Assembly: GCF_003851545.1 (NCBI RefSeq)
Contig: NZ_BHVX01000001.1
Coordinates: 372,001-436,000 of the forward strand
Source: Ralstonia sp. SET104
Lineage (GTDB): Bacteria; Pseudomonadota; Gammaproteobacteria; Burkholderiales; Burkholderiaceae
Length of the DNA: 64,000 nt
Direction of reading: 5' to 3'
In this document: positions 1 to 64,000 of the stretch, one piece after another
Layout of the letters: every line of letters begins with the position of its first letter
Position numbering within the stretch: the stretch's first letter is position 1
Made by a program: the position numbers and the translations under genes
Notes under the pieces: generated by a model
Databases searched by the model: none
Told to the model about the DNA's origin: nothing
What the model saw: the letters and a program-made list of their open reading frames with translations, nothing else

Positions 1-159
1 CCCGCTTTCCCGACTGCGACTTTCCCGGGCTGCCAGCCATGCCGTTTTTTTTTCAGAACGCTGCGACCCCGTCTGCACAGTTGCGGCGCCCGTCGCCTCC
101 GGTTCTGACCCGCTGTCGCACTCTGCCTGCTGTACCCAAATCCCGCCCCAACGAACGTC

Positions 160-624
160 ATGCCAAACTCGACCGACCTGCCCGATTTGCATAGAGCCGG
201 GCTCAAAGCCACGTCGCCGCGCGTCAGGATCCTGGAAATCCTCGCTGCTGGCACAGACCACGGCCGCCATCTGAGCGCTGAAGGTGTATATCGCCAGTTG
301 CTGACGGCGGAACTCGACATCGGCATCTCGACGGTCTACCGCGTGCTCAATCAGTTGGTGGATGCCGGCGTGCTGCTGCGTCATACGTTTGAGGCCGGCC
401 ACGCGGTGTATGAGCTGAACGAGGGCGCGCATCACGATCACCTGATCTGCCTGTCGTGCGGCCGTGTGGAAGAGTTTCACGACGACGCCATTGAGTCGCG
501 GCAGGAGCGTGTGGCCAACGAGCGCGGCTTTGTGCTGCGCGATCACGCGCTGGCGCTCTACGGCGTGTGCCCGGCATGCCAAGCGGGAGCGGGTGTGTCC
601 GGCACGGTTGGATTGAACGCGTGA
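160..624 (+). CDS. Fur-family iron/metal-responsive repressor (second Fur-type paralogue)
   Basis: A 154-residue Fur-family protein, predicted to be a dimeric cytoplasmic DNA-binding repressor that uses ferrous iron or another divalent metal as corepressor. The N-terminal winged helix contains the typical STVYRVL recognition region near residues 57-63. The C-terminal metal domain has HHDH at 91-94 and two CxxC pairs, C97/C100 and C137/C140, which are the usual structural zinc and regulatory ligands. It lies next to the feo operon, which starts on the opposite strand at 3930 behind a Fur-like site, so control of iron uptake is plausible. The sequence differs from the canonical Burkholderiaceae Fur as I recall it, so a paralogue (Fur2, or a Zur/PerR-like sensor) cannot be excluded. 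Family certain, metal not. Confidence 0.9.
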   Translation: MPNSTDLPDLHRAGLKATSPRVRILEILAAGTDHGRHLSAEGVYRQLLTAELDIGISTVYRVLNQLVDAGVLLRHTFEAGHAVYELNEGAHHDHLICLSCGRVEEFHDDAIESRQERVANERGFVLRDHALALYGVCPACQAGAGVSGTVGLNA

Positions 625-720
625 TGTGATCCGGTAACTTGCTGAAACAGTATCGGCGGAATCATGGCGAAACTCACCGCGCGCTCTGGGTTCCAACTCC
701 CTGTTATCCAGGAGATGCCG

Positions 721-972
721 ATGCAACGCCGTCTGAAGTCCGAAGATGAACTCAAGACCTTGCTGGCCCGCTGCGTCCAGCAACATCCGGAATGCGCACA
801 GTGCGAACTGCGCGCGATGTGCATTCACCGCCCCGACCACACCGGCTGCAATTGGAGCGCCGAGTTTGATTTTCCGGACGACGACGATGCCGCCGCCATT
901 CGCGGCCTGTCGGTCGCCAAACGTCTGCTGACGCGCGCACGCACGCAGTACAACGTGGTGCCGGCGCAGTAA
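721..972 (+). CDS. Small Cys-rich protein of unknown function
   Basis: An 83-residue protein I do not recognise. The start at 721 is preferred because AGGAG (710-714) lies 6 nt upstream; an in-frame ATG at 664 would add 19 residues without a good ribosome site. The N-terminal half carries five cysteines (C18, C25, C28, C34, C43) with several histidines nearby, a spacing that could hold zinc or an iron-sulphur cluster. The C-terminal half has an acidic DDDD run. It follows the Fur-type gene by about 100 bp on the same strand and may be cotranscribed. A link with metal homeostasis is inference only. Confidence 0.6.
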   Translation: MQRRLKSEDELKTLLARCVQQHPECAQCELRAMCIHRPDHTGCNWSAEFDFPDDDDAAAIRGLSVAKRLLTRARTQYNVVPAQ

Positions 973-981
973 CCGCGCTGC

Positions 982-1287
982 TTACCCTTTTGCCTGACGC
1001 GAAATACGCTCAAGCAGCGCGCGAGCGCTTTCACCGTGCCCCTGCTGTGCCAGCAGACGCGCATTCAGCACGAGATTTTCGAGGACCAGTTTGGCGATGC
1101 TCGCCGTGAGGGAAGCGATCACCTCGTCCGGGCTGAAGTGGGCCTCTTCCATTTGCGACAGCTGGCGCGATACCAGCTTGCAGACCAGGCCGCGCAGCAT
1201 CTGCTCATCGAAGGGCAGGTTAGCGAAATCTACCGGGTCTTCCTTCTCGACTTCCGCAATCAACTGGACCAGCAATTCTTCGGTCAT
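982..1287 (-). CDS. Conserved-looking small helical protein of unknown function
   Basis: A 101-residue acidic protein that looks all-helical, with no signal peptide, membrane segment or catalytic motif that I can name. It is convergent with the preceding Cys-rich gene (10 bp between stops) and is transcribed in the same direction as the feo operon, from which a terminator-like hairpin at 1336-1367 separates it. Codon use and the lack of competing ORFs with recognisable domains favour a real gene. Function not assigned. Confidence 0.55.
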   Translation of the reverse strand: MTEELLVQLIAEVEKEDPVDFANLPFDEQMLRGLVCKLVSRQLSQMEEAHFSPDEVIASLTASIAKLVLENLVLNARLLAQQGHGESARALLERISRQAKG

Positions 1288-1335
1288 GACGCGTCCCCCG
1301 TTCAGGTTTGGACCAGTCTACGCTTGCGTTCGCCA

Positions 1336-1367
1336 AAAATAAAACGGGCCCGCGTGATGCGAGCCCC
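1336..1367 (-). terminator. Rho-independent terminator of the feo operon
   Basis: Read on the minus strand, an 8-bp stem (GGGCTCGC paired with GCGGGCCC, one mismatch, 5-nt loop) is followed by a T-rich tract (GTTTTATTTTT). It lies 27 bp beyond the stop of the last feo gene at 1394 and before the next minus-strand gene. Confidence 0.75.
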
Positions 1368-1393
1368 TTGGTGTTGTGGCGTTGCGTCGGCCG

Positions 1394-1714
1394 CTATTTG
1401 CGGCGCACGAAGCGGATCGGCTGTTCAACCGCCGCGGATGACGACGCTTCACCCGACGCACAGCCACTGCAACCGCTGCCGCATGCGCTGCCCGAAAGCG
1501 GATCGGAATGGCACGACGGCGACTCACCCGGCGTGAGCAGGCGCTGCCCGAAGGTGCGCATCCAGCCCGGCCGCGACGGCCGATCACACCAGCCCGCCAC
1601 ACGTGCCATCGCACGGGCACGCGTGGCTGGCGCATAACGGCTGGTCAGCGACAGCGCGCTCAGTGCTACGACCGTGGCGACAACGCCCGTTTCGACAACG
1701 TGATACACGCTCAT
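1394..1714 (-). CDS. FeoB-associated small Cys-rich membrane protein
   Basis: A 106-residue protein whose ATG overlaps the feoB stop codon by 4 bp (ATGA), so it is translationally coupled to feoB. An N-terminal hydrophobic segment (about residues 9-25) suggests a single membrane anchor. The C-terminal half contains the motif CGSGCSGC, typical of the small Cys-rich proteins encoded with FeoB in many bacteria (FeoB_associated / DUF6587-like families). It occupies the place of FeoC in enteric operons but is not homologous by eye. A probable role is as an accessory subunit of ferrous iron uptake; the cysteines could bind iron or a cluster, which is inference. Confidence 0.75.
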   Translation of the reverse strand: MSVYHVVETGVVATVVALSALSLTSRYAPATRARAMARVAGWCDRPSRPGWMRTFGQRLLTPGESPSCHSDPLSGSACGSGCSGCASGEASSSAAVEQPIRFVRRK

Positions 1715-3576
1715 GTCAGCACCCGTGTGATCTGATAGGTGGCGAAGGCGGCCAGGTAGGCCAGCGCGAAGAGGTAACCGGCGGTGCCCGCCATGACTTT
1801 CCACGAATTGGTTTCGCGGCGGATGGTGGCCAGCGTCGAGATGCACTGCGGCGCGTACACGTACCATGCCAGGAAGGCCAGTGCCGTGGCCAGCGACCAT
1901 TGCTGGGAGATGATCGGCGCCAGTTGTGCTGCCGCATCTTCATTTGCAGCCGACAGCGAATACACCGTCGCCAACGCACCCACGGCCACTTCGCGTGCAG
2001 CCATGCCCGGAACCAGCGCCACGCACATCTGCCACGTAAATCCGATGGGCGCGAACACGACTTCCAGCGCGCGGCCGATGTGGCCGGCAAAGCTGTAGTC
2101 GATGGCCGGCAGGGTGGCGTTTGCCGGCGGCGACGGGAACGTCGACAGGAACCACAGCAGCACCATCATCTTCAGGATGACCGTGCCGATGCGGCGCAGG
2201 AAGATGCGCGCGCGCTCAACCAAGCCGACGATCAGGTTGCGCACGCTGGGCAGGCGGTACGACGGCAGTTCGAGAATGAGCGGGTGCTCGTTGCGATCGC
2301 GCTTGAGGTGCTTGAGCACGTAGGCCACCACCAGCGCCGACACGATGCCGGCCATGTACAGCCCGAACAGCACCAGCCCTTGCAGGTTGAACAGGCCCCA
2401 CACCTGCCGTACTGGAATGAACGCGCCGATCAGCAGCGCATACACCGGCAGCCGCGCAGAACACGTCATCAGTGGTGCTACGAGAATTGTCACCAGCCGG
2501 TCGCGCGGGTCCTGAATCGTGCGCGTTGCCATCACGCCGGGGATCGCGCAGGCAAAGCTCGACAGCAGCGGAATGAACGAGCGCCCCGATAGCCCAGCGC
2601 CTGCCATCAGCCGGTCGAGCAGGAAGGCCGCGCGCGGCAGGTAGCCCGATTCTTCCAGCGAGAGGATGAACAGGAACAGGATCAGAATCTGCGGCAAAAA
2701 CACCAGCACGCTGCCCGTGCCGGCAATGATGCCGTTGACGAGCAGGCTCTTGAGCAGCCCATCGGGCATGACCGTGCTGACCCACACGCCCACGGCTTCC
2801 ACGGCGCCCTGAATGCCGTCCATGAGCGGCTTCGCCCACGAGAACACCGCCTGGAACATGAAGAACATCAGCACAGCCAACAGCGCCAGGCCCAGCACCG
2901 GATGCAGCACAATGCGGTCGAGCCGGTCGTCTAGCTCAGCCGTGCTGCGCGGCATGGTGACGGCGGTGTCGAGCAGCCGTTTCACCTCGATGTGCGGGTC
3001 GGCGTCAGCAGGCAGCCCGACCGGCACAGCCGGCAGTTGCTCTTGATCGATATGCGTGACGAGATCTGCTGCGCCATTGCGCTTGATGGCCACGGTCTGC
3101 ACCACCGGCACGCCCAGCGCGGCTTCCAGCTTGGCGCGGTCGATGCGGATGCCGCGACGCTCGGCGGCGTCCACCATATTGAGTGCAAGCACCATTGGCA
3201 GGCCCAGGCGCTGCAGCTCCAGCACAAAGCGCAGGTGCAGGCGCAGGTTGGTGGCGTCCACCACGCAGATCAGCATGTCGGGGCGCGACTCTCCCCGGAA
3301 CGTGCCCAGGCAGATATCGCGCGTGATAGCTTCGTCGGGGCTGGTGGCGATCAGGCTGTAGGCGCCGGGTAAATCCAGGATCTGCACATGTCGGCCCGAC
3401 GGCGCGGTAAAGCGGCCTTCCTTGCGCTCGACCGTCACGCCCGCATAGTTGGCGACCTTCTGACGACTGCCCGTCAGCAGGTTGAACAGCGCAGTCTTGC
3501 CGCAGTTGGGGTTGCCCACCAAGGCAACACGCAATGCAGGTGAAGAAGTGGAGGAGGAAGAGGCGTGCATCTGCAT
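1711..3576 (-). CDS. feoB: Ferrous iron transporter FeoB
   Basis: A 621-residue inner-membrane GTPase-permease for Fe2+ uptake. The N-terminal G domain shows G1 GNPNCGKT (21-28), G3 DLPG (68-71) and G4 NMVD (133-136), followed by a GDI-like helical region and a C-terminal permease with two Gate domains made of hydrophobic helices. At 621 residues it is shorter than E. coli FeoB (about 773) but within the range of the compact proteobacterial form. It is the middle gene of feoA-feoB-small Cys-rich protein, 45 bp after feoA. Iron-repressed expression is expected from the Fur-like site upstream of feoA. Confidence 0.96.
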   Translation of the reverse strand: MQMHASSSSTSSPALRVALVGNPNCGKTALFNLLTGSRQKVANYAGVTVERKEGRFTAPSGRHVQILDLPGAYSLIATSPDEAITRDICLGTFRGESRPDMLICVVDATNLRLHLRFVLELQRLGLPMVLALNMVDAAERRGIRIDRAKLEAALGVPVVQTVAIKRNGAADLVTHIDQEQLPAVPVGLPADADPHIEVKRLLDTAVTMPRSTAELDDRLDRIVLHPVLGLALLAVLMFFMFQAVFSWAKPLMDGIQGAVEAVGVWVSTVMPDGLLKSLLVNGIIAGTGSVLVFLPQILILFLFILSLEESGYLPRAAFLLDRLMAGAGLSGRSFIPLLSSFACAIPGVMATRTIQDPRDRLVTILVAPLMTCSARLPVYALLIGAFIPVRQVWGLFNLQGLVLFGLYMAGIVSALVVAYVLKHLKRDRNEHPLILELPSYRLPSVRNLIVGLVERARIFLRRIGTVILKMMVLLWFLSTFPSPPANATLPAIDYSFAGHIGRALEVVFAPIGFTWQMCVALVPGMAAREVAVGALATVYSLSAANEDAAAQLAPIISQQWSLATALAFLAWYVYAPQCISTLATIRRETNSWKVMAGTAGYLFALAYLAAFATYQITRVLT

Positions 3577-3621
3577 GAAGCCGGATAAGCGGAGCCGTAA
3601 AGCGGCGGCAATGAGAGGCGG

Positions 3622-3930
3622 CTACGCCGCCTCGCGTACCTTGGCGGGCGGGGGCGTCTCAATGGCGGCGACGGCCGCAGTGGGCTGCGTGGCCGCCTCG
3701 GCGCGCAAGCGTATGCGTGCGGCCTCCTGGCGGCGTAATGCAAAGCGGGTAAAGCCCACCTGCACGACCAGTGGGTCACCGCCAAATGGGCCGACGGCCA
3801 CCACGCGCACCTCTTCGCCCGTCACGAACCCGAGTTCGCGCAGGCGTTGGCTGATGGGATCGGCAGGTTCACGGTCTTCAACGTGATCCACCACTGCCGT
3901 CGCCCGGCGGGAAAGCTCGGAAAGCCGCAT
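3622..3930 (-). CDS. feoA: Ferrous iron transport accessory protein FeoA
   Basis: A 102-residue FeoA-domain (SH3-like) protein. The family core is visible in the LRELGFVTGEEVRVV segment and the GDPLVVQVGFTRFALRRQEA strand region. The C-terminal 25 residues (Ala/Pro-rich) extend beyond the usual domain of about 75 residues. FeoA is thought to interact with FeoB at the cytoplasmic membrane to permit Fe2+ transport. It is the first gene of the feo operon and has a Fur-box-like sequence 45 bp upstream of its start. Confidence 0.92.
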   Translation of the reverse strand: MRLSELSRRATAVVDHVEDREPADPISQRLRELGFVTGEEVRVVAVGPFGGDPLVVQVGFTRFALRRQEAARIRLRAEAATQPTAAVAAIETPPPAKVREAA

Positions 3931-3974
3931 CGTGCGTGATCGTTAACGTAACGTGGTAGGGCAAGTAGGCTAAA

Positions 3975-3989
3975 TGCGAATCGTTTTCA
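3975..3989. promoter_or_regulatory. Candidate Fur box upstream of feoA
   Basis: TGCGAATCGTTTTCA (reverse complement TGAAAACGATTCGCA) matches the 7-1-7 Fur consensus TGATAATGATTATCA at 11 of 15 positions. It lies in AT-rich DNA 45 bp upstream of the feoA ATG. This fits repression of the feo operon by Fur or by the Fur-type regulator at 160. Confidence 0.6.
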
Positions 3990-4139
3990 TTATATCGCAA
4001 CATCACCTTGGGAGGGCTGCGGCACTTGGTCGCCAGGATGGTTATTTCGGAAGGGAGGGTTGTTACGGAGGCGGGCGTTGTGCAGAAGGCACACGCGAGA
4101 GGGCATGACGGCCAAAACCGCTGCCGATGCAGGGTCTTT

Positions 4140-4265
4140 CCTAAATTACCCTATCCTGGGTATTGGCCTGAACGGGGACCATTGCCTATGCTTCTACTGC
4201 GCTGAACTTCCCCGTTCAAAGCGTATTCTTAAGCCACCGGATACCGCTATCCGGTGGTTTTTTCT
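4140..4265 (+). ncRNA. Candidate small RNA with two strong hairpins
   Basis: The long gap between feoA and the GGDEF/EAL gene has no convincing ORF, but it holds a compact plus-strand RNA-like module. A perfect 10-bp inverted repeat TGAACGGGGA (4169-4178) / TCCCCGTTCA (4209-4218) encloses a 30-nt loop. A textbook terminator follows at 4234-4264. An AT-rich stretch at 4141-4157 could be the -10 region, without a clear -35. The terminator has no upstream protein gene on the plus strand to serve. I cannot match it to a named RNA family. The exact 5' end is a guess. Confidence 0.5.
4234..4264 (+). terminator. Strong rho-independent terminator
   Basis: A perfect 10-bp stem, CCACCGGATA (4234-4243) with TATCCGGTGG (4248-4257), 4-nt loop CCGC, then seven T residues. 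It ends the candidate small RNA and insulates the downstream GGDEF/EAL gene. Confidence 0.85.
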
Positions 4266-4511
4266 ATGGGCGCCCGCCGATTGAGGTGACCCCGCACCAG
4301 AGGATGCCGACACGGTGACGGCGAGCCTGTCTTGCCGTCGATGAGTACAGCGGCACAGAACGTGTGCCACCACGCACACGCTGCTCGCGAACGACCCCGC
4401 CGTGCCGCCTGCCGCGCCGATTTGCAGCCAACTCGCCTATAGACTATCCACAAGTTGCGTGCGATAGGAATTGCAAGCAAAATGCTTGCGCACTGCGTCA
4501 GCCGTTATCCT

Positions 4512-4570
4512 GCACGATGCTGCAACTGCATCGTGCGCCGAGGGGAGGGGCCTTGAGCCGCGCATCGTGC
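4512..4570. repeat. Three copies of GCATCGTGC upstream of the GGDEF/EAL gene
   Basis: GCACGATGC (4512-4520) and GCATCGTGC (4528-4536) form a perfect 9-bp inverted repeat with a 7-nt spacer. A third copy, GCATCGTGC, lies at 4562-4570, 50 bp before the GTG start at 4620. This is a plausible operator array for the downstream gene; the regulator is unknown. The rest of 4266-4511 shows nothing I can assign. Confidence 0.45.
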
Positions 4571-4619
4571 GAACGCAGAGTGCATCCGCTCTCCATATAA
4601 GGCTCTACCGGTCATTCAA

Positions 4620-7600
4620 GTGCCGAAGCACGCTTTCTTTCCCACCACGCTGCGCGGCCGCTTGCTCGCTCTGGCCGCGGTGGCCGCCTTGCCGGCCATC
4701 GTCGTGGCGATTGCCGGTGTGGCGCTTTACCGTGACCGGCTCAATGATCACCTTGCCCAGCACCTGACGCACGAGACCGAGGCTGCCGCCGCGCGCATCG
4801 GCATGGTGCTCTCCAACGCCAATACGCTGCTCTCCGTGCTGCTGGCCGATGACTCGGCCCTGCGGATAGACGAGCAGGAGTGCAGCCGCTTTGTCAGCCG
4901 CGTTTCCCACGACCAAAGTGACCTTGCAGGGCTGGGCCTGATCGATGTGCACAGCAAGGTCGTCTGCACGCCAGATACGGCCGGGCTTGGCATCACGCTG
5001 TCGGATCGCCAGTACGTTCGCGACGTCCTTGCGAGCGGCAAGCCGTCGCTCTCGACGTTTTCGACGGGCCGCGTCTCTCATGAAGCCGTACTCATTTCCG
5101 GCCGGCCAATGGTGGGCGGCGATGGGACCATCCATGGCGTGGCGTACGCAGCCGTACGACAAAGTGCGCTGATTGCGGCGGCGATGGACGGTATGCCGGA
5201 TGCGCCCGTCTATCTTGTGGATGCGGCAGGCAACGTGTTGTCGACGCGCGGCGCTTTGGCCCCCGCGCAAGTGCCGGCTGTTGTGCGCGGGCCGCTGCTG
5301 GCCACGGCCGGGCAGCAACCGGGCGAACCCGTGCTGGTGGACGATACCGACGGCGTGCGCCGCGCCTACGCCGCCATGGTGGTGCCGCATGCCGCCGGGG
5401 GGCGCCTGCGCATCGTGCGCGGGGTGGACGCAACCGACATCGTTCGCCAGCAGCGCAACATGACGCTGGCTGGCGGCGGCGCCATCCTGATGATGGTCGT
5501 GATGTTGCTGGCGTTGATCCAGATGGCACTGCGGCGGATGGTCATGCCGCGCATCGACGCGCTGGTGGATGCGGCACGTCATTACGCAACAGGTGATTTT
5601 TCTGCCCGTGTGGCAGAGCACGGTATCTTGCGCGATGAGCTCTCTCTGCTTGAGCGCACCTTCAATGAAATGCGCGCCGCCATCCAGCGCCACGATGCCA
5701 CCGTCCACCGGCTGACCGAACGCTTCCAGCGCGTGGCGCGCGCCACCAACGACTGGATCTTCGACTGGGATATCGCCACAGGCGAGTCATGGGCCAACGC
5801 CAGCCTGCACCGGTTGCTTGGCAGTGATGTGCTGCTGGGCCAAGGCGACGACGACGGTGTATCACGCACACTGACCTTCCATCAGTTTGTGCACCCGGAT
5901 GACGCGGATGCCTTTGGCCAAGAGCTGCGTGCCGTGCTGACTTCGGATCGCGACAGTTGGCAGCACGTCTGCCGCGTGATCGATGCCAACCGCGCCACGC
6001 GCACGGTGGAAATTCGCGCGAGCCTTTATCGCGATCAGGATGGCCGTGCCGTGCGCATGGTCGGCGGGGTGACCGATATCTCACAGCGCTCGGCCATTGA
6101 GCAGGAACTGCGTAGCAGCGAAGCGAACCTTCGCGTGGCGGAACAGATTGCGCTGTTGGGCAGTTGGCGCTGGGATGTGCTGCGCGATTCGACTACCTGG
6201 TCGTCGGGCATGTACGTGCTGACTGGCATGCCGATCGGTGCGCCGCCTGCCTTTGCTCAGCAGGCGCAGTTCTTTACCACCGACAGCTACAACCGCCTGC
6301 GCGAAGCCGCCAGCCGCGCCGTGACCGAAGGCGAGCCCTACTCGCTGGACCTGGAGATGATCCGTCTCGACGGCGAGCACCGCTGGGTGCTCTCGCGCGG
6401 CAACATCGAGCGCAATGACCACGACGAGGTCGTCGCTCTGTTCGGCACCATGCAGGACATCACCGAGCGGCGCGAATCCGACGAGCAACTGCGGTTGCTG
6501 CGGCGCGTAGTTGAATCGGTGCCGTCGGGCATCACGGTGGCCGACGCGCAGCAGCCCGATTTTCCGGTGGTGTACGTGAATCCTGGCTTCGAGCGCATGA
6601 CGGGGTATCGCGCTGAAGAAGTGCTGGGCCGCAACGCCCGCTTCCTGCACTCGTCCGAGCCGGGGCAGCCGGCGCTCAACGAGGTGCGCGCCGCCCTGCG
6701 TGACGAGAGTGAGATCCGCGTGCTGCTGCGCAACTTCCACAAGGACGGTCACGCGTTTTTGAACAACTTCCTGCTCTCGCCCGTGCGCGATGCCAAAGGT
6801 GCGGTCACGCACTACGTCGGCATTCAGGACGACGTGACCGAGCAGGAGATGACGCGCACGCGCCTGGCGCAGCATGCCACCATCGATTCGCTCACAGGCT
6901 TGCCCAACCGCACGCTGCTGGCCGACCGCGTGCAGCAGTCGGTTGAGATGGCCGCGCGCCAGCGTATCCGCTTCTATGTGGCGCTGGTCAACATTGACCG
7001 CTTCAAGGTGGTCAACGACAGCCTTGGCCACTTGTTGGGCGACGAGGTGCTGCGCCGTGTGGCCGAGCGCCTGCGTGATGCGGCCGATACGGTGGACACG
7101 GTGGCGCGCTTTGGCGGCGACGTGTTTGCGCTGGTAATCTCGCACGCCGGTTCGCACGGTGTCGATTTCGGTTTTGACCTCTTCGCCGAGCCAGTGCGCG
7201 TGGAAGGGCACGAGGTGTTTGTGACGGCGAGCATTGGCGTGGCCGAATACCCGGCACACGGCGCGGACGCTGATACGCTCATTCGCCATGCTGAAATGGC
7301 GATGTACTACGCCAAGCAGAATGGCCGCAATCGGCTCGAATTTTTTGCGCCGGAGATGGACATCGGCGTGTCGTATCGCCTGAACCTGGAACATCAGATT
7401 CGGGCTGCGCTGGAGCAGGGCCAGTTCCGCTTGCTCTATCAGCCGCAGATCGATACCAAGACGGGCCGCGTGTGCGGGCTGGAAGCGTTGATCCGATGGA
7501 TTCACCCGACGCGTGGGCTGCTGCCGCCGGCAGCGTTCATTCCGGTGGCCGAAGAAAGCGGGCTGATTGTCGAGATCGGCAATTGGGTGTTGACTGAAGC

Positions 7601-8159
7601 TGCGCAGCAGCGCGCCGAATGGCACAAACGCGGCCTGGCGGATGATCTGACGCTCGCGGTGAACGTTTCGCCATTGCAGTTCAAGCGCGGCACTGTGCTG
7701 CCGACGTTGCTCAAGCTGCAGCGCCAATACGGCCTGAGTTCGGGTTTTCTGGAATTGGAAGTGACCGAATCGATGCTGATGGAAGGCACCGAGCGCACCA
7801 TTGAAGACCTCACTGCCATTCGTCAGCTCGGTGTGCGCATTGCCATCGACGATTTCGGCACGGGTTATTCGAGCCTGGCGTATCTGAAACGCTTGCCGAT
7901 CGACCTCATCAAGATCGATCGCGCGTTCGTTAAGGATATTGACCGCGACTCCAACGACGCGGTCATCTGCACGACGGTCGTGGCACTCGCGCACAACCTG
8001 GGCGTGAAAGTGTGTGCCGAAGGTGTGGAAGATGCCGCGCAGTCTGCCTTCCTGGTCACGCACCAATGCGACGTGCTGCAGGGCTACTACTTTAGCGAGC
8101 CGCTGTTGCCCGATGCGGTGACGGCACTGCTGGAACGCGACACGCGTTTCACACTGTAA
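4620..8159 (+). CDS. Membrane sensor with Cache-like, HAMP, three PAS, degenerate GGDEF and EAL domains
   Basis: A 1179-residue protein predicted to control cyclic-di-GMP from the inner membrane; the GTG start at 4620 is tentative. Order: TM1 (about 13-35), periplasmic Cache-type sensor (about 40-275), TM2 (about 283-303), HAMP (about 305-360), PAS1 (365-495), PAS2 (500-620), LOV-like PAS3 (630-745), GGDEF (about 755-920), EAL (about 930-1175). The GGDEF signature reads GGDVF (832-836), losing the Glu needed by most diguanylate cyclases. The EAL domain looks complete: EAL at 955-957, NVS, an LEVTES segment, DDFGTGYSS and a CAEGVE segment. I therefore predict a c-di-GMP phosphodiesterase with a regulatory GGDEF domain. 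PAS3 resembles LOV domains but has Ala673 in GRNARFLH where photoactive LOVs have Cys. Confidence 0.9.
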   Translation: MPKHAFFPTTLRGRLLALAAVAALPAIVVAIAGVALYRDRLNDHLAQHLTHETEAAAARIGMVLSNANTLLSVLLADDSALRIDEQECSRFVSRVSHDQSDLAGLGLIDVHSKVVCTPDTAGLGITLSDRQYVRDVLASGKPSLSTFSTGRVSHEAVLISGRPMVGGDGTIHGVAYAAVRQSALIAAAMDGMPDAPVYLVDAAGNVLSTRGALAPAQVPAVVRGPLLATAGQQPGEPVLVDDTDGVRRAYAAMVVPHAAGGRLRIVRGVDATDIVRQQRNMTLAGGGAILMMVVMLLALIQMALRRMVMPRIDALVDAARHYATGDFSARVAEHGILRDELSLLERTFNEMRAAIQRHDATVHRLTERFQRVARATNDWIFDWDIATGESWANASLHRLLGSDVLLGQGDDDGVSRTLTFHQFVHPDDADAFGQELRAVLTSDRDSWQHVCRVIDANRATRTVEIRASLYRDQDGRAVRMVGGVTDISQRSAIEQELRSSEANLRVAEQIALLGSWRWDVLRDSTTWSSGMYVLTGMPIGAPPAFAQQAQFFTTDSYNRLREAASRAVTEGEPYSLDLEMIRLDGEHRWVLSRGNIERNDHDEVVALFGTMQDITERRESDEQLRLLRRVVESVPSGITVADAQQPDFPVVYVNPGFERMTGYRAEEVLGRNARFLHSSEPGQPALNEVRAALRDESEIRVLLRNFHKDGHAFLNNFLLSPVRDAKGAVTHYVGIQDDVTEQEMTRTRLAQHATIDSLTGLPNRTLLADRVQQSVEMAARQRIRFYVALVNIDRFKVVNDSLGHLLGDEVLRRVAERLRDAADTVDTVARFGGDVFALVISHAGSHGVDFGFDLFAEPVRVEGHEVFVTASIGVAEYPAHGADADTLIRHAEMAMYYAKQNGRNRLEFFAPEMDIGVSYRLNLEHQIRAALEQGQFRLLYQPQIDTKTGRVCGLEALIRWIHPTRGLLPPAAFIPVAEESGLIVEIGNWVLTEAAQQRAEWHKRGLADDLTLAVNVSPLQFKRGTVLPTLLKLQRQYGLSSGFLELEVTESMLMEGTERTIEDLTAIRQLGVRIAIDDFGTGYSSLAYLKRLPIDLIKIDRAFVKDIDRDSNDAVICTTVVALAHNLGVKVCAEGVEDAAQSAFLVTHQCDVLQGYYFSEPLLPDAVTALLERDTRFTL

Positions 8160-8180
8160 CGCGCTGCTGTCACGGCTGCG

Positions 8181-9770
8181 CTACGCGCGGAACACCGCGA
8201 CGGCGCGCTTCAGATCTTCCGATTGGCGAGCCAGCACCGAGGTGGCCGCCGCGGCTTCTTCCACCAGCGTGGCGTTCTGCTGCGTTACCCCATCGAGCTG
8301 CGAAACCGACGCGTTGATCTGCGCAATGCCGCTGCTCTGCTCGCGCGAGCTGGCCGAGATTTCCGACATAAGCTGCGTGACGGTCTGCACCGATTGCACA
8401 ATCTGCGTCATGGTGGCGCCGGCCTTGTTGACCAGGTCCACGCCATCGCGCACGGATTGATCTGACGCGCGGATGATCTCCTTGCTTTGCGCGGCAGCCT
8501 GCGCGCTGCGTTGCGCGAGGCTGCGCACCTCGCCGGCGACGACTGCAAAGCCACGGCCTTCCTCGCCCGCGCGGGCGGCCTCCACGGCGGCGTTGAGGGC
8601 CAGGATGTTGGTCTGGAACGCGATGCTCTCAATGGTGGCGATGATCTCCGTCACGCGTTGGCTGTCGGCGCGGATGGCGTCCATGGTGTGCACCACGCGT
8701 TGCACGACCTGGCCGCCGTCTACCGCGATGGTGGAGGCCTGTTCGGCGAGGATGCTGGCGGAGCGGGCATGCTCTGCGTTCTGCGCAACCATCGACGTCA
8801 GTTCTTCCATGCTTGATGCGGTTTCTTCCAATGCCGCGGCCTGCTGCTCCGTGCGCGCAGAGAGGTCATGATTGCCGGCGGAAATCTGCAGGGTGCTGTG
8901 TGCGACGCTGGTGGCGCCGTCCTGAATGTCGCGCACGATGGACGACAGGCTCGCGCGCATGGTGCCCATGGCGCGCATGACTTCTCCCAACTCGTCGCTG
9001 GAGCGGACTTCGACCGTGGTGGTCAGGTCGCCTGCCGCGAGGCGCGTAGCCAGCGTGCCGGCCTCTTCCAGCGGGCGGATGAGCGTGCGGGCGAGCAGCA
9101 CACCCGACACCGTTGCCAACCCCGCGCAGCCTACGCCTGTGAGCCATAGCCAGTCGCGGCTGAACACCAGCCACGCTGCGCCGTGCAGGTCGGCCGCTTC
9201 CAGGGCGATGTGCGCCCACAGCGTGCCGATCAGGATCGCTGACGCAATCAGCGTTTGCAGTCCGATCACCTTGAAGCGAAGGCTGTCGCGGCGGAACAGG
9301 TTCCCCGCGCGACGCCAGCCCGTGCGCAGAATGCGGCCGGCGCGCACGGTGTATGACGTGTTGCCCTCGTTGATGGCTGTGTAGGCGCGTTGCGCGCGGG
9401 CAATCTGTGCAGGCGTGGCCATCGAGCGCACGGACGTATAGCCGATCACTGCGTTGTTCTGGAACACCGGCGTCACGTTGGCGAGCACCCAGTAGAAGCC
9501 ACCGTCTTTTCGGCGGTTTTTGACAAGGCCGCGCCACGGCTTGCCGGCTTGCAGCGTGGCCCACAAATCGGCGAAGGCGGCTTCGGGCATGTCGGGGTGG
9601 CGCACGAGGTTGTGCGGCGCGCCCAGCAGCTCTTCGTGCGTATAGCCGCTGATGCGCACGAACGCCGGGTTGGCGAAGACGATGCGGCCTTTGAGGTCGG
9701 TGCGGGAGATGAGGTAGTCCGTCGGGTTGAGAGCGGTTTCAGCTTGAGTGACCGGCAGATTCTTGCGCAT
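8181..9770 (-). CDS. aer: PAS-containing methyl-accepting chemotaxis protein, Aer-like
   Basis: A 529-residue chemoreceptor; the start at 9770 (MRKNLPVTQ) is preferred because it places the PAS domain at the N-terminus as in Aer. Residues about 15-120 are an Aer-type PAS domain ([35 protein letters not shown]), which in the family binds FAD and senses redox state. Two hydrophobic stretches (about 162-215), a HAMP domain and a cytoplasmic signalling domain follow. The highly conserved hairpin tip reads [20 protein letters not shown]. No periplasmic ligand domain is present, as expected for aerotaxis receptors. It is convergent with the EAL gene (21 bp apart). Energy taxis is the likely role; ligand not shown. 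Confidence 0.88.
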
Positions 9771-9984
9771 GGTGGTGCCGCGCTGAGTAGGCGCGGATAG
9801 ACGGAAGAGGGGTAAGCGTGAAAAACACAGTGTCCTCTTTGCATCGGCAAGCTGGCAGCGGGCTAAAGGTGATGCGTGCGCCGCGAGTTGATCTGTATCA
9901 AGTCGCATGGCCCGCGCGGCTGGGCACGGCCGTTGCTAAGTTCCTCGCAGCGCGTCGTTCAGGCGCGGCAGATGGAGGAACGAG

Positions 9985-10236
9985 GTGCACAAGATCTGTG
10001 GAGACGTTGAGATCGTCCCGCGAGTGATTCCCGCCGGCGGGCGGGGTTGGGAAGCGCGCGTTGAGGTGGTGTTTCGCGACACCGGAGGGCAATCGTTGTC
10101 AGGCTCGCAACCGGTGCGTCCAGGATGCACGTTCGGCTCGCCGCGCGAAGCGATGGATGCGGCGCTCCTTCATGGGCAGCGCCTGCTGCTCGACTGGGTG
10201 CGGGGTGCCACGCCCAACGCGGACATCGCCACCTGA
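9985..10236 (+). CDS. Small protein of unknown function
   Basis: An 83-residue protein starting at a GTG (9985) with GGAGG (9974-9978) 6 nt upstream, a good ribosome site that decides the start. It appears cytoplasmic, with no signal peptide or membrane segment. The sequence suggests a beta-rich N-terminal half and a helical C-terminal half (SPREAMDAALLHGQRLLLDW). I recognise no catalytic motif. It is divergent from the Aer-like gene and convergent with the siderophore-reductase gene. Confidence 0.55.
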   Translation: MHKICGDVEIVPRVIPAGGRGWEARVEVVFRDTGGQSLSGSQPVRPGCTFGSPREAMDAALLHGQRLLLDWVRGATPNADIAT

Positions 10237-10249
10237 GGCGGCCCGAAGA

Positions 10250-11041
10250 TCAGCGCGCCTCGGCTGCCTTGCGCTCCTCGCGCGTGAGTCCGGCCGTCCA
10301 GTAGCCCTTGGCGTCGATGGCGTCGTGCGGCACGGCCCACGCGCCCTCGAGCAGCGTGCGGACCTGCTTGAGCAATGACGCCTCGCCGGCCAGGAACACC
10401 TGCGGCGTGCCGGCGGGCACGGCTTGTGCGCTGAGTGCGCCGACCATCATCGCGCCAGCGCGGGCCGTATCGCTTTCTACCCAATGAATGCTGCGGCTGC
10501 GCGGGTGCGCGGCCAGCGCGCCTTCCAGCGGTAGTCGCGCGCGAACATCGCCGATGGCGATATAGGTAAGCACCTGCGCGTGCTCGGGCAGGGTCTCCAG
10601 AATTGCAAAGATGGCGGGCAGCGCGGTTTCATCGCCGATGAGCAGCGTCCACGGTGCCGCAGGGTCGGCGCGGAAGCCGCGCTTGGGGCCCGCAAATTCC
10701 ACCTCGTCACCGGGTGCCGCGTTTTCCAGCCAGCGCGCAGCGGGGCCGTGCTCGGCGGCGGGTGTTTCGTCGTGCACGACGAAATCGATTTCGAGTTCAT
10801 CACGCGCTGCGTGATAGCGGCGAATGGTGTAAGCGCGGCCCAGCGTGCGGCCAGTGCCTGCGCCATCGTGGGGAAACATCAGCTTGATAGCCGCGCCGGG
10901 CGGAGCGCCAGCCAGATCAGCGAGATCCGTGGCGGCCACGCCAGTAAAGACCACGCGACGCATGCGCGGTGACAGCGTATGGATGGCGCGCACACGCACG
11001 CGGCGTGTGGCGGGTTTGACAGAACTGAGCAGCTGCGACAT
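10250..11041 (-). CDS. Siderophore-interacting protein, YqjH-like NADPH-dependent ferric-siderophore reductase
   Basis: A 263-residue FAD-binding oxidoreductase of the SIP family. The flavin-binding segment (RAYTIRRY near residues 79-86) lies in the N-terminal barrel. The C-terminal NAD(P)H domain includes GDETALPAIFAILE and the terminal KGYW segment diagnostic for the family. It should reduce ferric iron in imported siderophores in the cytoplasm. The start at 11041 (MSQLLSS) has AAGG 4 nt upstream; an upstream in-frame Met near 11071 is possible. It lies 108 bp downstream of a His-rich PadR gene, matching the E. coli yqjH-yqjI functional pair, though there the two genes are divergent. Regulation by that PadR protein is likely. 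Confidence 0.88.
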   Translation of the reverse strand: MSQLLSSVKPATRRVRVRAIHTLSPRMRRVVFTGVAATDLADLAGAPPGAAIKLMFPHDGAGTGRTLGRAYTIRRYHAARDELEIDFVVHDETPAAEHGPAARWLENAAPGDEVEFAGPKRGFRADPAAPWTLLIGDETALPAIFAILETLPEHAQVLTYIAIGDVRARLPLEGALAAHPRSRSIHWVESDTARAGAMMVGALSAQAVPAGTPQVFLAGEASLLKQVRTLLEGAWAVPHDAIDAKGYWTAGLTREERKAAEAR

Positions 11042-11149
11042 GAGACCTTGTGTGCGATTGAAGGCAAACATTGATGGCTGCCGAATGGATCGAGGCGGTG
11101 GTCCGGGCGATGAAGCATCACCCGGCGCGGGCTGCATGGTGGTTGCCGC

Positions 11150-11821
11150 TTACCGCTCTCCAGTGATTTCCTTAAGGGCACGTAGCAGGATATCTGCCAC
11201 GCGCTGCTGTTCTTCGCGCGAGGCGAAGCGTTTTTCCATGAGCGCGAATTTCAGGCGCCAGCGCGCGGTGCGCAGTGGGTCGTGCCCGGTATCGGTCCAT
11301 TCGGCAGCGTTGTCGGTTTCGCGGTCGAAGGCCATGGCCTCGTTCATGCGCTTGACGCGTTCTCCCATGGCGCGCAGTTGCGCGAGGATGGCGTCGGCGC
11401 TGTTCTGGCGCTCGGCCAGCCACGTAACGCCCTCGGGGGTGATGCCGTAGCGCTTCTTGTTGCCCTCGGCAGTGACAGAGGCAAAACCGTGGTCTTCCAG
11501 GTACGACAGCGCCGGGTACACCATGCCGGGGCTCGGCGTGTAGAAGCCGAGCGAGTGCTCTTCCACCGCCTTGATCAGCTCATAGCCATGGCGCGGTGTG
11601 GCCTTGAGCAGCGCCAGCAGCACAAGTTGCAAGTCGGCCGAACTGAGCCGGCGGCCGCGCCATGGGCTACCGCCCTCGTCATCGCCTTCACCGTAGCCAC
11701 CGGGGCCGCCAAAGCCGCCCATACCGCGCCCGAAACCGTGGCCGCCATGCCCATGGCGACCCATCAAGAAATGCTTTTCCATCCACATTTTGTGGTGGTG
11801 TCCAAACCATCCGCGCATCAT
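11150..11821 (-). CDS. PadR-family regulator with His/Gly-rich N-terminus, YqjI-like
   Basis: A 223-residue PadR-family winged-helix repressor; the start at 11821 is set by AGGAG five nt upstream of tandem ATGs. Residues 1-55 are rich in His, Gly and Met (HHHK, RHGHGGHGFGRG) and precede the PadR domain (LLALLKATPRHGYELIKAVEE, TPSPGMVYPALSYLEDHG). E. coli YqjI has the same layout: a His-rich metal-binding tail before a PadR domain. There it senses nickel/iron and represses yqjH and itself. The downstream SIP gene makes the same role likely here. A near-perfect dyad at 11845-11864, just upstream of the start, is a candidate autoregulatory operator. Confidence 0.85.
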   Translation of the reverse strand: MMRGWFGHHHKMWMEKHFLMGRHGHGGHGFGRGMGGFGGPGGYGEGDDEGGSPWRGRRLSSADLQLVLLALLKATPRHGYELIKAVEEHSLGFYTPSPGMVYPALSYLEDHGFASVTAEGNKKRYGITPEGVTWLAERQNSADAILAQLRAMGERVKRMNEAMAFDRETDNAAEWTDTGHDPLRTARWRLKFALMEKRFASREEQQRVADILLRALKEITGER

Positions 11822-11844
11822 GACTCTCCTGAAGAACATCATCA

Positions 11845-11864
11845 GATATATCGTAAGATACATC
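11845..11864. promoter_or_regulatory. Candidate PadR/YqjI-like operator
   Basis: GATATATCGTAAGATACATC consists of two 8-bp half sites, GATATATC and GATACATC, separated by 4 bp. They form an inverted repeat with one mismatch, 23 bp upstream of the PadR start codon. AT-rich composition and position suit autoregulation. Confidence 0.5.
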
Positions 11865-11925
11865 GGATGATAGTGGCGACGATTCAGAAGTCAAGGACGA
11901 CAGCGGAAAAAAACTGAGGGACAGA

Positions 11926-12444
11926 TCAGGAAGCGGGTTTGTCGCTGCCCAGTTTGGCAACGTGCACGAGCCAGCGCCGCACAACCTCTTCCTCTTCGGG
12001 CGTGAAGCCGTCGAGCAGATCCTGCTCGATGCCGCCGGAGCGTTTGCGGCAGGCGGCAAGCAGGGCCGCGCCTTCTGCGGTGACGTCGATGTGCTGGATG
12101 CGGCCGTGCACCGCGTGGGGCCTGCGCGTGATGGCGCCGCTGCGCTCCAGGTTGGTGACAATCACGCTCACGGTCTGCGGCGTCAGCATGGTCAGCCGGG
12201 CGAGATCGGCGTTCGAGATGCCGGGGTAGGCGCGGAGCATGGTTAGCACCAGGAACTGCGGCAGTGTGACGTCCACGTCGGCCATGGCGCGCTCCATGCG
12301 CAGCCGGTGGGCGGCGCTTGCCTGGCGCAACAGGTAGCCGAGATAGCCCTCCTCGCCGCGCTTGCCCTGGCCGGGCTCGGGGATGGCGGGTGAGGTGCGG
12401 GACGTGTCGTTTCTCTTTCCGGCGGCAGAAGCGCGCTTGCTCAT
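11926..12444 (-). CDS. MarR-family transcriptional regulator
   Basis: A 172-residue winged-helix MarR protein; the start at 12444 (MSKRASA) is preferred over the upstream Met at 12492, which lies in the divergent promoter. The HTH region is NADLARLTMLTPQTVSVIVTNLERSG, followed by a wing (HAVHGRIQHIDVT) with the usual basic/aromatic residues. A basic, Ser/Thr-rich N-terminal tail of about 35 residues precedes the fold. It is divergent from an AhpD-like peroxidase gene and probably represses it; MarR proteins of this sort often respond to phenolics or oxidants. Ligand unknown. Confidence 0.85.
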   Translation of the reverse strand: MSKRASAAGKRNDTSRTSPAIPEPGQGKRGEEGYLGYLLRQASAAHRLRMERAMADVDVTLPQFLVLTMLRAYPGISNADLARLTMLTPQTVSVIVTNLERSGAITRRPHAVHGRIQHIDVTAEGAALLAACRKRSGGIEQDLLDGFTPEEEEVVRRWLVHVAKLGSDKPAS

Positions 12445-12521
12445 AATGTAAGAGTTCGAATATGATGTTCGAGCACTGATATTACCACTCATCCAACCCG
12501 GACCCTCAACAGGAGCCAGAC
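12445..12521. promoter_or_regulatory. Divergent promoter region between marR-type and ahpD-like genes
   Basis: A 77-bp intergenic region carrying two TTCGA motifs 13 bp apart (GTTCGAATATGATGTTCGAG) flanked by GTAA and TTAC. It is a plausible MarR operator overlapping both promoters. The ahpD-like gene has AGGAG at 12511-12515. Confidence 0.4.
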
Positions 12522-13019
12522 ATGGAAGATCTCTCGCCTCGCATGGATTACCCGGAATTTGTCGAAACCGCTGGTGGCGTGTCGGCGGCGTTGCAGGCGC
12601 TCGGCAAGGCGGTAGATGCCTCCGGGCTGGAAAAGCCGCTGACTGAACTCGTCAAGCTGCGTGCCTCGCAAATCAACGGCTGCGCGTTCTGCGTGCAGTT
12701 CCACCTGAACCTGGCGCGCACGCTGCAAGTGGCGCCCGCCAAGCTGGATCTGGCGGCCGTCTGGCGCGACACGCCTGCCGTCTTCACCCCGCGCGAGCGC
12801 GCCGCACTGGCCTGGACGGAAGCGCTGACCACGCTGGCCCGCGCCGTTGGCCACGGTGTGGAAGATCACGAATACGACGCTGTGCGCAAACACTTCTCCA
12901 AGACGGAAGTTGCCTTTCTCACGGCGGCTGTCGCCAACATTCAGGCGTGGAATCGCATTGCCGTCGCGATGCGCTTTGCACCACAGGTGCCGGCCGCCCT
13001 GACCGCACAGGAGGCCTGA
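12522..13019 (+). CDS. Carboxymuconolactone decarboxylase / AhpD-like family protein
   Basis: A 165-residue helical protein of the CMD/AhpD family. The redox CxxC motif is C54-A-F-C57, followed closely by the conserved histidine in CVQFH, as in alkylhydroperoxidase-type members. Such proteins reduce peroxides with their CxxC pair or act on related small molecules. It is the first gene of a plus-strand unit with a GNAT gene (2 bp gap) and an azoreductase-like gene (ATGA overlap), and divergent from a MarR regulator. A stress-response operon against oxidants or electrophiles is the best inference. Confidence 0.88.
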   Translation: MEDLSPRMDYPEFVETAGGVSAALQALGKAVDASGLEKPLTELVKLRASQINGCAFCVQFHLNLARTLQVAPAKLDLAAVWRDTPAVFTPRERAALAWTEALTTLARAVGHGVEDHEYDAVRKHFSKTEVAFLTAAVANIQAWNRIAVAMRFAPQVPAALTAQEA

Positions 13020-13021
13020 CC

Positions 13022-13480
13022 ATGGACGCCATCCGCCCCGTTGAAGACGAAGCTGCATTGCGTGCGTGCTTTTCTGTCATGCATCAACTGCGGCCACATC
13101 TGGTTGATGCCGACGAGTTGGTCGCGCGCTGGCGTCGGCAAGTCGAAGATGGTTATCGCCTGATTGCTGTCTGGCGAGATGGCGTGCCGGTTGCGCTGGC
13201 GGGCTACCGGCAGCAGGAGAACCTCGTCTACGGCCCTTTCCTGTATGTCGACGATCTGGTGACCGACGCAAGTCTGCGCAGCGGTGGTCTTGGCAACGTA
13301 TTGATGGACCACCTCAAGGCCGAAGCCGAGCGCCTCGGCTGCGCGCGATTGGTGCTCGACACACCGTTGTCGAACGTGCTCGGCCATCGCTTCTACTATC
13401 GCAACGGGCTGCTCGCGGGCGCTCTGCGCTTTGGCATCAACACGGGCATGAACCTGAAGCAACAAGGGGCTGCCCGATGA
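13022..13480 (+). CDS. GNAT-family N-acetyltransferase
   Basis: A 152-residue acetyl-CoA-dependent acyltransferase. The acetyl-CoA-binding motif A region is VDDLVTDASLRSGGLGNVLMDHL, a variant of the R/QxxGxG/A loop (RSGGLG). A motif B-like end (LGHRFYYRNGL) follows. Start ATG at 13022, 2 bp after the ahpD-like stop. It overlaps the azoreductase-like gene by 4 bp, so all three are probably cotranslated. Substrate unknown. Confidence 0.85.
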   Translation: MDAIRPVEDEAALRACFSVMHQLRPHLVDADELVARWRRQVEDGYRLIAVWRDGVPVALAGYRQQENLVYGPFLYVDDLVTDASLRSGGLGNVLMDHLKAEAERLGCARLVLDTPLSNVLGHRFYYRNGLLAGALRFGINTGMNLKQQGAAR

Positions 13481-14103
13481 CAACACTGCTGCACGTGAGC
13501 GTGAGCCCGCGCGATGATCGCTCGCACAGCCGGCGCGGCGCGCAACTGGTAATCGCACAACTGGCGGAAGCCGCCGGTGGCCTGCGCATTGTCGAGCGCG
13601 ACCTTGCAGCGACGCCGCTGCCGCATCCTGATGCCGGCTTTGTCGAGGCCAGCCTCATGCCCGACACCCACCGCACCGCGGCCCACCGCGCAGAGCTTGC
13701 GCTGTCAGAAACACTGATCGGAGAATTGGAAGCGGCGGATGCCGTGCTGATCTCCACCCCTGTGCACAACTACACGGTGCCTTCGGCGTTGAAGGCATGG
13801 ATCGATCTGGTGGTGCGGCCGGAACGCACATTCAGCCGCACGCCTAAAGGCAAGGTGGGCATGTTGACCGATCGCTCGGTGCTGGTGGTGTCCGCCTCGG
13901 GCGGTAACTTTGATGGTGCCCACGCGCAGACAGATTTTCTGATGCCGTATCTGCGTTACGTGTTTGCCACGGTCGGTATTCACCAAGTGGAAGGCATCCG
14001 CTTGCAGAACACCGCGCGCGGCGCCGATTTCGCCAAGCAGGCGCTCGAAGGTTTCCGGCAGGAACTGGCTGCACGGATGTTGCTGATGCCGTTGGTGGCC
14101 TGA
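13477..14103 (+). CDS. FMN-dependent NADH-azoreductase-like flavoprotein
   Basis: A 208-residue flavodoxin-fold oxidoreductase of the AzoR / NAD(P)H quinone reductase family. N-terminal SVSPRDDRSHSRR matches the FMN phosphate loop (family pattern SPR-x-SxS). The central TPVHNYTVPSALKAWIDLVVR segment is the family signature for the isoalloxazine pocket, and SASGGNFDG lies at the expected second FMN contact. AzoR enzymes reduce quinones and azo compounds by two electrons and protect against thiol and quinone stress, consistent with the AhpD-like and MarR neighbours. Confidence 0.88.
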   Translation: MTTLLHVSVSPRDDRSHSRRGAQLVIAQLAEAAGGLRIVERDLAATPLPHPDAGFVEASLMPDTHRTAAHRAELALSETLIGELEAADAVLISTPVHNYTVPSALKAWIDLVVRPERTFSRTPKGKVGMLTDRSVLVVSASGGNFDGAHAQTDFLMPYLRYVFATVGIHQVEGIRLQNTARGADFAKQALEGFRQELAARMLLMPLVA

Positions 14104-14123
14104 CGCGCGTCACGCGTAAAGAA

Positions 14124-14150
14124 AACAGGCCGGTGCGTGGCCGGCCTGTT
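14124..14150 (-). terminator. Terminator between azoreductase-like gene and pcp remnant
   Basis: A perfect 10-bp stem AACAGGCCGG (14124-14133) / CCGGCCTGTT (14141-14150) with a 7-nt loop. A T-rich run (TTTTCTTT) follows on the minus strand only. It serves the minus-strand pcp remnant and may also stop plus-strand transcription weakly. Confidence 0.7.
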
Positions 14151-14151
14151 G

Positions 14152-14418
14152 TCACGCTAGCGGCATCTGCCGTTGCGCCCTTGGCGAAATCTCCGTTCGG
14201 CCCGTGGCAAGCCCGAGTGCGAATACCAGCGACGGTGACGTTTCCGTAATCGCTTCCACCAATGTCTCGTTAGCAACGCCGAATACGCACGGCAATTGCC
14301 GCGCCACGATGGTCGCTCCACCCACCTGCGTGCCATCGAGCGCCCGAGCGATGTCCCAGGACGGGTTGGTCGGATCGGATTCAAACGGCTCGATGCCTGT
14401 GATGAGAACGGTGGTCAC
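14152..14418 (-). pseudogene. pcp: Truncated pyrrolidone-carboxylate peptidase (N-terminal fragment)
   Basis: An 88-codon reading frame whose first about 80 residues match the N-terminus of pyroglutamyl peptidase [27 protein letters not shown], then ARQLPCVFG, then [15 protein letters not shown]. Full-length enzymes are about 210-220 residues and use a Glu near 80, a Cys near 144 and a His near 168. The frame here stops after nine unrelated residues, directly before a terminator, and the next gene ends at 14103. No space is left for the catalytic Cys and His, so the 3' part has been deleted rather than frameshifted. Probably inactive. Confidence 0.85.
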
Positions 14419-14466
14419 GCTGGCGCTCCTTGGTCAAATGCGTAGGTATGCAACTATTTGATGAAC

Positions 14467-14488
14467 AAAAAAGGCGGCAGAACCCGCC
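14467..14488 (-). terminator. Terminator downstream of MarR-family gene
   Basis: On the minus strand, GGCGG (complement of 14484-14488) pairs with CCGCC (complement of 14473-14477) around a 6-nt loop and is followed by six T residues (complement of the A-run 14467-14472). It lies just after the MarR-type stop at 14497. Confidence 0.65.
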
Positions 14489-14496
14489 CGATTGCC

Positions 14497-14916
14497 TTAT
14501 GTGTTCAGCGCACTGCGAACGTCGCGGATGGCCTGCACCGTATCGTCAAACACGCCAGTGCCGACATGCTCGCGCAAGCGCCGCGCCACTTTGGCACTGG
14601 CAGCCTGCAACGCGGCTTCCAATGCGAGCGCGGCGTCAGTGGGGAACAGATTCCATTCGCGGCCGTCTTCTGCAGAGGGCTGGCGTTCTACCAAGCTCTT
14701 GGCAATCAAGCCGTCGACCAGGCGCGTGGCGGTGGGCCGGGCAATGCCCAGCACCTCGGCCAGTTCGCGGTTGAGCACGCCGGGCCGCTTGAGTACCACG
14801 CGCAGCACAAAGCCTTGCGGCGGCGTTACGCCGAACGGCGCATACGCGGCCGCCCATTCGCGCTCGACGGTGCGCGCCAGTGCGGTAGTGTTGAAGTACA
14901 GGCAGTGCTCGAACAT
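14497..14916 (-). CDS. MarR-family transcriptional regulator
   Basis: A 139-residue MarR-type winged-helix protein. The HTH is LNRELAEVLGIARPTATRLVDGLIAKSLVERQ, with a wing containing the conserved DGRE/W segment (PSAEDGREWNLFPT). It lies 61 bp downstream of the RP3-type regulator gene on the same strand and upstream of the pcp remnant. Its target is not evident; the lost pcp neighbourhood, itself or a distant operon are all possible. Confidence 0.85.
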   Translation of the reverse strand: MFEHCLYFNTTALARTVEREWAAAYAPFGVTPPQGFVLRVVLKRPGVLNRELAEVLGIARPTATRLVDGLIAKSLVERQPSAEDGREWNLFPTDAALALEAALQAASAKVARRLREHVGTGVFDDTVQAIRDVRSALNT

Positions 14917-14977
14917 GTGCGGCAGTCTAGCGACGGATGGTTAGCGATGCAACGAATTTTTCCATCCGACGATGTGC

Positions 14978-16576
14978 TTAAGGTGCAGCTTCCGTCGTCT
15001 GCGTGATTTGCTTGAGCGCCTGGACGAAGTACGCACGATCGTGCGGCGCCAGGTCTTGCATGGCTTGCGAGAGGCGGTCCATCGTCGTGCGGGCGGTGAC
15101 GTGATCGCCGTCTGCGTGGGAAAACCACGCCAGTTCCAGCAACAATCCGCTGACTTGGACGTGGCCGTAGCGGTGGCGGCCACTGTCGTGTTCGCGCAGG
15201 CGCAGCGCAGCCACGTCTGTCCAACGTTGCGGCCAGTAGCGCGCGTCAAAGGCCTCGGCAAACGGGCCGGCCTGCATACGGAGGTCGGCCAGTGTCATGA
15301 CTGCGCGGCGGGTGTCGGCACGCGCAATCCGCATCAGCGCGACGGCATTCCACGCCGATTGCAGCGGCCCACCGTTACGCAGCGCTTGCCACTCGCTCAT
15401 GGCCAGCCACCGCACAGCGTCGACGGTGCCATCGGCATGCACTGAGTTGCCGAGCACATCGCGCAGCAGCCAGCACGTCATGCCCAGGTTGGCGGCGACC
15501 TGCTGCACAGCGTCGGCGGCTTGGCTTTCCAGCGCGGCGGCCAGCGCGGTTTCGAATTGCGCGACGATGCGTTGTGCGGCTTGCGCACGCGCGTCCAATG
15601 CAATGCTGGCGGTCTCGGCGTAGAGCAGGCGCGCGCGCTCGATGAGTGCGCTCAAGTTGTTCCACTCGAAGCGGATCTGCGGGTGATAGCGCAGCAGACT
15701 GCGGCCGGGCTCGGCATCGGCCAAGCGGGCGAGCCGGCCGGCGGCGAGGTCGAGGTCGCGCCGGTCATACGCGCACCATGCTGTGACGATGTGCTCCATG
15801 GCGGCGAGGTAATCGTTGCCAAGCACATGGCGCTGCCGGCGGTGGGCGCGCAGTTGCGAGAGCAGGGCGCTGGCGCGCGTGGAATCCCCCAGGCGGCGCG
15901 CGGCCATGGCCTCGCCCAGGGTGACGAGGGCGCGCTGGAAGTCGTTGTCGGCGGCGTCACCGGCGTGGCGCAGTGCGAGCAGGGCGCCGCCGCGCTCGGT
16001 GTCGGATGCACTGGCGCCAGCGCCCAGCGCATGCAACAGCCGGCCTTCGCGCATGGCGTGGCGTGCGGTCAGAAAGGCGTGCCAGAACGCGGGGTTGGGC
16101 GTGCCTGGCACCGGGCCCGACAGTGCGCTGGCGTTTGCTTCTGCGATTGCTTCCGTGCTGCTTTCCGGCACAGCGATGCCGAGAAATGCGCGCACGTCGG
16201 CGTCATCGGCAATCCGGCCTTCAACCACACAGATCACGCGCGCTGCGTCTTCGGGCGTGAGCCAGAACGGGCCCTGGCTGCGTTTGTCTGCGTTGAGAAA
16301 GCGCGGCTCGCGCTCGCGCTGTTCGCCCCAGCCGGCCTGCACGCCCCAGTTCTGCCAGTCGCGAAAGGCGCGGCTGATCATCATGCGCTGCGTGCTGGCG
16401 TCCGACACGGCGCCGCGCAAGTCGGCCAGCCGCACCAGCGGTTGCTCCGGCGACAGCCGATGCGCATACGCCAGCCGCACCAGCAGCCACAGGCTCTGAA
16501 ACGGCGCGCGCCGGCCATCCACGGTTTGCGGGGTGGTCAGCTCGACATGGAGGGCGGGCAGGGTGGACGGCGTCAT
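14978..16576 (-). CDS. RP3-type positive regulator of OXA beta-lactamase induction
   Basis: A 532-residue protein with no standard regulator family by eye. Residues about 25-80 (LWLLVRLAY, LADLRG, STQRMMISRAFRDWQNWG) resemble a winged-helix or SARP-like DNA-binding fold. The remainder is Ala/Leu-rich helical repeats, TPR-like. From memory, R. pickettii RP3 has this same length, is encoded divergently about 190 bp upstream of blaOXA-60, and was reported to be needed for induction of both OXA-60 and OXA-22. Here the intergenic distance is 191 bp and the protein is 532 residues, so I assign it as the RP3 orthologue. Mechanism and inducer sensing are not evident from sequence. Confidence 0.82.
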   Translation of the reverse strand: MTPSTLPALHVELTTPQTVDGRRAPFQSLWLLVRLAYAHRLSPEQPLVRLADLRGAVSDASTQRMMISRAFRDWQNWGVQAGWGEQREREPRFLNADKRSQGPFWLTPEDAARVICVVEGRIADDADVRAFLGIAVPESSTEAIAEANASALSGPVPGTPNPAFWHAFLTARHAMREGRLLHALGAGASASDTERGGALLALRHAGDAADNDFQRALVTLGEAMAARRLGDSTRASALLSQLRAHRRQRHVLGNDYLAAMEHIVTAWCAYDRRDLDLAAGRLARLADAEPGRSLLRYHPQIRFEWNNLSALIERARLLYAETASIALDARAQAAQRIVAQFETALAAALESQAADAVQQVAANLGMTCWLLRDVLGNSVHADGTVDAVRWLAMSEWQALRNGGPLQSAWNAVALMRIARADTRRAVMTLADLRMQAGPFAEAFDARYWPQRWTDVAALRLREHDSGRHRYGHVQVSGLLLELAWFSHADGDHVTARTTMDRLSQAMQDLAPHDRAYFVQALKQITQTTEAAP

Positions 16577-16767
16577 GCAAACAATCAGGCGAGGCCAAAC
16601 GTGGCGCCATTGTGCGCCAAGCCGATTGTTACAGGCGTTACGCCCGTGACATGCGGCATGCCATGCGCGCTGGCAGCGGCGCCGCGCGCTCCCTACGATG
16701 CGCAGCGCCGGCGCATCTCAACCCCGACGGTTGCCGGCCGTCATCCACCCCAATCAAGGAGCCCTTC
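16577..16767. promoter_or_regulatory. Divergent control region of RP3-type regulator and blaOXA
   Basis: A 191-bp intergenic region separating the regulator and the beta-lactamase, expected to hold both promoters and the induction site. It is GC-rich. AAGGAG lies about 7 nt before the blaOXA ATG. I see no unambiguous operator; a loose ATGC-containing repeat near 16652-16668 is weak. Confidence 0.5.
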
Positions 16768-17583
16768 ATGTTTTCTCATTGGTCGAAGACCTTTGCGTTC
16801 GCGCTCATGGCCTGCACCGTGGCGATGAGCACCGTCCCCGCCCACGCCGAGCTGGTTGTGCGAAACGATCTCAAGCGCGTGTTCGACGCCGCTGGTGTCA
16901 GCGGCACCTTCGTGCTGATGGATATCAGCGCCGACCGCACCTATGTCGTCGACCCGGGGCGCGCTGCGCGGCGCATCCACCCTGCATCCACGTTCAAGAT
17001 TCCGAACAGCCTGATCGCCTTCGATACGGGTGCCGTGCGCGACGATAACGAGGTGTTGCCATACGGCGGCAAGCCGCAGCCCTACAAGCAGTGGGAACAC
17101 GACATGGCGTTGCCCGAGGCGATCCGCCTGTCGGCTGTGCCGATCTATCAGGAAGTTGCGCGCCGCGTGGGTGCCGAGCGCATGCAGGCCTACGTGGACG
17201 CATTCGACTACGGCAACCGCCAGCTTGGCCGCGTGATCGACCAGTTCTGGCTGCGTGGCCCGCTGGAGATCTCCGCATTCGAAGAGGCGCGCTTCACCAG
17301 CCGCCTCGCGCTCAAGCAACTGCCGGTGAAGCCGCGCACGTGGGACATGGTCCACCGCATGTTGTTGATCGAGCAGCAGGGCGATGCCGCGCTGTATGCC
17401 AAGACAGGTGTTGCGACGGAATACCAGCCTGAGATCGGTTGGTGGGTCGGCTGGGTGGAGCGTGCCGGGCGTGTGTATGCCTTCGCACTGAACATCGACA
17501 TGCCGCGTGAAGGCGATATGGCCAAGCGCATTCCGCTGGGCAAGCAGTTGATGCAAGCGCTGGCGGTGTGGCCGACGCCCTGA
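16768..17583 (+). CDS. blaOXA: Class D beta-lactamase, OXA-60 family
   Basis: A 271-residue periplasmic serine beta-lactamase. Signal peptide about 1-27 (ends PAHA). Catalytic STFK at 74-77 (Ser74 nucleophile, Lys77 expected to be carboxylated), SAV at 122-124, YGN at 148-150 and KTG at 212-214 are all intact, and the length equals that of OXA-60 as I recall it. Family members are chromosomal, inducible oxacillinases with weak carbapenem hydrolysis, found in Ralstonia. ATG chosen by AAGGAG upstream and by the signal peptide. Expression is probably under the divergent RP3-type gene. The exact allele number cannot be given without a database. Confidence 0.96.
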   Translation: MFSHWSKTFAFALMACTVAMSTVPAHAELVVRNDLKRVFDAAGVSGTFVLMDISADRTYVVDPGRAARRIHPASTFKIPNSLIAFDTGAVRDDNEVLPYGGKPQPYKQWEHDMALPEAIRLSAVPIYQEVARRVGAERMQAYVDAFDYGNRQLGRVIDQFWLRGPLEISAFEEARFTSRLALKQLPVKPRTWDMVHRMLLIEQQGDAALYAKTGVATEYQPEIGWWVGWVERAGRVYAFALNIDMPREGDMAKRIPLGKQLMQALAVWPTP

Positions 17584-17603
17584 ACCTTAAAGGGTTGCAC
17601 GCG

Positions 17604-17633
17604 GGGTATTCCGATTTTCAATCAGGAATACCC
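17604..17633 (+). terminator. Hairpin downstream of blaOXA
   Basis: A perfect 9-bp inverted repeat GGGTATTCC (17604-17612) / GGAATACCC (17625-17633) with a 12-nt loop, 20 bp after the blaOXA stop. It lacks a T-tract, so it may stabilise the 3' end rather than terminate intrinsically. Confidence 0.5.
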
Positions 17634-17790
17634 GGAGGTTCGGCTCAGAATTAAGTTGTAGGACTATTGTTTCTGCAAACAATTGTTGCGTAAGGCCGCT
17701 ACAAAATGGTCAGTAAAAAACGTCAAGCGAGGTCGTTCGCACACGACTGAATACCGTGAAAGGCCCGAGGGTCGGGTACAGGGGGCTGTT

Positions 17791-18255
17791 ATGCGCACGC
17801 GTTATACGAAGGGAATTGTTGCGGTGGTGGCGGCCGTTGGCGCTACCGGAGCGCTAGCGGCGGGAAGCCAGACCAGTGGCACCATCCAATTTACTGGCAC
17901 CGTTCTGGGTGCCGGATACAGCGTGACGGCAGCACCGCGTGCGGCAGGTGCGGCAGGTGCCGCAAGTGCGACCAACGGGTTGGAGACACACGCGGCCGCA
18001 TCCGGTGGACAAGTGGTTGTGGATTTCAGCACGCTCGCAGCGCGCCCAGTACCGGCGGTGGTATCGGTGGCGGCACGCACTAAAGCTTCGCCGACGTGGC
18101 AGCGCGTAGGAGCAGCCCGCAACGAAACCGGCGTCCGGGCCCAATACGTTGGCTTCAAAGGCAACGTACTTGCCGGCAAAAACGGCACACTCACGCTATC
18201 GAGTGCGCTATCGGCGCAACCCGTGCTGGTCGTGATTATGGTCGCATATCGATAG
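17791..18255 (+). CDS. Secreted fimbrial-like protein of unknown function
   Basis: A 154-residue protein with a clear Sec signal peptide (about 1-23, ending ALAAG). The mature start, SQTSGTIQFTGTVL, resembles the donor-strand and first-strand region of type 1-like fimbrial subunits, and the protein is rich in beta-prone Val/Thr/Ala. No cysteine pair is present and there is no chaperone or usher gene nearby, so a pilus subunit role is uncertain. It stands alone between blaOXA and opgD with its own terminator. Start at 17791 with AGGGGG upstream; an in-frame upstream extension to 17683 would bury the signal peptide. Confidence 0.65.
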   Translation: MRTRYTKGIVAVVAAVGATGALAAGSQTSGTIQFTGTVLGAGYSVTAAPRAAGAAGAASATNGLETHAAASGGQVVVDFSTLAARPVPAVVSVAARTKASPTWQRVGAARNETGVRAQYVGFKGNVLAGKNGTLTLSSALSAQPVLVVIMVAYR

Positions 18256-18280
18256 GCGAGGATTTTTCCTCGCCTTTTTT
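18254..18280 (+). terminator. Rho-independent terminator of the fimbrial-like gene
   Basis: A perfect 9-bp stem AGGCGAGGA (18254-18262) / TCCTCGCCT (18267-18275), 4-nt loop, then five T residues. The stem begins inside the stop codon (TAG, 18253-18255). Confidence 0.9.
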
Positions 18281-18297
18281 ATTGGCGGCGCGGGGGC

Positions 18298-19911
18298 TTA
18301 CGCAGCCACCGGCCCGACCGGCGATTGGAATGGGTGGTACTGATACAGCCATGTCTCCGACAACGGCTTGCCATCCACCCGCAGGAACAGCCGCATGTCC
18401 ACCGGCTCCTTGCCGTCGACCGTCAGATCAAACTGCGCACGCCAGTGGCCCGGCACGCCGTTGGGCACCGCTTCGGTAAATACGTACGAGAACGTGCCGC
18501 GCGAGCTGCTCAGCACCGCCTCAGGTTTCGTGCCGAAGGGGAGCTTCTCCAGCGGGCCGCCCTTGAACTCCACCATGAACTTGCGCACGCCATGCGGACG
18601 GGGCTGGCCCGGTTGGCCACCGTTGCCCATGCGCGTGGCTATGCAGCGCGCCAGTTGCGTCGGATACGGTTCATCGGCCAGCCAGTGCAGGCGATAGCGC
18701 AGGCGGTACTGGCTGCCTGCGCGCGCCGGTGCCTTCGGCACCCACATGGCGACGACGTTGTCGTGGATCTCGTCGTCGGTCGGGATCTCGATGAGCTGCA
18801 CGGCACCTTCGCCCCAGCCCTCCAGCGGCTCGACCCACAGGCTCGGGCGGCGCTCGTAATGCACACCGTCCTGGTAGTTGTTGAAATCACGATCGCGCTG
18901 CAGCAGGCCGAAGCCGCGCGGGTTGTTGTCGCCAAAGGCCGAAGCCATCGTGCGCGGCGGATCATTCAGCGGGCGCCAGATGCGCTCGCCGCTGCCCGTC
19001 CATAGGGCGAGGCCATCGGAGTCGTGCACCTCGGGGCGCCAGTCGGTGGCGGTGCCCTTGGCGGTTTCCGAAAACCAATACATCGACGTGGCCGGGGCGA
19101 TGCCGAAGCGGTCGATGTCGCGGCGCAAAAAGATCGCCGTGTCGATGTCCATTACCACACCCTTCGTGCGGTGCATGACGAAGCGGTACGCGCCCGTGAT
19201 GCTCGGGCCGTCGAGCAGCGTGTAGATCGTCACGGAATCGGCGCGGTTGTCGGCCGGTGTGTCGAACCACACGTGCGTGAAGTTGGGGAATTCTTCCGGC
19301 TTGCCGGCCTGCGCCACATCCAGCGCAATGCCGCGGGCCGAGAGGCCGTACTGATACAGCTCGCCGATGGCGCGGAAGTACGACGCGCCCAGGAAGGCAA
19401 CCCAATCATTCTTCTTCCAGTCGAGCTTCTTCTGGTCGCCCAGACGGCTTTCCTGGAAGCGAAAGCCAGAGAAACCGCTGCCTCGCGGCAGCTTGCGTGC
19501 GGGGCTGTCGGCGGGCATGTCGAAGTACGACTCGTCGTAGACGATCTCGCGCGCGGCGCCTTTCTCCAAGACATGCATGCGCACCGGCGCGCGGAAGAAC
19601 GTGCCCAGGTGGAAGAACGTCACTGGAAACTGGCCGGGGCCGTCGGCAAACAGCGCATGGGCGGTGTCGAACTTGATCTTGCCGTGCGCCTCGTAATCGA
19701 TCTTGGCGAGGATGTCGGCCGGCGCGGTGGCCGGCGGCGTGTACGGCTTGCCGGCCATTGTGCGGGCGCGCTCGATCAGTGCATCGAAAGAAAACGGCGC
19801 AGCATCGCCCAGCCTGACGCGATTGGCTGCCAGCGCTTCAGGCGTGATGCCGAGCGCCGCCAGTGTGGCGGTCACGGATGCGGAGGCAAGAAGGGTTCGA
19901 CGTGTGACCAT
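18298..19911 (-). CDS. opgD: Glucan biosynthesis protein D (periplasmic OpgG/OpgD family)
   Basis: A 537-residue periplasmic protein of osmoregulated periplasmic glucan (OPG) synthesis. The start at 19911 gives a twin-arginine signal (VTRRTLLASASV, cleavage near ALAAN), matching the Tat-exported OpgD rather than OpgG; an in-frame Met at 19953 would add 14 residues. Family segments seen: FLGASYFRAIGELYQYGLSARG, FPNFTHVWFDTP, SITGAYRF, FGIAPATSMYWF, DNNPRGFGLLQRDRDF, YERRPSLWVEP and the C-terminal SETWLYQYHP. E. coli OpgD has 551 residues. The family acts on beta-glucan backbones in the periplasm. No opgH is nearby, so this copy is separate from an opgGH operon. Confidence 0.93.
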   Translation of the reverse strand: MVTRRTLLASASVTATLAALGITPEALAANRVRLGDAAPFSFDALIERARTMAGKPYTPPATAPADILAKIDYEAHGKIKFDTAHALFADGPGQFPVTFFHLGTFFRAPVRMHVLEKGAAREIVYDESYFDMPADSPARKLPRGSGFSGFRFQESRLGDQKKLDWKKNDWVAFLGASYFRAIGELYQYGLSARGIALDVAQAGKPEEFPNFTHVWFDTPADNRADSVTIYTLLDGPSITGAYRFVMHRTKGVVMDIDTAIFLRRDIDRFGIAPATSMYWFSETAKGTATDWRPEVHDSDGLALWTGSGERIWRPLNDPPRTMASAFGDNNPRGFGLLQRDRDFNNYQDGVHYERRPSLWVEPLEGWGEGAVQLIEIPTDDEIHDNVVAMWVPKAPARAGSQYRLRYRLHWLADEPYPTQLARCIATRMGNGGQPGQPRPHGVRKFMVEFKGGPLEKLPFGTKPEAVLSSSRGTFSYVFTEAVPNGVPGHWRAQFDLTVDGKEPVDMRLFLRVDGKPLSETWLYQYHPFQSPVGPVAA

Positions 19912-20113
19912 AGGTGCCTGTGATGTGTCTGAAGAATAAGAACAGTCCGACATGGTAACGCGGGCGGGGGTTCCGAAGCGGGCTCCGGACTCCTCCGGAT
20001 AGCTGATCCATTGCCATCCGGGCGCCGAAAACCGCCGTTCGTCGCAAGCGGTTTGAGCGCCACAGTGCTGGCAACCATACTTCACCTCAAATCGAATCGG
20101 GGAGGCGGAGACG

Positions 20114-21259
20114 ATGCGGCGACTTCATAACATGGGCATCGCTTTCGTACTGGCGTGTGAGGCGCACAACGCGCTCGCCGCACCGTGTGACGTCCCGGTT
20201 CAATTGAACGACGGCTGGCAGATCGAAGCCAGCCCGAGCACCGCTGGCTTCGACACCGACCGCCTCTGCGCTGTCCTGCGCAACCTTGCCGATGGCGATA
20301 TCAACTTCCACAGCCTGCTCGTCGTGCGCCACGGCCGACTGGTGGCCGAGGTCTACCGGCCCGGCAAGGACGAGCGCATCAAAGATCTGTTCCGCACGAC
20401 GAGAACCTTCGGCCCGACCGCCGTGCACGACGTCCGATCGATCAGCAAATCGGTGACGAGCCTGTTGTGGGGCATTGCGCAGGCGCAGGGCAAGATGCCG
20501 CCGCTTGATACGCCCGCGTTGTCGCTGTTTCCGGATCTGGCGGATCTCAACGGACAAGGGCGCGAGGCGATCACGCTGGCGCAGATGTTTTCCATGTCGA
20601 GCGGCCTGGCCTGGAACGAATGGAAGTCGACCGGCTTGCTGGACAACGACGAATTTGGCCTGATCTGGCGCAGCGCGCAGGTGCACTACGTGTTCGATCG
20701 GCCCATGGCAGCGCCGGCTGGTGCGCAGTTCAATTACAGCGGCGGCAATACGGCGGTATTGGCGCAGTTGCTGGTGGCGCGTGCAGGCGTGTCGCTGCCC
20801 GAGTACGCACGCAAGCAACTCTTTGAACCGCTGGGCATTTCTGACTGGGAGTGGGTGGACGATTTTCGTGGCCGCCCGATGGCGCATGCGGGGCTGCGGC
20901 TACGGCCGCGCGATCTTGCCCGCATTGGGCAGCTCGTATTGCAGCACGGCGAGTGGCAGGGCCGCCAGATCGTGCCCGCCGCGTGGATTGCGGAATCGAC
21001 GCAGCCGCGCATCGACACCGGTATCGAACCCGGCTTGCAGTACGGCTACCAATGGTGGCTTGGCAAGGTGCAAGCGGCCGGCAGCGAGCAAGCGTGGGTG
21101 GGCGGTATCGGCCGGGGCGGGCAGCGCCTCTGGATCGTGCCGGGGCTGGATATGGTGGTGGTTGCCACCGCCGGCGATTACAACCAGCGAGCCATCTGGA
21201 CGCAGGCCGCGACGTTGTTTCAGCAGGTGATGGCGACGGCGCAGCCCGCCCCCAAGTGA
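20114..21259 (+). CDS. Class C beta-lactamase-fold serine hydrolase
   Basis: A 381-residue exported hydrolase (signal peptide about 1-22, ending ALA). Active-site SISK at 109-112 (Ser109 nucleophile, Lys112) and Y208-S-G of the YxN/YSG motif are present. The third motif is GRGGQR rather than a KTG/HxG typical of true AmpC, so an esterase or peptidase-like role is more likely than drug hydrolysis. The protein is divergent from opgD with about 200 bp between, and convergent with the DUF1854 gene. Family sure, substrate unknown. Confidence 0.85.
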   Translation: MRRLHNMGIAFVLACEAHNALAAPCDVPVQLNDGWQIEASPSTAGFDTDRLCAVLRNLADGDINFHSLLVVRHGRLVAEVYRPGKDERIKDLFRTTRTFGPTAVHDVRSISKSVTSLLWGIAQAQGKMPPLDTPALSLFPDLADLNGQGREAITLAQMFSMSSGLAWNEWKSTGLLDNDEFGLIWRSAQVHYVFDRPMAAPAGAQFNYSGGNTAVLAQLLVARAGVSLPEYARKQLFEPLGISDWEWVDDFRGRPMAHAGLRLRPRDLARIGQLVLQHGEWQGRQIVPAAWIAESTQPRIDTGIEPGLQYGYQWWLGKVQAAGSEQAWVGGIGRGGQRLWIVPGLDMVVVATAGDYNQRAIWTQAATLFQQVMATAQPAPK

Positions 21260-21272
21260 CGGGCCGCGTGGT

Positions 21273-21752
21273 TCAGAGGAACCGGTCGAGAATCTTGCGG
21301 CTGGGTTTGTCCAGCGCAAATTGATCGCGAATCAGGTAATGGATGCCGTGGCTGTCTGAGATCAGCAGCGTGTTGCCGGTCAGGCGGCGGATGTCTTCTT
21401 CGCCGCGCAGCACGAGGTCCGTCTGGCCGCGGTCGGTCTGTACGGTCCATGTGCTGGGCGTGGCGTAGGTCGATACGCCAACGATCTTGCGGATCTCGGG
21501 CATGAATTCGCGTGCGCCGAGTTCGGCTTCGATCAGCGCGCGCATGGGCGCGGGCAGCGCATTCGGCTGTGCGATCCATGCCAGCTCGCGGCCATCGGTG
21601 CTCATCAGGCTCAGGCCCTCGCTGGCAGCGGAAATCGGAAACGCGCGCACGGCCACCACACCTTCATGTGCGGTGCCGTCGGCCAGGGTCATGACAAGCT
21701 TGCCCAAGCCGTTGCGGCTCAGGGTGAAATCGGGCGTTTGCATCGCAGTCAT
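21273..21752 (-). CDS. Cyanophycin-associated DUF1854 family protein
   Basis: A 159-residue DUF1854 protein, second gene of a minus-strand pair with the ABC transporter (13 bp gap). Recognisable segments: EGLSLMSTDGRELAWI, EAELGAREFMPEIRKI, and VQTDRGQTDLVLRGEEDIRRL with SDSHGIHYLIRD. The family recurrently sits with cyanophycin synthetase genes and an ABC exporter-like protein in Burkholderiales. No enzymatic motif is visible. A role in cyanophycin granule metabolism is inferred from this conserved neighbourhood. Confidence 0.85.
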   Translation of the reverse strand: MTAMQTPDFTLSRNGLGKLVMTLADGTAHEGVVAVRAFPISAASEGLSLMSTDGRELAWIAQPNALPAPMRALIEAELGAREFMPEIRKIVGVSTYATPSTWTVQTDRGQTDLVLRGEEDIRRLTGNTLLISDSHGIHYLIRDQFALDKPSRKILDRFL

Positions 21753-21765
21753 TTCAATTAGGGAA

Positions 21766-24102
21766 TTACTGCGCCGAATGCGCCGAATGCGCCGGATCGG
21801 CTGGCGCGGCGGCGTCCACGCGTTCGCCGTCGCTGGTCAAATCGGTGTCGGCATCAACATTGCGGGCCTGCGCCTGATAGAGCTTGTAGTACGCGCCTTC
21901 GCGCGCGAGCAGCTCGTCGTGGTTGCCAACTTCAACGATCTGGCCCCGGTCCATGACGACCAGACGATCCGCCTTGCGCAGCGTCGACAAACGGTGCGCG
22001 ATGGCGATGGTCGTGCGGCCCTGGACCAGGTTGTCGAGCGCCTTCTGAATTTCTTTTTCGGTGGTCGTATCCACCGACGACGTGGCCTCGTCCATGATCA
22101 GAATGCGGGGGTTGATGAGCAGCGCGCGCGCAATTGAAATGCGCTGGCGCTCGCCGCCCGACAGCGCCTGGCCGCGCTCGCCCACCAGCGAGTCATAGCC
22201 GTGCGGCAGGCGCAGGATGAACTCGTGCGCGTGGGCGGCACGCGCCGCGGCGACGATTTCCTCGCGCGTGGCGCCGGGTTTGCCGTAGGCGATGTTGTCT
22301 GCAATCGTGCCGAAGAACAGGAACGGCTCCTGCAGCACGAGGCCGATGTTGCGGCGGAATTCCGACACGGGCAGCGAGCGGATATCGACGCCGTCCACGC
22401 GGATCGCGCCTTCCGACACATCGTAGAAGCGGCAGATCAGGTTCACGAGCGTGCTTTTGCCCGATCCGCTGTGGCCCACCAGCCCGATCATCTCGCCCGG
22501 CCGGATCGACAGGTTCAGGCCGCGGATCACAGCACGATTGCCGTAGCGGAAGCCCAGGTCACGCAGCTCGATCGCGCCGTTCACCTTCTCGATATGTACG
22601 GGCTTGGCCGGTTCCGGCACGCTCGACACGTGGTCGAGAATGTCGAAGATACGCTTGGCGCCGGCTGCCGCCTTCTGCGTGACGGACACGATCCGGCTCA
22701 TTGAGTCCAGGCGCGTGTAGAAGCGGCTGATATAGGTCAGGAACGCCACCAGAACGCCCACGGTGATGGCGTCGTGCGTGACCTGCCAGATCCCGAAGAT
22801 CCAGACCACCAGCAGCCCGATTTCGGTCAGCAGCGTCACCGTCGGCGTGAACATCGACCACACCGCGTTGACACGGTCGTTGATGGCGAGGTTGTGCCGG
22901 TTGGCCTCGGTAAAGCGCATCACTTCGCGCTTTTCCTGGGCGAATGCTTTGACCACACGGATGCCCGGGATCGTATCGGCCAGCACGTTGGTGATTTCCG
23001 ACCAGATCCGGTCGATCTTCTCGAAGCCGTGGCGCAGCCGGTCGCGCACCAGATGGATCATCCACGCGATGAACGGCAGCGGCACCAGCGTGACGAGCGC
23101 CAGCCACGGGTTGATCGAGACCAGAATGATTGCCGTCATTGCGATCATCAGCACGTCGGTGGCGAAATCGAGCAGGTGCAACGACAGGAATACGCTGATC
23201 CGGTCGCTCTCAGAGCCGATGCGCGCCATCAGGTCGCCCGTGCGCTTGCCGCCGAAGTATTCGAGCGACAGCTTGAGCAGGTGATCATAGGTTGTCGTGC
23301 GCAGGTCGGCGCTGATGCGCTCGGACACGCGCGCTAGCAGGTAGGTGCGCGCCCAGCCCAGCACCCATGCCACCAACGCGGCGCCAAACAGGCCGGACAG
23401 GTAGAGCGTGACCAGGTGGTAGTCGACAGGTTGGCCGTTCTGGTATGGGATCAGCACCTTGTCCATCAAGGGCATCGTCAGATACGGCGGCACCAGGGTG
23501 GCGGCCGTGCCGATCAACAGCAGGGCGAAACCGGCCAGTAATTCCCACTGATACGGCCGGGCGAAGCGCCACAGGCGCAGCAGCGCCCAGGTGGAAGGGG
23601 GCTGTTCCAGCTCGCGGCTGCATTGCGGGCACGTGTCTTCGCCGGGTGGCAGCGGTGCCTTGCAGGTTGGGCAGACATCCGTGTCGGCTTGGGCGGGTTG
23701 GGTGCCTGCGGTCAGCGCGTTGCGGTGGGCGTCGAACATGTCGGCCAACCGCAGGGCGTTGGTGTTATGGCCCAGCGTGTAGCGCCAGCTCGCCAACCGG
23801 CGCTGGCCGTCGGACAGCTCCAGCGTGCCAACACCGGCGTGGTCGCTGTGGGCGAGCGTCATGCCGGGGGTGATGTCCCAGCTTTGCAAGTCCTTTTCAC
23901 CAGGGGCCTGCCCGATCAGGCGACAGTTCGTAACAACCAGCCAGCCTTGGGTAAAATGCAGCCTTGCGTCCAAATCCAGCTGCAGCCCGGCCAGGACGGT
24001 TTCTTCTGGAGCGAGGCTTGAGCCGAGCGCGACACTCCAGGGTTCCTGAGCGCGGGCGATGGCACGAATGGATGATGCGGACGATGGGGAGAGCTGGGTC
24101 AT
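21766..24102 (-). CDS. Cyanophycin-associated ABC transporter (fused TMD-NBD) with N-terminal zinc ribbon
   Basis: A 778-residue half-transporter of the exporter type. Residues 1-135 are an unusual N-terminal domain, followed by a zinc ribbon (C144-C147 and C158-C161). Six transmembrane helices (about 180-480) and a C-terminal ATPase follow: Walker A GHSGSGKST, signature LSGGERQR, Walker B ILIMDEATSS, with H-loop IAHRLST. The start at 24102 (MTQLSPS) is preferred. It is divergent from the cphA pair and cotranscribed with DUF1854. The association with cyanophycin is known from genomic context in related genera; the transported substrate is not known. Confidence 0.88.
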   Translation of the reverse strand: MTQLSPSSASSIRAIARAQEPWSVALGSSLAPEETVLAGLQLDLDARLHFTQGWLVVTNCRLIGQAPGEKDLQSWDITPGMTLAHSDHAGVGTLELSDGQRRLASWRYTLGHNTNALRLADMFDAHRNALTAGTQPAQADTDVCPTCKAPLPPGEDTCPQCSRELEQPPSTWALLRLWRFARPYQWELLAGFALLLIGTAATLVPPYLTMPLMDKVLIPYQNGQPVDYHLVTLYLSGLFGAALVAWVLGWARTYLLARVSERISADLRTTTYDHLLKLSLEYFGGKRTGDLMARIGSESDRISVFLSLHLLDFATDVLMIAMTAIILVSINPWLALVTLVPLPFIAWMIHLVRDRLRHGFEKIDRIWSEITNVLADTIPGIRVVKAFAQEKREVMRFTEANRHNLAINDRVNAVWSMFTPTVTLLTEIGLLVVWIFGIWQVTHDAITVGVLVAFLTYISRFYTRLDSMSRIVSVTQKAAAGAKRIFDILDHVSSVPEPAKPVHIEKVNGAIELRDLGFRYGNRAVIRGLNLSIRPGEMIGLVGHSGSGKSTLVNLICRFYDVSEGAIRVDGVDIRSLPVSEFRRNIGLVLQEPFLFFGTIADNIAYGKPGATREEIVAAARAAHAHEFILRLPHGYDSLVGERGQALSGGERQRISIARALLINPRILIMDEATSSVDTTTEKEIQKALDNLVQGRTTIAIAHRLSTLRKADRLVVMDRGQIVEVGNHDELLAREGAYYKLYQAQARNVDADTDLTSDGERVDAAAPADPAHSAHSAQ

Positions 24103-24394
24103 CAATGGCGCAAAGAATTCAAAAAGCGCGTCCAAATGGCCCCAAAAACAGCCCAAAACGGGAAAAGGACGAACATAAATCAGGGCAAGAGTGCGGCGTC
24201 GCGTGTGTTGCGGCCTGCAAATTTTGCTCGCAAGTATACATAGCCACGCGAGCCAGGCGTTTTGTGCGCTGCACAATGCACTTCGGGCTCAAGACGTCAA
24301 CGCCGACGCCGTTGTAACGTTATTGAAAGGTAACGGTTCGATTTCACGGGCCGACTTCACGCGTACATCGCCCCCTGCTTTCCAAGCAAATTCC

Positions 24395-27067
24395 ATGAAG
24401 AAGAAGGACATTGAGATTCTCGATGTCATGTCGCTGCGCGGCCCGAATATGTGGACATATCGGCCAGTGCTGGAGGCATGGGTCGACATTGGTGAACTGG
24501 AAGACTTTCCTTCCAACACGATTCCGGGGTTTTACGAGCGCCTGTCGACCTGGCTGCCGACGCTGATCGAGCACCGTTGCAGCCCTGGTGTGCGCGGCGG
24601 CTTCCTGATGCGCTTGAAGGAAGGCACCTGGCCCGGTCATATCCTGGAACACGTCACCCTGGAGCTGCAGAACCTGGCCGGCATGCCGGGCGGTTTCGGC
24701 AAGGCACGCGAGACGCCGGTGCGCGGCGTCTACAAGGTGATCGTCCGTGCCTGGCATGAAGACGTGACCCGCGCCGCCCTGCTGGCTGCGCGTGATCTGG
24801 TCATGGCGGCCATTGAAGACCGCCCGTACGACGTGGATGCGGCCGTCGAAACGCTGCGGGATCTGGTGGACGACCACTGCCTCGGCCCCAGCACCGCCTG
24901 CATCGTCGATGCGGCGGATGATCGCAATATCCCGTCGATCCGCCTGTCGGACGGCAACCTCGTGCAGCTCGGTTACGGCGCACGCCAGCGTCGCATCTGG
25001 ACGGCCGAGACCGACCGCACCAGCGCCATTGCCGAATCGATCTCGCGCGACAAGGACCTGACCAAGAGCCTGCTGCAATCGTGCGGCGTGCCGGTGCCCG
25101 AAGGCCGCATGGTCGACAGCGCCGAAGACGCCTGGGACGCGGCTGAGGACATCGGCGTGCCCGTGGTGGTCAAGCCGTACGACGGCAACCACGGCCGTGG
25201 CGTGTTCACGAACCTGATGACGCGCGAAGAGGTGGAAACCGCTTACGCCGTGGCCATCGAGGAAGGCAACGGCGTGATCGTCGAGCGCTTTATCTCCGGC
25301 AACGAACACCGCCTGTTGGTGGTCGGTGGCCGTGTGGCAGCGGCGGCGATGGGCGAAACCGCGTCGGTGGTCGGTGATGGCACCTCGACCATCGAAGAGC
25401 TGATTGCCTCGCAGATCAACTCCGACCCGCGCCGCGGCAACACAGAAGAACATCCGCTGAACTGCGTGCGTCTGGATTCTGCCGCGCGTCTGGAACTCAA
25501 GCGCCAGGGTTATGCCGATGGCAGTGCCGTGCCGCCTGCGGGCCGCAACGTGCTGATCCAGCGCAACGGCAACGTCGCCTTTGACGTGACCGATCGCGTG
25601 CACCCGAGCGTGGCTGCCCATGCGGCGCTGGCCGCACGGGTGGTGGGGCTCGATATTGCAGGCGTGGATCTGGTGGCCGATGACATCTCGCGCCCGCTGG
25701 ACGCGCAGCGCGGTGCCATTGTGGAAGTCAACGCGGGGCCGGGTTTGCTGATGCATATCCGCCCGGCAGAAGGCGAGGCGCGCCCGGTGGGCCGCGCGAT
25801 TGTCGATCACCTGTTCTCCCACAAAGACGGCACGCAGGACGACGGCCGCATCCCCATCGTCGGCATTACAGGCACCAACGGCAAGACGGTCGTCGCCAAG
25901 CTGGTTGCGCAATTGCTGCAACTGTCGGGCAAGCACACCGGCCTGGGCTGCAGCGATGGCCTGTATCTGGACCGCCGCCAGGTGGAGACGGGCAACAACC
26001 GGGGCGGCCACGGCGATCGCGCTGCGTGGGACGCCTGCCACCGCATCCTGATGAACCGTGCGGTGGAAGCCGCCGTGTTCGAGAGCGACAGCGGCATGAT
26101 CCTCTCCCAGGGGTTGCCGTACGACCGCTGCCAGGTTGGCGTGGTCACCAACTTCGGCAAGCCTGACCACTTGGGCGACTTCTACGTCGAAGACGAAGAC
26201 CGCATGGCCAGCGTCCTGCGTACGCAGATTGACGTGGTGCTGAAAAGCGGCGTGGGCGTGCTTAACGCCGCCGATGCGCGTCTGGTCGACATGGCCGAGC
26301 TGTGCGACGGCGACGTGATCTTCTTCGCGTTGTCAGGCGATCTGCCGGCCATCATCACGCACCGCGCTCAGGGCAAGCGGGCCGTGTTCGTGCGCGACGG
26401 CAAGGTGGTGCTCGCCACCGGCCCGACCGAGTTGGCGCTGGCTGATGTGTCGGCCATTCCGCTGACCTACGCCGGCCGGGTGCCATTCCAGCTTGAGAAC
26501 GTGCTGGCTGCTGTGGCCACCGGCTGGGCGCTGGGTATTTCAAATGATCTGATGCGCGCCGGCATCGTCACGTTTGACGTGGGCCAGGTGGATGTGCCCG
26601 GCCGCTTTACGCTGTTCCAGTACAACGGCGCCACGATCGTGGTGGACGACGCGCACAACGCGTTGGCGCTGGAAGCCTTGGCTGCTGCGCTGGACAACTT
26701 CCCGGCCCAGCGCCGCTCAATCGTGTTCGGTGCCGGCCTGCAACGCCGCGATGAAGATCTGGTGGCGCAAGCCTCGGTCATCGGACGGACGTTCGATCGC
26801 GTGCTGTTGTGCGAAGACGCCAGCGTCAAACGCACCGATGCCCACTTCGAATCTCAAGCACGCGCGCTGCTCAAGCAAGGGCTGCAGGCAGGCGGGCGCG
26901 TGGCTGAGGTCGTTGTCGACGGAGGCAAGCGCCGGGATGCCGTAGATACGGCACTGTCGCAGCTCACGGCAGGCGACTTGCTGGTCCTGCAATGCGACGA
27001 GTGCGCGATCGAGGGCACCGTCGAGCAAGTACACCAGTGGATGGGCCGCGCGGAACACCGGGCCTGA
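24395..27067 (+). CDS. cphA': Cyanophycin synthetase, first paralogue (CphA')
   Basis: An 890-residue protein with the three CphA modules: N domain (1-165), ATP-grasp domain (about 200-480; KPYDGNHGRG, EVNAGPGLLMH) and Mur-ligase-like domain (P-loop GTNGKT at 493-498). The N domain keeps SPGVRGGFLMRLKEGT and HILEH (82-86), matching the HxxEH zinc site described for the primer-generating hydrolase of CphA1. The Mur domain has drifted: ESDSGMIL instead of ETARGGIL, VDDAHNAL instead of the DYxHNP motif, AGLQRRDED instead of GDRRDED. The 292-bp region upstream is the divergent promoter region with the ABC transporter. The start at 24395 lacks a good ribosome site. It may add aspartate only or work with the second paralogue. 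Confidence 0.9.
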   Translation: MKKKDIEILDVMSLRGPNMWTYRPVLEAWVDIGELEDFPSNTIPGFYERLSTWLPTLIEHRCSPGVRGGFLMRLKEGTWPGHILEHVTLELQNLAGMPGGFGKARETPVRGVYKVIVRAWHEDVTRAALLAARDLVMAAIEDRPYDVDAAVETLRDLVDDHCLGPSTACIVDAADDRNIPSIRLSDGNLVQLGYGARQRRIWTAETDRTSAIAESISRDKDLTKSLLQSCGVPVPEGRMVDSAEDAWDAAEDIGVPVVVKPYDGNHGRGVFTNLMTREEVETAYAVAIEEGNGVIVERFISGNEHRLLVVGGRVAAAAMGETASVVGDGTSTIEELIASQINSDPRRGNTEEHPLNCVRLDSAARLELKRQGYADGSAVPPAGRNVLIQRNGNVAFDVTDRVHPSVAAHAALAARVVGLDIAGVDLVADDISRPLDAQRGAIVEVNAGPGLLMHIRPAEGEARPVGRAIVDHLFSHKDGTQDDGRIPIVGITGTNGKTVVAKLVAQLLQLSGKHTGLGCSDGLYLDRRQVETGNNRGGHGDRAAWDACHRILMNRAVEAAVFESDSGMILSQGLPYDRCQVGVVTNFGKPDHLGDFYVEDEDRMASVLRTQIDVVLKSGVGVLNAADARLVDMAELCDGDVIFFALSGDLPAIITHRAQGKRAVFVRDGKVVLATGPTELALADVSAIPLTYAGRVPFQLENVLAAVATGWALGISNDLMRAGIVTFDVGQVDVPGRFTLFQYNGATIVVDDAHNALALEALAAALDNFPAQRRSIVFGAGLQRRDEDLVAQASVIGRTFDRVLLCEDASVKRTDAHFESQARALLKQGLQAGGRVAEVVVDGGKRRDAVDTALSQLTAGDLLVLQCDECAIEGTVEQVHQWMGRAEHRA

Positions 27068-27107
27068 GTCAGAAAGAACGCCCAAAGCACAACGGAAAGC
27101 TGATTGC

Positions 27108-29675
27108 ATGGAAGTCTCTCGTATCCGGGCCTTGCGTGGCCCGAATCTCTGGTGTCGCCACACGGCCATTGAGGCCATCGTGGCCTGCTCGGATCAATCG
27201 CTCCTGCTGGCCGAACTGCCGGGCTTTGAAGACCGCCTGCGCGCGCGTTTTCCGGCCATCGGGCCGCTGCGGCCGGATGACGAAGCCAGCGCGCCGTCGA
27301 TGGCGCACGCGCTGGAAGCCGCAGCGCTTGGCCTGCAGGCCGCCGCCGGTTGCCCAGTCACGTTCGGCCATACCGAGCCCACGCTCGAACCCGGCACGTA
27401 CCAGGTGGTGGTCGAATACAGCGAAGAGGAGGTGGGGCGGCTGGCGTTCGAGCTGGCCGGCCAACTCTGCCTGGCCGCGCGCGACGACCAGCCGTTCGAT
27501 CTTGATGAGGCGTTGCATCGGCTGCGCGATCTCGATGAAGACGTGCGCCTGGGCCCGAGCACCGGTTCCATCGTCTACGCCGCTGTGGCGCGCGGCATTC
27601 CATACCGCCGGCTGACGCAGGGCTCGATGGTGCAGTTCGGCTGGGGCAGCAAGCAGCGCCGCATTCAGGCGGCCGAGACCGACATGACCAGCGCGGTGGC
27701 CGAGTCCATCGCGCAGGACAAGGACCTGACGAAGACCCTGCTGCACGCGGCCGGTGTGCCGGTGCCGCTGGGCCGCTCCGTCACCAGCGCAGAACAAGCG
27801 TGGGAAGCCGCGCAGGAGATCCACGGCCCGGTCGTGGTCAAGCCGCGCGACGGCAACCAGGGCAAGGGCGTGGCGGTGCGCATCCGCACGCGCGAAGAAG
27901 TGATGACGGCCTACGAAGTGGCGGCCGACATTTCGTCCGACGTGATCGTCGAGCGCTACATTCCTGGCCATGATTTCCGCCTGCTCGTGGTGGGCAAGCA
28001 TCTGGTGGCGGCCGCGCGCCGCGACCCGCCGCAAGTCATCGGCGACGGCAAGCACACGGTGCGCGAGCTGGTTGAAGAAGTGAACCGCGACCCGCGCCGG
28101 GGCGTTGGACATGCCACGTCGCTCACGAAAATCCGCTTTGACGATATTGCGCTGGCCACGCTTGCCAAGCAGGGCCTGAGCGCCGACGCGGTGCCGCCCA
28201 AAGGCACGCGCGTGGTGTTGCGCAACAACGCAAACCTTTCCACCGGCGGCACCGCCACCGACGTGACCGACGACGTCCACCCCGCCATTGCCGCGCGCGC
28301 CGTGGCGGCCGCGCAGATGGTCGGGCTCGACATCTGCGGTGTGGATGCGGTGTGCGAAACGATGCTCAAGCCGTTCGAGGAGCAAGCCGGCGGCATTGTG
28401 GAAGTCAACGCCGCGCCGGGCCTGCGCATGCACCTGCAGCCGTCTTACGGCAAGGGCCGTGCCGTGGGCGAAGCCATCGTCTCGACAATGTTTGCCGATG
28501 GCGACGATGGCCGCATTCCTGTGGTGGCGGTTTCCGGCACCAACGGCAAGACGACGACGGTGCGCCTGATCACCCATCTGCTGGCCACCAGTGGCCTGCG
28601 CATGGGCATGACCGGCACCGATGGTGTGTACATCCAGGGCCAGCGCATTGACACCGGCGATTGCAGCGGCCCGCGCAGCGCGCGCAATGTGCTGCTGCAT
28701 CCGGACGTGGACGCCGCCGTGTTTGAAACCGCGCGCGGCGGCCTGCTGCGCGAAGGCCTGGCCTTCGACCGCTGCGATGTGGCTGTGGTCACCAACGTGG
28801 GCGAAGGCGACCACCTGGGCCTGAACTACATCAGCACGGTCGAAGATCTGGCCGTGCTCAAGAGCGTGATCGTGCAGAACGTGGCGCCGAAGGGCATGGC
28901 GGTGCTGAACGCCGCCGACCCGATGGTTGCGCGCATGGCCGATGCCTGCCCCGGTTCGATCACGTTCTTCGCACACGATGTGGGCTTGCCAACCATGGCG
29001 CTGCATCGCGCGCAGGGCAAGCGTGTGGTGTTTGTCGACAGCGCAGAGATTGTGGCGACCGAAGGTGCCAACGAAACGCGCATCGCGCTGGCCGATATTC
29101 CGCTCACACGCAACGGCACCATCGGCTTCCAGGTCGAGAATGCAATGTCGTCGATTGCCGCCGCGTGGGCGCTTGGCATCGACTGGGCGGTAATCCGTCG
29201 CGGGCTGGCTACGTTTGTGAACGATGCTGCAACGGCGCCGGGCCGCTTCAACCTGTTCGACTACAAGGGCGCCACGCTCATCGCCGACTACGGCCACAAC
29301 CCGGATGCCATCCAGGCGCTGTGCAACGCCGTGGCGACCATGCCGGCACAGCGCCGCATGGTGGTGATCAGCGGTGCGGGCGACCGCCGTGATGAGGACA
29401 TCCGCAAGCAGACGCAGATTCTTGGCGACGTGTTTGATGACGTGGTGCTGTACGAAGACCAGTGCCAGCGTGGGCGTGAAGATGGTGAAGTGCTGGCGCT
29501 GCTGCGGGAGGGGTTGCAGGGCGCTCAGCGGACCAGTCGCATTGAAGAAATCCGCGGAGAGTTTCTTGCCATCGATACGGCGTTGGGGCGGTTGCAGTCT
29601 GGTGATCTTTGCCTGATTTTGATCGATCAGGTGGAAGAGGCGCTGGAGCATATTGCCAAGCGGGTGGCTGAGTAA
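27108..29675 (+). CDS. cphA: Cyanophycin synthetase, second paralogue (CphA)
   Basis: An 855-residue CphA that builds multi-L-arginyl-poly-L-aspartate by ATP-dependent addition of Asp to the backbone and Arg to the side chain. The ATP-grasp domain has KPRDGNQGKGVAV and EVNAAPGLRMH. The Mur-ligase-like domain has GTNGKTTT (from residue 477), ETARGGLLREGL, DYGHNPDAI and GAGDRRDED, all canonical. The N domain is diverged: the GGFLMR region is missing and the HxxEH site is replaced by a segment reading SMAHALEAAALGLQ. It lies 40 bp after the first paralogue, probably cotranscribed. No cyanophycinase or isoaspartyl dipeptidase gene is in the window. Confidence 0.93.
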   Translation: MEVSRIRALRGPNLWCRHTAIEAIVACSDQSLLLAELPGFEDRLRARFPAIGPLRPDDEASAPSMAHALEAAALGLQAAAGCPVTFGHTEPTLEPGTYQVVVEYSEEEVGRLAFELAGQLCLAARDDQPFDLDEALHRLRDLDEDVRLGPSTGSIVYAAVARGIPYRRLTQGSMVQFGWGSKQRRIQAAETDMTSAVAESIAQDKDLTKTLLHAAGVPVPLGRSVTSAEQAWEAAQEIHGPVVVKPRDGNQGKGVAVRIRTREEVMTAYEVAADISSDVIVERYIPGHDFRLLVVGKHLVAAARRDPPQVIGDGKHTVRELVEEVNRDPRRGVGHATSLTKIRFDDIALATLAKQGLSADAVPPKGTRVVLRNNANLSTGGTATDVTDDVHPAIAARAVAAAQMVGLDICGVDAVCETMLKPFEEQAGGIVEVNAAPGLRMHLQPSYGKGRAVGEAIVSTMFADGDDGRIPVVAVSGTNGKTTTVRLITHLLATSGLRMGMTGTDGVYIQGQRIDTGDCSGPRSARNVLLHPDVDAAVFETARGGLLREGLAFDRCDVAVVTNVGEGDHLGLNYISTVEDLAVLKSVIVQNVAPKGMAVLNAADPMVARMADACPGSITFFAHDVGLPTMALHRAQGKRVVFVDSAEIVATEGANETRIALADIPLTRNGTIGFQVENAMSSIAAAWALGIDWAVIRRGLATFVNDAATAPGRFNLFDYKGATLIADYGHNPDAIQALCNAVATMPAQRRMVVISGAGDRRDEDIRKQTQILGDVFDDVVLYEDQCQRGREDGEVLALLREGLQGAQRTSRIEEIRGEFLAIDTALGRLQSGDLCLILIDQVEEALEHIAKRVAE

Positions 29676-29682
29676 ATTGAAG

Positions 29683-29717
29683 CCCCGGTGGATGGGGTTC
29701 GCCGGGGTTGGTTTTTT
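29683..29717 (+). terminator. Terminator of the cphA operon
   Basis: A 6-bp GC stem CCCCGG (29683-29688) / CCGGGG (29702-29707) with a 13-nt loop, followed by TTGG and six T residues, just after the cphA stop. Confidence 0.7.
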
Positions 29718-29769
29718 GTGGTTCATCCTTGTTTCGTTCCCTGCCGGGACCGACGAAAGGCGCGCCCGG

Positions 29770-29883
29770 GATGGCGACTTCCCCTTGAATTTGTGTGAGC
29801 GTGCGGGGAAGGAGGCAAACTCGCTGCGCTCAGACAAGCCTCCTTCCTTGATCCGCCCGCTCACAAAAATTCAAGGCGCCATC
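29770..29883. repeat. Long palindromic intergenic element A
   Basis: A nested hairpin about 114 nt long. Outer arms GATGGCG / CGCCATC; middle arms CCTTGAATTTGTGTGAGCG (29783-29801) / CGCTCACAAAAATTCAAGG (29858-29876), 18 of 19 paired; inner arms GGAAGGAGGC (29807-29816) / GCCTCCTTCC (29838-29847). The apical loop contains AACTCGCTGCGCTCAGACA. No ORF is credible. The same loop core occurs inverted in element B at 29991-30114, so both look like members of one repeat family. Confidence 0.75.
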
Positions 29884-29903
29884 AAGGGCTTAATGTCAAA
29901 AGA

Positions 29904-29933
29904 AAAGGCCAACCCATCGCGCGGTTGGCCTTT
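29904..29933. terminator. Bidirectional terminator-like hairpin between palindromic elements
   Basis: A perfect 11-bp stem AAAGGCCAACC (29904-29914) / GGTTGGCCTTT (29923-29933), 8-nt loop. T-rich sequence flanks both sides (GTCGTTTT on plus, TTTTCTTTTGAC on minus). Confidence 0.6.
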
Positions 29934-29990
29934 GTCGTTTTGGCTGGCGCCCCGGTGGTCTGGCCGTTGCTTTGCTTTTGACTTTCCCTG

Positions 29991-30114
29991 CCCTATGCGG
30001 CGCCTTGAATTTCTGTTGCAAGGAGGAAAAAGGAAGGGAAACTGTTTGAGCGCAGCGAGTTTTTCCCTTCCCCTCATTGCGACAGAAATTCAAGGAGTGG
30101 GTCGCCGCATCGGG
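29991..30114. repeat. Long palindromic intergenic element B
   Basis: A nested hairpin of about 124 nt. Outer arms CTATGCGGCG / CGCCGCATCGG (imperfect); middle arms CCTTGAATTTCTGTTGCAA (30003-30021) / TTGCGACAGAAATTCAAGG (30077-30095), 18 of 19 paired; inner arms GGAAGGGAAA (30032-30041) / TTTCCCTTCC (30062-30071). The apical loop CTGTTTGAGCGCAGCGAGTT is close to the reverse complement of the element A loop. Middle arms share CCTTGAATTT with element A. Confidence 0.75.
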
Positions 30115-30131
30115 CGCGCTTTTCTTTGCTT

Positions 30132-30157
30132 ACTTTCTTTGGCAAGACAAAGAAAGT
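30132..30157. repeat. Perfect 10-bp palindrome ACTTTCTTTG/CAAAGAAAGT
   Basis: ACTTTCTTTG (30132-30141) and CAAAGAAAGT (30148-30157) are perfect inverted repeats with a 6-nt loop, followed by GTCAGCCCCGGCAGGGGATG. I recall this module as a frequent intergenic sequence in Burkholderiales; it probably belongs with the palindromic elements just upstream. The remaining 30158-30282 has A-rich sequence before the next gene and nothing else I can assign. Confidence 0.55.
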
Positions 30158-30282
30158 GAGTCAGCCCCGGCAGGGGATGAAACAAGGGATGCACCACCAA
30201 CAAAAAAAACAGAAAAAACCGCGCCCCAACAACTCCAACACCATGCCCTATGATGACGCCTCCCCCTAGTCCCCTCGCCATC

Positions 30283-30864
30283 ATGACCAACCCCACCACG
30301 CTCGCCCCAGTCGAACTGGCGAAGTCTTACCGCCTGCTGAACCACGGCCCGACCACACTGGTCACGAGCGCCCACAACGGCGTGCGCAACGTCATGGCTG
30401 CCGCCTGGGCAATGCCACTCGACTTCGACCCGCCCAAGGTGCTCGTCGTGGTTGACAGCCGCACGCTCACGCGCGAGCTGATTGAGGCTTCCGGCGTATT
30501 CGCGCTGAACATCCCCACCCGGGCCATCGCCGAGACCACGCTCGCGGTGGGCACGCTCTCGGGCCGCGACGGCGACAAGTTCGATGCGCTCGGCCTTGCC
30601 ACCATGCCCGCCCGCACAATCGACGTGCCGTTGGTGGCAGGCTGCGCAGGATGGCTGGAATGCCGCGTCATTCCTGAGCCGCACAACGAGAAGCGCTACG
30701 ACCTCTTCATCGCTGAAGTGACTGCCGCCTGGGCAGACCCCGCGCTGTTCAGCAATGGCCGTTGGCACTTTACCGATGCGGGCAGCAAGACCGTGCATTA
30801 CCTTGCAGGCGGCGCCTTCTTTGAAACGGGAGATGCATTTAACGTGGAGGCCAAACAGCCATGA
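30283..30864 (+). CDS. Flavin reductase-like FMN-binding split-barrel protein
   Basis: A 193-residue protein of the flavin reductase-like family. Segments typical of the fold: PTTLVTSAHNGVRNVMAAAW near the N-terminus (FMN phosphate contact region), PKVLVVVDSRTLTRELIEASGVFALNIP, and LAGCAGWLECRV in the core. Members bind FMN and reduce flavins or act as NAD(P)H:flavin oxidoreductases. The start at 30283 is uncertain; an in-frame ATG lies at 30250 and neither has a clear ribosome site. It overlaps the next gene by 4 bp (ATGA). Confidence 0.8.
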   Translation: MTNPTTLAPVELAKSYRLLNHGPTTLVTSAHNGVRNVMAAAWAMPLDFDPPKVLVVVDSRTLTRELIEASGVFALNIPTRAIAETTLAVGTLSGRDGDKFDALGLATMPARTIDVPLVAGCAGWLECRVIPEPHNEKRYDLFIAEVTAAWADPALFSNGRWHFTDAGSKTVHYLAGGAFFETGDAFNVEAKQP

Positions 30865-31373
30865 GCGACATCGCAATCCGCCCGTTGATGGATGAGGATG
30901 CCGAAGCGTTCAGAGCGCTGCGGTTAAAGGCGATTCAGGATGCGCCTGCCGCCATCTGGCCCACGTACGATGAAGAGTCGGGGCGCACGCTGGAGGAGAC
31001 GCGCAACCGCGTTCGCAAGACCGATCACCAGATCGTATTCGGTGCGTTTGCGGGCCCCGCACTGATTGGCATTGCTGGATTGCGCCGGGAGCCGCTCGCG
31101 CAGGTTGCCCACAAAGCCGTGTTGTGGGGTGTGTTTGTCGACCCTGCGCACCGGCGCGGCGGTATTGCAGGTCGTCTGCTGGATGCGGCGATCGCGCATG
31201 CGCGCACGGAGCGCGTGTTGCAGATCCAGTTGTGCGTGAACGCCGAAAACCCGCGTGCGCAAGCGCTGTATCGCAACGCGGGTTTTGAAACCTTCGGCGT
31301 CGAGCGCCGCGCCATGCGTGTCGATGATCGTTTCTACGATGAACAACACATGGCGCTGCGGCTCGATGCCTGA
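30861..31373 (+). CDS. GNAT-family N-acetyltransferase
   Basis: A 170-residue acetyltransferase with a clear GNAT core: VLWGVFVDPAHRRGGIAGRLLDAA (acetyl-CoA loop RRGGIAG) and NPRAQALYRNAGFETFG (motif B). Coupled to the flavin reductase-like gene by an ATGA overlap, and convergent with the deaminase gene (4 bp between stops). Substrate unknown. Confidence 0.88.
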   Translation: MSDIAIRPLMDEDAEAFRALRLKAIQDAPAAIWPTYDEESGRTLEETRNRVRKTDHQIVFGAFAGPALIGIAGLRREPLAQVAHKAVLWGVFVDPAHRRGGIAGRLLDAAIAHARTERVLQIQLCVNAENPRAQALYRNAGFETFGVERRAMRVDDRFYDEQHMALRLDA

Positions 31374-31377
31374 ACCG

Positions 31378-32766
31378 TCAGGCGCACGCCATCAGGTTGG
31401 CCACACCCTGAGTGGCTTGCGCGCGGATGCTTGCCACATCCAACCCACACACCACACCCTCATCCACCACCACGCGCCCGCCGATGATGCTGGTGCGCAC
31501 GGTGATGGGCTCGCCAGCCACCACGGGCGCGAGCGCCAGATCGTGGAAGCCATAGAAGCGCGGGTGGTTGGTGTCGTAGAGCACCAGATCGGCCGCTTGC
31601 CCGATCTGCAGCGTGCCGACTTCACTCAAACCGAGCACGCGTGCGCCGCCAGCGGTGGCCCAGTGGATCACGTCTTCGGCGGTGGTGGCGCTGGCGCCTT
31701 GGGCGGCGCGGTGGATCAGCCAGGCAGTGTTGACCTCGCCGGTCATGCTGCCCGATTCGTTTGATGCCACGCCGTCCACCCCTAATGACACCGGCACACC
31801 GGCTGCCGCCAGTTGCGGCACCGGTGCGATGCCGCTGCCCAGCCGGCTGTTGCTGACCGGGCAGTGCGCGATGCCGCTGCCCGTTTGCGCCAGCATGCGG
31901 ATCTCCGACGGTTGCAGGTGCACAAGGTGCGCAAACCAGACGTCAGGCCCCAGCCACTCGTGCTCGGCCACAAACTCCACCGGCAGGCAGTTGTATTTCT
32001 CGCGGCAAAAGCGCACGTAGTTGTCGGTTTCAGACAGGTGCGTGTGCATGCGCAGGTTCATGCTGCGCGCGGCATGCGCCAGCTCCACCAGCAATGCCGG
32101 CGGCAGTGAGAACGTGGGCGTGGTCGGCGCCACCACCACACGGCGCATCGCGTCAGGGGCGTCATCGTGATAGCGATGTTTGAGCCGTTCAATGTCGGCC
32201 AGCATCTGGTCGAGCGTCTCAGGTTGCAGCGCCGTCTTCGAGAAGCCCGGATGACTGTTGGCCGATTCGATTGCGCCGCCGCGGCACAGCACAAAGCGCA
32301 TGCCGAATTCATCGGCCACGTCGAACAGCATATCGCCCGACTCGGTGCTGCCGCTGGCGTGATAGAGGTAGTGGTGGTCGGCACACGTGGTGGCGCCCGA
32401 CAGCAGCAGTTCTGCCATGCCCAGGCGCGCGGCGGTGCGCATCAGTTCCGGCGTGAACAGCGGCAGGCGCGGATATGGCACGCTGGCCAGCCAGCCTTGC
32501 AAGTCCTGGTTCATGCCTTCCGGCACGGCTTTGAGCAGGTTCTGGAACAGGTGATGGTGCGTGTTGATCCAGCCGGGGTAGACGATGCAGTCGCGGGCGT
32601 CGATCACGCGCTCGCCGGGGCGGGGCGTGAGATCGGTGCCCATCTCGGCAATGCGGCCGCCGGCGATGCGGATATCGATGGCCCCGGCGCGCGCCGCGTC
32701 GCCGCGCAGGCCAGTCATGACGGCCATCGGGCAGCGGATGAGGATGTCTTGAGGCGTGTTGTGCAT
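31378..32766 (-). CDS. 8-oxoguanine deaminase-like amidohydrolase (TrzN/AtzB-type superfamily)
   Basis: A 462-residue metal-dependent hydrolase of the cytosine-deaminase-like amidohydrolase group. Metal ligands in family order: HHH at 70-72 (HxH), HTHLSETD (third His and catalytic Glu), AHLVHL and GVDGVASNES (final Asp). The ADHHYLYH segment, the RGG/ESANS region and overall length match 8-oxoguanine deaminases and hydroxyatrazine/s-triazine hydrolases. It should hydrolyse an exocyclic amino group (or other leaving group) from a nucleobase-like N-heterocycle in the cytoplasm. It lies 19 bp downstream of an NCS2 permease, so the permease may import its substrate. It is the last gene of the seven-gene minus-strand operon. 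Confidence 0.85.
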   Translation of the reverse strand: MHNTPQDILIRCPMAVMTGLRGDAARAGAIDIRIAGGRIAEMGTDLTPRPGERVIDARDCIVYPGWINTHHHLFQNLLKAVPEGMNQDLQGWLASVPYPRLPLFTPELMRTAARLGMAELLLSGATTCADHHYLYHASGSTESGDMLFDVADEFGMRFVLCRGGAIESANSHPGFSKTALQPETLDQMLADIERLKHRYHDDAPDAMRRVVVAPTTPTFSLPPALLVELAHAARSMNLRMHTHLSETDNYVRFCREKYNCLPVEFVAEHEWLGPDVWFAHLVHLQPSEIRMLAQTGSGIAHCPVSNSRLGSGIAPVPQLAAAGVPVSLGVDGVASNESGSMTGEVNTAWLIHRAAQGASATTAEDVIHWATAGGARVLGLSEVGTLQIGQAADLVLYDTNHPRFYGFHDLALAPVVAGEPITVRTSIIGGRVVVDEGVVCGLDVASIRAQATQGVANLMACA

Positions 32767-32785
32767 GAGGGTTTCCGATGAAGAA

Positions 32786-34129
32786 TCAGGCGCGGCCGGC
32801 AGTGCGCACGACGGATGCTGGCACGTGCTCCTCTTCCGTGCCGTTGAGCAGCAGGTTCAGCCCCACCGACACCAGGCAGGCGATCACCACCCCGCTGTGC
32901 AGGAACGGTTGCGACCAGTCGGGCATCTGCTTGAGCAGCGCCGGGGCGAGCACCGGCACCAGCGCGGCAGCAATCGTGAAGCCCACGATCAGCACGTTGT
33001 AGCGGTTCTCTTCGTAGTCCACGCGGGCGAGCGTCTGGATGCCCGCGGCGGCCACCACACCAAACATGGCGATGCCGGCGCCGCCCAGTGCAGCCGGTGG
33101 CGTGGTGGCAATCACGGCGCCTGCCTTGGGTACCAGTGCAACCAGGCACATCAGTACGCCGCTCACGGCCACCACCCAGCGGCTGCGCACGCCGGTGAGC
33201 ACCACCAGCCCAACGTTCTCCATGAAGGCGATGAACGGGAAGGCCGCGAACATGCCGGCAATGGCACTGGCCAAGCCGTTGGCGCGCAGGCCGTTGATGG
33301 CTTCTTCCTCGTGGATGGGCTTCTCGACAATATCGCCGATGGCCAGGAACAGGCCCATCGATTCCACCATTTGCACGATCATCACCACGATCATGGTCAG
33401 CGCCGGCACCAGGGCAAAGATGGGCATCCCGAAGTGGAACGGCACCGGCAGCGTTGCCCAGGGGGCTTCTGCCACGCCATGAAAGCTGCCCATGCCCAGC
33501 GCGTAGCCAAGCAGCGAGCCGACGATCATGCCGATCAGCACGGCAAGGTTGCGCAACAGCGGGCTGCCGAAACGGTTGATGAGAAGGATGGTGAGCACCA
33601 CGACGACGGCCACCGTCAGGTACAGCGGCGCACCGAAGTTGGGGGCATTGCGCCCGCCGCCCACCCAGTCATAAGCAACCGGAAAGAGCTGCAGGCCGAT
33701 GACGGTCACGATGCAGCCCGTGACCACCGGTGGAAAAAATCGCCGCAGCCGCCCCACCAGCGGTGCGGCGAGCAGCGTAAACAGGCCGGCCGTAATGACC
33801 GCACCGCACACGCCCGCGAAACCTACGGCAGGGTTGGTGCCGATGGCAATCACCGGCCCCACGCTGCTGAACGCGACCCCTTGCAGGATCGGCAACCGTA
33901 CCCCGAACTTCCAGAACCCGATGGTCTGCAACAGTGTGGCGATGCCCGAGCAGAACAACGTGGTGCTGATGAGGACAATGGTGTCCGCCTGCGACATCTT
34001 GAGCGCCGATGCAATGATCAGCGGCACCGCGATGGCGCCGATGTACGACACCGCCATATGCTGCAAGCCCAACGTCAACATCTGTCGGGTCGAGAGAATC
34101 TGGTCGACCGGGTGTACGGCTGTTGTCAT
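32786..34129 (-). CDS. NCS2-family nucleobase:cation symporter
   Basis: A 447-residue inner-membrane permease of the nucleobase-cation symporter-2 (uracil/xanthine) family with about 14 hydrophobic segments. LGLQHMAVSYIGAIAVPLI in TM1 and ENVGLVVLTGVRSRW match the NCS2 signature (family QNxGxxxxTxxxSR; the first Gln is Glu here). ATG at 34129 has AAAGGAGA about 6 nt upstream. The last two genes of the operon pair this permease with an oxoguanine-deaminase-like enzyme, which suggests a purine-like or other N-heteroaromatic substrate. Exact ligand unknown. Confidence 0.9.
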   Translation of the reverse strand: MTTAVHPVDQILSTRQMLTLGLQHMAVSYIGAIAVPLIIASALKMSQADTIVLISTTLFCSGIATLLQTIGFWKFGVRLPILQGVAFSSVGPVIAIGTNPAVGFAGVCGAVITAGLFTLLAAPLVGRLRRFFPPVVTGCIVTVIGLQLFPVAYDWVGGGRNAPNFGAPLYLTVAVVVVLTILLINRFGSPLLRNLAVLIGMIVGSLLGYALGMGSFHGVAEAPWATLPVPFHFGMPIFALVPALTMIVVMIVQMVESMGLFLAIGDIVEKPIHEEEAINGLRANGLASAIAGMFAAFPFIAFMENVGLVVLTGVRSRWVVAVSGVLMCLVALVPKAGAVIATTPPAALGGAGIAMFGVVAAAGIQTLARVDYEENRYNVLIVGFTIAAALVPVLAPALLKQMPDWSQPFLHSGVVIACLVSVGLNLLLNGTEEEHVPASVVRTAGRA

Positions 34130-34203
34130 GGTTGTCTCCTTTCGTTGTCATGCCCGGGGCGTGCCATGGGCCGCCCACAGGTCAGGGGGATGTCATGGCA
34201 TGC

Positions 34204-35298
34204 TCACGCCGCCAGACACGCGTTGAAACCGTCCTGCAGGGCTGCGCGATCGAGGTGGCGGCCGATGAAGACGATCTTGCTGCTGCGCGCTTCACTGCCC
34301 CAGGGCTGTGTTGCGCGAAAGTCAATGAGGCTGTGCACGCCCTGCAGCACATAGCGCTGCGCCTGGCCCTGCACGGCCAGGATGCCCTTCATGCGGTACA
34401 GCGTTTCGGCCTGTTCGGTGCGCAGGGTTTCGATCCAGGTGTGAAAGCGGGCGAGGTCCACGTCGGCCGGCACATCAAAGCCCACGGAGCTGACGCTCGG
34501 ATCGTGCTGGTGGTCGGGCTCATGTTCATGTTCATGCGCGTGGGCGTGGTCATTGCCGTGAGCATGATCATGATCGTGATGCTCGCCATGGCCAGCATCC
34601 GCGCCGATCTCCAGCAGCTTCTGCGTGGCCTCGAATGCGCCCACGCCGATGATCTTGTTCAGGTCGATCTCGGCATAGCTGGAGGTGACGATGCCGGCCG
34701 TGGCGTTCAGCCCGCGGATGCGCCCGCGCAGTGCGGCAACGGCATCGTCGTCCACCAGATCCACCTTGTTGATGACGATGCGGTCTGCGCAGACGATCTG
34801 ATCGACGGCCTGATTGTCGACGCCGTCCAGCTGCAGGTCGTCCAGGTGTGCGCAGATGTGCTTGGCATCGACCATGGTGACGATGGCATCCAGCTCCACA
34901 TGCTCAGCAATCGGGTCGTCGATGAAGAACGACTGCGCGACCGGATACGGATCGGCCAGGCCGCTGGTTTCCACCAGGATGTGGTCGAGCCGCTCCGGGC
35001 GTGCCACGAGCTGGCGCACGATGCGCACGAGGTCTTCGCGCACTTCGGCTGTACAGCACACGCAGCCGTTGACCATCTCGTAGATCTCTTCGTTCTCAGA
35101 GGCCATCACCAGGCCGCCGTCGATACCGACCTCGCCGAATTCGTTTTCGATCACGGCGATCTTGCGCCCGTGGTTCTCACGCAGGATGAAGTTGAGCAGC
35201 GTGGTTTTGCCTGCGCCCAGGAAGCCGGTCAGGATGGTGACCGGGATCTTGGTGTTCGGGCCGGGCAAATGGGCGTGCAGGTTTGCGTGCGAGGTCAT
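34204..35298 (-). CDS. CobW-family (COG0523) metal-trafficking GTPase with His-rich loop
   Basis: A 364-residue G3E P-loop GTPase. P-loop GFLGAGKT (25-32), metal-binding CVCC (79-82, family CxCC), ETSGLADP and NKVD are all present, then the C-terminal CobW domain. A long His/Asp/Glu stretch (about residues 226-258, many HDH and HEH repeats) precedes that domain and is likely a metal-storage loop. Such proteins deliver Zn or Co to target enzymes. The gene overlaps the UbiX gene by 4 bp and lies within an operon encoding three amidohydrolases, so metallation of those enzymes is a reasonable inference. Confidence 0.9.
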   Translation of the reverse strand: MTSHANLHAHLPGPNTKIPVTILTGFLGAGKTTLLNFILRENHGRKIAVIENEFGEVGIDGGLVMASENEEIYEMVNGCVCCTAEVREDLVRIVRQLVARPERLDHILVETSGLADPYPVAQSFFIDDPIAEHVELDAIVTMVDAKHICAHLDDLQLDGVDNQAVDQIVCADRIVINKVDLVDDDAVAALRGRIRGLNATAGIVTSSYAEIDLNKIIGVGAFEATQKLLEIGADAGHGEHHDHDHAHGNDHAHAHEHEHEPDHQHDPSVSSVGFDVPADVDLARFHTWIETLRTEQAETLYRMKGILAVQGQAQRYVLQGVHSLIDFRATQPWGSEARSSKIVFIGRHLDRAALQDGFNACLAA

Positions 35299-35945
35299 GC
35301 GATCTCCTTGTCAATCGTGGGTGGGGTACGGACTAAGGTTGGTAAGGCGTGTTCGCCCCAGCGCAGGGCGGTGCCGGCATCGAGCCCGAAAAGGTCGAGT
35401 ACGCGGCCGAGGGTGTGGTCGATCATGTCGTCCAACGTATTGGGGCGCGCATAGAAGGCCGGCACCGGCGGGGCGACGATGGCGCCCATCTCCGTGACGG
35501 CCTGCATGTTGCGCAGATGTGCCAGCGTGAATGGCGTCTCGCGCGCCATCAGAACCAGCGGGCGGCGCTCCTTGAGCGTGACGTCCGCCGCGCGTGTGAG
35601 CAGCGTCGACGAAACGCCGGTGGCGATCTCCGCCAGCGATTTCATCGAGCACGGCGCCACGATCATGCCGAGCGCGCGAAACGATCCGCTGGCAATGCCG
35701 GCGGCCATGTCGTCTGCACGGTGGTAGTGCGTAGCGCGGCCGATCACGTCGGCCAGCTTGTACGGCGTTTCGTGCGTCATCGTCAGCAGGGCAGACCGTG
35801 TGACGACGAGGTGCGTCTCCACCTCCAGCGCCCGCAGCAGTTCCAGCAGGCGCACGCCGTAGATGAAGCCCGATGCGCCGCTGATGCCGACCACCATGCG
35901 CGGGGGCGTCACAGGTCGAAGCTGCTGAACGTGGCGCGCATTCAT
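35295..35945 (-). CDS. UbiX-like flavin prenyltransferase
   Basis: A 216-residue protein of the UbiX/Pad1 family that makes prenylated FMN from FMN and dimethylallyl phosphate for UbiD enzymes. Core segments: VVGISGASGFIYGVRLLELL (phosphate/flavin loop), VTRSALLTM, GSFRALGMIVAPCSMKSLAEIATG, and RRPLVLMARETPFTLAHLRNM. ATG at 35945 overlaps the UbiD stop by 4 bp, and its own stop overlaps the CobW start by 4 bp, giving tight coupling. The pairing with the adjacent UbiD supports a dedicated cofactor supply rather than ubiquinone synthesis. Confidence 0.92.
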   Translation of the reverse strand: MNARHVQQLRPVTPPRMVVGISGASGFIYGVRLLELLRALEVETHLVVTRSALLTMTHETPYKLADVIGRATHYHRADDMAAGIASGSFRALGMIVAPCSMKSLAEIATGVSSTLLTRAADVTLKERRPLVLMARETPFTLAHLRNMQAVTEMGAIVAPPVPAFYARPNTLDDMIDHTLGRVLDLFGLDAGTALRWGEHALPTLVRTPPTIDKEIA

Positions 35946-37333
35946 GACTGCACTCCGGCTTTGACGAGAATCTCGCTTGCCCGCGCAATGACCGCCGGAT
36001 CGATGCGCGCGCGGATGCCCTCGAAGCTGGCGCCGCGTGTGGCGTCGATACCCATGCGCGAGGTGGTGCCGTGCACCGACGACGATGGATCGAGCGGGCT
36101 GCCCGGCAGGCCATCGATCATGAACAGATCCTGATGCGGCTGAAAATGCGTGGCCATGGCCCACAGCACCTGTTCGTCCTGCTGCAGATCGATGTCTGAG
36201 TCCACGGCAATCACGGTCTTGAGGTATGGGTCCCAGCCGAGCAGGGCCAGCATGATCTGACGTGCCTCGCCGTCGCGCGTGGGGTTGAGCGCCACGTAGC
36301 AGTGGAAGTGCGTGCCCGAGTTGGGGTAGTGCAGCGCCGTGACCGATGGGAAGCGCGCCTTGAGCTTCTCGCTCATCTCGGCTTCGCGCGGCAGGCGGGC
36401 CAACGTGAGGTGCTCGGCGTACTGGCCGCCCACCACGTCGACCAGCCACGCATCGCGCCGGCGCATCAGCGAATCGATGCGCAGCACGTTGTTAGTGGAG
36501 CGATCCGACGAATAGCCGGTGAACTCGCCGAACGGGCCTTCTTCCGCATAGGCTGCCGGGTCGATGGTGCCTTCCAGCACGAACTCCGCCGCCGCCGGCA
36601 CGCCGATGCCGTAGCGCGGCGTGCGGACGATATCGAGCGGCGCGCCCAGCAGGCCCCCGGCCACGGCACGCTCATCGGCGCCGAAGGGCAGGCGCGCGGC
36701 GGCGGCCAGCATGAACAGCGGATGCGCGCCCACCACCATGGCCACGCGCAGCACGTCGCCACGCTCGCGTGCGGTCTGCAGCATGCGCCACAAGTGCCCG
36801 CGCGAGTGCAGGCTGGTGGCCAGCGCATTGCGTGCGTGGCGCATCGAGCGGTGATAGCTCATGTTCGACACGCCTGTCACCGGGTCCTCAGCCACGATGA
36901 TGGCGTTGGTGATGTAGGGTGCGCGGTCGCTCTCGAAATGCTTGATCATCGGCAGCAGTGCAACGTCCACCGCATCGCCCTCGATCACCTCGTCGGTGAT
37001 GGGCCCTTGCGAAACGACACGCGGTGCGATGGGGGCATTGGCACGCGCCTGAAAGGCGTCGTGCAGTTGCGGCGGCGACACGTCAAACAACCGTGCCAAC
37101 CGTGTGCGCGAGGCAAAGACATTGGTGACCAGTGGCACCTGCAGGCCGCTGACCTGCTCGCAGACCAGCATGGGGTTGCGGTTGCGCGCAGCAAGCTGAT
37201 CGATGACGGCCGTGACATCCTGATCGGCGCAGATGCCGTTGTGCAGGGTCAGCACATCTTCCGGATACAGCTCGCGATAGAGATTGGCGAAGACGTGGAA
37301 ATCCTGGCCTTCGCCAAGCCGGGTCATGCTCAT
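35942..37333 (-). CDS. UbiD-family prenyl-FMN-dependent (de)carboxylase
   Basis: A 463-residue UbiD-fold enzyme. Start at 37333, where GAGG lies 6 nt upstream; an upstream Met at 37396 is less likely. Family segments seen: NMSYHRSMRHARNALAT (metal/prFMN region), VVGAHPLFMLAAAARLP, EFVLEGTIDP, EEGPFGEFTGYSSDRS (catalytic Glu region), and TVIAVDSDIDL. UbiD enzymes reversibly decarboxylate aromatic, heteroaromatic and alpha,beta-unsaturated acids. The neighbours (two ACMSD-like amidohydrolases, NCS2 permease, deaminase, molybdenum hydroxylase) argue for a catabolic aromatic or N-heteroaromatic acid, not ubiquinone biosynthesis. Specific substrate not determinable. Confidence 0.92.
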   Translation of the reverse strand: MSMTRLGEGQDFHVFANLYRELYPEDVLTLHNGICADQDVTAVIDQLAARNRNPMLVCEQVSGLQVPLVTNVFASRTRLARLFDVSPPQLHDAFQARANAPIAPRVVSQGPITDEVIEGDAVDVALLPMIKHFESDRAPYITNAIIVAEDPVTGVSNMSYHRSMRHARNALATSLHSRGHLWRMLQTARERGDVLRVAMVVGAHPLFMLAAAARLPFGADERAVAGGLLGAPLDIVRTPRYGIGVPAAAEFVLEGTIDPAAYAEEGPFGEFTGYSSDRSTNNVLRIDSLMRRRDAWLVDVVGGQYAEHLTLARLPREAEMSEKLKARFPSVTALHYPNSGTHFHCYVALNPTRDGEARQIMLALLGWDPYLKTVIAVDSDIDLQQDEQVLWAMATHFQPHQDLFMIDGLPGSPLDPSSSVHGTTSRMGIDATRGASFEGIRARIDPAVIARASEILVKAGVQS

Positions 37334-37396
37334 GGCACACCTCGCTAGAGGCGGGCGCCCAACACCACAGAGGCGCGGCGCCCGCGGGATCGGCAC

Positions 37397-38320
37397 TCAG
37401 GCCGCTTCTGCTGTCTGGACGTAGGTCGACTTCAGGCGCAGTTCTGCCTCGGCCAAGTCCTTGGGCGGCTTGGTAGGCTCGATGCCGACCAGTCGCGCAA
37501 TGTTGTTGCCCAGATAGTCTTCAAGGTGGTCTTCATCAATGCCCAGCCCTTGCGGCGGCGCCGAGCACAGCACCTCCAGCTCGCGCAGCCACATGCCGGG
37601 CTCGTTGGGCGGCGAATCGGTGCCAAAGACGATCTTGTCGCGCGGCAACTGCTTCGCAAATTCAACGATGCGCGACTGGAAGCACCAGCCCGATTCGCAG
37701 TACACGTTGGGCGTATCCATCGCCATCCAGAACGCCTCGAACGAGTAGTTACCGCCGGTCTGGATACCGAAGTGGCCAATGATGAAGTTCACCATCGGGA
37801 ACTCGCGGATGATCGGGTAGAACATCGTCGGGATGGTGTACGGGCCGTCGCCGGTGTGGATCAGCACCACGATGTTGTACTTGGCGCAAACCTTCATGGC
37901 CGGGCGCAGCCAGTCCAGCGCGCGGTCGGGGCGGTAGCCGTGCATGTTGGCGTGCAGCTTGACCATCTTGAAGCCGTATTCCTTGATGTGGAATTCCAGC
38001 TCCGCCGCGCCGTTCTCTGGGCCCCAGCGCGGGTTGTAGGTGAAGTTGCCGATGAAGCGGTCGGGGTACTTCTGCGTGAGTTCGGCGATGTACGCCATGT
38101 AGTCGCGAATGCCTTCGCGGCCACGGCGGTTGCCGTCGCGGTAGCCGGTGTTGCCCGGCGGCGGTTGGATGAAACCCATGCCGATGCGGCGCGGCTTGCC
38201 GTTGATCATGTAGGGGCCGTCCATCAACTGGATCATGCGCTCGCCGTTGAACGGCGTGCCGGTGTGGCGCCACGCCTCGTCAACGAGGTTGGTCGGGTGC
38301 AGATGGGTATCGATAATCAT
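37397..38320 (-). CDS. ACMSD-like amidohydrolase family 2 protein, intact metal site
   Basis: A 307-residue TIM-barrel metal-dependent hydrolase/decarboxylase of the amidohydrolase_2 family, which includes ACMSD and gamma-resorcylate decarboxylase. The strand-1 HxH (H6-L-H8 in DTHLHP) is present, together with VLIHTGDG, IIGHFGIQTGG and FGTDSPPNEP, so the usual Zn ligands look complete. It is about 60 percent identical by eye to the next upstream paralogue (38349-39260), which lacks HxH. Second gene of the operon, 28 bp after that paralogue. Substrate unknown; decarboxylation or hydrolysis of a ring product is likely. Confidence 0.88.
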   Translation of the reverse strand: MIIDTHLHPTNLVDEAWRHTGTPFNGERMIQLMDGPYMINGKPRRIGMGFIQPPPGNTGYRDGNRRGREGIRDYMAYIAELTQKYPDRFIGNFTYNPRWGPENGAAELEFHIKEYGFKMVKLHANMHGYRPDRALDWLRPAMKVCAKYNIVVLIHTGDGPYTIPTMFYPIIREFPMVNFIIGHFGIQTGGNYSFEAFWMAMDTPNVYCESGWCFQSRIVEFAKQLPRDKIVFGTDSPPNEPGMWLRELEVLCSAPPQGLGIDEDHLEDYLGNNIARLVGIEPTKPPKDLAEAELRLKSTYVQTAEAA

Positions 38321-38348
38321 GTGTGCGCTCCGTGCGTTCTGCGGTGGC

Positions 38349-39260
38349 TCAGGCGGCAGCCAGCGCGCGCTGCGCTTCGGCTTCGGCCACGGTCTTGGGC
38401 GGACGGGTCGGCTCCAAGCCGATCATGCGGGCGATGTTGTTGCCCAGGTAATCCTCGAGCGTGTCTTCATCGAGGTTCAGACCCTGCGGCGGGTCCATGC
38501 ACAGCACCTCCAGCAGACGCAGCCACATGCCGGGCTCGTTGGGTGGCGTGTCGGTACCGAACAGGATTTTGTGCTTGGGCAGCACCTTGGCAAATTCAAC
38601 AATGCGCGACTGCAGGCACCAGCCCGATTCGCAGTACACGTTGGGCAGCTCCATGGCCCACTGCATCGGCTCGAACACGTACACGCCGCCGGTCTGCACA
38701 CCGAAGTGCGCCATGATGAAATCGACGTTGGGGAAGCGCTTGATCATCGGAATCCATTCCGACGGGATGCTGTAAGGGCCGTCTCCGGTGTGCAGCTTGA
38801 CGGGCACGCCCAGCTCGGCGCATTTCTCAAAGGCCGGCATCACCCAGTCCAGCGCGCGGTCGGGCCGGTAGGCGTGCATGTTGGCCTGCATCTGGACCAT
38901 CTTGAAACCGTGCTCTTTGACGTAGCGCTCGATGGCTTCCACGCCGTTCTGCACGCCGCAGCGCGGGTTGTAGACGAAGCAGCCGATGAAGCGGTCGGGG
39001 TACGTCTGCACCATCTTGAGCGTGTACGCCATGTAGGCGTCGATGGATTCGCGGCCCGAAAGCTCGCCGTCTGTCCACGTATAGATGGTGTTGCCCTGCG
39101 GCGGCTGGATGAAGGCCTTGTCGATACGGCGCGGCTTGCCGTTGATCATGTAGGGGCCGTCCATCATTTCGAGCAGGCGCTCGCCGGTAAAGGGGTCGCC
39201 GTCGTGCCACCACGCGAGGTCCACCAGGTCGGTGGGGTAGCAGCTGATGTCGATGATCAT
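38349..39260 (-). CDS. ACMSD-like amidohydrolase paralogue lacking the HxH metal motif
   Basis: A 303-residue amidohydrolase_2 protein and the first gene of the operon; ATG at 39260 with AGGAG 8 nt upstream. It closely parallels the downstream paralogue (MDGPYMINGKPRRI, YGFKMV versus HGFKMV, NVYCESGWC, LEDYLGNNIARM), but the N-terminal THLHP is replaced by ISCYP, so both HxH histidines are gone. Later candidate ligands (KLHTGDG, AHFGVQTGG, FGTDTPP) remain. It could bind metal differently, be a non-catalytic partner of its paralogue, or have a changed reaction. Confidence 0.87.
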   Translation of the reverse strand: MIIDISCYPTDLVDLAWWHDGDPFTGERLLEMMDGPYMINGKPRRIDKAFIQPPQGNTIYTWTDGELSGRESIDAYMAYTLKMVQTYPDRFIGCFVYNPRCGVQNGVEAIERYVKEHGFKMVQMQANMHAYRPDRALDWVMPAFEKCAELGVPVKLHTGDGPYSIPSEWIPMIKRFPNVDFIMAHFGVQTGGVYVFEPMQWAMELPNVYCESGWCLQSRIVEFAKVLPKHKILFGTDTPPNEPGMWLRLLEVLCMDPPQGLNLDEDTLEDYLGNNIARMIGLEPTRPPKTVAEAEAQRALAAA

Positions 39261-39461
39261 CGTTGGATCTCCTGATGACTGGGAGGAAGCGCGTGATGGC
39301 TTCCCGGTGAGGGCAGGCACGTCCTGCAGCGCGGCGCTCTTTGCTAGGCGTGTGCCTTCCCCTCGCCGGATCGCGTGATGCCGGATGCGTGCTGCTTGGG
39401 GCGCAGTATCGGAGTCAGGGCCGGGGGCCGGCCAATACTATTTGGCGGCGGTCTTGATACG

Positions 39462-39477
39462 TTGCCGATATCGGCAA
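39462..39477. promoter_or_regulatory. Perfect 16-bp palindrome upstream of the UbiD/amidohydrolase operon
   Basis: TTGCCGATATCGGCAA, a perfect palindrome in the 240-bp gap between the LysR gene and the operon start. Length and symmetry suit a LysR-type binding site for the neighbouring regulator. Confidence 0.55.
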
Positions 39478-39500
39478 GTCGGTAGGAAGGCGGCGGGCGC

Positions 39501-40394
39501 TCAGCCGCCCAGCGTGTCGCGCGCGAGTTGTTGCACTGCGTTCACCACCGCCTGTGCGCGCTGGCCCTGGCCGCGTTGCCACACGGCATACAGGTTGTAG
39601 TGCGCCGGGATGGCCACATCGGTCAGTTGCACGAGGCGCCCATGCTGCAGCGCGTCGGCGGCCAGCAGCCCGCGCACCAGCGCCACGCCCACACCGGACT
39701 CAGCCGCGGCAACCATGTTGGCCGCGTTGTCAAAAGCGGCCACCACGGCGGGTTCCAGCGGCTCTTGCGCGGCCGCATCCAGCCAGGGAATCCACGAGCG
39801 CCGCGTGTAGCCCAGCAGCGGCAGTGTCATCACCGCCGAGGGTGCCAGCGGCACCTGTACGCCATGCCGCTCCAGCAGGGCGGGTGCCGCCACGGCGGTG
39901 ACGTGATCGCCGCAGATCAGGGTCAGCTCGCAGTCATCCCATTCGCCATAGCCGTAGCGCAGCGACACATCCACACGCTCGAACGAGGGCCGCTCGCCGC
40001 GCGTGGTGGACAGGAACATCACCTGATACCCCGGCAGTGCCCCCAGCAACTGCGGCAGCCGCGCGTTGAGCCAGCCCTGTGCCAGTTCGCTGTCAACGTC
40101 GACGATGAGCGTTTGCGGCACGTGCCGGTTGCGCACGGAAGACAGTGCCCGGTCCACCTGCCCGAAGCCATCCGTGAGCATGCTGGCGAAGAGCTGGCCG
40201 GCGTCTGTCAGCACGATGCCGCCGGCCTCGCGCACGAACAGCGGCTGGCCGATGAACTCCTCCAGCGAGCGAATCTGCTGGCTGATGGCGCTGTGCGTCA
40301 GGTCCAGTTGCTGCGCGGCCTTGGTAAAGCTGCCGGTGCGTGCAGCCTGCAGGAAGGCATGCATCGACTGGATCGACGGATAACGCTTGTACAT
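39501..40394 (-). CDS. LysR-family transcriptional regulator, GcvA-like
   Basis: A 297-residue LTTR. The N-terminal HTH ([43 protein letters not shown]) is canonical, and a periplasmic-binding-like effector domain follows from about residue 90. The ligand domain contains [13 protein letters not shown], reminiscent of GcvA-type regulators. It sits between the seven-gene operon (same strand) and the divergent molybdenum hydroxylase genes, so it probably controls both. Effector presumably the cluster's substrate. Confidence 0.88.
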
Positions 40395-40526
40395 GGCAGC
40401 CCTTACTTACCTGTTAGTTCGACTTACACGGGTTGGCAGAAATCGTCGCTGGCGGGGCACCGGGGCGCGGCTTCATATTGCAGCCAGGAGCGGCCGCACA
40501 AGATGGCCAGGTTTCTGGAGGAAACA

Positions 40527-40994
40527 ATGATGACCGACATTCTGATCAATGGCACCCCCCATGCGCTGCACGATGCCGACGCTGACATGCCCCTGCTGTG
40601 GGTACTGCGCGACCGGCTCAAGCTGACTGGCACCAAGTTTGGCTGCGGCGGCGGCTTCTGCGGGGCCTGCACGGTCCACCTGGATGGCGCGCCGATCCGC
40701 GCGTGCATCACACCGGCATCGGTCGCTGCCGGGCACAAGATCACCACCATCGAAGGGCTGTCGAAAGACGGCACCCACCCGCTGCAGCGTGCCTGGGTGG
40801 CTGAGGACGTGCCGCAGTGCGGCTACTGTCAGTCGGGGCAGATCATGTCCGCAGCCGCGCTGCTGGCGTCTGGTGGCCCCGTCAATGACGCGGCCATCAC
40901 CCATGCCATGGCCGGCAACATCTGCCGCTGCGGCACCTACGGGCGCATCCGCCAGGCCATCAAGCGCGCCGCTGACGAGCGAGGCAAGGCATGA
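40527..40994 (+). CDS. Molybdenum hydroxylase [2Fe-2S] small subunit, IorA-like
   Basis: A 155-residue ferredoxin-type subunit. Plant-type [2Fe-2S] ligands C40, C45, C48 and C60, and the second cluster ligands C98, C101, C133 and C135, all match the xanthine-dehydrogenase small-subunit pattern. ATG at 40527 follows GGAGG with a 5-nt gap; an adjacent ATG at 40530 is alternative. Overlaps the large-subunit gene by 4 bp. Similar to isoquinoline 1-oxidoreductase alpha subunits. It passes electrons from the Mo centre to an external acceptor. Confidence 0.92.
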
Positions 40995-43210
40995 ACGCGC
41001 TGCATGAATTGCCTGCACCGATGCTCGACGCTCCATCCCGCCGCCGCTTCCTGCGGCAAAGCGCGCTGCTAACAGCAGGGCTGGCAGTCGGCTTTCGCCT
41101 GCCGGATGCGCTGGCCGCCAGCCAGGATGCCGCCGCGGGCGAGTTTGAACCCAACGCCTGGGTGCGCGTGCTGGCCGACAACACGGTCAAGATCGTCGTC
41201 CACAAGCATGACTCCGGCACCGGCACGCAAACGGCCCTGGCCGCCTGCGTGGCGGAAGAGCTGGATGTGGACCCGATGCGCATCGCCGTCATTACGCCCG
41301 AACACCCGTTCTTTCAGGACTACATCCACCCGATCTGGAAGGTGTATTCCACCGGTGGCAGCACCAGCGTGTCGCTTGAATATGCGCGGCTGCGGCAGGC
41401 TGGCGCCACGGCGCGCGCGATGCTCGTGAGCGCGGCCGCGCAGCATTGGGGCGTGCCGGTTGCCAACTGCAGCACAGCGGATGGCACCGTCATCTGCGCC
41501 GACGGCCGCAAGGCCACCTACGGCGAACTGGCCGACGCCGCAGGCCGCTTGCCCGCGCCTGCCAACGTCGCGCTCAAGAACCCGGCGGATTTCAAATACA
41601 TCGGCAAGCTGCGCCACAAGCGCGATGCGCTGGCCAAGGCCACGGGCCGTTTCCAATACGGTATCGACGTGGCATTGCCCGGCATGCTGGTGGCGGTGGT
41701 GCAGCGCGCGCCCATGCCTGGCGCACGTGTGCGGCATATCGATAGCACCGGTGCGCTGAAGGTGCGCGGCGTGCGGCAAGTCATCATGATTCCGCTGCGG
41801 TCTGACGTGCTGGGCGGCAACCAGGAAGGCGTGGCCGTGCTGGCCGACGACTACTGGGCAGCCAACAGGGGCCGCGCCGCACTCAAGGTCGAGTGGGACG
41901 ACAGCGCCTTCGCCGATTTTGACAGCGGGCATGTTGCCGAGCATCAGGCCGCGTGGCTCGCCAGCGGCAAGGCCCGCGTGGTGCACACCGTCCAGGCGGG
42001 CAACACGGACGTGGCGATCGTGCACGGCGCAAAGCGCATCAGCGCGGCCTACCGCATGCCCTACAAGCAGCAGAACCCACTGGAGCCCGTCAATATCACC
42101 GCGTGGCTCAAGGACGGAACGATTCAGTACTGGGGCGGCATCCAGGTGCCCTCCACCGCGATGGAAGCGGCCGAGACGATCTGCGGCCTGCCGCGCGACA
42201 AGGTGGTGCTGCACGAGATGGTGTCGGGCGGCAGCTTTGGCGCACGCGAGAGCAAGTACTGGCTGTTCGAGGTGAGCTACCTCGCCAAGAAGACCGGCGT
42301 GCCGGTCAAGCTGATGAACAGCCGCGAAGACGAGATGCGCGCGCTGTACGGCCACCCTGCCACGTATCACCAGCTCGACGGCGCGCTCGATGCGCAGGGC
42401 CGGCTGGACGCGCTGCGCATCCGCGCGGTGTCGCCGGCCTCGCCCGAGCAGTGGGAGCCCGGTTACTTCGATCGCCCCGACCGCATGGACTACAGCACCA
42501 CCGAGGCCATCTCGAAGTGGGATTTTCCCTACCGCGCCAACCACATGGACATCGGCTGGGTGCGCCACGAAACGGGCATCCCGACGGGCTGGTACCGGGC
42601 CGTCAGCTTCATCCCCAACGTATTCGCCACCGAGAGCTTCATGGACGAGCTGGCCGTGGCGGCCAAGCGTGATCCGTTGGATTTTCGTGTTGCGCATATG
42701 GCCGACCGGCCGCGCCATGTGGAGGTGCTGCGCACCGCCGCGCAGCGCGCCGGGTGGGGCAAGACTGCGCATGGGCATGCGCTGGGCGTGGCCACGCACC
42801 AGGCCTATGACAGCTACATCGCCGTGGTGGCACAGGTGGCGCGCAAGGATGGCCGCGTGGTGGTGGAAAAGCTCACCTGCGTGGCGGATGTTGGCTTGGC
42901 CGTCTCGCGCACCGGCGTGGAAGAGCAGCTCTATGGCGGCCTGATGTGGGGCCTCGGCCATGCGCTGTTCGACCGTATCGACATCCAGGGCGGCGCCGTC
43001 CGGCAGAGCAACTTCCACGACTACCCGGTGATGCGCATGTCTGACATGCCCGCCATCGAGATCGTTATCGTGGACGGCAACCGCGACAAGCCCGGCGGTG
43101 TGGGCGAGCTGGCCAACCCGCCGGTGGCGCCGGCCATTGCCAACGCCATCTTCCGCCTGACTGGCAAGCGCCAGCGCGAGACGCCGTTCAAGCTCGACTT
43201 GCAGGGCTAG
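40991..43210 (+). CDS. Molybdenum hydroxylase large subunit, IorB-like, Tat-exported
   Basis: A 739-residue molybdopterin-binding subunit of the xanthine oxidase family. A twin-arginine signal ([20 protein letters not shown], ending ALA near residue 37) indicates periplasmic location with co-export of the small subunit. Molybdopterin contacts are in [13 protein letters not shown] and the LMNSREDEM region. The catalytic Glu is E706 in [10 protein letters not shown]. Two-domain IorB-type enzymes hydroxylate N-heteroaromatics. No FAD subunit, cytochrome subunit or XdhC-type maturation gene is adjacent. Confidence 0.9.
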
Positions 43211-43218
43211 CGCGCATC

Positions 43219-44145
43219 GTGGACATCCGCCTGCTGCGTTACTTCTCGGTACTGGCCGACGAGCTGCATTTCGGGCGAGCGGCGGCGCGCCTGTTCATGT
43301 CCCAGCCGCCGCTGAGCCAGCAGATTCGCCTGCTGGAAGACGAGATCGGCACGCCGCTGTTCATCCGCAGCCACCATCGCGTGGAACTGACGGCGGCCGG
43401 ACGTACGTTGAAAGAGCAGGCACCGCTGGTGTTTGAGCAGCTCAACCGCGCGCTGGACCTCACGCGGCAGGCGGGCCGTGGGCAAGTCGGCGAGCTGGAA
43501 ATCGGCATGATCAGCTCGGTGATGGTGGGGCTGCTGCCCGAAGCGCTGCGCCAGTTTCGAGAGCGCTATCCGGGCGTCGAATGGCGCCTGAAGGAGATGA
43601 CGCCCGCCGCGCAGGTGGCGGCACTCAAGGAACGGCGTATCGATGCGTGCATCTTTCGTCTGGGCCACGAAGATCCGGCCGTGCGCAGCGAACTGCTGCA
43701 GCACGAGCCGATCGTGATGGCGCTGCCCGCTACGCACCGGTTGGCCGGGCAGGCCAGTCTGCCGCTTGGCGACTTTGCGGGCGAGCCGTTCGTTGCGTTC
43801 GAGTCCAGGCGCTCGCGCTTTGCCGACCACCTGATGCATCTGTGCATCCAGGCTGGCTTCGCACCGCTGGTGCGCCAGCAAGTGACCGAGGTGCAGACGC
43901 TGCTGGCGTTGGTGGGTGCGGGTTTTGGTGTGGCGCTGCTGCCCGGCTCCACGGCCAACCTGGCGCCGCCGGGCGTGGTCTTCCGGCCGCTGGAGCCCGC
44001 GCTGCCGACCGTGCCGCTGTATGTGCATTACCGGGTGGACGACACATCGCCGGTGCTCAAGGCCTTTCTGGAAACGCTGCGAGAGGTCAGCGCGGGTGCC
44101 GATGCCGCAGCTGTCGAACCTCAGCCCGCGCTGGTCAGCCGATAG
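43219..44145 (+). CDS. LysR-family transcriptional regulator, BenM/CatR-like
   Basis: A 308-residue LTTR starting at GTG 43219 (MDIRLLRYFSVLADELHFGRAAARL), 8 bp after the large-subunit stop. The HTH PPLSQQIRLLEDEIG is canonical for the group that includes CatR/BenM, and the effector domain contains GLLPEALRQFRERYPGVEW. Cotranscription with the hydroxylase is possible, giving feedback control. The 3' end overlaps the convergent AraC gene by 25 bp. Confidence 0.88.
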   Translation: MDIRLLRYFSVLADELHFGRAAARLFMSQPPLSQQIRLLEDEIGTPLFIRSHHRVELTAAGRTLKEQAPLVFEQLNRALDLTRQAGRGQVGELEIGMISSVMVGLLPEALRQFRERYPGVEWRLKEMTPAAQVAALKERRIDACIFRLGHEDPAVRSELLQHEPIVMALPATHRLAGQASLPLGDFAGEPFVAFESRRSRFADHLMHLCIQAGFAPLVRQQVTEVQTLLALVGAGFGVALLPGSTANLAPPGVVFRPLEPALPTVPLYVHYRVDDTSPVLKAFLETLREVSAGADAAAVEPQPALVSR

Positions 44146-45137
44146 TCGGTTGGCCGCATGCCCGTCCACTTGCGGAAGGCGCGATGAAACGCGCTCGGCT
44201 CCGCAAAGCCCACCGCCGCAGCAATGTCGGCAATCGTGCGGCGCGTGTCCTGCAACTGGCCGATGGCGATGTCGCGCCGCAAATCATCCTTGATCGACTG
44301 GTACGTGTGGCCCTCCAGCTTCAGGCGGCGGCGCATGGTCGCTTCGGCCACGTTCAGCTTGAGCGCCATCGCGTGTGATGCGGGCCAGCTTGCCACCGGC
44401 AGATTGCGCAGCGTCTTGCGCACGCGCGCCGCAAATGAATCGGGGTTGCGGTACTTGACGATGAAGCTGCCGGGCGCATCGCGCAGGAACGTCTTGATGG
44501 AGGCGGCGGTCTGGATGACCGGCAGGTCAAGAAAAGCAGGTGAGAGATCGACGTATGACGCGTCGTGTTTGAATGCCATGTCGTCGCAGAACATCAGGCG
44601 GTATTCCTGCGCGTCTTGCGGCGCCGCACACCGGAAGCGCGCCGCAATGAGCGGAATGCGCCGCCCCACCAGCCAGCAGACCAGGCCGTAGACCATGATG
44701 AGCCACGTGGCATAGGTGAACATGGGCGGCACGCGCGTGCCCGTGCGGTGCACGAACACCAGCCGCACGCGCTGCGCATCTTCTTCAATCTGCACATGCA
44801 GATCATCGAGCACCAGCCGCAAGAAACCCGTGGCCCGCGCAAGTGCCTGCCGCCCGGTGCGCGCGGTGAGCGCCGCCTGCGTCATCGTCACGAAGCTGCC
44901 CCAGCGCATGGGGTGTGCATCCTGCCCGAAGAACTCGTCGTCCATGGCCTGCGCAATGCCTGCCCACAGCGCGCCGTACTGCGCTGACGATACGCGGCTG
45001 CGCGGCTGCGCCAGCATCTGCGGCGTGATGCCGGCCGCAGCCATGATCGGCTGCAACTCCACGCCGTGCGCGCGTGCGCGTGTCACAGCCTCGTTGACGA
45101 GGCTGACGGAGACGGTTCCTTTCTCGCTGGTTTTCAT
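44121..45137 (-). CDS. AraC-family transcriptional regulator
   Basis: A 338-residue regulator with an Arabinose_bd-type N-terminal domain and a C-terminal double HTH (TIADIAAAVGFAEPSAFHRAFRKWTGMRPTDYR). The start at 45137 (MKTSEKGTV) is chosen over 45227, which lies in the divergent promoter. It is divergent from the isobutyryl-CoA pathway genes, about 170 bp away. In Pseudomonas the AraC-type MmsR activates mmsAB, so an analogous role is likely, though this protein belongs to a different AraC subgroup (OruR-like). Confidence 0.87.
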   Translation of the reverse strand: MKTSEKGTVSVSLVNEAVTRARAHGVELQPIMAAAGITPQMLAQPRSRVSSAQYGALWAGIAQAMDDEFFGQDAHPMRWGSFVTMTQAALTARTGRQALARATGFLRLVLDDLHVQIEEDAQRVRLVFVHRTGTRVPPMFTYATWLIMVYGLVCWLVGRRIPLIAARFRCAAPQDAQEYRLMFCDDMAFKHDASYVDLSPAFLDLPVIQTAASIKTFLRDAPGSFIVKYRNPDSFAARVRKTLRNLPVASWPASHAMALKLNVAEATMRRRLKLEGHTYQSIKDDLRRDIAIGQLQDTRRTIADIAAAVGFAEPSAFHRAFRKWTGMRPTDYRLTSAG

Positions 45138-45308
45138 CGGTATGGCAAATCCGCTCACGCAAGTTGATCGTGACGGGCATCGAAGCCGCCCCGCCGCGTG
45201 CCTACACTTTTTCTCCATCGAAACCAAGCGCCGCAGGCTGCACAGTGTAAGGCGCCTGCACAGGCAGCGTCACGCGGCACCGGTCAGCAAACAAGCAAGA
45301 GCCAAGCG

Positions 45309-46442
45309 ATGGACGACTTCTATACCGAAGAGCAGCGGATGATCCACGACGCTGCACGCGACTTTGCCACCGAGCGTCTGGCGCCCAACGCCGCGCAGTG
45401 GGACCGAGACGGCGCGCTGCCCGATGACGTGGTCCGCCAGATGGGCGAACTCGGGCTGCTGGGCATGATCGTTCCGCCAGAGTGGGGCGGGTCGTACACC
45501 GACTACGTCGCCTACGCGCTTGCGCTGGAAGAAGTGGCCGCCGGCTGCGCCGCCTGCGCGACGATGATGAGCGTGCACAACTCGGTCGGCTGTGGGCCGA
45601 TTCTGAAGTTCGGCACCGAGGCGCAAAAGGCACGCTACCTGCCGGACCTGGCCACGGGGCGCGCGATTGGCGCGTTCTGCCTGACCGAGCCGCACGCCGG
45701 CTCCGAGGCCAACAACCTGCGTACGCGTGCCGTATTGCGCAACGGAAAGTGGGTGCTCAACGGCAACAAGCAGTTCGTCACCAACGGCGCGCGCGCCGAC
45801 GTCGCCATCGTGTTTGCCGTGACGGACCCTGAAGCTGGCAAACGCGGCATCTCCGCCTTTATCGTGCCCACGGATACGCCGGGCTTTCATGTCGGGCGGC
45901 CGGAGCACAAGCTCGGCATTCGCGCGTCCGATACCTGCCCGATCACGCTGGAAGACTGCGCCGTGCCCGAAGAAAACATGCTGGGTGCGCGCGGCGAGGG
46001 GTTGAAGATCGCGCTGTCGAACCTGGAAGGCGGGCGCATCGGCATTGCCGCACAGGCAGTGGGCATTGCGCGCGCTGCATTTGACGCGGCGCGCAACTAC
46101 GCGAATGAACGCATCCAGTTTGGCAAGGCGCTGCGCGAGCATCAGACCATCGCCAACATGCTGGCCGATATGGCTACGCGCCTGAACGCGGCGCGGCTGC
46201 TCGTCCACCATGCGGCGCGCCTGCGCAGTGCCGACAAGCCCTGCCTGTCTGAAGCGTCGCAAGCCAAGTTGTATGCGTCGGAACTGGCCGAGGAAATCTG
46301 CTCCAACGCCATCCAGATCCACGGCGGCTACGGCTACCTGGCCGACTACGCCGTCGAGCGCCACTACCGCGACGCGCGCATCACCCAGATTTACGAAGGC
46401 ACCAGCGAAGTCCAGCGGATGGTGATTGCGCGGCACGTGTAG
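45309..46442 (+). CDS. Acyl-CoA dehydrogenase, probably isobutyryl-CoA dehydrogenase
   Basis: A 377-residue FAD enzyme. Signature segments: [59 protein letters not shown], and the C-terminal [13 protein letters not shown] with the catalytic base Glu. Position directly before acyl-CoA ligase, mmsA, mmsB, enoyl-CoA hydratase and HIBYL-CoA hydrolase genes fits oxidation of isobutyryl-CoA to methacrylyl-CoA. Electrons go to ETF. A broader short/branched-chain specificity is possible. Confidence 0.9.
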
Positions 46443-46503
46443 CAAGCCTGCACAGCATCGACCGAACACGAAAGAGCGCACACGCGCCGACCAGGAGACG
46501 ACG

Positions 46504-48207
46504 ATGAACGAAGTGGCATCTGCAGCAGAGGGCTCAATGCGGTTTGTCGAGGCGCGCGATTTCCTGCAGCGCCATCGCACCGACTACGACCGCGCGTACC
46601 GTGAATTCACGTGGCCGAAGCTGGACACGTTCAACTGGGCGCTCGATTACTTCGACGTGATGGCGCGCGGCAACGACAATCCGGCGCTGTGGATTGTCGA
46701 TGACCTGCAGGGCGCGGGGCTGAAGCTCTCGTTTGCGCAGATGTCCGAGCGCTCGTCGCGCATGGCGAACTTCCTGCGCGGGCTCGGCATCGTGCGCGGC
46801 GACCGTTTGCTGCTGATGTTGCCCAACCGCGTCGAGCTGTGGGACGTGATGCTGGCCGCGATGAAGCTGGGCGCGGTGGTGCTGCCTGCCACGACGCAGC
46901 TCTCGCCCGACGATGTGTGCGACCGCGTTGAACTGGGCGCTGCGACCTGCGTGGTGGTCGACGCGGCGGAACTGCACAAGTTCGATGGCGTTGATGCTGG
47001 CGTCAAGCGCATCGCAGTGGGTACGCAGCGTGATGGCTGGATCGATCTGGCGGATGCCTGCAACGCACCAGCTGAATTCGTTCCCGATGGCCCCACAAAG
47101 GCCACCGATCCGCTGCTGCTGTACTTCACGTCGGGCACGACATCCAAGCCCAAGCTGGTCGAGCACACACACCAGAGCTACCCCGTCGGCCACCTGTCAA
47201 CCATGTACTGGATCGGCCTGCAACCGGGCGACATCCACTGGAACATCAGTTCACCGGGCTGGGCCAAGCACGCGTGGAGCTGCTTCTTTGCGCCATGGAA
47301 CGCGCAGGCCTGCGTGTTCATCTACAACTACGCGCGCTTCGTGCCGAAAGACACGTTGAATGCGTTGGTGCGCTGTGGCGTGACCACGCTGTGCGCGCCG
47401 CCCACCGTGTGGCGCATGCTGGTGCAGGAGCCGCTCGCGTCGTATGCCGTCAAGCTGCGAGAGATCGTCGGCGCGGGCGAGCCGTTGAACCCCGAGATCA
47501 TCGAGCGCGTGCGCAGCGCCTGGGGCGTGACCATCCGCGATGGCTTTGGCCAGACCGAGACCACCTGCCAGATCGGCAACACGCCGGGCCAGCCGGTGGT
47601 GCCGGGCTCGGTAGGCCGCCCGCTGCCGGGCTATCGCGTTGAACTGGTCGACCATGACGACCAGCCCGCGAGCGAAGGCGAGATTGTGCTGCCGCTCTCG
47701 CACCGCCCACTCGGTTTGATGCAGGGCTACGCCAACAACGCCCGCGCCACCGCCGAGGCCATGCGCAACGGCTACTACCACACGTCTGACGTGGCCATGC
47801 GCCGCGACGATGGCTACTTCGTCTACGTGGGCCGCACGGATGACGTGTTCAAGTCGTCCGACTACCGCCTGAGCCCGTTCGAGCTGGAGAGCGTGCTGAT
47901 CGAGCACGAGGCCATTGCCGAGGCCGCCGTGGTGCCGAGTGCCGATCCGCTGCGCCTGTCCGTGCCCAAGGCGTTCGTGACGGTGCGCCAGGGCTACGAA
48001 GCCGGGCCCGAACTGGCGCGTGCCGTGTTTCTGTTCTCGCGCGAAAAGCTCGCGCCCTACAAGCGCATCCGCCGCCTGCAGTTCAGCGAGCTGCCCAAGA
48101 CCATCTCCGGAAAGATCCGCCGCGTCGAGCTGCGCCGTCTTGAACTGGAGCGCACGCCCCAGCCCGCCCGCCTGCCTGGCGAGTACTGGGAAGAAGACTT
48201 CGCCTGA
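46504..48207 (+). CDS. AMP-forming acyl-CoA synthetase
   Basis: A 567-residue adenylate-forming ligase. A3 motif YFTSGTTSKPKLVEH (the usual GKPK is SKPK), A5 GFGQTETTCQIGN, A7 YYHTSDVAMRRDDGYF, hinge YVGRTDDVFKSS and terminal catalytic Lys in PKTISGKIRRVE are present. It activates a carboxylic acid with ATP and CoA. It sits second in the isobutyryl-CoA pathway operon, suggesting isobutyrate or another short branched acid as substrate. Length is typical of acetyl/medium-chain synthetases. Start at 46504 with AGGAG upstream. Confidence 0.88.
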   Translation: MNEVASAAEGSMRFVEARDFLQRHRTDYDRAYREFTWPKLDTFNWALDYFDVMARGNDNPALWIVDDLQGAGLKLSFAQMSERSSRMANFLRGLGIVRGDRLLLMLPNRVELWDVMLAAMKLGAVVLPATTQLSPDDVCDRVELGAATCVVVDAAELHKFDGVDAGVKRIAVGTQRDGWIDLADACNAPAEFVPDGPTKATDPLLLYFTSGTTSKPKLVEHTHQSYPVGHLSTMYWIGLQPGDIHWNISSPGWAKHAWSCFFAPWNAQACVFIYNYARFVPKDTLNALVRCGVTTLCAPPTVWRMLVQEPLASYAVKLREIVGAGEPLNPEIIERVRSAWGVTIRDGFGQTETTCQIGNTPGQPVVPGSVGRPLPGYRVELVDHDDQPASEGEIVLPLSHRPLGLMQGYANNARATAEAMRNGYYHTSDVAMRRDDGYFVYVGRTDDVFKSSDYRLSPFELESVLIEHEAIAEAAVVPSADPLRLSVPKAFVTVRQGYEAGPELARAVFLFSREKLAPYKRIRRLQFSELPKTISGKIRRVELRRLELERTPQPARLPGEYWEEDFA

Positions 48208-48275
48208 TTCCGGATTCCGCTGATCTTCACTGATCCCCCCTGAACCCCGCCATCGATTTGCCTAGGAGACCCCCA

Positions 48276-49835
48276 ATGAGCGCCATAGCCTCTCTCGCTT
48301 CCGCCAAGCCTGTCGCCAATCCTGCCGACAATCAGGACACCCCGCCCACCGTCAAGCTGTTGATCGGCGGTGCGTTCGTCCAATCCAAGTCGGACGCGTG
48401 GCGCGACATCGTGAACCCTGCCACGCAGGAAGTGTTGGCGCGCGTGCCATTTGCCACGGCCGATGAGGTGGATGCCGCCATCCAGGCTGCGCACGCTGCC
48501 TTTGCCACCTGGAAGAACACGCCGGTGGGCGCGCGCATGCGCATCATGCTCAAGTTCCAGGCGCTCATTCGTGAGCACTCGCCGCGCATTGCCCGTACGC
48601 TCACGGCCGAGCAAGGCAAGACGTTGCCCGATGCCGAAGGCGACATCTTCCGCGGGCTGGAGGTGGTGGAGCACGCGTGCTCGATCGGTTCGCTGCAGCA
48701 GGGCGAGTTTCTGGAGAACGTGGCGGGTGCAGTCGATACCTACACGCTGCGTCAGCCGATTGGCGTGTGCGCGGGCATCACGCCGTTCAACTTCCCGGCC
48801 ATGATCCCGCTGTGGATGTTCCCGATGGCCATCGTGTGTGGCAACACGTTCGTGCTGAAGCCGTCGGAGCAAGACCCGCTGTCGACCATGCAGCTCGTCG
48901 AGTTGGCGCTGGAAGCCGGGGTGCCGCCGGGCGTGCTCAACGTCGTGCACGGCGGCAAGGATGTGGTGGATGCGCTCTGCACGCACGAACACGTGAAGGC
49001 GATTTCGTTCGTCGGCTCCACGGCGGTGGGCACGCACGTGTATCGCCTGGGTAGCGAGCATGGCAAGCGCGTGCAATCGATGATGGGTGCGAAGAATCAC
49101 GCCGTGGTGCTGCCCGACGCCAACCGTGAACAGACGCTCAACGCGCTGGTCGGCGCTGCCTTTGGCGCAGCAGGGCAGCGCTGCATGGCGACGTCAGTAG
49201 TGGTGTTGGTGGGCGCTGCGCAACAGTGGGTGCCGGACCTGATCGCCAAGGCCAAGACGCTCAAGGTGAATGCCGGTGTGGAGCCGGGCACGGACGTTGG
49301 CCCTGTCGTCTCGCGCGCGGCCAAGCAACGCATCCTCGGCCTGATCGACTCGGGGGTGCAGCAGGGCGCCACGCTGGCGCTGGACGGCCGTAACGTGCGC
49401 GTGCCCGGTTACGAAGACGGCAACTTCGTCGGCCCGACGGTCTTCACCGATGTGACGACCGACATGGACATCTACACCAATGAAATCTTCGGCCCCGTGC
49501 TGCTGGTGCTGACCGCACCCACGCTGGACGATGCCATTGCACTGGTCAACGCCAACCCGTTCGGCAACGGCGTGGGCCTGTTCACCCAGAGCGGCGCATC
49601 GGCGCGCAAGTTCCAGAGCGAGATCGACGTCGGCCAGGTCGGCATCAACATCCCGATTCCGGTGCCGGTGCCGTACTTCAGCTTTACCGGCTCGCGCGGC
49701 TCCAAGCTGGGCGATCTGGGCCCGTACGGCAAGCAGGTCGTGCAGTTTTATACGCAAACGAAGACCGTGACCGCACGCTGGTTTGACGATGCGGTGGACG
49801 CCGGCGGCGTGAACACCACCATCAGCCTGCGCTGA
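48276..49835 (+). CDS. mmsA: Methylmalonate-semialdehyde dehydrogenase (CoA-acylating)
   Basis: A 519-residue ALDH-family enzyme that converts methylmalonate semialdehyde (and malonate semialdehyde) to propionyl-CoA or acetyl-CoA with CoA and NAD. Catalytic Cys303 is in AAGQRCMATS. FVGSTAVGTHVY, MMGAKNHAVV and GRWFD-like C-terminal ARWFDDA are typical. A 20-residue Ala-rich N-terminal tail is extra. It lies 69 bp after the ligase and 20 bp before mmsB. Confidence 0.93.
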   Translation: MSAIASLASAKPVANPADNQDTPPTVKLLIGGAFVQSKSDAWRDIVNPATQEVLARVPFATADEVDAAIQAAHAAFATWKNTPVGARMRIMLKFQALIREHSPRIARTLTAEQGKTLPDAEGDIFRGLEVVEHACSIGSLQQGEFLENVAGAVDTYTLRQPIGVCAGITPFNFPAMIPLWMFPMAIVCGNTFVLKPSEQDPLSTMQLVELALEAGVPPGVLNVVHGGKDVVDALCTHEHVKAISFVGSTAVGTHVYRLGSEHGKRVQSMMGAKNHAVVLPDANREQTLNALVGAAFGAAGQRCMATSVVVLVGAAQQWVPDLIAKAKTLKVNAGVEPGTDVGPVVSRAAKQRILGLIDSGVQQGATLALDGRNVRVPGYEDGNFVGPTVFTDVTTDMDIYTNEIFGPVLLVLTAPTLDDAIALVNANPFGNGVGLFTQSGASARKFQSEIDVGQVGINIPIPVPVPYFSFTGSRGSKLGDLGPYGKQVVQFYTQTKTVTARWFDDAVDAGGVNTTISLR

Positions 49836-49854
49836 GCGGCCAAGGAGCGTTGTC

Positions 49855-50748
49855 ATGAAAATCGCATTCATCGGCCTGGGCAACATGGGCGCCCCGATGG
49901 CGCGCAACCTGCTCAAGGCGGGCCACACACTCAACGTGTTCGACTTGAACACGCAAGCGGTCGGAGCGCTGGTGGAGGCTGGCGCCAGCGCTGCCGCTTC
50001 GCCCAAGGAGGCCGTGACCGGGGCAGAGGCCGTCATCACCATGCTGCCCGCCGCCGCCCATGTACGCCATGTGCTGACGGCCGAAGACGGTGTGCTGGCC
50101 GGCATTGCCAAAGGCGTGCCCATCATCGATTCGAGCACCATTGACCCGGCCAGCGTGAAGGCGTTTGCCGCGCTGGCCGCTGAGCGCGGCAACACGTTCA
50201 TCGATGCGCCGGTCTCAGGCGGCACGGGTGGCGCGGCGGCCGGCACGTTGACGTTCATGGTGGGCGGTAGCACAGCGGCATTCGAGCAGGTGCGCACAGT
50301 GCTGTCCGCCATGGGCAAGAACCTCGTGCATTGTGGCGACACCGGCGCAGGCCAGGGCGCGAAGATCTGCAACAACCTCGTGCTCGGCATCACCATGGCG
50401 GGCGTGGCAGAGGCCATGTCGCTGGGTGAAGCACTGGGGATCGATCCGAAGGTGCTGGGCGGGATCATCAACACATCTACGGGCCGCTGCTGGAGCTCGG
50501 ACACGTACAACCCGTTCCCAGGCGTGATCGAGACGGCGCCGTCTTCGCGCGGCTACACCGGCGGTTTCGGCACCGATCTGATGCTCAAAGACCTTGGCTT
50601 GGCCGGTGATGCCGCAAAGTCCGTGCATCAGCCGGTCTATCTCGGCGCGTTGGCGCAGCAGCTTTATCAGACCGTGAGCAGCAAGGGCGACGGCAAGCTG
50701 GATTTCTCCGCCGTCATCAAGCTCTATCGGAAAGACGGAGCCGCGTGA
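49855..50748 (+). CDS. mmsB: 3-hydroxyisobutyrate dehydrogenase
   Basis: A 297-residue NAD-dependent beta-hydroxyacid dehydrogenase. Dinucleotide fold GLGNMGAPMARNLLKAGH starts at residue 6, substrate-binding APVSGGTGGAAAGTLTFMVGG follows, and the catalytic Lys is in GAGQGAKICNN. Oxidises 3-hydroxyisobutyrate to methylmalonate semialdehyde, feeding mmsA. The stop overlaps the next start (TGATG). Confidence 0.95.
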   Translation: MKIAFIGLGNMGAPMARNLLKAGHTLNVFDLNTQAVGALVEAGASAAASPKEAVTGAEAVITMLPAAAHVRHVLTAEDGVLAGIAKGVPIIDSSTIDPASVKAFAALAAERGNTFIDAPVSGGTGGAAAGTLTFMVGGSTAAFEQVRTVLSAMGKNLVHCGDTGAGQGAKICNNLVLGITMAGVAEAMSLGEALGIDPKVLGGIINTSTGRCWSSDTYNPFPGVIETAPSSRGYTGGFGTDLMLKDLGLAGDAAKSVHQPVYLGALAQQLYQTVSSKGDGKLDFSAVIKLYRKDGAA

Positions 50749-51545
50749 TGATCGAACTGGAAACGCTGCACGACAACACCATCGCGCTGCTCACGCTCAA
50801 GCGCCCGCCCGCCAACGCGTTTACGCCGCAGGGGTTGTTGCAACTGCAATCCACCGTGGAACGGCTGAACGCCGACGCACGCGTGCGCGCCATCGTCATC
50901 ACTGGCGATGGCCCCAAGTTCTTCAGCGCGGGAGCCGATCTCAACACCTTTGCCGATGGCGACCGCGACGCCGCCCGCGAAGCCGCGGCGCGTTTTGGTG
51001 CCGCGTTCGAGGCGTTGCAGAATGCGCGCCCGGTAGTGATCGCGGCCATCAACGGCTTTGCGATGGGCGGCGGCCTGGAGTGCGCGCTGTCCTGCGACAT
51101 TCGCATTGCTGAAGCGCATGCCAAGCTGGCGGTGCCCGAAACCGCCGTGGGCCTGCTGTGCTGTGGCTGCGGCACGCAGACGCTGCCGTGGCTCGTGGGC
51201 GAAGGCTGGGCCAAGCGGATGATCCTGACCGGCGAGCGCGTCGATGCGCAGACCGCATTGCGTATCGGCCTGGTGGAGGAGGTTGTGGAAACCGGCGCCG
51301 CCCGCGAGGCTGCCATCGCCATGGCGCTGCGGGTGACGACACTCAGCCCGCAGGCCGTCACCTTCAGCAAACAGTTGATTCACCAGGCGCGCAACGGCGT
51401 ACCGCGCAGCGCGGCGCTGGCCGTGGAGCGCGAGCGCTTTGTCGACCTGTTCGACCACCCGGATCAGCGCGAGGGCGTGAACGCGTTCCTTGAGAAGCGC
51501 CCGCCGCGCTGGCAGTCCGCCTACGAACCGGAGACGCTGCAATGA
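50748..51545 (+). CDS. Enoyl-CoA hydratase
   Basis: A 265-residue crotonase-fold protein. The oxyanion-hole segments (GPKFFSAGADLNTFAD and AAINGFAMGGGLECALSCD) and the PETAVGL region are clear. Probably hydrates methacrylyl-CoA to 3-hydroxyisobutyryl-CoA in this operon. ATG at 50748 is reached by a TGATG overlap with mmsB; a GTG one codon upstream (50745) is alternative. Confidence 0.9.
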   Translation: MIELETLHDNTIALLTLKRPPANAFTPQGLLQLQSTVERLNADARVRAIVITGDGPKFFSAGADLNTFADGDRDAAREAAARFGAAFEALQNARPVVIAAINGFAMGGGLECALSCDIRIAEAHAKLAVPETAVGLLCCGCGTQTLPWLVGEGWAKRMILTGERVDAQTALRIGLVEEVVETGAAREAAIAMALRVTTLSPQAVTFSKQLIHQARNGVPRSAALAVERERFVDLFDHPDQREGVNAFLEKRPPRWQSAYEPETLQ

Positions 51546-52699
51546 GTGCAGTCCAACTGCAGGCGACACCGCCCGATACCGCTGCCGCTGAACCCGATGT
51601 GTTGATGCGTGTGGTCAATCGCGTGGCCATCATCACACTGAACCGGCCGTCTGCGTTGAATGCGCTGTCGCACGGCATGGTGCGGCAGTTGGCCGTGCTG
51701 GTGGAGCAATGCCGCCACGATGACGGCGTTGTCGCGCTGGTGCTGCGCGGCGCCGGCCAGAAGGGCTTCTGCGCTGGCGGCGACGTGCGCTCGCTCTATC
51801 AGCTTGCGCAACAGGGCCGCATGGATGGCGACGACGGCTGGCTGCAATTCTTTGTCGACGAATACCGGCTCGACTACGCACTGCACCAGTTCCAGAAACC
51901 CATCGTCGCGCTGATGGACGGCATCACGATGGGCGGTGGCATGGGGCTCGGGCAGGCTGCGCGCCTGCGCGTGGTGACCGAGCGCACGAAGATGGCGATG
52001 CCCGAAACGCGCATCGGCTTTCTGCCCGACGTGGGCGCAGCGCACTTTTTGAGCGTGATGTCGCCGGAGCTGGAGTTGTATGTGGGGCTGACGGGCGTGA
52101 CGCTCACCGGCGCTGACGCGCTGCATTGCCATCTGGCCGATGTGTGCGTGCCCGCCGAATGGCTCGTCTCGTTTGAAGACCGGCTGCAGCGCATGCCGCA
52201 CGACGGTGATCTCATGCAGGCGCTGCGCCGCGTGTTCGAGCCACCGTGCAACATCGTCCCGCACGCGCCGCTGGCACAGGCCATGCCGTGGGTGCAGCGC
52301 TATTTTGATCGGCGTTCGTCGGTGGATCGTATCGTCGCCACGCTGCGCGAAAGCCTGGAGCGCGAATTCGCCCGCGAGCCGCGTCAGTGGCTGCAGGCCA
52401 CGCTGGATGCGATGACCACGCATTCGCCAACGATGCTGCATGTCACGCGTGAAGCGTTGCTGCGTGGCCGGCAGCTTTCACTGGCCGAATGCTTCCAGAT
52501 GGAGTTGGGCATCGTCGCGCGCGTGATTCAGGACGGCGATTTCTGTGAAGGCGTGCGCGCGCATCTGGTGGACAAGGACCATCGCCCCGGCTGGGCACCC
52601 GCCACGCTGCCACAAGTGCGGCCGGAGCGGGTGCGGGATTTTCTGGCGTCGCCGTGGCGGGCGGAGGCGCATCCGCTGGTGGGGTTGGGCGCGGTGTGA
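51542..52699 (+). CDS. 3-hydroxyisobutyryl-CoA hydrolase
   Basis: A 385-residue crotonase-superfamily thioesterase. FCAGGDVRSLY and ALMDGITMGGGMGLG, with PETRIGFLPDVGAAHFLS, are diagnostic of HIBCH versus hydratases, and length is as expected. It frees 3-hydroxyisobutyrate for mmsB. ATGA overlap with the hydratase gene. Last gene of the valine/isobutyrate operon. Confidence 0.93.
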   Translation: MSAVQLQATPPDTAAAEPDVLMRVVNRVAIITLNRPSALNALSHGMVRQLAVLVEQCRHDDGVVALVLRGAGQKGFCAGGDVRSLYQLAQQGRMDGDDGWLQFFVDEYRLDYALHQFQKPIVALMDGITMGGGMGLGQAARLRVVTERTKMAMPETRIGFLPDVGAAHFLSVMSPELELYVGLTGVTLTGADALHCHLADVCVPAEWLVSFEDRLQRMPHDGDLMQALRRVFEPPCNIVPHAPLAQAMPWVQRYFDRRSSVDRIVATLRESLEREFAREPRQWLQATLDAMTTHSPTMLHVTREALLRGRQLSLAECFQMELGIVARVIQDGDFCEGVRAHLVDKDHRPGWAPATLPQVRPERVRDFLASPWRAEAHPLVGLGAV

Positions 52700-52753
52700 A
52701 TCTCATCCCTGCAGCCTGCGCCGGAGCTGGTGTGCGTCATCACCGGCTTTGGC

Positions 52754-52789
52754 GTCACTTTTGTGATCACTTTTGGGATCACTTGGGCA
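52754..52789. repeat. Three 12-bp tandem repeats
   Basis: GTCACTTTTGTG, ATCACTTTTGGG and ATCACTTGGGCA follow each other in the 245-bp gap before the phospholipase-D-like gene. The TGATCA-containing array could be a protein binding site; no further support. Confidence 0.4.
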
Positions 52790-52944
52790 TCCGGTTGCAT
52801 GCGTCCCGTGCAAATCGGGCTGAAACCGAATGGAACGCGCTGCCCGGCAAGCCGCATGGCAGCTAGGTTCTGGCGGCCCGCGTCAGACAGTTGTCACAAT
52901 TTCGGTGCTAGATGGGCGGATGTTTTGTCACCCAGGAGCCCACC

Positions 52945-54714
52945 ATGGCGACATCCGTCGATTCATTCCAAGTGAAGGTGTACCAGGGCGACAGCGCGGT
53001 GCTGTTCGCCTTTGACTTGGCCGATGCAGACCGCGCAGACCTCGCCGGCTTTGCCATCCAATGCGCACCGCAGGGCGCAGCGCCGTACTGGGTGCCGAAT
53101 CGATTGACGTTCGACACGCCCATTCATGCAGACGCGCCCCTGCAGGCTGGCAAATACGCCGATTCCATCGACGCGCCGGTCCAGTCGTTTCACTGGGTTC
53201 ACTTTCCGCCGCATGCGGCTGCGCAGCTCACCTACACGGTGCATGCGCGCTACTTTGTCTCGACGAACCCCGTGCAGCTCGAAACGCGCGCCACACGCAC
53301 CGTGAACATCACGCTGCAGCAGCCGATGAGCGACTGGGCCACGGTGGGCATGGTGCGCGGTTATGTGTCGTCGCAGGCGTTCATTGATCACTACGGCGGC
53401 AACACGGCGCTGGCACCAGACAAGCGCGCGCAGACCAAATCGCCGCTGCTGTACGACACGCAGCCGTATCAGAACAAGTATGCCTACCTGGGTGCCACCG
53501 GCCGCCGCCTCATCATCGATCTGCTCAACCAGTGCCGGGCGTCCAACGGTTACGGCATCGACGTGCTGGCTTATGACCTGGACGAGCCGGACATCATCCG
53601 CGCCGTTGCGTGGCTCGCGCAGAACGGCCGCAAGGTCCGGGTGATTCAAGACAACTACGTCGGCACCGGCGCCAACCCGACCGGTCATGGCACCGACAAC
53701 GCCTTCGAAACGCAGGCCACCGAATACTTCAAGCAGGCGGGCGCAGACGTCCGCCGCACGCACTTCGCGCGCTTCCAGCACCACAAGGCGATCCTGCTGC
53801 GCGATGCCGCGGGCAATCCGGTGCGCGTGCTGGCGGGCTCAGCCAACTTCTCGTTGCGCGGGCTGTATGTGCAGGCCAACAGCGTACTGGTGTTCGAGCA
53901 GGAACCCGCGCAGCTCTATGCGCAGGTGTTCGAGCACATGTGGAGTCTGATCGGCCAGTACGGTGAAGATGCCGCCGGCAGCCGCAAGGTGGCGGCTGCC
54001 TTCCGCGCCGATGCGCTGGCGGCCAACTGGCAGGCTGTGCCCAAAGGCAGCACGCCGCGTGCGCGCTTCGGGTTCTCGCCGCATCAGACCGACGCGTTGT
54101 TGACGGAGGCCGCTGACCGTGTGAAGGGTGCGCTGTCGTCCGTGCTGTTTGCCGTGATGGCCACCGATGGCGGCGGCGAGATGTTGACCACGCTCGAACA
54201 GGTCGTACCGCACAAGGCGGGGCTGCTCTCGCTGGGCGTTATCGACAAACAGGGCGGTGTGGATGCCTTCGCACCCGGTCGCGATGTGCCCTCGCAAACC
54301 GTGTCGTTCGCGTATTTGAAGGACGAAGCGCCCGCGCCATTCAAGCAGGAAGTCGACGCTGGTACCGGCCAGCACATTCACCACAAGTTTGTCGTGTGTG
54401 ATTTCAACGGCGATGAGCCCGTCGTGTTCTGCGGCTCGTCCAACCTCTCGAAAGGCGGCGAGGAACAGAACGGCGACAGCCTGATTGCCATCTACGACCC
54501 CGTCATCGTCACGGCCTATGCGATCGAGGCCATCCGGTTGTTCGACCACTACCGCTTCCGCGCGGGCGAATCGAAGGCCACGGCAGGCAAACCGCTGGTG
54601 CTGAAGACGACCGGTGCCTGGGCCGACCCCTACTACGATCCGCAGAACATCAAGTTCACGGAGCGCACGCTGTTTGCCAAGTCCGGCACGGCAAAAACCG
54701 CAGCGGTCGCCTGA
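52945..54714 (+). CDS. Phospholipase D-like protein with two HKD motifs
   Basis: A 589-residue PLD-superfamily protein. HKD1: H279-H-K281...GSANFS (spacing before the Asp is one residue longer than usual). HKD2: H479-H-K481-FVVC-D486...GSSNLS, canonical. The start at 52945 has CAGGAG upstream. No signal peptide is evident and the N-terminal about 130 residues form a separate beta-rich region of unknown role. Could be a phospholipase, a nuclease or a lipid transferase. It stands alone, convergent with the acyl-CoA ligase. Confidence 0.85.
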   Translation: MATSVDSFQVKVYQGDSAVLFAFDLADADRADLAGFAIQCAPQGAAPYWVPNRLTFDTPIHADAPLQAGKYADSIDAPVQSFHWVHFPPHAAAQLTYTVHARYFVSTNPVQLETRATRTVNITLQQPMSDWATVGMVRGYVSSQAFIDHYGGNTALAPDKRAQTKSPLLYDTQPYQNKYAYLGATGRRLIIDLLNQCRASNGYGIDVLAYDLDEPDIIRAVAWLAQNGRKVRVIQDNYVGTGANPTGHGTDNAFETQATEYFKQAGADVRRTHFARFQHHKAILLRDAAGNPVRVLAGSANFSLRGLYVQANSVLVFEQEPAQLYAQVFEHMWSLIGQYGEDAAGSRKVAAAFRADALAANWQAVPKGSTPRARFGFSPHQTDALLTEAADRVKGALSSVLFAVMATDGGGEMLTTLEQVVPHKAGLLSLGVIDKQGGVDAFAPGRDVPSQTVSFAYLKDEAPAPFKQEVDAGTGQHIHHKFVVCDFNGDEPVVFCGSSNLSKGGEEQNGDSLIAIYDPVIVTAYAIEAIRLFDHYRFRAGESKATAGKPLVLKTTGAWADPYYDPQNIKFTERTLFAKSGTAKTAAVA

Positions 54715-54748
54715 TCAGTCATCTGACCCACGGCGTTGGCCGCAGCGC

Positions 54749-56242
54749 TCAGACGCGCCGCTGCCGGTCGCCCCACCACGCGTCGCGCAGGCGGCGCTTG
54801 GCGATCTTGCCGTTGTCGTCGCGTGGCAGTGCGGCGGTGAACTCGATCTGTCGCGGGATCTTGAAGCCGGCAATCTGACCGCGCAGCCATTCGATCACGG
54901 GGTCTGCCTGCAGGTCTTCGCGCTCGGTCTGCACCACGGCGATGAGGCGCTCGCCGTATTCGTCATCCGGCACGCCAAAGACGGCGCAGTCAACCACATC
55001 GGGGTGGCGCAGCAGCGCGTGTTCAATCTCGGCCGGGTAGATGTTCACGCCGCCCGAGATGACCATGTCCGACGCGCGATCGCACACATACAGGTAGCCA
55101 TCCGCATCGAGGTAACCCATGTCGCCGAGCGTGACCAGGCCGTCGCGCTCGATCTTGCTGCGGGCCTCGTCATTGCCTCGGTACGTGAAATCGGGGTAGG
55201 CGGGCTGGTGGCTGTAGATCAGGCCGATCTCGCCGGTTTGGCAGGGCGTGCCGTCTTCGCGCAGGATGCGCACTTGCGCTTCGCACACCGGGCGGCCGGC
55301 GCTGCCGGGGCGGGCGGCGGCGTCGCGCGGGTCCATTACCGTGATCATCCCGGTCTCGCTTGATGCATACGTCTCATAGATGACGGGGCCGAGCCAGTCG
55401 ATCATGCGGCGTTTGATCTCGGGCGCGCACGGTGCGCCGGTGGAGGCCACGAACCGCAGCGATGACAGGTCGTAGCGGTTGCGCTCTTGCGCTGTCAGTT
55501 TGAGCAGGCGCACGTACATGATCGGCACGAGGTAGACGGTGTCGATGCGGTAGCGCTCGATCTGCTCCAGCACGCGCAGCGCGTCAAAGCGCGCGTTGAC
55601 CACCAGCACCTGCGCCATCTGCGCGGCTTGCTGCGCGAACAGGCTCGGGGCGCTGTGATACAGCGGCGCCGGCACCAGCGCGCGGCAGCCCGGCACGATG
55701 CCGAACGTGGCCGCCACCACGGCACGTGCTCTTTGCAGGTGCGCGTCGAGCTGATCGAGCGGCACGGCCTGGCGCACGACGCCCTTGGGCCGGCCCGTGG
55801 TGCCCGATGTATAGGCCATGTGCCCGCGCGGGGAGACAACCGGGCCGTCGTACGGCGTCTGCAGCGCGAGCCAGTTGGCATAACCATCGGCGCGGTCGGT
55901 GCCTTCCGCATCCACGCGCAGCAATTGCACGTGGGGCGACAGTCGCGGTTCGACCGCGTCGACCAGGTCACGATGGCCGATCAACACTTTGGCGCCAGAA
56001 TCGCGCACCAGAAATTCCACCTCGGCCGGCGTGAAGTGCCAGTTGATCGGGCAGAAGTAGCACCCGGCAATGCGGCAGGCGTGCATCACGTCAATGCAGG
56101 CGGGCGTATTGCGCAGCAGCACGCCGATCACGTCGCCTTCCTGCACGCCCATGCGGCGCAAGCCGCCGGCAAGGGCGGCGCCGCGTGCGAGCAGCGTGTC
56201 GGCATCGGTTGGGCGATCATCGAAGATCAGGTGGGCGGTCAT
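54749..56242 (-). CDS. AMP-dependent acyl-CoA synthetase/ligase
   Basis: A 497-residue adenylate-forming enzyme. A3 MAYTSGTTGRPKGVVRQ, A5 YASSETGM, A7 LVTLGDMGYLDADGYLYV, A8 RASDMVISGGVNIYPAEIE and terminal PRDDNGKIAKRRLRD with the catalytic Lys are present. ATG at 56242 has AGGAG upstream. Resembles long-chain or aryl CoA ligases of Burkholderiales. Single gene; substrate unknown. Confidence 0.88.
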   Translation of the reverse strand: MTAHLIFDDRPTDADTLLARGAALAGGLRRMGVQEGDVIGVLLRNTPACIDVMHACRIAGCYFCPINWHFTPAEVEFLVRDSGAKVLIGHRDLVDAVEPRLSPHVQLLRVDAEGTDRADGYANWLALQTPYDGPVVSPRGHMAYTSGTTGRPKGVVRQAVPLDQLDAHLQRARAVVAATFGIVPGCRALVPAPLYHSAPSLFAQQAAQMAQVLVVNARFDALRVLEQIERYRIDTVYLVPIMYVRLLKLTAQERNRYDLSSLRFVASTGAPCAPEIKRRMIDWLGPVIYETYASSETGMITVMDPRDAAARPGSAGRPVCEAQVRILREDGTPCQTGEIGLIYSHQPAYPDFTYRGNDEARSKIERDGLVTLGDMGYLDADGYLYVCDRASDMVISGGVNIYPAEIEHALLRHPDVVDCAVFGVPDDEYGERLIAVVQTEREDLQADPVIEWLRGQIAGFKIPRQIEFTAALPRDDNGKIAKRRLRDAWWGDRQRRV

Positions 56243-56528
56243 GCGTGTCTCCTGTGGCGGGTCTCTATGTCTGGCTGTTTTGAACGGGCGGCCTCTCAAC
56301 CTGCGCAGCATGCCGGATCGCCCCATGCTGAACAATCTGCCCCGGGTTCGCACACTGGTGAATGCGATTGGACAACGCCTGCCCAATTGTGCCGAACCTG
56401 TTTGTGCATCTGCGAGCGCGTGTGGCGATATCACCGCAGACCGGGTGAAGGGCCTGCGGCAGTCGGGTAAAGCCCAACTGTGCTGAGTTGTGACGGTTGC
56501 CACCTTCAGGCACAATGCCCACCCTTGT

Positions 56529-56615
56529 GGAGATGGCATGCCTCCCTTAACCGCCGGTTAGCGAATCGCGAAACGAATCCCGAAACGAATCGCGCAATCG
56601 GCTGATGATGCCTGC
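56529..56615 (+). promoter_or_regulatory. Fluoride riboswitch (crcB motif) controlling the downstream exporter
   Basis: The conserved crcB-motif blocks occur in order: GGAGATGGCATGCCTCC (56529-56545), AACCGCC (56549-56555), and GGCTGATGATGCCTGC (56600-56615). The variable stem between them contains three 12-bp repeats (56563-56598). It lies 83 nt before the ATG of a CLC-F-type fluoride exporter, the classic target. Fluoride binding is expected to turn expression on. The upstream part of this 456-bp gap (56243-56528) holds only the divergent promoter region. Confidence 0.92.
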
Positions 56616-56698
56616 AAGTTCCTGAGCGAAGGAAGTTGTAGACATACGCCCGTACGACGTTCTGTCACTCAGGTTTGAGTTCTTCGAATCTGGTCATC

Positions 56699-57979
56699 AT
56701 GAAGAAAACCGTTACACGCTCCGAGCCGCTACTCATGTTCGGGTATCTGCTGCGCTGGCTCTCGTTGGGGGCGCTCGTCGGCATGCTTGCGGGCGCCGGC
56801 TCGGCGGTATTGCTGCTGGCGCTGGATTGGGCCACCAACACGTGCACGGCACACCCATGGCTCCTGTGGTTTCTGCCCGTGGCGGGCCTTGCCGTCGGCT
56901 TGCTCTATCACTACACGGGGCGGTCAGTGGAGGGCGGCAACAACCTGCTGATCGATGAGATCCACGACCCGAAGCGCGTCGTGCCCAAGCGCATGGCGCC
57001 GCTCATCCTGCTGGGCACCGTCGTTACCCACCTCTTCGGCGGTTCGGCCGGGCGTGAAGGGACGGCCGTCCAGATGGGCGGCAGCTTTGCCGACTACCTG
57101 ACCCGGCTGTTCTCGTTGGCCCCGGCGGACCGGCGCATCTTGCTGATGGCCGGCATTAGCGCCGGTTTTGCATCGGTGTTTGGCACGCCGCTGGCCGGCG
57201 CGGTGTTTGGGCTGGAGGTGCTTGCAATCGGGCGCCTGCGCTATGACGCGATCCTGCCGTGCTTCATCGCGGCCATCGTGGGCGATCTGGTGCCGCCGCT
57301 GCTGGGCGTGCATCACACGCCGTATGTGATCCCGTTTGTGCCGCATCTCACGCCCATCGCCATCGGCCTGGTGGTCGTGGCCGGTATTGTCTTCGGGCTG
57401 GCGGGCATGACGTTCGCAGCGTTGACGCACCGGCTCGGCCGCCTGCTGAAGCATCACATCGCGTTTGGCCCGCTGCGCCCCGTGCTGGGCGGCTGCGTGG
57501 TCGTGGCTGCGGCCATGGCGCTCGGTACGGACAAGTACCTGGGCCTCGGCATTCCCGTCATCGTGGATGCCTTTCACAACCCGCTGCCTGCCTACGACTT
57601 TGCTGGCAAGGCCGCCTTCACCATCGTCACGCTCGCTTCCGGCTTCAAGGGTGGCGAAGTGACGCCGCTGTTCTACATCGGTGCGACGCTGGGCAATGCG
57701 CTTGGTTATGTGCTGCCGCTGCCGTTCCCGTTGCTCGCCGGTCTCGGTTTTGTGGCCGTGTTTGCGGGCGCGGCCAACACGCCCATCGCATCGACGTTGA
57801 TGGCGATGGAGCTCTTCGGCCCCGAGGTCGGTACGTTTGCCGGCATTGCGTGCGTGGTGAGCTATCTCTTTTCGGGCCACACCGGTATTTACCACGCGCA
57901 GCGCATTGGCCATGCGAAGCGCCCGCCGCAAGCCGAAGCGGCGCGGCAAACCGCTTCGGAATCCGCCCCGCGCGCTTAG
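56699..57979 (+). CDS. CLC-F-type fluoride/proton antiporter
   Basis: A 426-residue CLC-superfamily membrane protein. The ion-pathway motif is GREGT (118-122), as in CLC-F fluoride exporters, rather than the GKEGP of Cl-type CLCs. Multiple hydrophobic helices, GFKGGEVTPLFYIGATLG and FAGAANTPIAS are typical. The start at 56699 (MKKTVTRS) is preferred; a TTG 24 bp upstream (56675) is in frame. A fluoride riboswitch immediately upstream supports the substrate assignment. It exports F- from the cytoplasm. Confidence 0.92.
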   Translation: MKKTVTRSEPLLMFGYLLRWLSLGALVGMLAGAGSAVLLLALDWATNTCTAHPWLLWFLPVAGLAVGLLYHYTGRSVEGGNNLLIDEIHDPKRVVPKRMAPLILLGTVVTHLFGGSAGREGTAVQMGGSFADYLTRLFSLAPADRRILLMAGISAGFASVFGTPLAGAVFGLEVLAIGRLRYDAILPCFIAAIVGDLVPPLLGVHHTPYVIPFVPHLTPIAIGLVVVAGIVFGLAGMTFAALTHRLGRLLKHHIAFGPLRPVLGGCVVVAAAMALGTDKYLGLGIPVIVDAFHNPLPAYDFAGKAAFTIVTLASGFKGGEVTPLFYIGATLGNALGYVLPLPFPLLAGLGFVAVFAGAANTPIASTLMAMELFGPEVGTFAGIACVVSYLFSGHTGIYHAQRIGHAKRPPQAEAARQTASESAPRA

Positions 57980-58155
57980 CCCCGAGCAGCGCCTTCACCT
58001 CAGGCCACTCGGTGTCGATGATGCTGAATCGCACCGAGCCGTGCTTGCGGCCATCCGGCTTGATGCGCTCATGACGGACGATGCCTTCCAGCTTCGCGCC
58101 GATGCGCAGGACCGCCGCGCGGGACTTTTCGTTCAGCGCATCGCCGTCTGCCGCG
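57976..58155 (-). pseudogene. Remnant of a GNAT acetyltransferase (C-terminal fragment)
   Basis: Minus-strand codons between the IclR gene and the exporter encode the C-terminal part of a RimJ/RimL-type GNAT: DALNEKSRAAVLRIGAKLEG, then RHERIKPDGRKHGS and SIIDTEWPEVKALLGAK. The N-terminal two-thirds, including the acetyl-CoA loop, is absent because the IclR gene occupies the upstream DNA. The fragment has no own start and its 3' end runs into the exporter gene. Clearly a decayed remnant. Confidence 0.8.
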
Positions 58156-58194
58156 GCTGCGAAAGGTCGGAGGCGGGCTGGCTCATGGCTTCAC

Positions 58195-58911
58195 TCAAAC
58201 GCCGTAGATGCGTTCGCACAGCGCCGCGCTTGCGCCTAGCTTGCGCGACAGGTCGGACGCCGCCTGCAACTGCTTTGTGACGAAATCGACGGACGTACGC
58301 GCAGCTTCGAGCCGCGATGCGGCGCCGGACAAGGTCAGCGCTGCCATGAACTTGTCGCCGGAGCCAAAGACGGGCGTGGCAAACGCCGCCGTGTGCTGAT
58401 CGCGCGCGCCCGAGGTGAACAGCGGCAGTTCGGGCGCTTCGTCGTACAGCGTGTCGCCCAGGCCCCAGTAGCGGAGCACGTGGCTGATGGCCGTGTCGTC
58501 CAGCGGCAGCGAGGTGCCCGGCAAACGCGTCTCGCGCAGGCCTTCCGAGGGCTCGGCGCGAAACAGGCACAGCCGCCGGCCGTGGTCGATGACGTAGTAC
58601 GATGCGCTCTCCCGGGTGGCTGCGGCCAACGCGTGCAGCACCGGTTCGACCACGGAAGATAAGTGGAAGGACTGCTCGTAGAGCTTGCCCAGATACAGCA
58701 GGCGCGGCCCGAGCGAATACGCGCCCGACTCGGAGCGGACGACATAGCTCATGCGCTCCAGCGAGTTCATCAGCCGATACACCGTGGTCTTGTGCATGCC
58801 CGAGGCCTGCGCCAGCGCCGCGAGTGACAACGCTTCCGCCCCCGGCTTGAAGCAATCCAGCAAGGCCAACGCCTTTTCTACTGCGGCGACGCCGTCATTC
58901 CCCATTCCCAA
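58195..58911 (-). CDS. IclR-family transcriptional regulator
   Basis: A 238-residue IclR regulator: winged helix (LSLAALAQASGMHKTTVYRLMNSLERMSYVV), then the effector-binding domain with AATRESASYYVIDHGRRLCLF and TAAFATPVFGSGDKFMAALTL. ATG at 58911 with GGGAG upstream. Divergent from the RraA cluster; two 6-3-6 palindromes in the shared promoter region (58937-58951 and 59036-59050) are likely operators. Effector unknown, presumably a pathway acid. Confidence 0.92.
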   Translation of the reverse strand: MGMGNDGVAAVEKALALLDCFKPGAEALSLAALAQASGMHKTTVYRLMNSLERMSYVVRSESGAYSLGPRLLYLGKLYEQSFHLSSVVEPVLHALAAATRESASYYVIDHGRRLCLFRAEPSEGLRETRLPGTSLPLDDTAISHVLRYWGLGDTLYDEAPELPLFTSGARDQHTAAFATPVFGSGDKFMAALTLSGAASRLEAARTSVDFVTKQLQAASDLSRKLGASAALCERIYGV

Positions 58912-58936
58912 CTCCCTGAATTGATGAACGGCAAGA

Positions 58937-58951
58937 TTGTACTATGTACAA
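58937..58951. promoter_or_regulatory. IclR-type operator palindrome 1
   Basis: TTGTACTATGTACAA, 6-3-6 perfect palindrome, 26 bp upstream of the IclR start. It shares both arms with operator 2. Confidence 0.75.
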
Positions 58952-59035
58952 CGCTGTTGTATCTGACGGAAGGGTAAACGCGAGTGGATCGTCTCGCTTG
59001 CCGGGGCTATAGTGGTTTCGCTTAGTACACCATAG

Positions 59036-59050
59036 TTGTACATGGTACAA
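59036..59050. promoter_or_regulatory. IclR-type operator palindrome 2
   Basis: TTGTACATGGTACAA, 6-3-6 perfect palindrome with the same TTGTAC/GTACAA arms, 25 bp upstream of the RraA-like gene and just after a TATAGT -10-like element (59008-59013). Confidence 0.75.
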
Positions 59051-59075
59051 CTCATCAGATTGAGGCAGATTTTTC

Positions 59076-59774
59076 ATGAGTACCCCTTCGCATACCACTT
59101 CCGCCATCGTTCGAGATATCGAGCGTGTTTCGCCCACCCTCGTCGAGGCCGCAGCCCGCTTCCAGGCAGCCATCCTGGCGGACGTTGCCGGCCGTCGCGG
59201 CACCCTGAACGGCCGCGTCAAGCCGCTGGCACCGACCATGAAAGTGGCGGGCCCGGCTGTGACGGTTGAAGTCCGCCCCGGCGACAACCTCGCCATCCAC
59301 GCCGCCATGGCAGTCGCCAAGCCGGGCGATGTCATCGTGGTGGACGGCAAGGGCGACCAGAGCTGCGCGCTGATCGGCGAGATCATGGCCACGCAAGCAC
59401 ACGCCACAGGCATCGCCGGGTTTGTCATCGATGGCGCGGTGCGCGATTCGCACGAGCTGGCGAACGGCGTGTTCCCGATCTTTTCCGCCGGGCTCAACCC
59501 GTGCGGCCCGACCAAGAGCGTGGCGGGGCGCGTGAACCTGCCCGTGTCCGCCGCCGGCGCGACGGTGCACCCCGGTGATCTGGTGGTGGGCGATGCGGAT
59601 GGCGTGGTCGTTATCCCGCGTGAAGATGTCGAGCGCATTCTGGTGCTCGCACAGAAGAAGGTGGATGCGGAAGCGGCCCGGATTGCCGCCATCCGCAAGG
59701 GCGACACGCGCCCGGGTTGGCTCGAGAAGGAACTGCGCGCCGCGGGCATGCTGGCCGAAGGCGAGGTTCTGTGA
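59076..59774 (+). CDS. RraA-like 4-hydroxy-4-methyl-2-oxoglutarate aldolase / oxaloacetate decarboxylase
   Basis: A 232-residue RraA-fold protein of the class II pyruvate aldolase type. The metal/substrate segment is D119-G-A-V-R123-D124, with GDVIVVDGKGD and HPGDLVVGDADGVVVIPRE as further family blocks. These enzymes cleave HMG-type 2-oxo acids or decarboxylate oxaloacetate. First gene of a four- or five-gene operon with a hydroxyacid dehydrogenase and lactonase, under IclR control. Confidence 0.88.
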   Translation: MSTPSHTTSAIVRDIERVSPTLVEAAARFQAAILADVAGRRGTLNGRVKPLAPTMKVAGPAVTVEVRPGDNLAIHAAMAVAKPGDVIVVDGKGDQSCALIGEIMATQAHATGIAGFVIDGAVRDSHELANGVFPIFSAGLNPCGPTKSVAGRVNLPVSAAGATVHPGDLVVGDADGVVVIPREDVERILVLAQKKVDAEAARIAAIRKGDTRPGWLEKELRAAGMLAEGEVL

Positions 59775-60721
59775 TGGGCGCGACTGCACACAAGCCCGTT
59801 GTGCTGGTGACAGCGGCTGACCTCGCGCCGCAGGCGCTGGACATGCTGGGCGACTTCGAAGTCGTGTTCGCTGGCAAGCAGCCCACCGAAGACGACATCG
59901 TTGCGCTCTGCGCGCGTCACAAGCCGGTGGCGATCATCGTCCGCTACGGCAAGGTGAACGCCCGCATCATGGATGCCGCCGCCAACCTGCAGGTGATCTC
60001 CAAGCATGGCAGCGGGATCGACGTCATTGATCAGGACGCTGCAGCCGCGCGTGGCATTGCCGTGCGCGCGGCCGTGGGCGCGAATGCGGCCGCTGTGGCC
60101 GAGCATGCTTGGGCGCTGATTCTGGCGTGTGCCAAGGCCGTGCCGCAGCTCGACGCACGCATGCGCGCCGGGCATTGGGATAAGGCCACGCACAAGTCGG
60201 TCGAACTGGATGGCCGCACGCTGGGCCTGGTTGGCCTGGGTGCGATCGGGCGTCGGGCTGCCGCTATCGGGCTGGCGTTTGGTATGAACGTCATTGCGTT
60301 TGATCCATACGCCAAGGAGGCGCCGGCCGGCGTGAAGCTGGTCAGCCTCGCCGAGTTGTATGCGCAGTCCGATGTAGTGTCGCTGCACTGCCCGCTGACC
60401 GCCGAGAACCGCAAGATGTTGAACCGTGATGCGTTGCGTTGCTTCAAGCCCGGCGCGATTCTCGTCAATACGGCGCGGGGCGGTTTGATTGACGAGCCCG
60501 CATTGTCTGAGGCACTCGCCAGCGGCCAGTTGCGCGCGGCCGGGCTCGACAGCTTCGATGTGGAGCCGATGACCACGCCGCACCCGTTCCAGGGCATTGC
60601 GAACGTCATCCTGTCGCCGCACATCGGCGGCGTGAGCGATGCAGCCTATGTGAACATGGGCAAGGGCGCTGCTGCCAACGTGCTTGCCGTGATCGGGGAG
60701 CGCGCGCGCACCGCCGCGTGA
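59774..60721 (+). CDS. D-isomer 2-hydroxyacid dehydrogenase
   Basis: A 315-residue NAD(P)-dependent dehydrogenase. Nucleotide-binding GLVGLGAIGRRAA, catalytic Arg in NTARGGLIDE, Glu in DSFDVEP and His in SPHIGGVS are all present. Substrate is probably a 2-oxo/2-hydroxy acid linked to the aldolase. TGATG overlap with the RraA gene. Confidence 0.92.
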   Translation: MGATAHKPVVLVTAADLAPQALDMLGDFEVVFAGKQPTEDDIVALCARHKPVAIIVRYGKVNARIMDAAANLQVISKHGSGIDVIDQDAAAARGIAVRAAVGANAAAVAEHAWALILACAKAVPQLDARMRAGHWDKATHKSVELDGRTLGLVGLGAIGRRAAAIGLAFGMNVIAFDPYAKEAPAGVKLVSLAELYAQSDVVSLHCPLTAENRKMLNRDALRCFKPGAILVNTARGGLIDEPALSEALASGQLRAAGLDSFDVEPMTTPHPFQGIANVILSPHIGGVSDAAYVNMGKGAAANVLAVIGERARTAA

Positions 60722-61677
60722 TGCCTATGTTCACGCTCTCGCCACCTGCCGTGCGTGAAGCCGACGTCTTCACGCGCATGCCCGCCAAATTTCGTAAGCC
60801 CGATGTCCAGACGGAATGGTCACGCGCCAATCGCGGCGGGCTAGCCACCGACTCCTTCCTCGAAGGGCCGGTGTGGAGCCCTGACGGCGAAGGTCGCGGC
60901 CATCTGTACGTGACCGATATCCCGCATGGCCGCATCTTCCGCATCTCGCCTGCGGGCGATTGGGAACTGGTGGCCGAGTACGACGGCGAGCCCAACGGCA
61001 TGAAACTTGTCGACGATGCGCACCTGCTCATCACCGACTACCGCAATGGGCTGATGCTGCTCGATATCGCACGCGGTGAGGTCACGCCTTACCTGGAGCG
61101 GCGCAATTCGGAGCGCTTCAAGGGTGTGAATGACCTGACGTTCGACTCCAGGGGCAACCTGTATTTCACAGATCAGGGCCAGACCGGACTGCACGACCCG
61201 ACGGGTCGCGTCTATCGCCTGTCGGCGGACGGCAAGCTCGACATGCTGCTCAGCAACTGCCCCAGCCCGAACGGGCTTGTGCTGTCGCCCGACGAGAAGG
61301 TCTTGTACGTTGCCATGACGCGCGGCAACTGCGTCTGGCGCGCGCCGCTGCAGGCAGACGGGTCCGTCAGCAAGGTGGGGCAGTTCTTCACCTCGTACGG
61401 CCCGAGCGGCCCCGATGGTTTGACGATCGACACGGCGGGGCGGCTCTTTGTGGCTAACCCCGGCCTCGGTCGTGCGTGGGTGCTGAATCACCGCGCGGAA
61501 CCGGAGGTGATTGTGACCAGCCCGGAAGGCGCGTCGCTCACCAATCTGTGCTTCGGCGGCCCCGAAATGAAGACGCTGTTCATGACGGAATCGGTGTCCG
61601 GCACGGTGCTCAAGACCGAGATGGACGTCGCGGGCGCGCTGCCGCATCGGGCAAAGCAGGCCAAGCCCCAGCCCTAG
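60721..61677 (+). CDS. SMP-30/gluconolactonase-like protein
   Basis: A 318-residue six-bladed beta-propeller of the SMP-30/gluconolactonase family. FLEGPVWSPD, GEPNGMKL, VNDLTFDSRGNLYFTDQG, CPSPNGLVLSPDEKVLYVA and GPDGLTIDTAGRLFVA supply the metal-binding and propeller motifs. It hydrolyses a sugar or hydroxyacid lactone. TGATG overlap with the dehydrogenase; a GTG at 60718 is alternative. Confidence 0.88.
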   Translation: MPMFTLSPPAVREADVFTRMPAKFRKPDVQTEWSRANRGGLATDSFLEGPVWSPDGEGRGHLYVTDIPHGRIFRISPAGDWELVAEYDGEPNGMKLVDDAHLLITDYRNGLMLLDIARGEVTPYLERRNSERFKGVNDLTFDSRGNLYFTDQGQTGLHDPTGRVYRLSADGKLDMLLSNCPSPNGLVLSPDEKVLYVAMTRGNCVWRAPLQADGSVSKVGQFFTSYGPSGPDGLTIDTAGRLFVANPGLGRAWVLNHRAEPEVIVTSPEGASLTNLCFGGPEMKTLFMTESVSGTVLKTEMDVAGALPHRAKQAKPQP

Positions 61678-61727
61678 CTCATTGATACGCAACCCGTAGC
61701 GCTCATAGAAGCGCGATGGAGGAGACC

Positions 61728-63107
61728 ATGCAAATGTCCCAGTCCCTAAGCACCGCCAATGCCGCCACGCCACCCCATGGCGCAGAGGCGCGCGTTGCTC
61801 CTGCGCTGCCCGATGCGGACTACCAGGCGAGCGAACGCACGCTGGCCAAGGCGTTCCGCCGCATCCTGCCGTTCATCTTCGCCTGCTATGTGATCAGCTA
61901 CCTCGATCGCACCAACGTGGGCTTTGCTGCGCTCACGATGAACAAGGATCTTGGCCTGACCGCCGAGCAGTTCGGGTTCGGGGCGGGGCTGTTCTTCATC
62001 GGCTACTTTCTGTTCGAGATTCCGAGCAACCTCATCATGCAGAAGGTGGGCGCCCGGATCTGGATCGCGCGGATCATGATCACGTGGGGCCTGTTCTCGA
62101 TGGCCACGGCGTTTGTGGTTGGCCCCAAGAGTTTTGCCGCCGCGCGGTTCCTGCTGGGCCTTGCCGAGGCCGGCTTCACGCCCGGCATCTACCTGTACTT
62201 CACGCACTGGTTTCCGGGCCGCTGGCGCGCCAAGGTGACGGCGGCGTTTCTGGTGGGCATTCCGGTGGCGAACATGATTGGTTCGCCGATTTCCGGTGCG
62301 CTGCTGCAATTGGGCGGGCTGCATGGCTTGCGAAGCTGGCAATGGCTGCTGCTGATCGAAGGGCTGCCGGCGGTGGTGCTCGGCATTGCGTGCCTGTTTG
62401 TGCTGGCAGACCGGCCTGAAAAAGCCAAGTGGCTGACCGATGATGAAAAAGCCGTGCTCGCGCGCCGCCTTGCGCTGGAACAACGCAACATCGCCAGCAA
62501 GCACGGCACCGACCTGCGGGATGCGATGACCAACTGGCGCGTCTTCGTACTGGCGTTCATCAACTTCTGCGGCATCGTCGGTTCCATCGGCGTGGGCCTT
62601 TGGATGCCGCAGATCATCAAGCAGTTTGGCGTTGAGCATGCGGTGGTCGGCTGGCTGACGGCCATTCCTTATGCGATGGGCGCGGTAGTTATGCTGTGGT
62701 GGGCGCGTGTGGCGAACCGCGCGCAGAACCGCATCCCGTATGTGGCTGGCGCGTTGGTCGTTGCCGCCGTGGCGCTGGCGGCCAGCACGGCGCTGGATGC
62801 ACCGGCACTCAAGCTGGCGGCGTTGTGCCTGACGGTGAGCGGCATTCTCGCGTTCCAGGCGACGTACTGGGCGATTCCCTCCAGCTTCCTGACCGGCCGT
62901 GCGGCGGCGGGCGGCCTGGCGCTGATCGTTTCCGTGGGCAACCTGGGCGGCTTTGTCGGCCCGTCGATGATCGGTGCCATCAAGCAGTTTTCGCATGGCT
63001 TCACGGCGCCGCTGCTGGCGGTGTCGGCGGTGCTGCTCATCGGTGCGCTGGCTATTGCCTGGCTGGGGGACCCCGGTGCCGATGCCGGTGAAGCGGCGGC
63101 TCATTGA
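61728..63107 (+). CDS. MFS transporter, ACS (anion:cation symporter) family
   Basis: A 459-residue 12-TM major facilitator. N-terminal YVISYLDRTNVGFAALTMNKDLGLT and FEIPSNLIMQKVGARIWIARIMITWG are typical of the ACS family (phthalate, tartrate, glucarate transporters). Start at 61728 preferred, as GGAGGAG precedes it. Likely imports an organic acid for the aldolase pathway. Distance to the lactonase gene is 50 bp, so it may be cotranscribed. Confidence 0.92.
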   Translation: MQMSQSLSTANAATPPHGAEARVAPALPDADYQASERTLAKAFRRILPFIFACYVISYLDRTNVGFAALTMNKDLGLTAEQFGFGAGLFFIGYFLFEIPSNLIMQKVGARIWIARIMITWGLFSMATAFVVGPKSFAAARFLLGLAEAGFTPGIYLYFTHWFPGRWRAKVTAAFLVGIPVANMIGSPISGALLQLGGLHGLRSWQWLLLIEGLPAVVLGIACLFVLADRPEKAKWLTDDEKAVLARRLALEQRNIASKHGTDLRDAMTNWRVFVLAFINFCGIVGSIGVGLWMPQIIKQFGVEHAVVGWLTAIPYAMGAVVMLWWARVANRAQNRIPYVAGALVVAAVALAASTALDAPALKLAALCLTVSGILAFQATYWAIPSSFLTGRAAAGGLALIVSVGNLGGFVGPSMIGAIKQFSHGFTAPLLAVSAVLLIGALAIAWLGDPGADAGEAAAH

Positions 63108-63193
63108 TGGCCCATTAGCGGCGCGATCGCAGTACCTTTCTTCCTAGACATCCAATAGCGCCGCGCAGCACGCGACGGCGCCAGGAGACACAC

Positions 63194-64000
63194 ATGCAAG
63201 TGACGGGCAGTACCGGTGTCACAGAAATCGAGCAGCAGACCCTGCGCAAGGTGGTCTGGCGGCTCGTGCCATTCCTCATGCTCTGCTACCTGCTGGCCTT
63301 CATCGACCGCGGCAACGTGGGCATGGCCTCGCTGCAGATGAACCATGACCTTGGGCTGACAGCCCGCGTGTTCGGGTTCGGCAGCAGCCTGTTCTTCGTG
63401 TCGTACTTCTTCTTCGAGGTGCCGAGCAACCTGGCGCTGCAGCGCTACGGCGCGCGCATCTGGATCGCGCGGATCATGATCACCTGGGGGCTGATCTCGG
63501 CCGCGACGGCACTGGTGCGCGGCCCGGCGTCGTTCTACGCGCTGCGCTTCCTGCTGGGCGCCGCAGAGGCCGGGTTCTTTCCGGGTGTGCTGCTGTATCT
63601 CTCGTACTGGATTCCGGCAACGCACCGCGCGCGTATCGTGGCGACGTTCATGGTGGCGATTCCGGCGGCAAGCTTCATCGGCTCGCCCATTTCGGCAGCG
63701 CTGCTGCAGATGGATGGTCTGGCCGGGCTGCGTGGCTGGCACTGGCTGTTCATCCTTGAAGGCATTCCCACGGTGCTGCTGGGCATCGCCTGCCTGGGCT
63801 TGCTGACAAATCGGCCGGAAGAAGCCAAGTGGTTGTCGAACGAAGAGCGCCAGTGGCTCACGAACACGCTGGCTGGCGAGGCGCGCGGGCCAAAGAAAGT
63901 TGCGCAGATGCCGCTGGCCAAGCTGTTCTGCAACCGCTACGTGCTGTGCCTCGCACTGGTGGATGTGTGCGCGTCGGCAGCGGGCAGCACGCTGTCGGTG
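63194..64000 (+). CDS. MFS transporter, ACS family (cut by window end)
   Basis: An open frame of 269 codons from ATG 63194 to the window end; AGGAGA lies upstream. The N-terminal region again shows ACS signatures (AFIDRGNVGMASLQMNHDLGLT, FFEVPSNLALQRYGARIWIARIMITWGLIS). It is similar to the preceding transporter, suggesting a tandem duplication. Remaining C-terminal half lies beyond the window. Confidence 0.9.
   Translation, partial: MQVTGSTGVTEIEQQTLRKVVWRLVPFLMLCYLLAFIDRGNVGMASLQMNHDLGLTARVFGFGSSLFFVSYFFFEVPSNLALQRYGARIWIARIMITWGLISAATALVRGPASFYALRFLLGAAEAGFFPGVLLYLSYWIPATHRARIVATFMVAIPAASFIGSPISAALLQMDGLAGLRGWHWLFILEGIPTVLLGIACLGLLTNRPEEAKWLSNEERQWLTNTLAGEARGPKKVAQMPLAKLFCNRYVLCLALVDVCASAAGSTLSV

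Follow-up and report, generated by a model that had tools for sequence, protein, structure and literature searches.

Which compound is degraded by a gene set in which a UbiD-type decarboxylase, two amidohydrolases, a nucleobase-type permease, a deaminase and a molybdenum hydroxylase occur side by side? We analyzed such a locus in Ralstonia sp. SET104, within a window (the whole stretch of DNA studied) of 64,000 nucleotides. A reading made from the sequence alone had seen here one coherent unit, and our results agree: the genes form a conserved catabolic set with families for nucleobase-type uptake, deamination, Mo hydroxylation and prFMN-dependent decarboxylation. The substrate classes proposed then (purine, pyrimidine, pyridine and pyrrole derivatives) can be narrowed to bicyclic compounds; purines are retained, and a pteridine, not named at the time, is now favored. 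We consider it roughly an even chance (probability about 0.5) that the locus degrades a pteridine and that the end product is a purine.

Gene Content and Layout

Profile scans recovered all the genes named in the sequence-only reading as full-length open reading frames of the families given. The seven genes on the minus strand (AH2, AH1, ubiD, ubiX, cobW, the NCS2 permease gene and the deaminase gene DEAM) are closely spaced. The short gaps described earlier stand, at 11–74 bp, and the several 4-bp overlaps reduce to a single one, between cobW and ubiX. Upstream of AH2 we found two candidate LysR operators: a 16-bp palindrome-like site with 5-bp arms (39431..39446), present in all six Ralstonia loci (L015–L020), and a 16-bp palindrome (39462..39477), present in five of the six. 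Next to them lies the gene of a GcvA-like LysR-type regulator (39501..40394, minus strand), assigned by family profiles and found in 71 of the 80 related loci described below. Past the Mo hydroxylase genes, and past the end of the region delimited earlier, an open reading frame on the plus strand (43219..44145) reads as a second LysR-type regulator. A relative of this gene was found in 76 of the 80 loci, and the unit should be extended to include it.

Conservation of the Gene Set

We compared 80 related loci, the best-scoring of 235 relatives and hence a sample biased toward close relatives. The seven core genes were all present on the same strand in 73 of them, a conservation far above chance, and the lack of conservation in other genomes that would have told against the earlier proposal was not seen. 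Six of the incomplete loci (L019, L038, L040, L068, L089 and L093) were short and broke off where the missing genes would lie or earlier; the seventh (L026) had no NCS2 permease. UbiX was present in every locus and IorA together with IorB in 71. Among the loci without IorAB, five (L024, L061, L076, L085 and L089) had a short flank on that side, and in four (L022, L045, L083 and L088) the pair was not found within the approximately 10 kb of flank covered. Searches of the open-licence literature on isoxanthopterin deaminase, xanthine-8-carboxylate, tetraoxypteridine, pterin catabolism and joint mentions of the genes, judged on titles and abstract openings, gave no description of the gene set, in line with the previous statement that no described pathway with this combination is known.

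The taxa carrying the locus include Ralstonia, Caballeronia, Pseudomonas, Sinorhizobium, Paracoccus and Marinobacterium, and thus soil bacteria, plant symbionts and others. AH1 was found in 62 of 299 genomes of the window's family (E 1e-150), in 4 of 300 at the level of the order (E 1e-30) and in 1 of 369 genomes drawn from the class (E 1e-20), this being the window's own genome. AH2 gave matches in 11 of 398 genomes drawn from the phylum, 4 strong and 7 weak and distant. These counts tell against a broad distribution.

A Deaminase Resembling Isoxanthopterin Deaminases

DEAM (31378..32766, minus strand) is a COG0402-type amidohydrolase (Amidohydro_1; NCBIfam PRK12393, 768.8 bits, above the cut-off). 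Its closest solved relative is 2paj (E 3.1e-136, about 50% identity), which we take to be an isoxanthopterin deaminase; the isoxanthopterin deaminase of this group, to which PMC5270733 refers, reportedly goes back to Hall et al. in 2010. In a tree of 29 sequences, 16 of them operon DEAMs, 2paj and the operon DEAMs formed neighboring clades, the support for the operon group being weak (85/59). A comparison of sequence blocks showed that all 16 operon DEAMs agree with 2paj in its Gln, Tyr and Thr-Thr residues, which presumably have pocket roles in its group, and DEAM of the window carries the complete set. Deamination of 8-oxoguanine was considered and rejected as the function of DEAM: the corresponding profile (PRK08203) gave 434.7 bits against a cut-off of 532, and the pocket residues differ, the 8-oxoguanine deaminase 7ww2 having Cys-Ser where 2paj and DEAM have Thr-Thr. 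DEAM is thus predicted to be a pteridine deaminase of the isoxanthopterin type. According to PMC5270733, enzymes of the 2paj group deaminate isoxanthopterin and pterin-6-carboxylate.

DEAM and the 2paj group are alike in family and pocket positions but differ in genomic context. Relatives of 2paj, itself 90% identical to a protein of genome G255, mostly adjoin ABC-transporter genes in other genomes: an ABC-transporter permease gene lay beside the deaminase in 7 of 11 2paj-like loci, with an NMT1-type operon in L145, and no AH or UbiD genes were found in the 12–17 kb covered around them, whereas DEAM lies with UbiD and the AH pair. The identity of just about 50% to 2paj and the different surroundings of most 2paj relatives are observations against the pteridine reading. 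Bacterial pterin deamination also occurs in folate degradation by Variovorax, which involves carboxypeptidase G and a pterin deaminase 37% identical to Arad3529; as far as the accessible text of PMC9513972 goes, that route differs in that the deaminated breakdown is documented up to deaminopteroic acid.

An Amidohydrolase Pair With One Degenerate Partner

AH1 (37397..38320, minus strand; PF04909) and its sister AH2 (38349..39260, minus strand) are both Amidohydro_2 proteins and share 65% identity. AH1, a TIM barrel, keeps the His-x-His motif (DTHLHP) in 86 of 86 sequences; in AH2, the same position reads Ser-Cys-Tyr (D[ITL]SCYP), again in 86 of 86. The AH1 residues H6, H8, H155 and D235 are invariant across the 86 sequences, H183 also belongs to the intact metal motifs, and AH1 has all four ligands of the ACMSD/IDCase metal site (His-x-His, His and Asp), their equivalence to the IDCase ligands being judged by motif. 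Two of the four are gone from every AH2. An AlphaFold model of AH1 (pLDDT 76.6) matched the folds of ACMSD, LigW, gamma-RSD and IDCase at 11–18% identity. The best matches with named functions were chiefly decarboxylases and not ring-opening hydrolases, which tells against ring opening by AH1.

The sequence-only reading had proposed twin ACMSD-like enzymes; the fold holds for AH1, and the equivalence of the two is lost with the AH2 ligands. For the same reason, we rejected AH1 and AH2 as sequential enzymes of one kind, and a single heteromeric enzyme appears likelier. AH1 thus resembles the ACMSD, LigW, gamma-RSD and iso-orotate decarboxylase clan in fold and metal ligands but differs in its low identity and in being paired with a partner devoid of His-x-His; to our knowledge, no such partner is known from that clan. 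What is new here, as read from the alignments, is a constant and highly conserved AH pair in which one partner has lost its metal motif.

Decarboxylase, Predicted Metal Chaperone, Permease and Mo Hydroxylase

UbiD (35942..37333, minus strand) is a prFMN decarboxylase by family: it has the UbiD domains (PF01977, PF20696 and PF20695), the conserved catalytic Glu motif (EGPFGEF, in 86 of 86 sequences) and a UbiX partner, the flavin prenyltransferase encoded at 35295..35930 on the minus strand (TIGR00421 and PRK06029, both above the cut-off). Its closest solved relatives are 6h6v (PtHmfF) and then 7p9q. HmfF and AnInD, the nearest solved UbiD-type decarboxylases, belong to contexts of furan or indole genes, whereas UbiD of the locus occurs with an NCS2 permease, a deaminase and the AH pair. 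AnInD acts on indole-3-carboxylate, and both it and PtHmfF are described as UbiD-type decarboxylases in PMC8988006.

The CobW-type GTPase (34204..35298, minus strand; PF02492 and PF07683) has 16 His among its final 160 residues and a GCVCC (CxCC) motif and is predicted to be a metal chaperone for AH1 and/or DEAM. The NCS2 permease (32786..34129, minus strand) belongs to the xanthine-permease subfamily (TIGR03173 pbuX, 467.4 bits); that it exceeds the pbuX cut-off speaks for a purine-type substrate. On the plus strand, the Mo hydroxylase consists of an IorA-type [2Fe-2S] subunit (40530..40994, with PF01799 over 40533-40994 and the start codon read from the sequence) and an IorB-type Mo-binding subunit (40991..43210; PF02738 and PF20256). 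The two are of IorAB type, with no gene for an FAD subunit among the ten proteins scanned. IorB has a Tat-like RRRFL signal, and by a loose pattern such a motif occurs in 67 of 71 relatives. In insects, XDH converts pterin to isoxanthopterin, as reported in PMC11121863.

Replaced Steps and Neighboring Purine Genes

Loci of Sinorhizobium meliloti (L111) and Paracoccus (L112 and L114) retain AH2-AH1-UbiD-UbiX. In all three, a cytosine-deaminase-like enzyme occupies the DEAM slot, the S. meliloti one being 25% identical to DEAM, and in L111 and L112 a three-subunit Mo hydroxylase of XDH type takes the slot of the Mo hydroxylase. As judged from the encoded families, the comparison shows that the deaminase and Mo-hydroxylase steps have been replaced by non-orthologous enzymes on Sinorhizobium and Paracoccus replicons.

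In genome G002, genes for urate oxidase, NCS2, LysR, M20, PuuE allantoinase, GntR, OHCU decarboxylase and an allantoate-amidohydrolase-like protein are followed by AH2-AH1-UbiD, XDH-type FAD and Mo subunits and CobW. The same purine genes lie approximately 13 kb from AH2 in G175, and among five members of the family of G002 these two were again the ones with purine genes near the set. BLAST detected PuuE, OHCU decarboxylase and urate oxidase in none of the 80 loci, which end no more than 10 kb away from AH1, just a few kb past the operon; the purine neighborhood therefore comes from two genomes of one family. Among the 299 genomes of the window's family, urate oxidase was found in all 62 with the locus and in 151 of the 237 without it (Fisher P = 6e-11, uncorrected for kinship); relatedness among the genomes and genome reduction on the locus-free side confound this association. 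Downstream catabolism of xanthine and urate is available in the same genome, with xdhB and urate oxidase above the cut-off in six of six locus-bearing genomes tested and likewise in two of two locus-free ones.

Proposed Pathway and Alternatives

Work of the 1960s on bacterial pteridine breakdown reportedly described isoxanthopterin, 7-oxolumazine, tetraoxypteridine and xanthine-8-carboxylate as intermediates. We know of no genes assigned to that route, and the predicted enzyme types of the locus could fit each named step. The 2paj-like deaminase, the replaced deaminase and Mo-hydroxylase slots and the nearby urate and allantoin genes lead us to propose that a pteridine feeds purine breakdown. 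Starting from pterin in its free form or from a compound released in folate breakdown, for instance pterin-6-carboxylate, the overall course would be pterin → isoxanthopterin → 7-oxolumazine → tetraoxypteridine → xanthine-8-carboxylate → xanthine. Tat-exported IorAB, replaced in other taxa by an XDH-type enzyme, would hydroxylate the pyrazine ring, and the NCS2 permease would import the product. DEAM would then strip the 2-amino group from isoxanthopterin to give 7-oxolumazine, and a second Mo hydroxylation would yield tetraoxypteridine. The AH1/AH2 heteromer, with metal supplied via CobW, might open the cyclic amide, the ring re-closing as an imidazole in xanthine-8-carboxylate. UbiD, with prFMN from UbiX, would release the carboxylate to leave xanthine, and the purine would enter the urate and allantoin route.

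We infer every substrate, the step order and the membership of the locus in the 1960s route; our confidence is lowest for the roles given to AH1/AH2 and UbiD, and it is doubtful that the full order is right as drawn. It is similarly unlikely that all of the following hold: that AH1/AH2 is the gene-less ring-contracting enzyme of tetraoxypteridine, turning pyrazine into imidazole as a heteromer of two TIM barrels, one with metal and one without; that the pteridine-to-purine route is complete; and that UbiD is the first prFMN enzyme to decarboxylate a purine carboxylate. If true, the route would reverse the usual biosynthesis, in which the cell makes pterins from purines, the conserved locus would provide a genetic basis for pterin breakdown open to testing, and a UbiD with no assigned substrate and the constant pair of an active and a degenerate amidohydrolase would gain roles.

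The labor could also be divided differently within a pteridine pathway, to which we give a small chance: UbiD or AH1/AH2 would remove the carboxyl group from position 6 of a pterin or lumazine that stems from folate, and the product would be 7-oxolumazine rather than xanthine. AH1 might act after 7-hydroxylation on an ortho-oxo acid, the geometry of amidohydrolase-type decarboxylases, which suits its four IDCase-type ligands (by motif) and its fold, and pterin-6-carboxylate is, in the source quoted above, a substrate of the 2paj group. Moreover, in PMC7976604, the UbiD enzyme HudA is inactive on imidazole-2-carboxylate, the C2 of which the authors call electron-deficient; this is evidence against UbiD acting on xanthine-8-carboxylate. 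However, such a pathway would need two decarboxylases for a single carboxylate and leaves the purine genes of G002 and G175 unexplained.

A carboxylated purine or 7-deazapurine, such as deazaguanine carboxylate, a pyrrole-3-carboxylate-like acid, has a smaller chance still. It would suit the closeness of UbiD to AnInD, the xanthine-subfamily permease, the kinship of DEAM to 8-oxoguanine deaminase and the purine genes of G002 and G175, but the DEAM residues are those of the 2paj group, and no gene for a deazapurine side chain was recognized among the annotated neighbors. Least likely is a monocyclic N-heteroaromatic acid of pyridine, pyrimidine or pyrrole type, as first proposed: picolinate pathways also combine a Mo hydroxylase with an ACMSD-type decarboxylase, and neighbors of the Pseudomonas loci may point the same way, but a ring-cleavage dioxygenase and a flavin hydroxylase are absent from the ten proteins scanned, the closest solved deaminases (2paj, as we take it, and 8-oxoguanine deaminase) act on bicyclic amines and the permease falls into the xanthine subfamily. 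The Pseudomonas neighbors, an M20 hydrolase (25 of 80 loci) and an NCS1 permease (18 of 80), possibly serve pyrimidine breakdown.

A Conserved Seven-Gene Unit

The sequence-only reading had described a catabolic locus consisting of genes for a deaminase (DEAM), an NCS2 permease, CobW, UbiX, UbiD, and twin amidohydrolases (AH1 and AH2) on the minus strand, with a LysR gene and a divergent IorA/IorB-type Mo hydroxylase; an ORF listing and family profile searches confirmed all named genes as full-length ORFs at their positions and in the families assigned. Neighbouring genes of the unit are separated by 11 to 74 bp, apart from cobW and ubiX, which overlap by 4 bp. AH2 and the first LysR gene (LysR1) are 240 bp apart, and a second LysR gene (LysR2, 43219-44145) is part of the set. 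The region upstream of AH2 has two palindromic sites of 16 bp, conserved in 6/6 and 5/6 Ralstonia loci, as candidate LysR operators. Catabolic gene clusters are a known kind of system. None of the open-licence papers listed by literature searches was seen to describe the present set.

A search with the AH1 protein gave 235 relatives in 244 candidate stretches, the best 80 of which were retained for locus comparison. The complete core was found on one strand in 73 of these 80 loci; six of the seven incomplete loci were short and did not extend past the genes they lack, and the remaining one (L026) lacked the permease. UbiX, UbiD, AH1, and AH2 were each present in all 80, LysR2 in 76, LysR1 in 71, and IorA with IorB in 71. 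The hosts include Ralstonia, Burkholderia, Paraburkholderia, Caballeronia, Trinickia, Pandoraea, Pseudomonas, Crenobacter, and Marinobacterium, and AH1 is 99-100% identical in the six Ralstonia-type loci (L015-L020), which places the window in a Ralstonia-like genome. In the plasmid collection, we found 91 matching records with 182 places in total, which agrees with one AH pair per record; 63 of the 91 were from Sinorhizobium and the others from Ensifer, Paracoccus, Caballeronia, Burkholderia, Cupriavidus, Shinella, and three single records. The frequency of the set is uneven: it occurred in 62 of 299 genomes in the window's family and 4 of 300 in the order, and the window's own genome was the sole match among 369 genomes drawn from the class.

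Paired Amidohydrolases

AH1 and AH2 (37397-38320 and 38349-39260, minus strand) are 65% identical and evolve more slowly than any other protein of the set: outside Ralstonia, their median identities to the window are 91.7% and 93.6%, respectively, against medians of 66.3 to 80.8% among the remaining nine proteins. We counted motifs in 86 sequences, from the 80 loci (best of 235 relatives), the window, and five plasmid loci. Asp-Thr-His-Leu-His-Pro was found in AH1 in 86/86 and Asp-[Ile/Thr/Leu]-Ser-Cys-Tyr-Pro in AH2 in 86/86. Where AH1 has the motif KLHANMHGYR, the Lys and the first His are each replaced by Gln in AH2, which retains the strand-5 His, strand-6 His, and strand-8 Asp. PMC8187880 gives His12, His14, His195, and Asp323 as the metal ligands of iso-orotate decarboxylase; by motif, AH1 has equivalents of all four and AH2 of two. 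As both the pairing and the motif loss in AH2 are constant, we infer that the two proteins together form one enzyme.

AH1 was modelled with AlphaFold from 32 sequences (mean pLDDT 76.6, pTM 0.82). The model matched the clan of LigW and the gamma-resorcylate, ACMSD, dihydroxybenzoate, and iso-orotate decarboxylases, with query TM of 0.52-0.65 and identity of 11-20% among the 50 matches listed. The top matches among those listed, 3s4t and then 3irs, are both filed without function, and TatD hydrolases appear further down. Given this mixture, the predicted fold leans toward the decarboxylases without deciding between decarboxylase and hydrolase.

Deaminase and UbiD

DEAM (31378-32766, minus strand) scored 768.8 bits on NCBIfam PRK12393, against a cut-off of 543, and fell below the 8-oxoguanine deaminase cut-off. 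Its nearest relative among solved proteins is 2paj, a PDB entry labelled putative cytosine/guanine deaminase and reportedly the isoxanthopterin deaminase described by Hall et al. 2010. A tree of 29 rows grouped 2paj with proteins from other Burkholderiales, and the operon DEAMs formed a neighbouring group with weak support (85/59). Four presumed pocket residues, Gln in HHHLFQ, Tyr in PY, and both Thr in APTT, are common to 2paj and 16/16 operon DEAMs in the tree, whereas the 8-oxoguanine deaminase 7ww2 has Cys-Ser in place of Thr-Thr. Enzymes of the isoxanthopterin deaminase group deaminate isoxanthopterin and pterin-6-carboxylate, according to PMC5270733.

The 2paj-like deaminases of L145, L149, and similar loci adjoin ABC-transporter genes: a permease gene of this type lies beside the deaminase in 7 of 11 deaminase-homologue loci outside the set, and the L145 operon has a permease, an ATPase, and an NMT1-type binding protein. 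This adjacency suggests a separate pterin uptake-and-deamination unit.

The solved proteins closest to UbiD (35942-37333, minus strand) are 6h6v and next 7p9q AnInD (PMC8988006). Both enzymes decarboxylate acids whose carboxylate is borne by a five-membered heteroaromatic ring.

Replaced Steps in Other Taxa

Sinorhizobium meliloti pSymB (L111) and two Paracoccus plasmids (L112 and L114) retain the AH pair, UbiD, and UbiX, and their adjacent deaminase is cytosine-deaminase-like (best model PRK07583, below its cut-off). The S. meliloti deaminase is 25% identical to DEAM and that of L112 68% identical to the S. meliloti one. The Mo hydroxylase of L111 and L112 is of the three-subunit XDH type; none was among the genes listed in the L114 stretch. 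Within the window's own family, two genomes (G158 and G953) have XDH-type Mo subunits ~6 kb from the AH pair. That each function has two different enzyme solutions suggests that deamination and Mo hydroxylation are both steps of the pathway. The UbiX match of S. meliloti ABS7 (L111:16468-17100) is split in two in different reading frames with no gene listed, unlike in S. medicae (L117), where a whole UbiX is listed.

Proposed Pathway

Our best guess is that the locus encodes a real, widespread, and uncharacterised pathway, its substrate class being moderately supported. The pyrazine ring would first be hydroxylated by the Mo enzyme, the window's type being Tat-exported (a loose Tat-like pattern matched 67 of 71 relatives in loci from the best 80 of 235), and the NCS2 permease would import the product. 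Deamination and further hydroxylation would then give tetraoxypteridine, which AH1/AH2 would contract to xanthine-8-carboxylate, and decarboxylation would yield xanthine; CobW, a protein with a His-rich stretch, probably acts as a metal chaperone. The compounds and their order are reportedly those of 1960s studies on pteridine breakdown in bacteria, and none of the open-licence papers listed by a literature search carried the word tetraoxypteridine. As far as we know, a degenerate partner amidohydrolase and the ring contraction proposed here would be new. The UbiD step is the weakest point of the preferred order. Although xanthines are open to electrophilic substitution at C8, xanthine-8-carboxylate is an acid of the imidazole-2-carboxylate type, and PMC7976604 reports that the UbiD enzyme HudA does not decarboxylate imidazole-2-carboxylate.

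A link to purine breakdown appears in two genomes. In G002, a first set contains urate oxidase (PF06181), an NCS2 permease, PuuE allantoinase and OHCU decarboxylase (TIGR03212 and TIGR03164, both over cut-off), and an allantoate-amidohydrolase-like protein; after an NMT1-type binding-protein gene on the opposite strand follow AH2-AH1-UbiD, XDH-type FAD and Mo subunits, and CobW. G175 has the same purine genes ~13 kb from AH2. DEAM was not found within the 40 kb read in each, and a homologue 51-52% identical lies elsewhere in each genome. Counting against the link, the 80 other loci (best of 235), which extend at most 10 kb from AH1 and thus only a few kb past the operon, gave no allantoinase, OHCU decarboxylase, or urate oxidase (BLAST, E 1e-25). 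In the family draw, urate oxidase was present in 62/62 locus-bearing and 151/237 locus-free genomes, a comparison confounded by kinship and reduced genomes.

Neighbouring Genes

In 17 of the 80 loci (best of 235; L027, L080, and L021 included), from Caballeronia, Paraburkholderia, Burkholderia, Marinobacterium, and a related MAG, the deaminase is followed in the same orientation by an Asp/Glu-racemase / arylmalonate-decarboxylase-like gene; it is possibly an extra pathway step that was not observed in the window. The ORFs that adjoin the locus at 45312-48207 (plus strand), by reading acyl-CoA dehydrogenase- and acyl-CoA synthetase-like, are probably outside the pathway, as they are matched in the six Ralstonia loci and elsewhere only by one 31% synthetase match (L088). 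At 24191-29675 (plus strand), the window has two long tandem ORFs of 958 and 855 aa, the latter by reading cyanophycin synthetase-like (ATP-grasp and Mur-ligase type).
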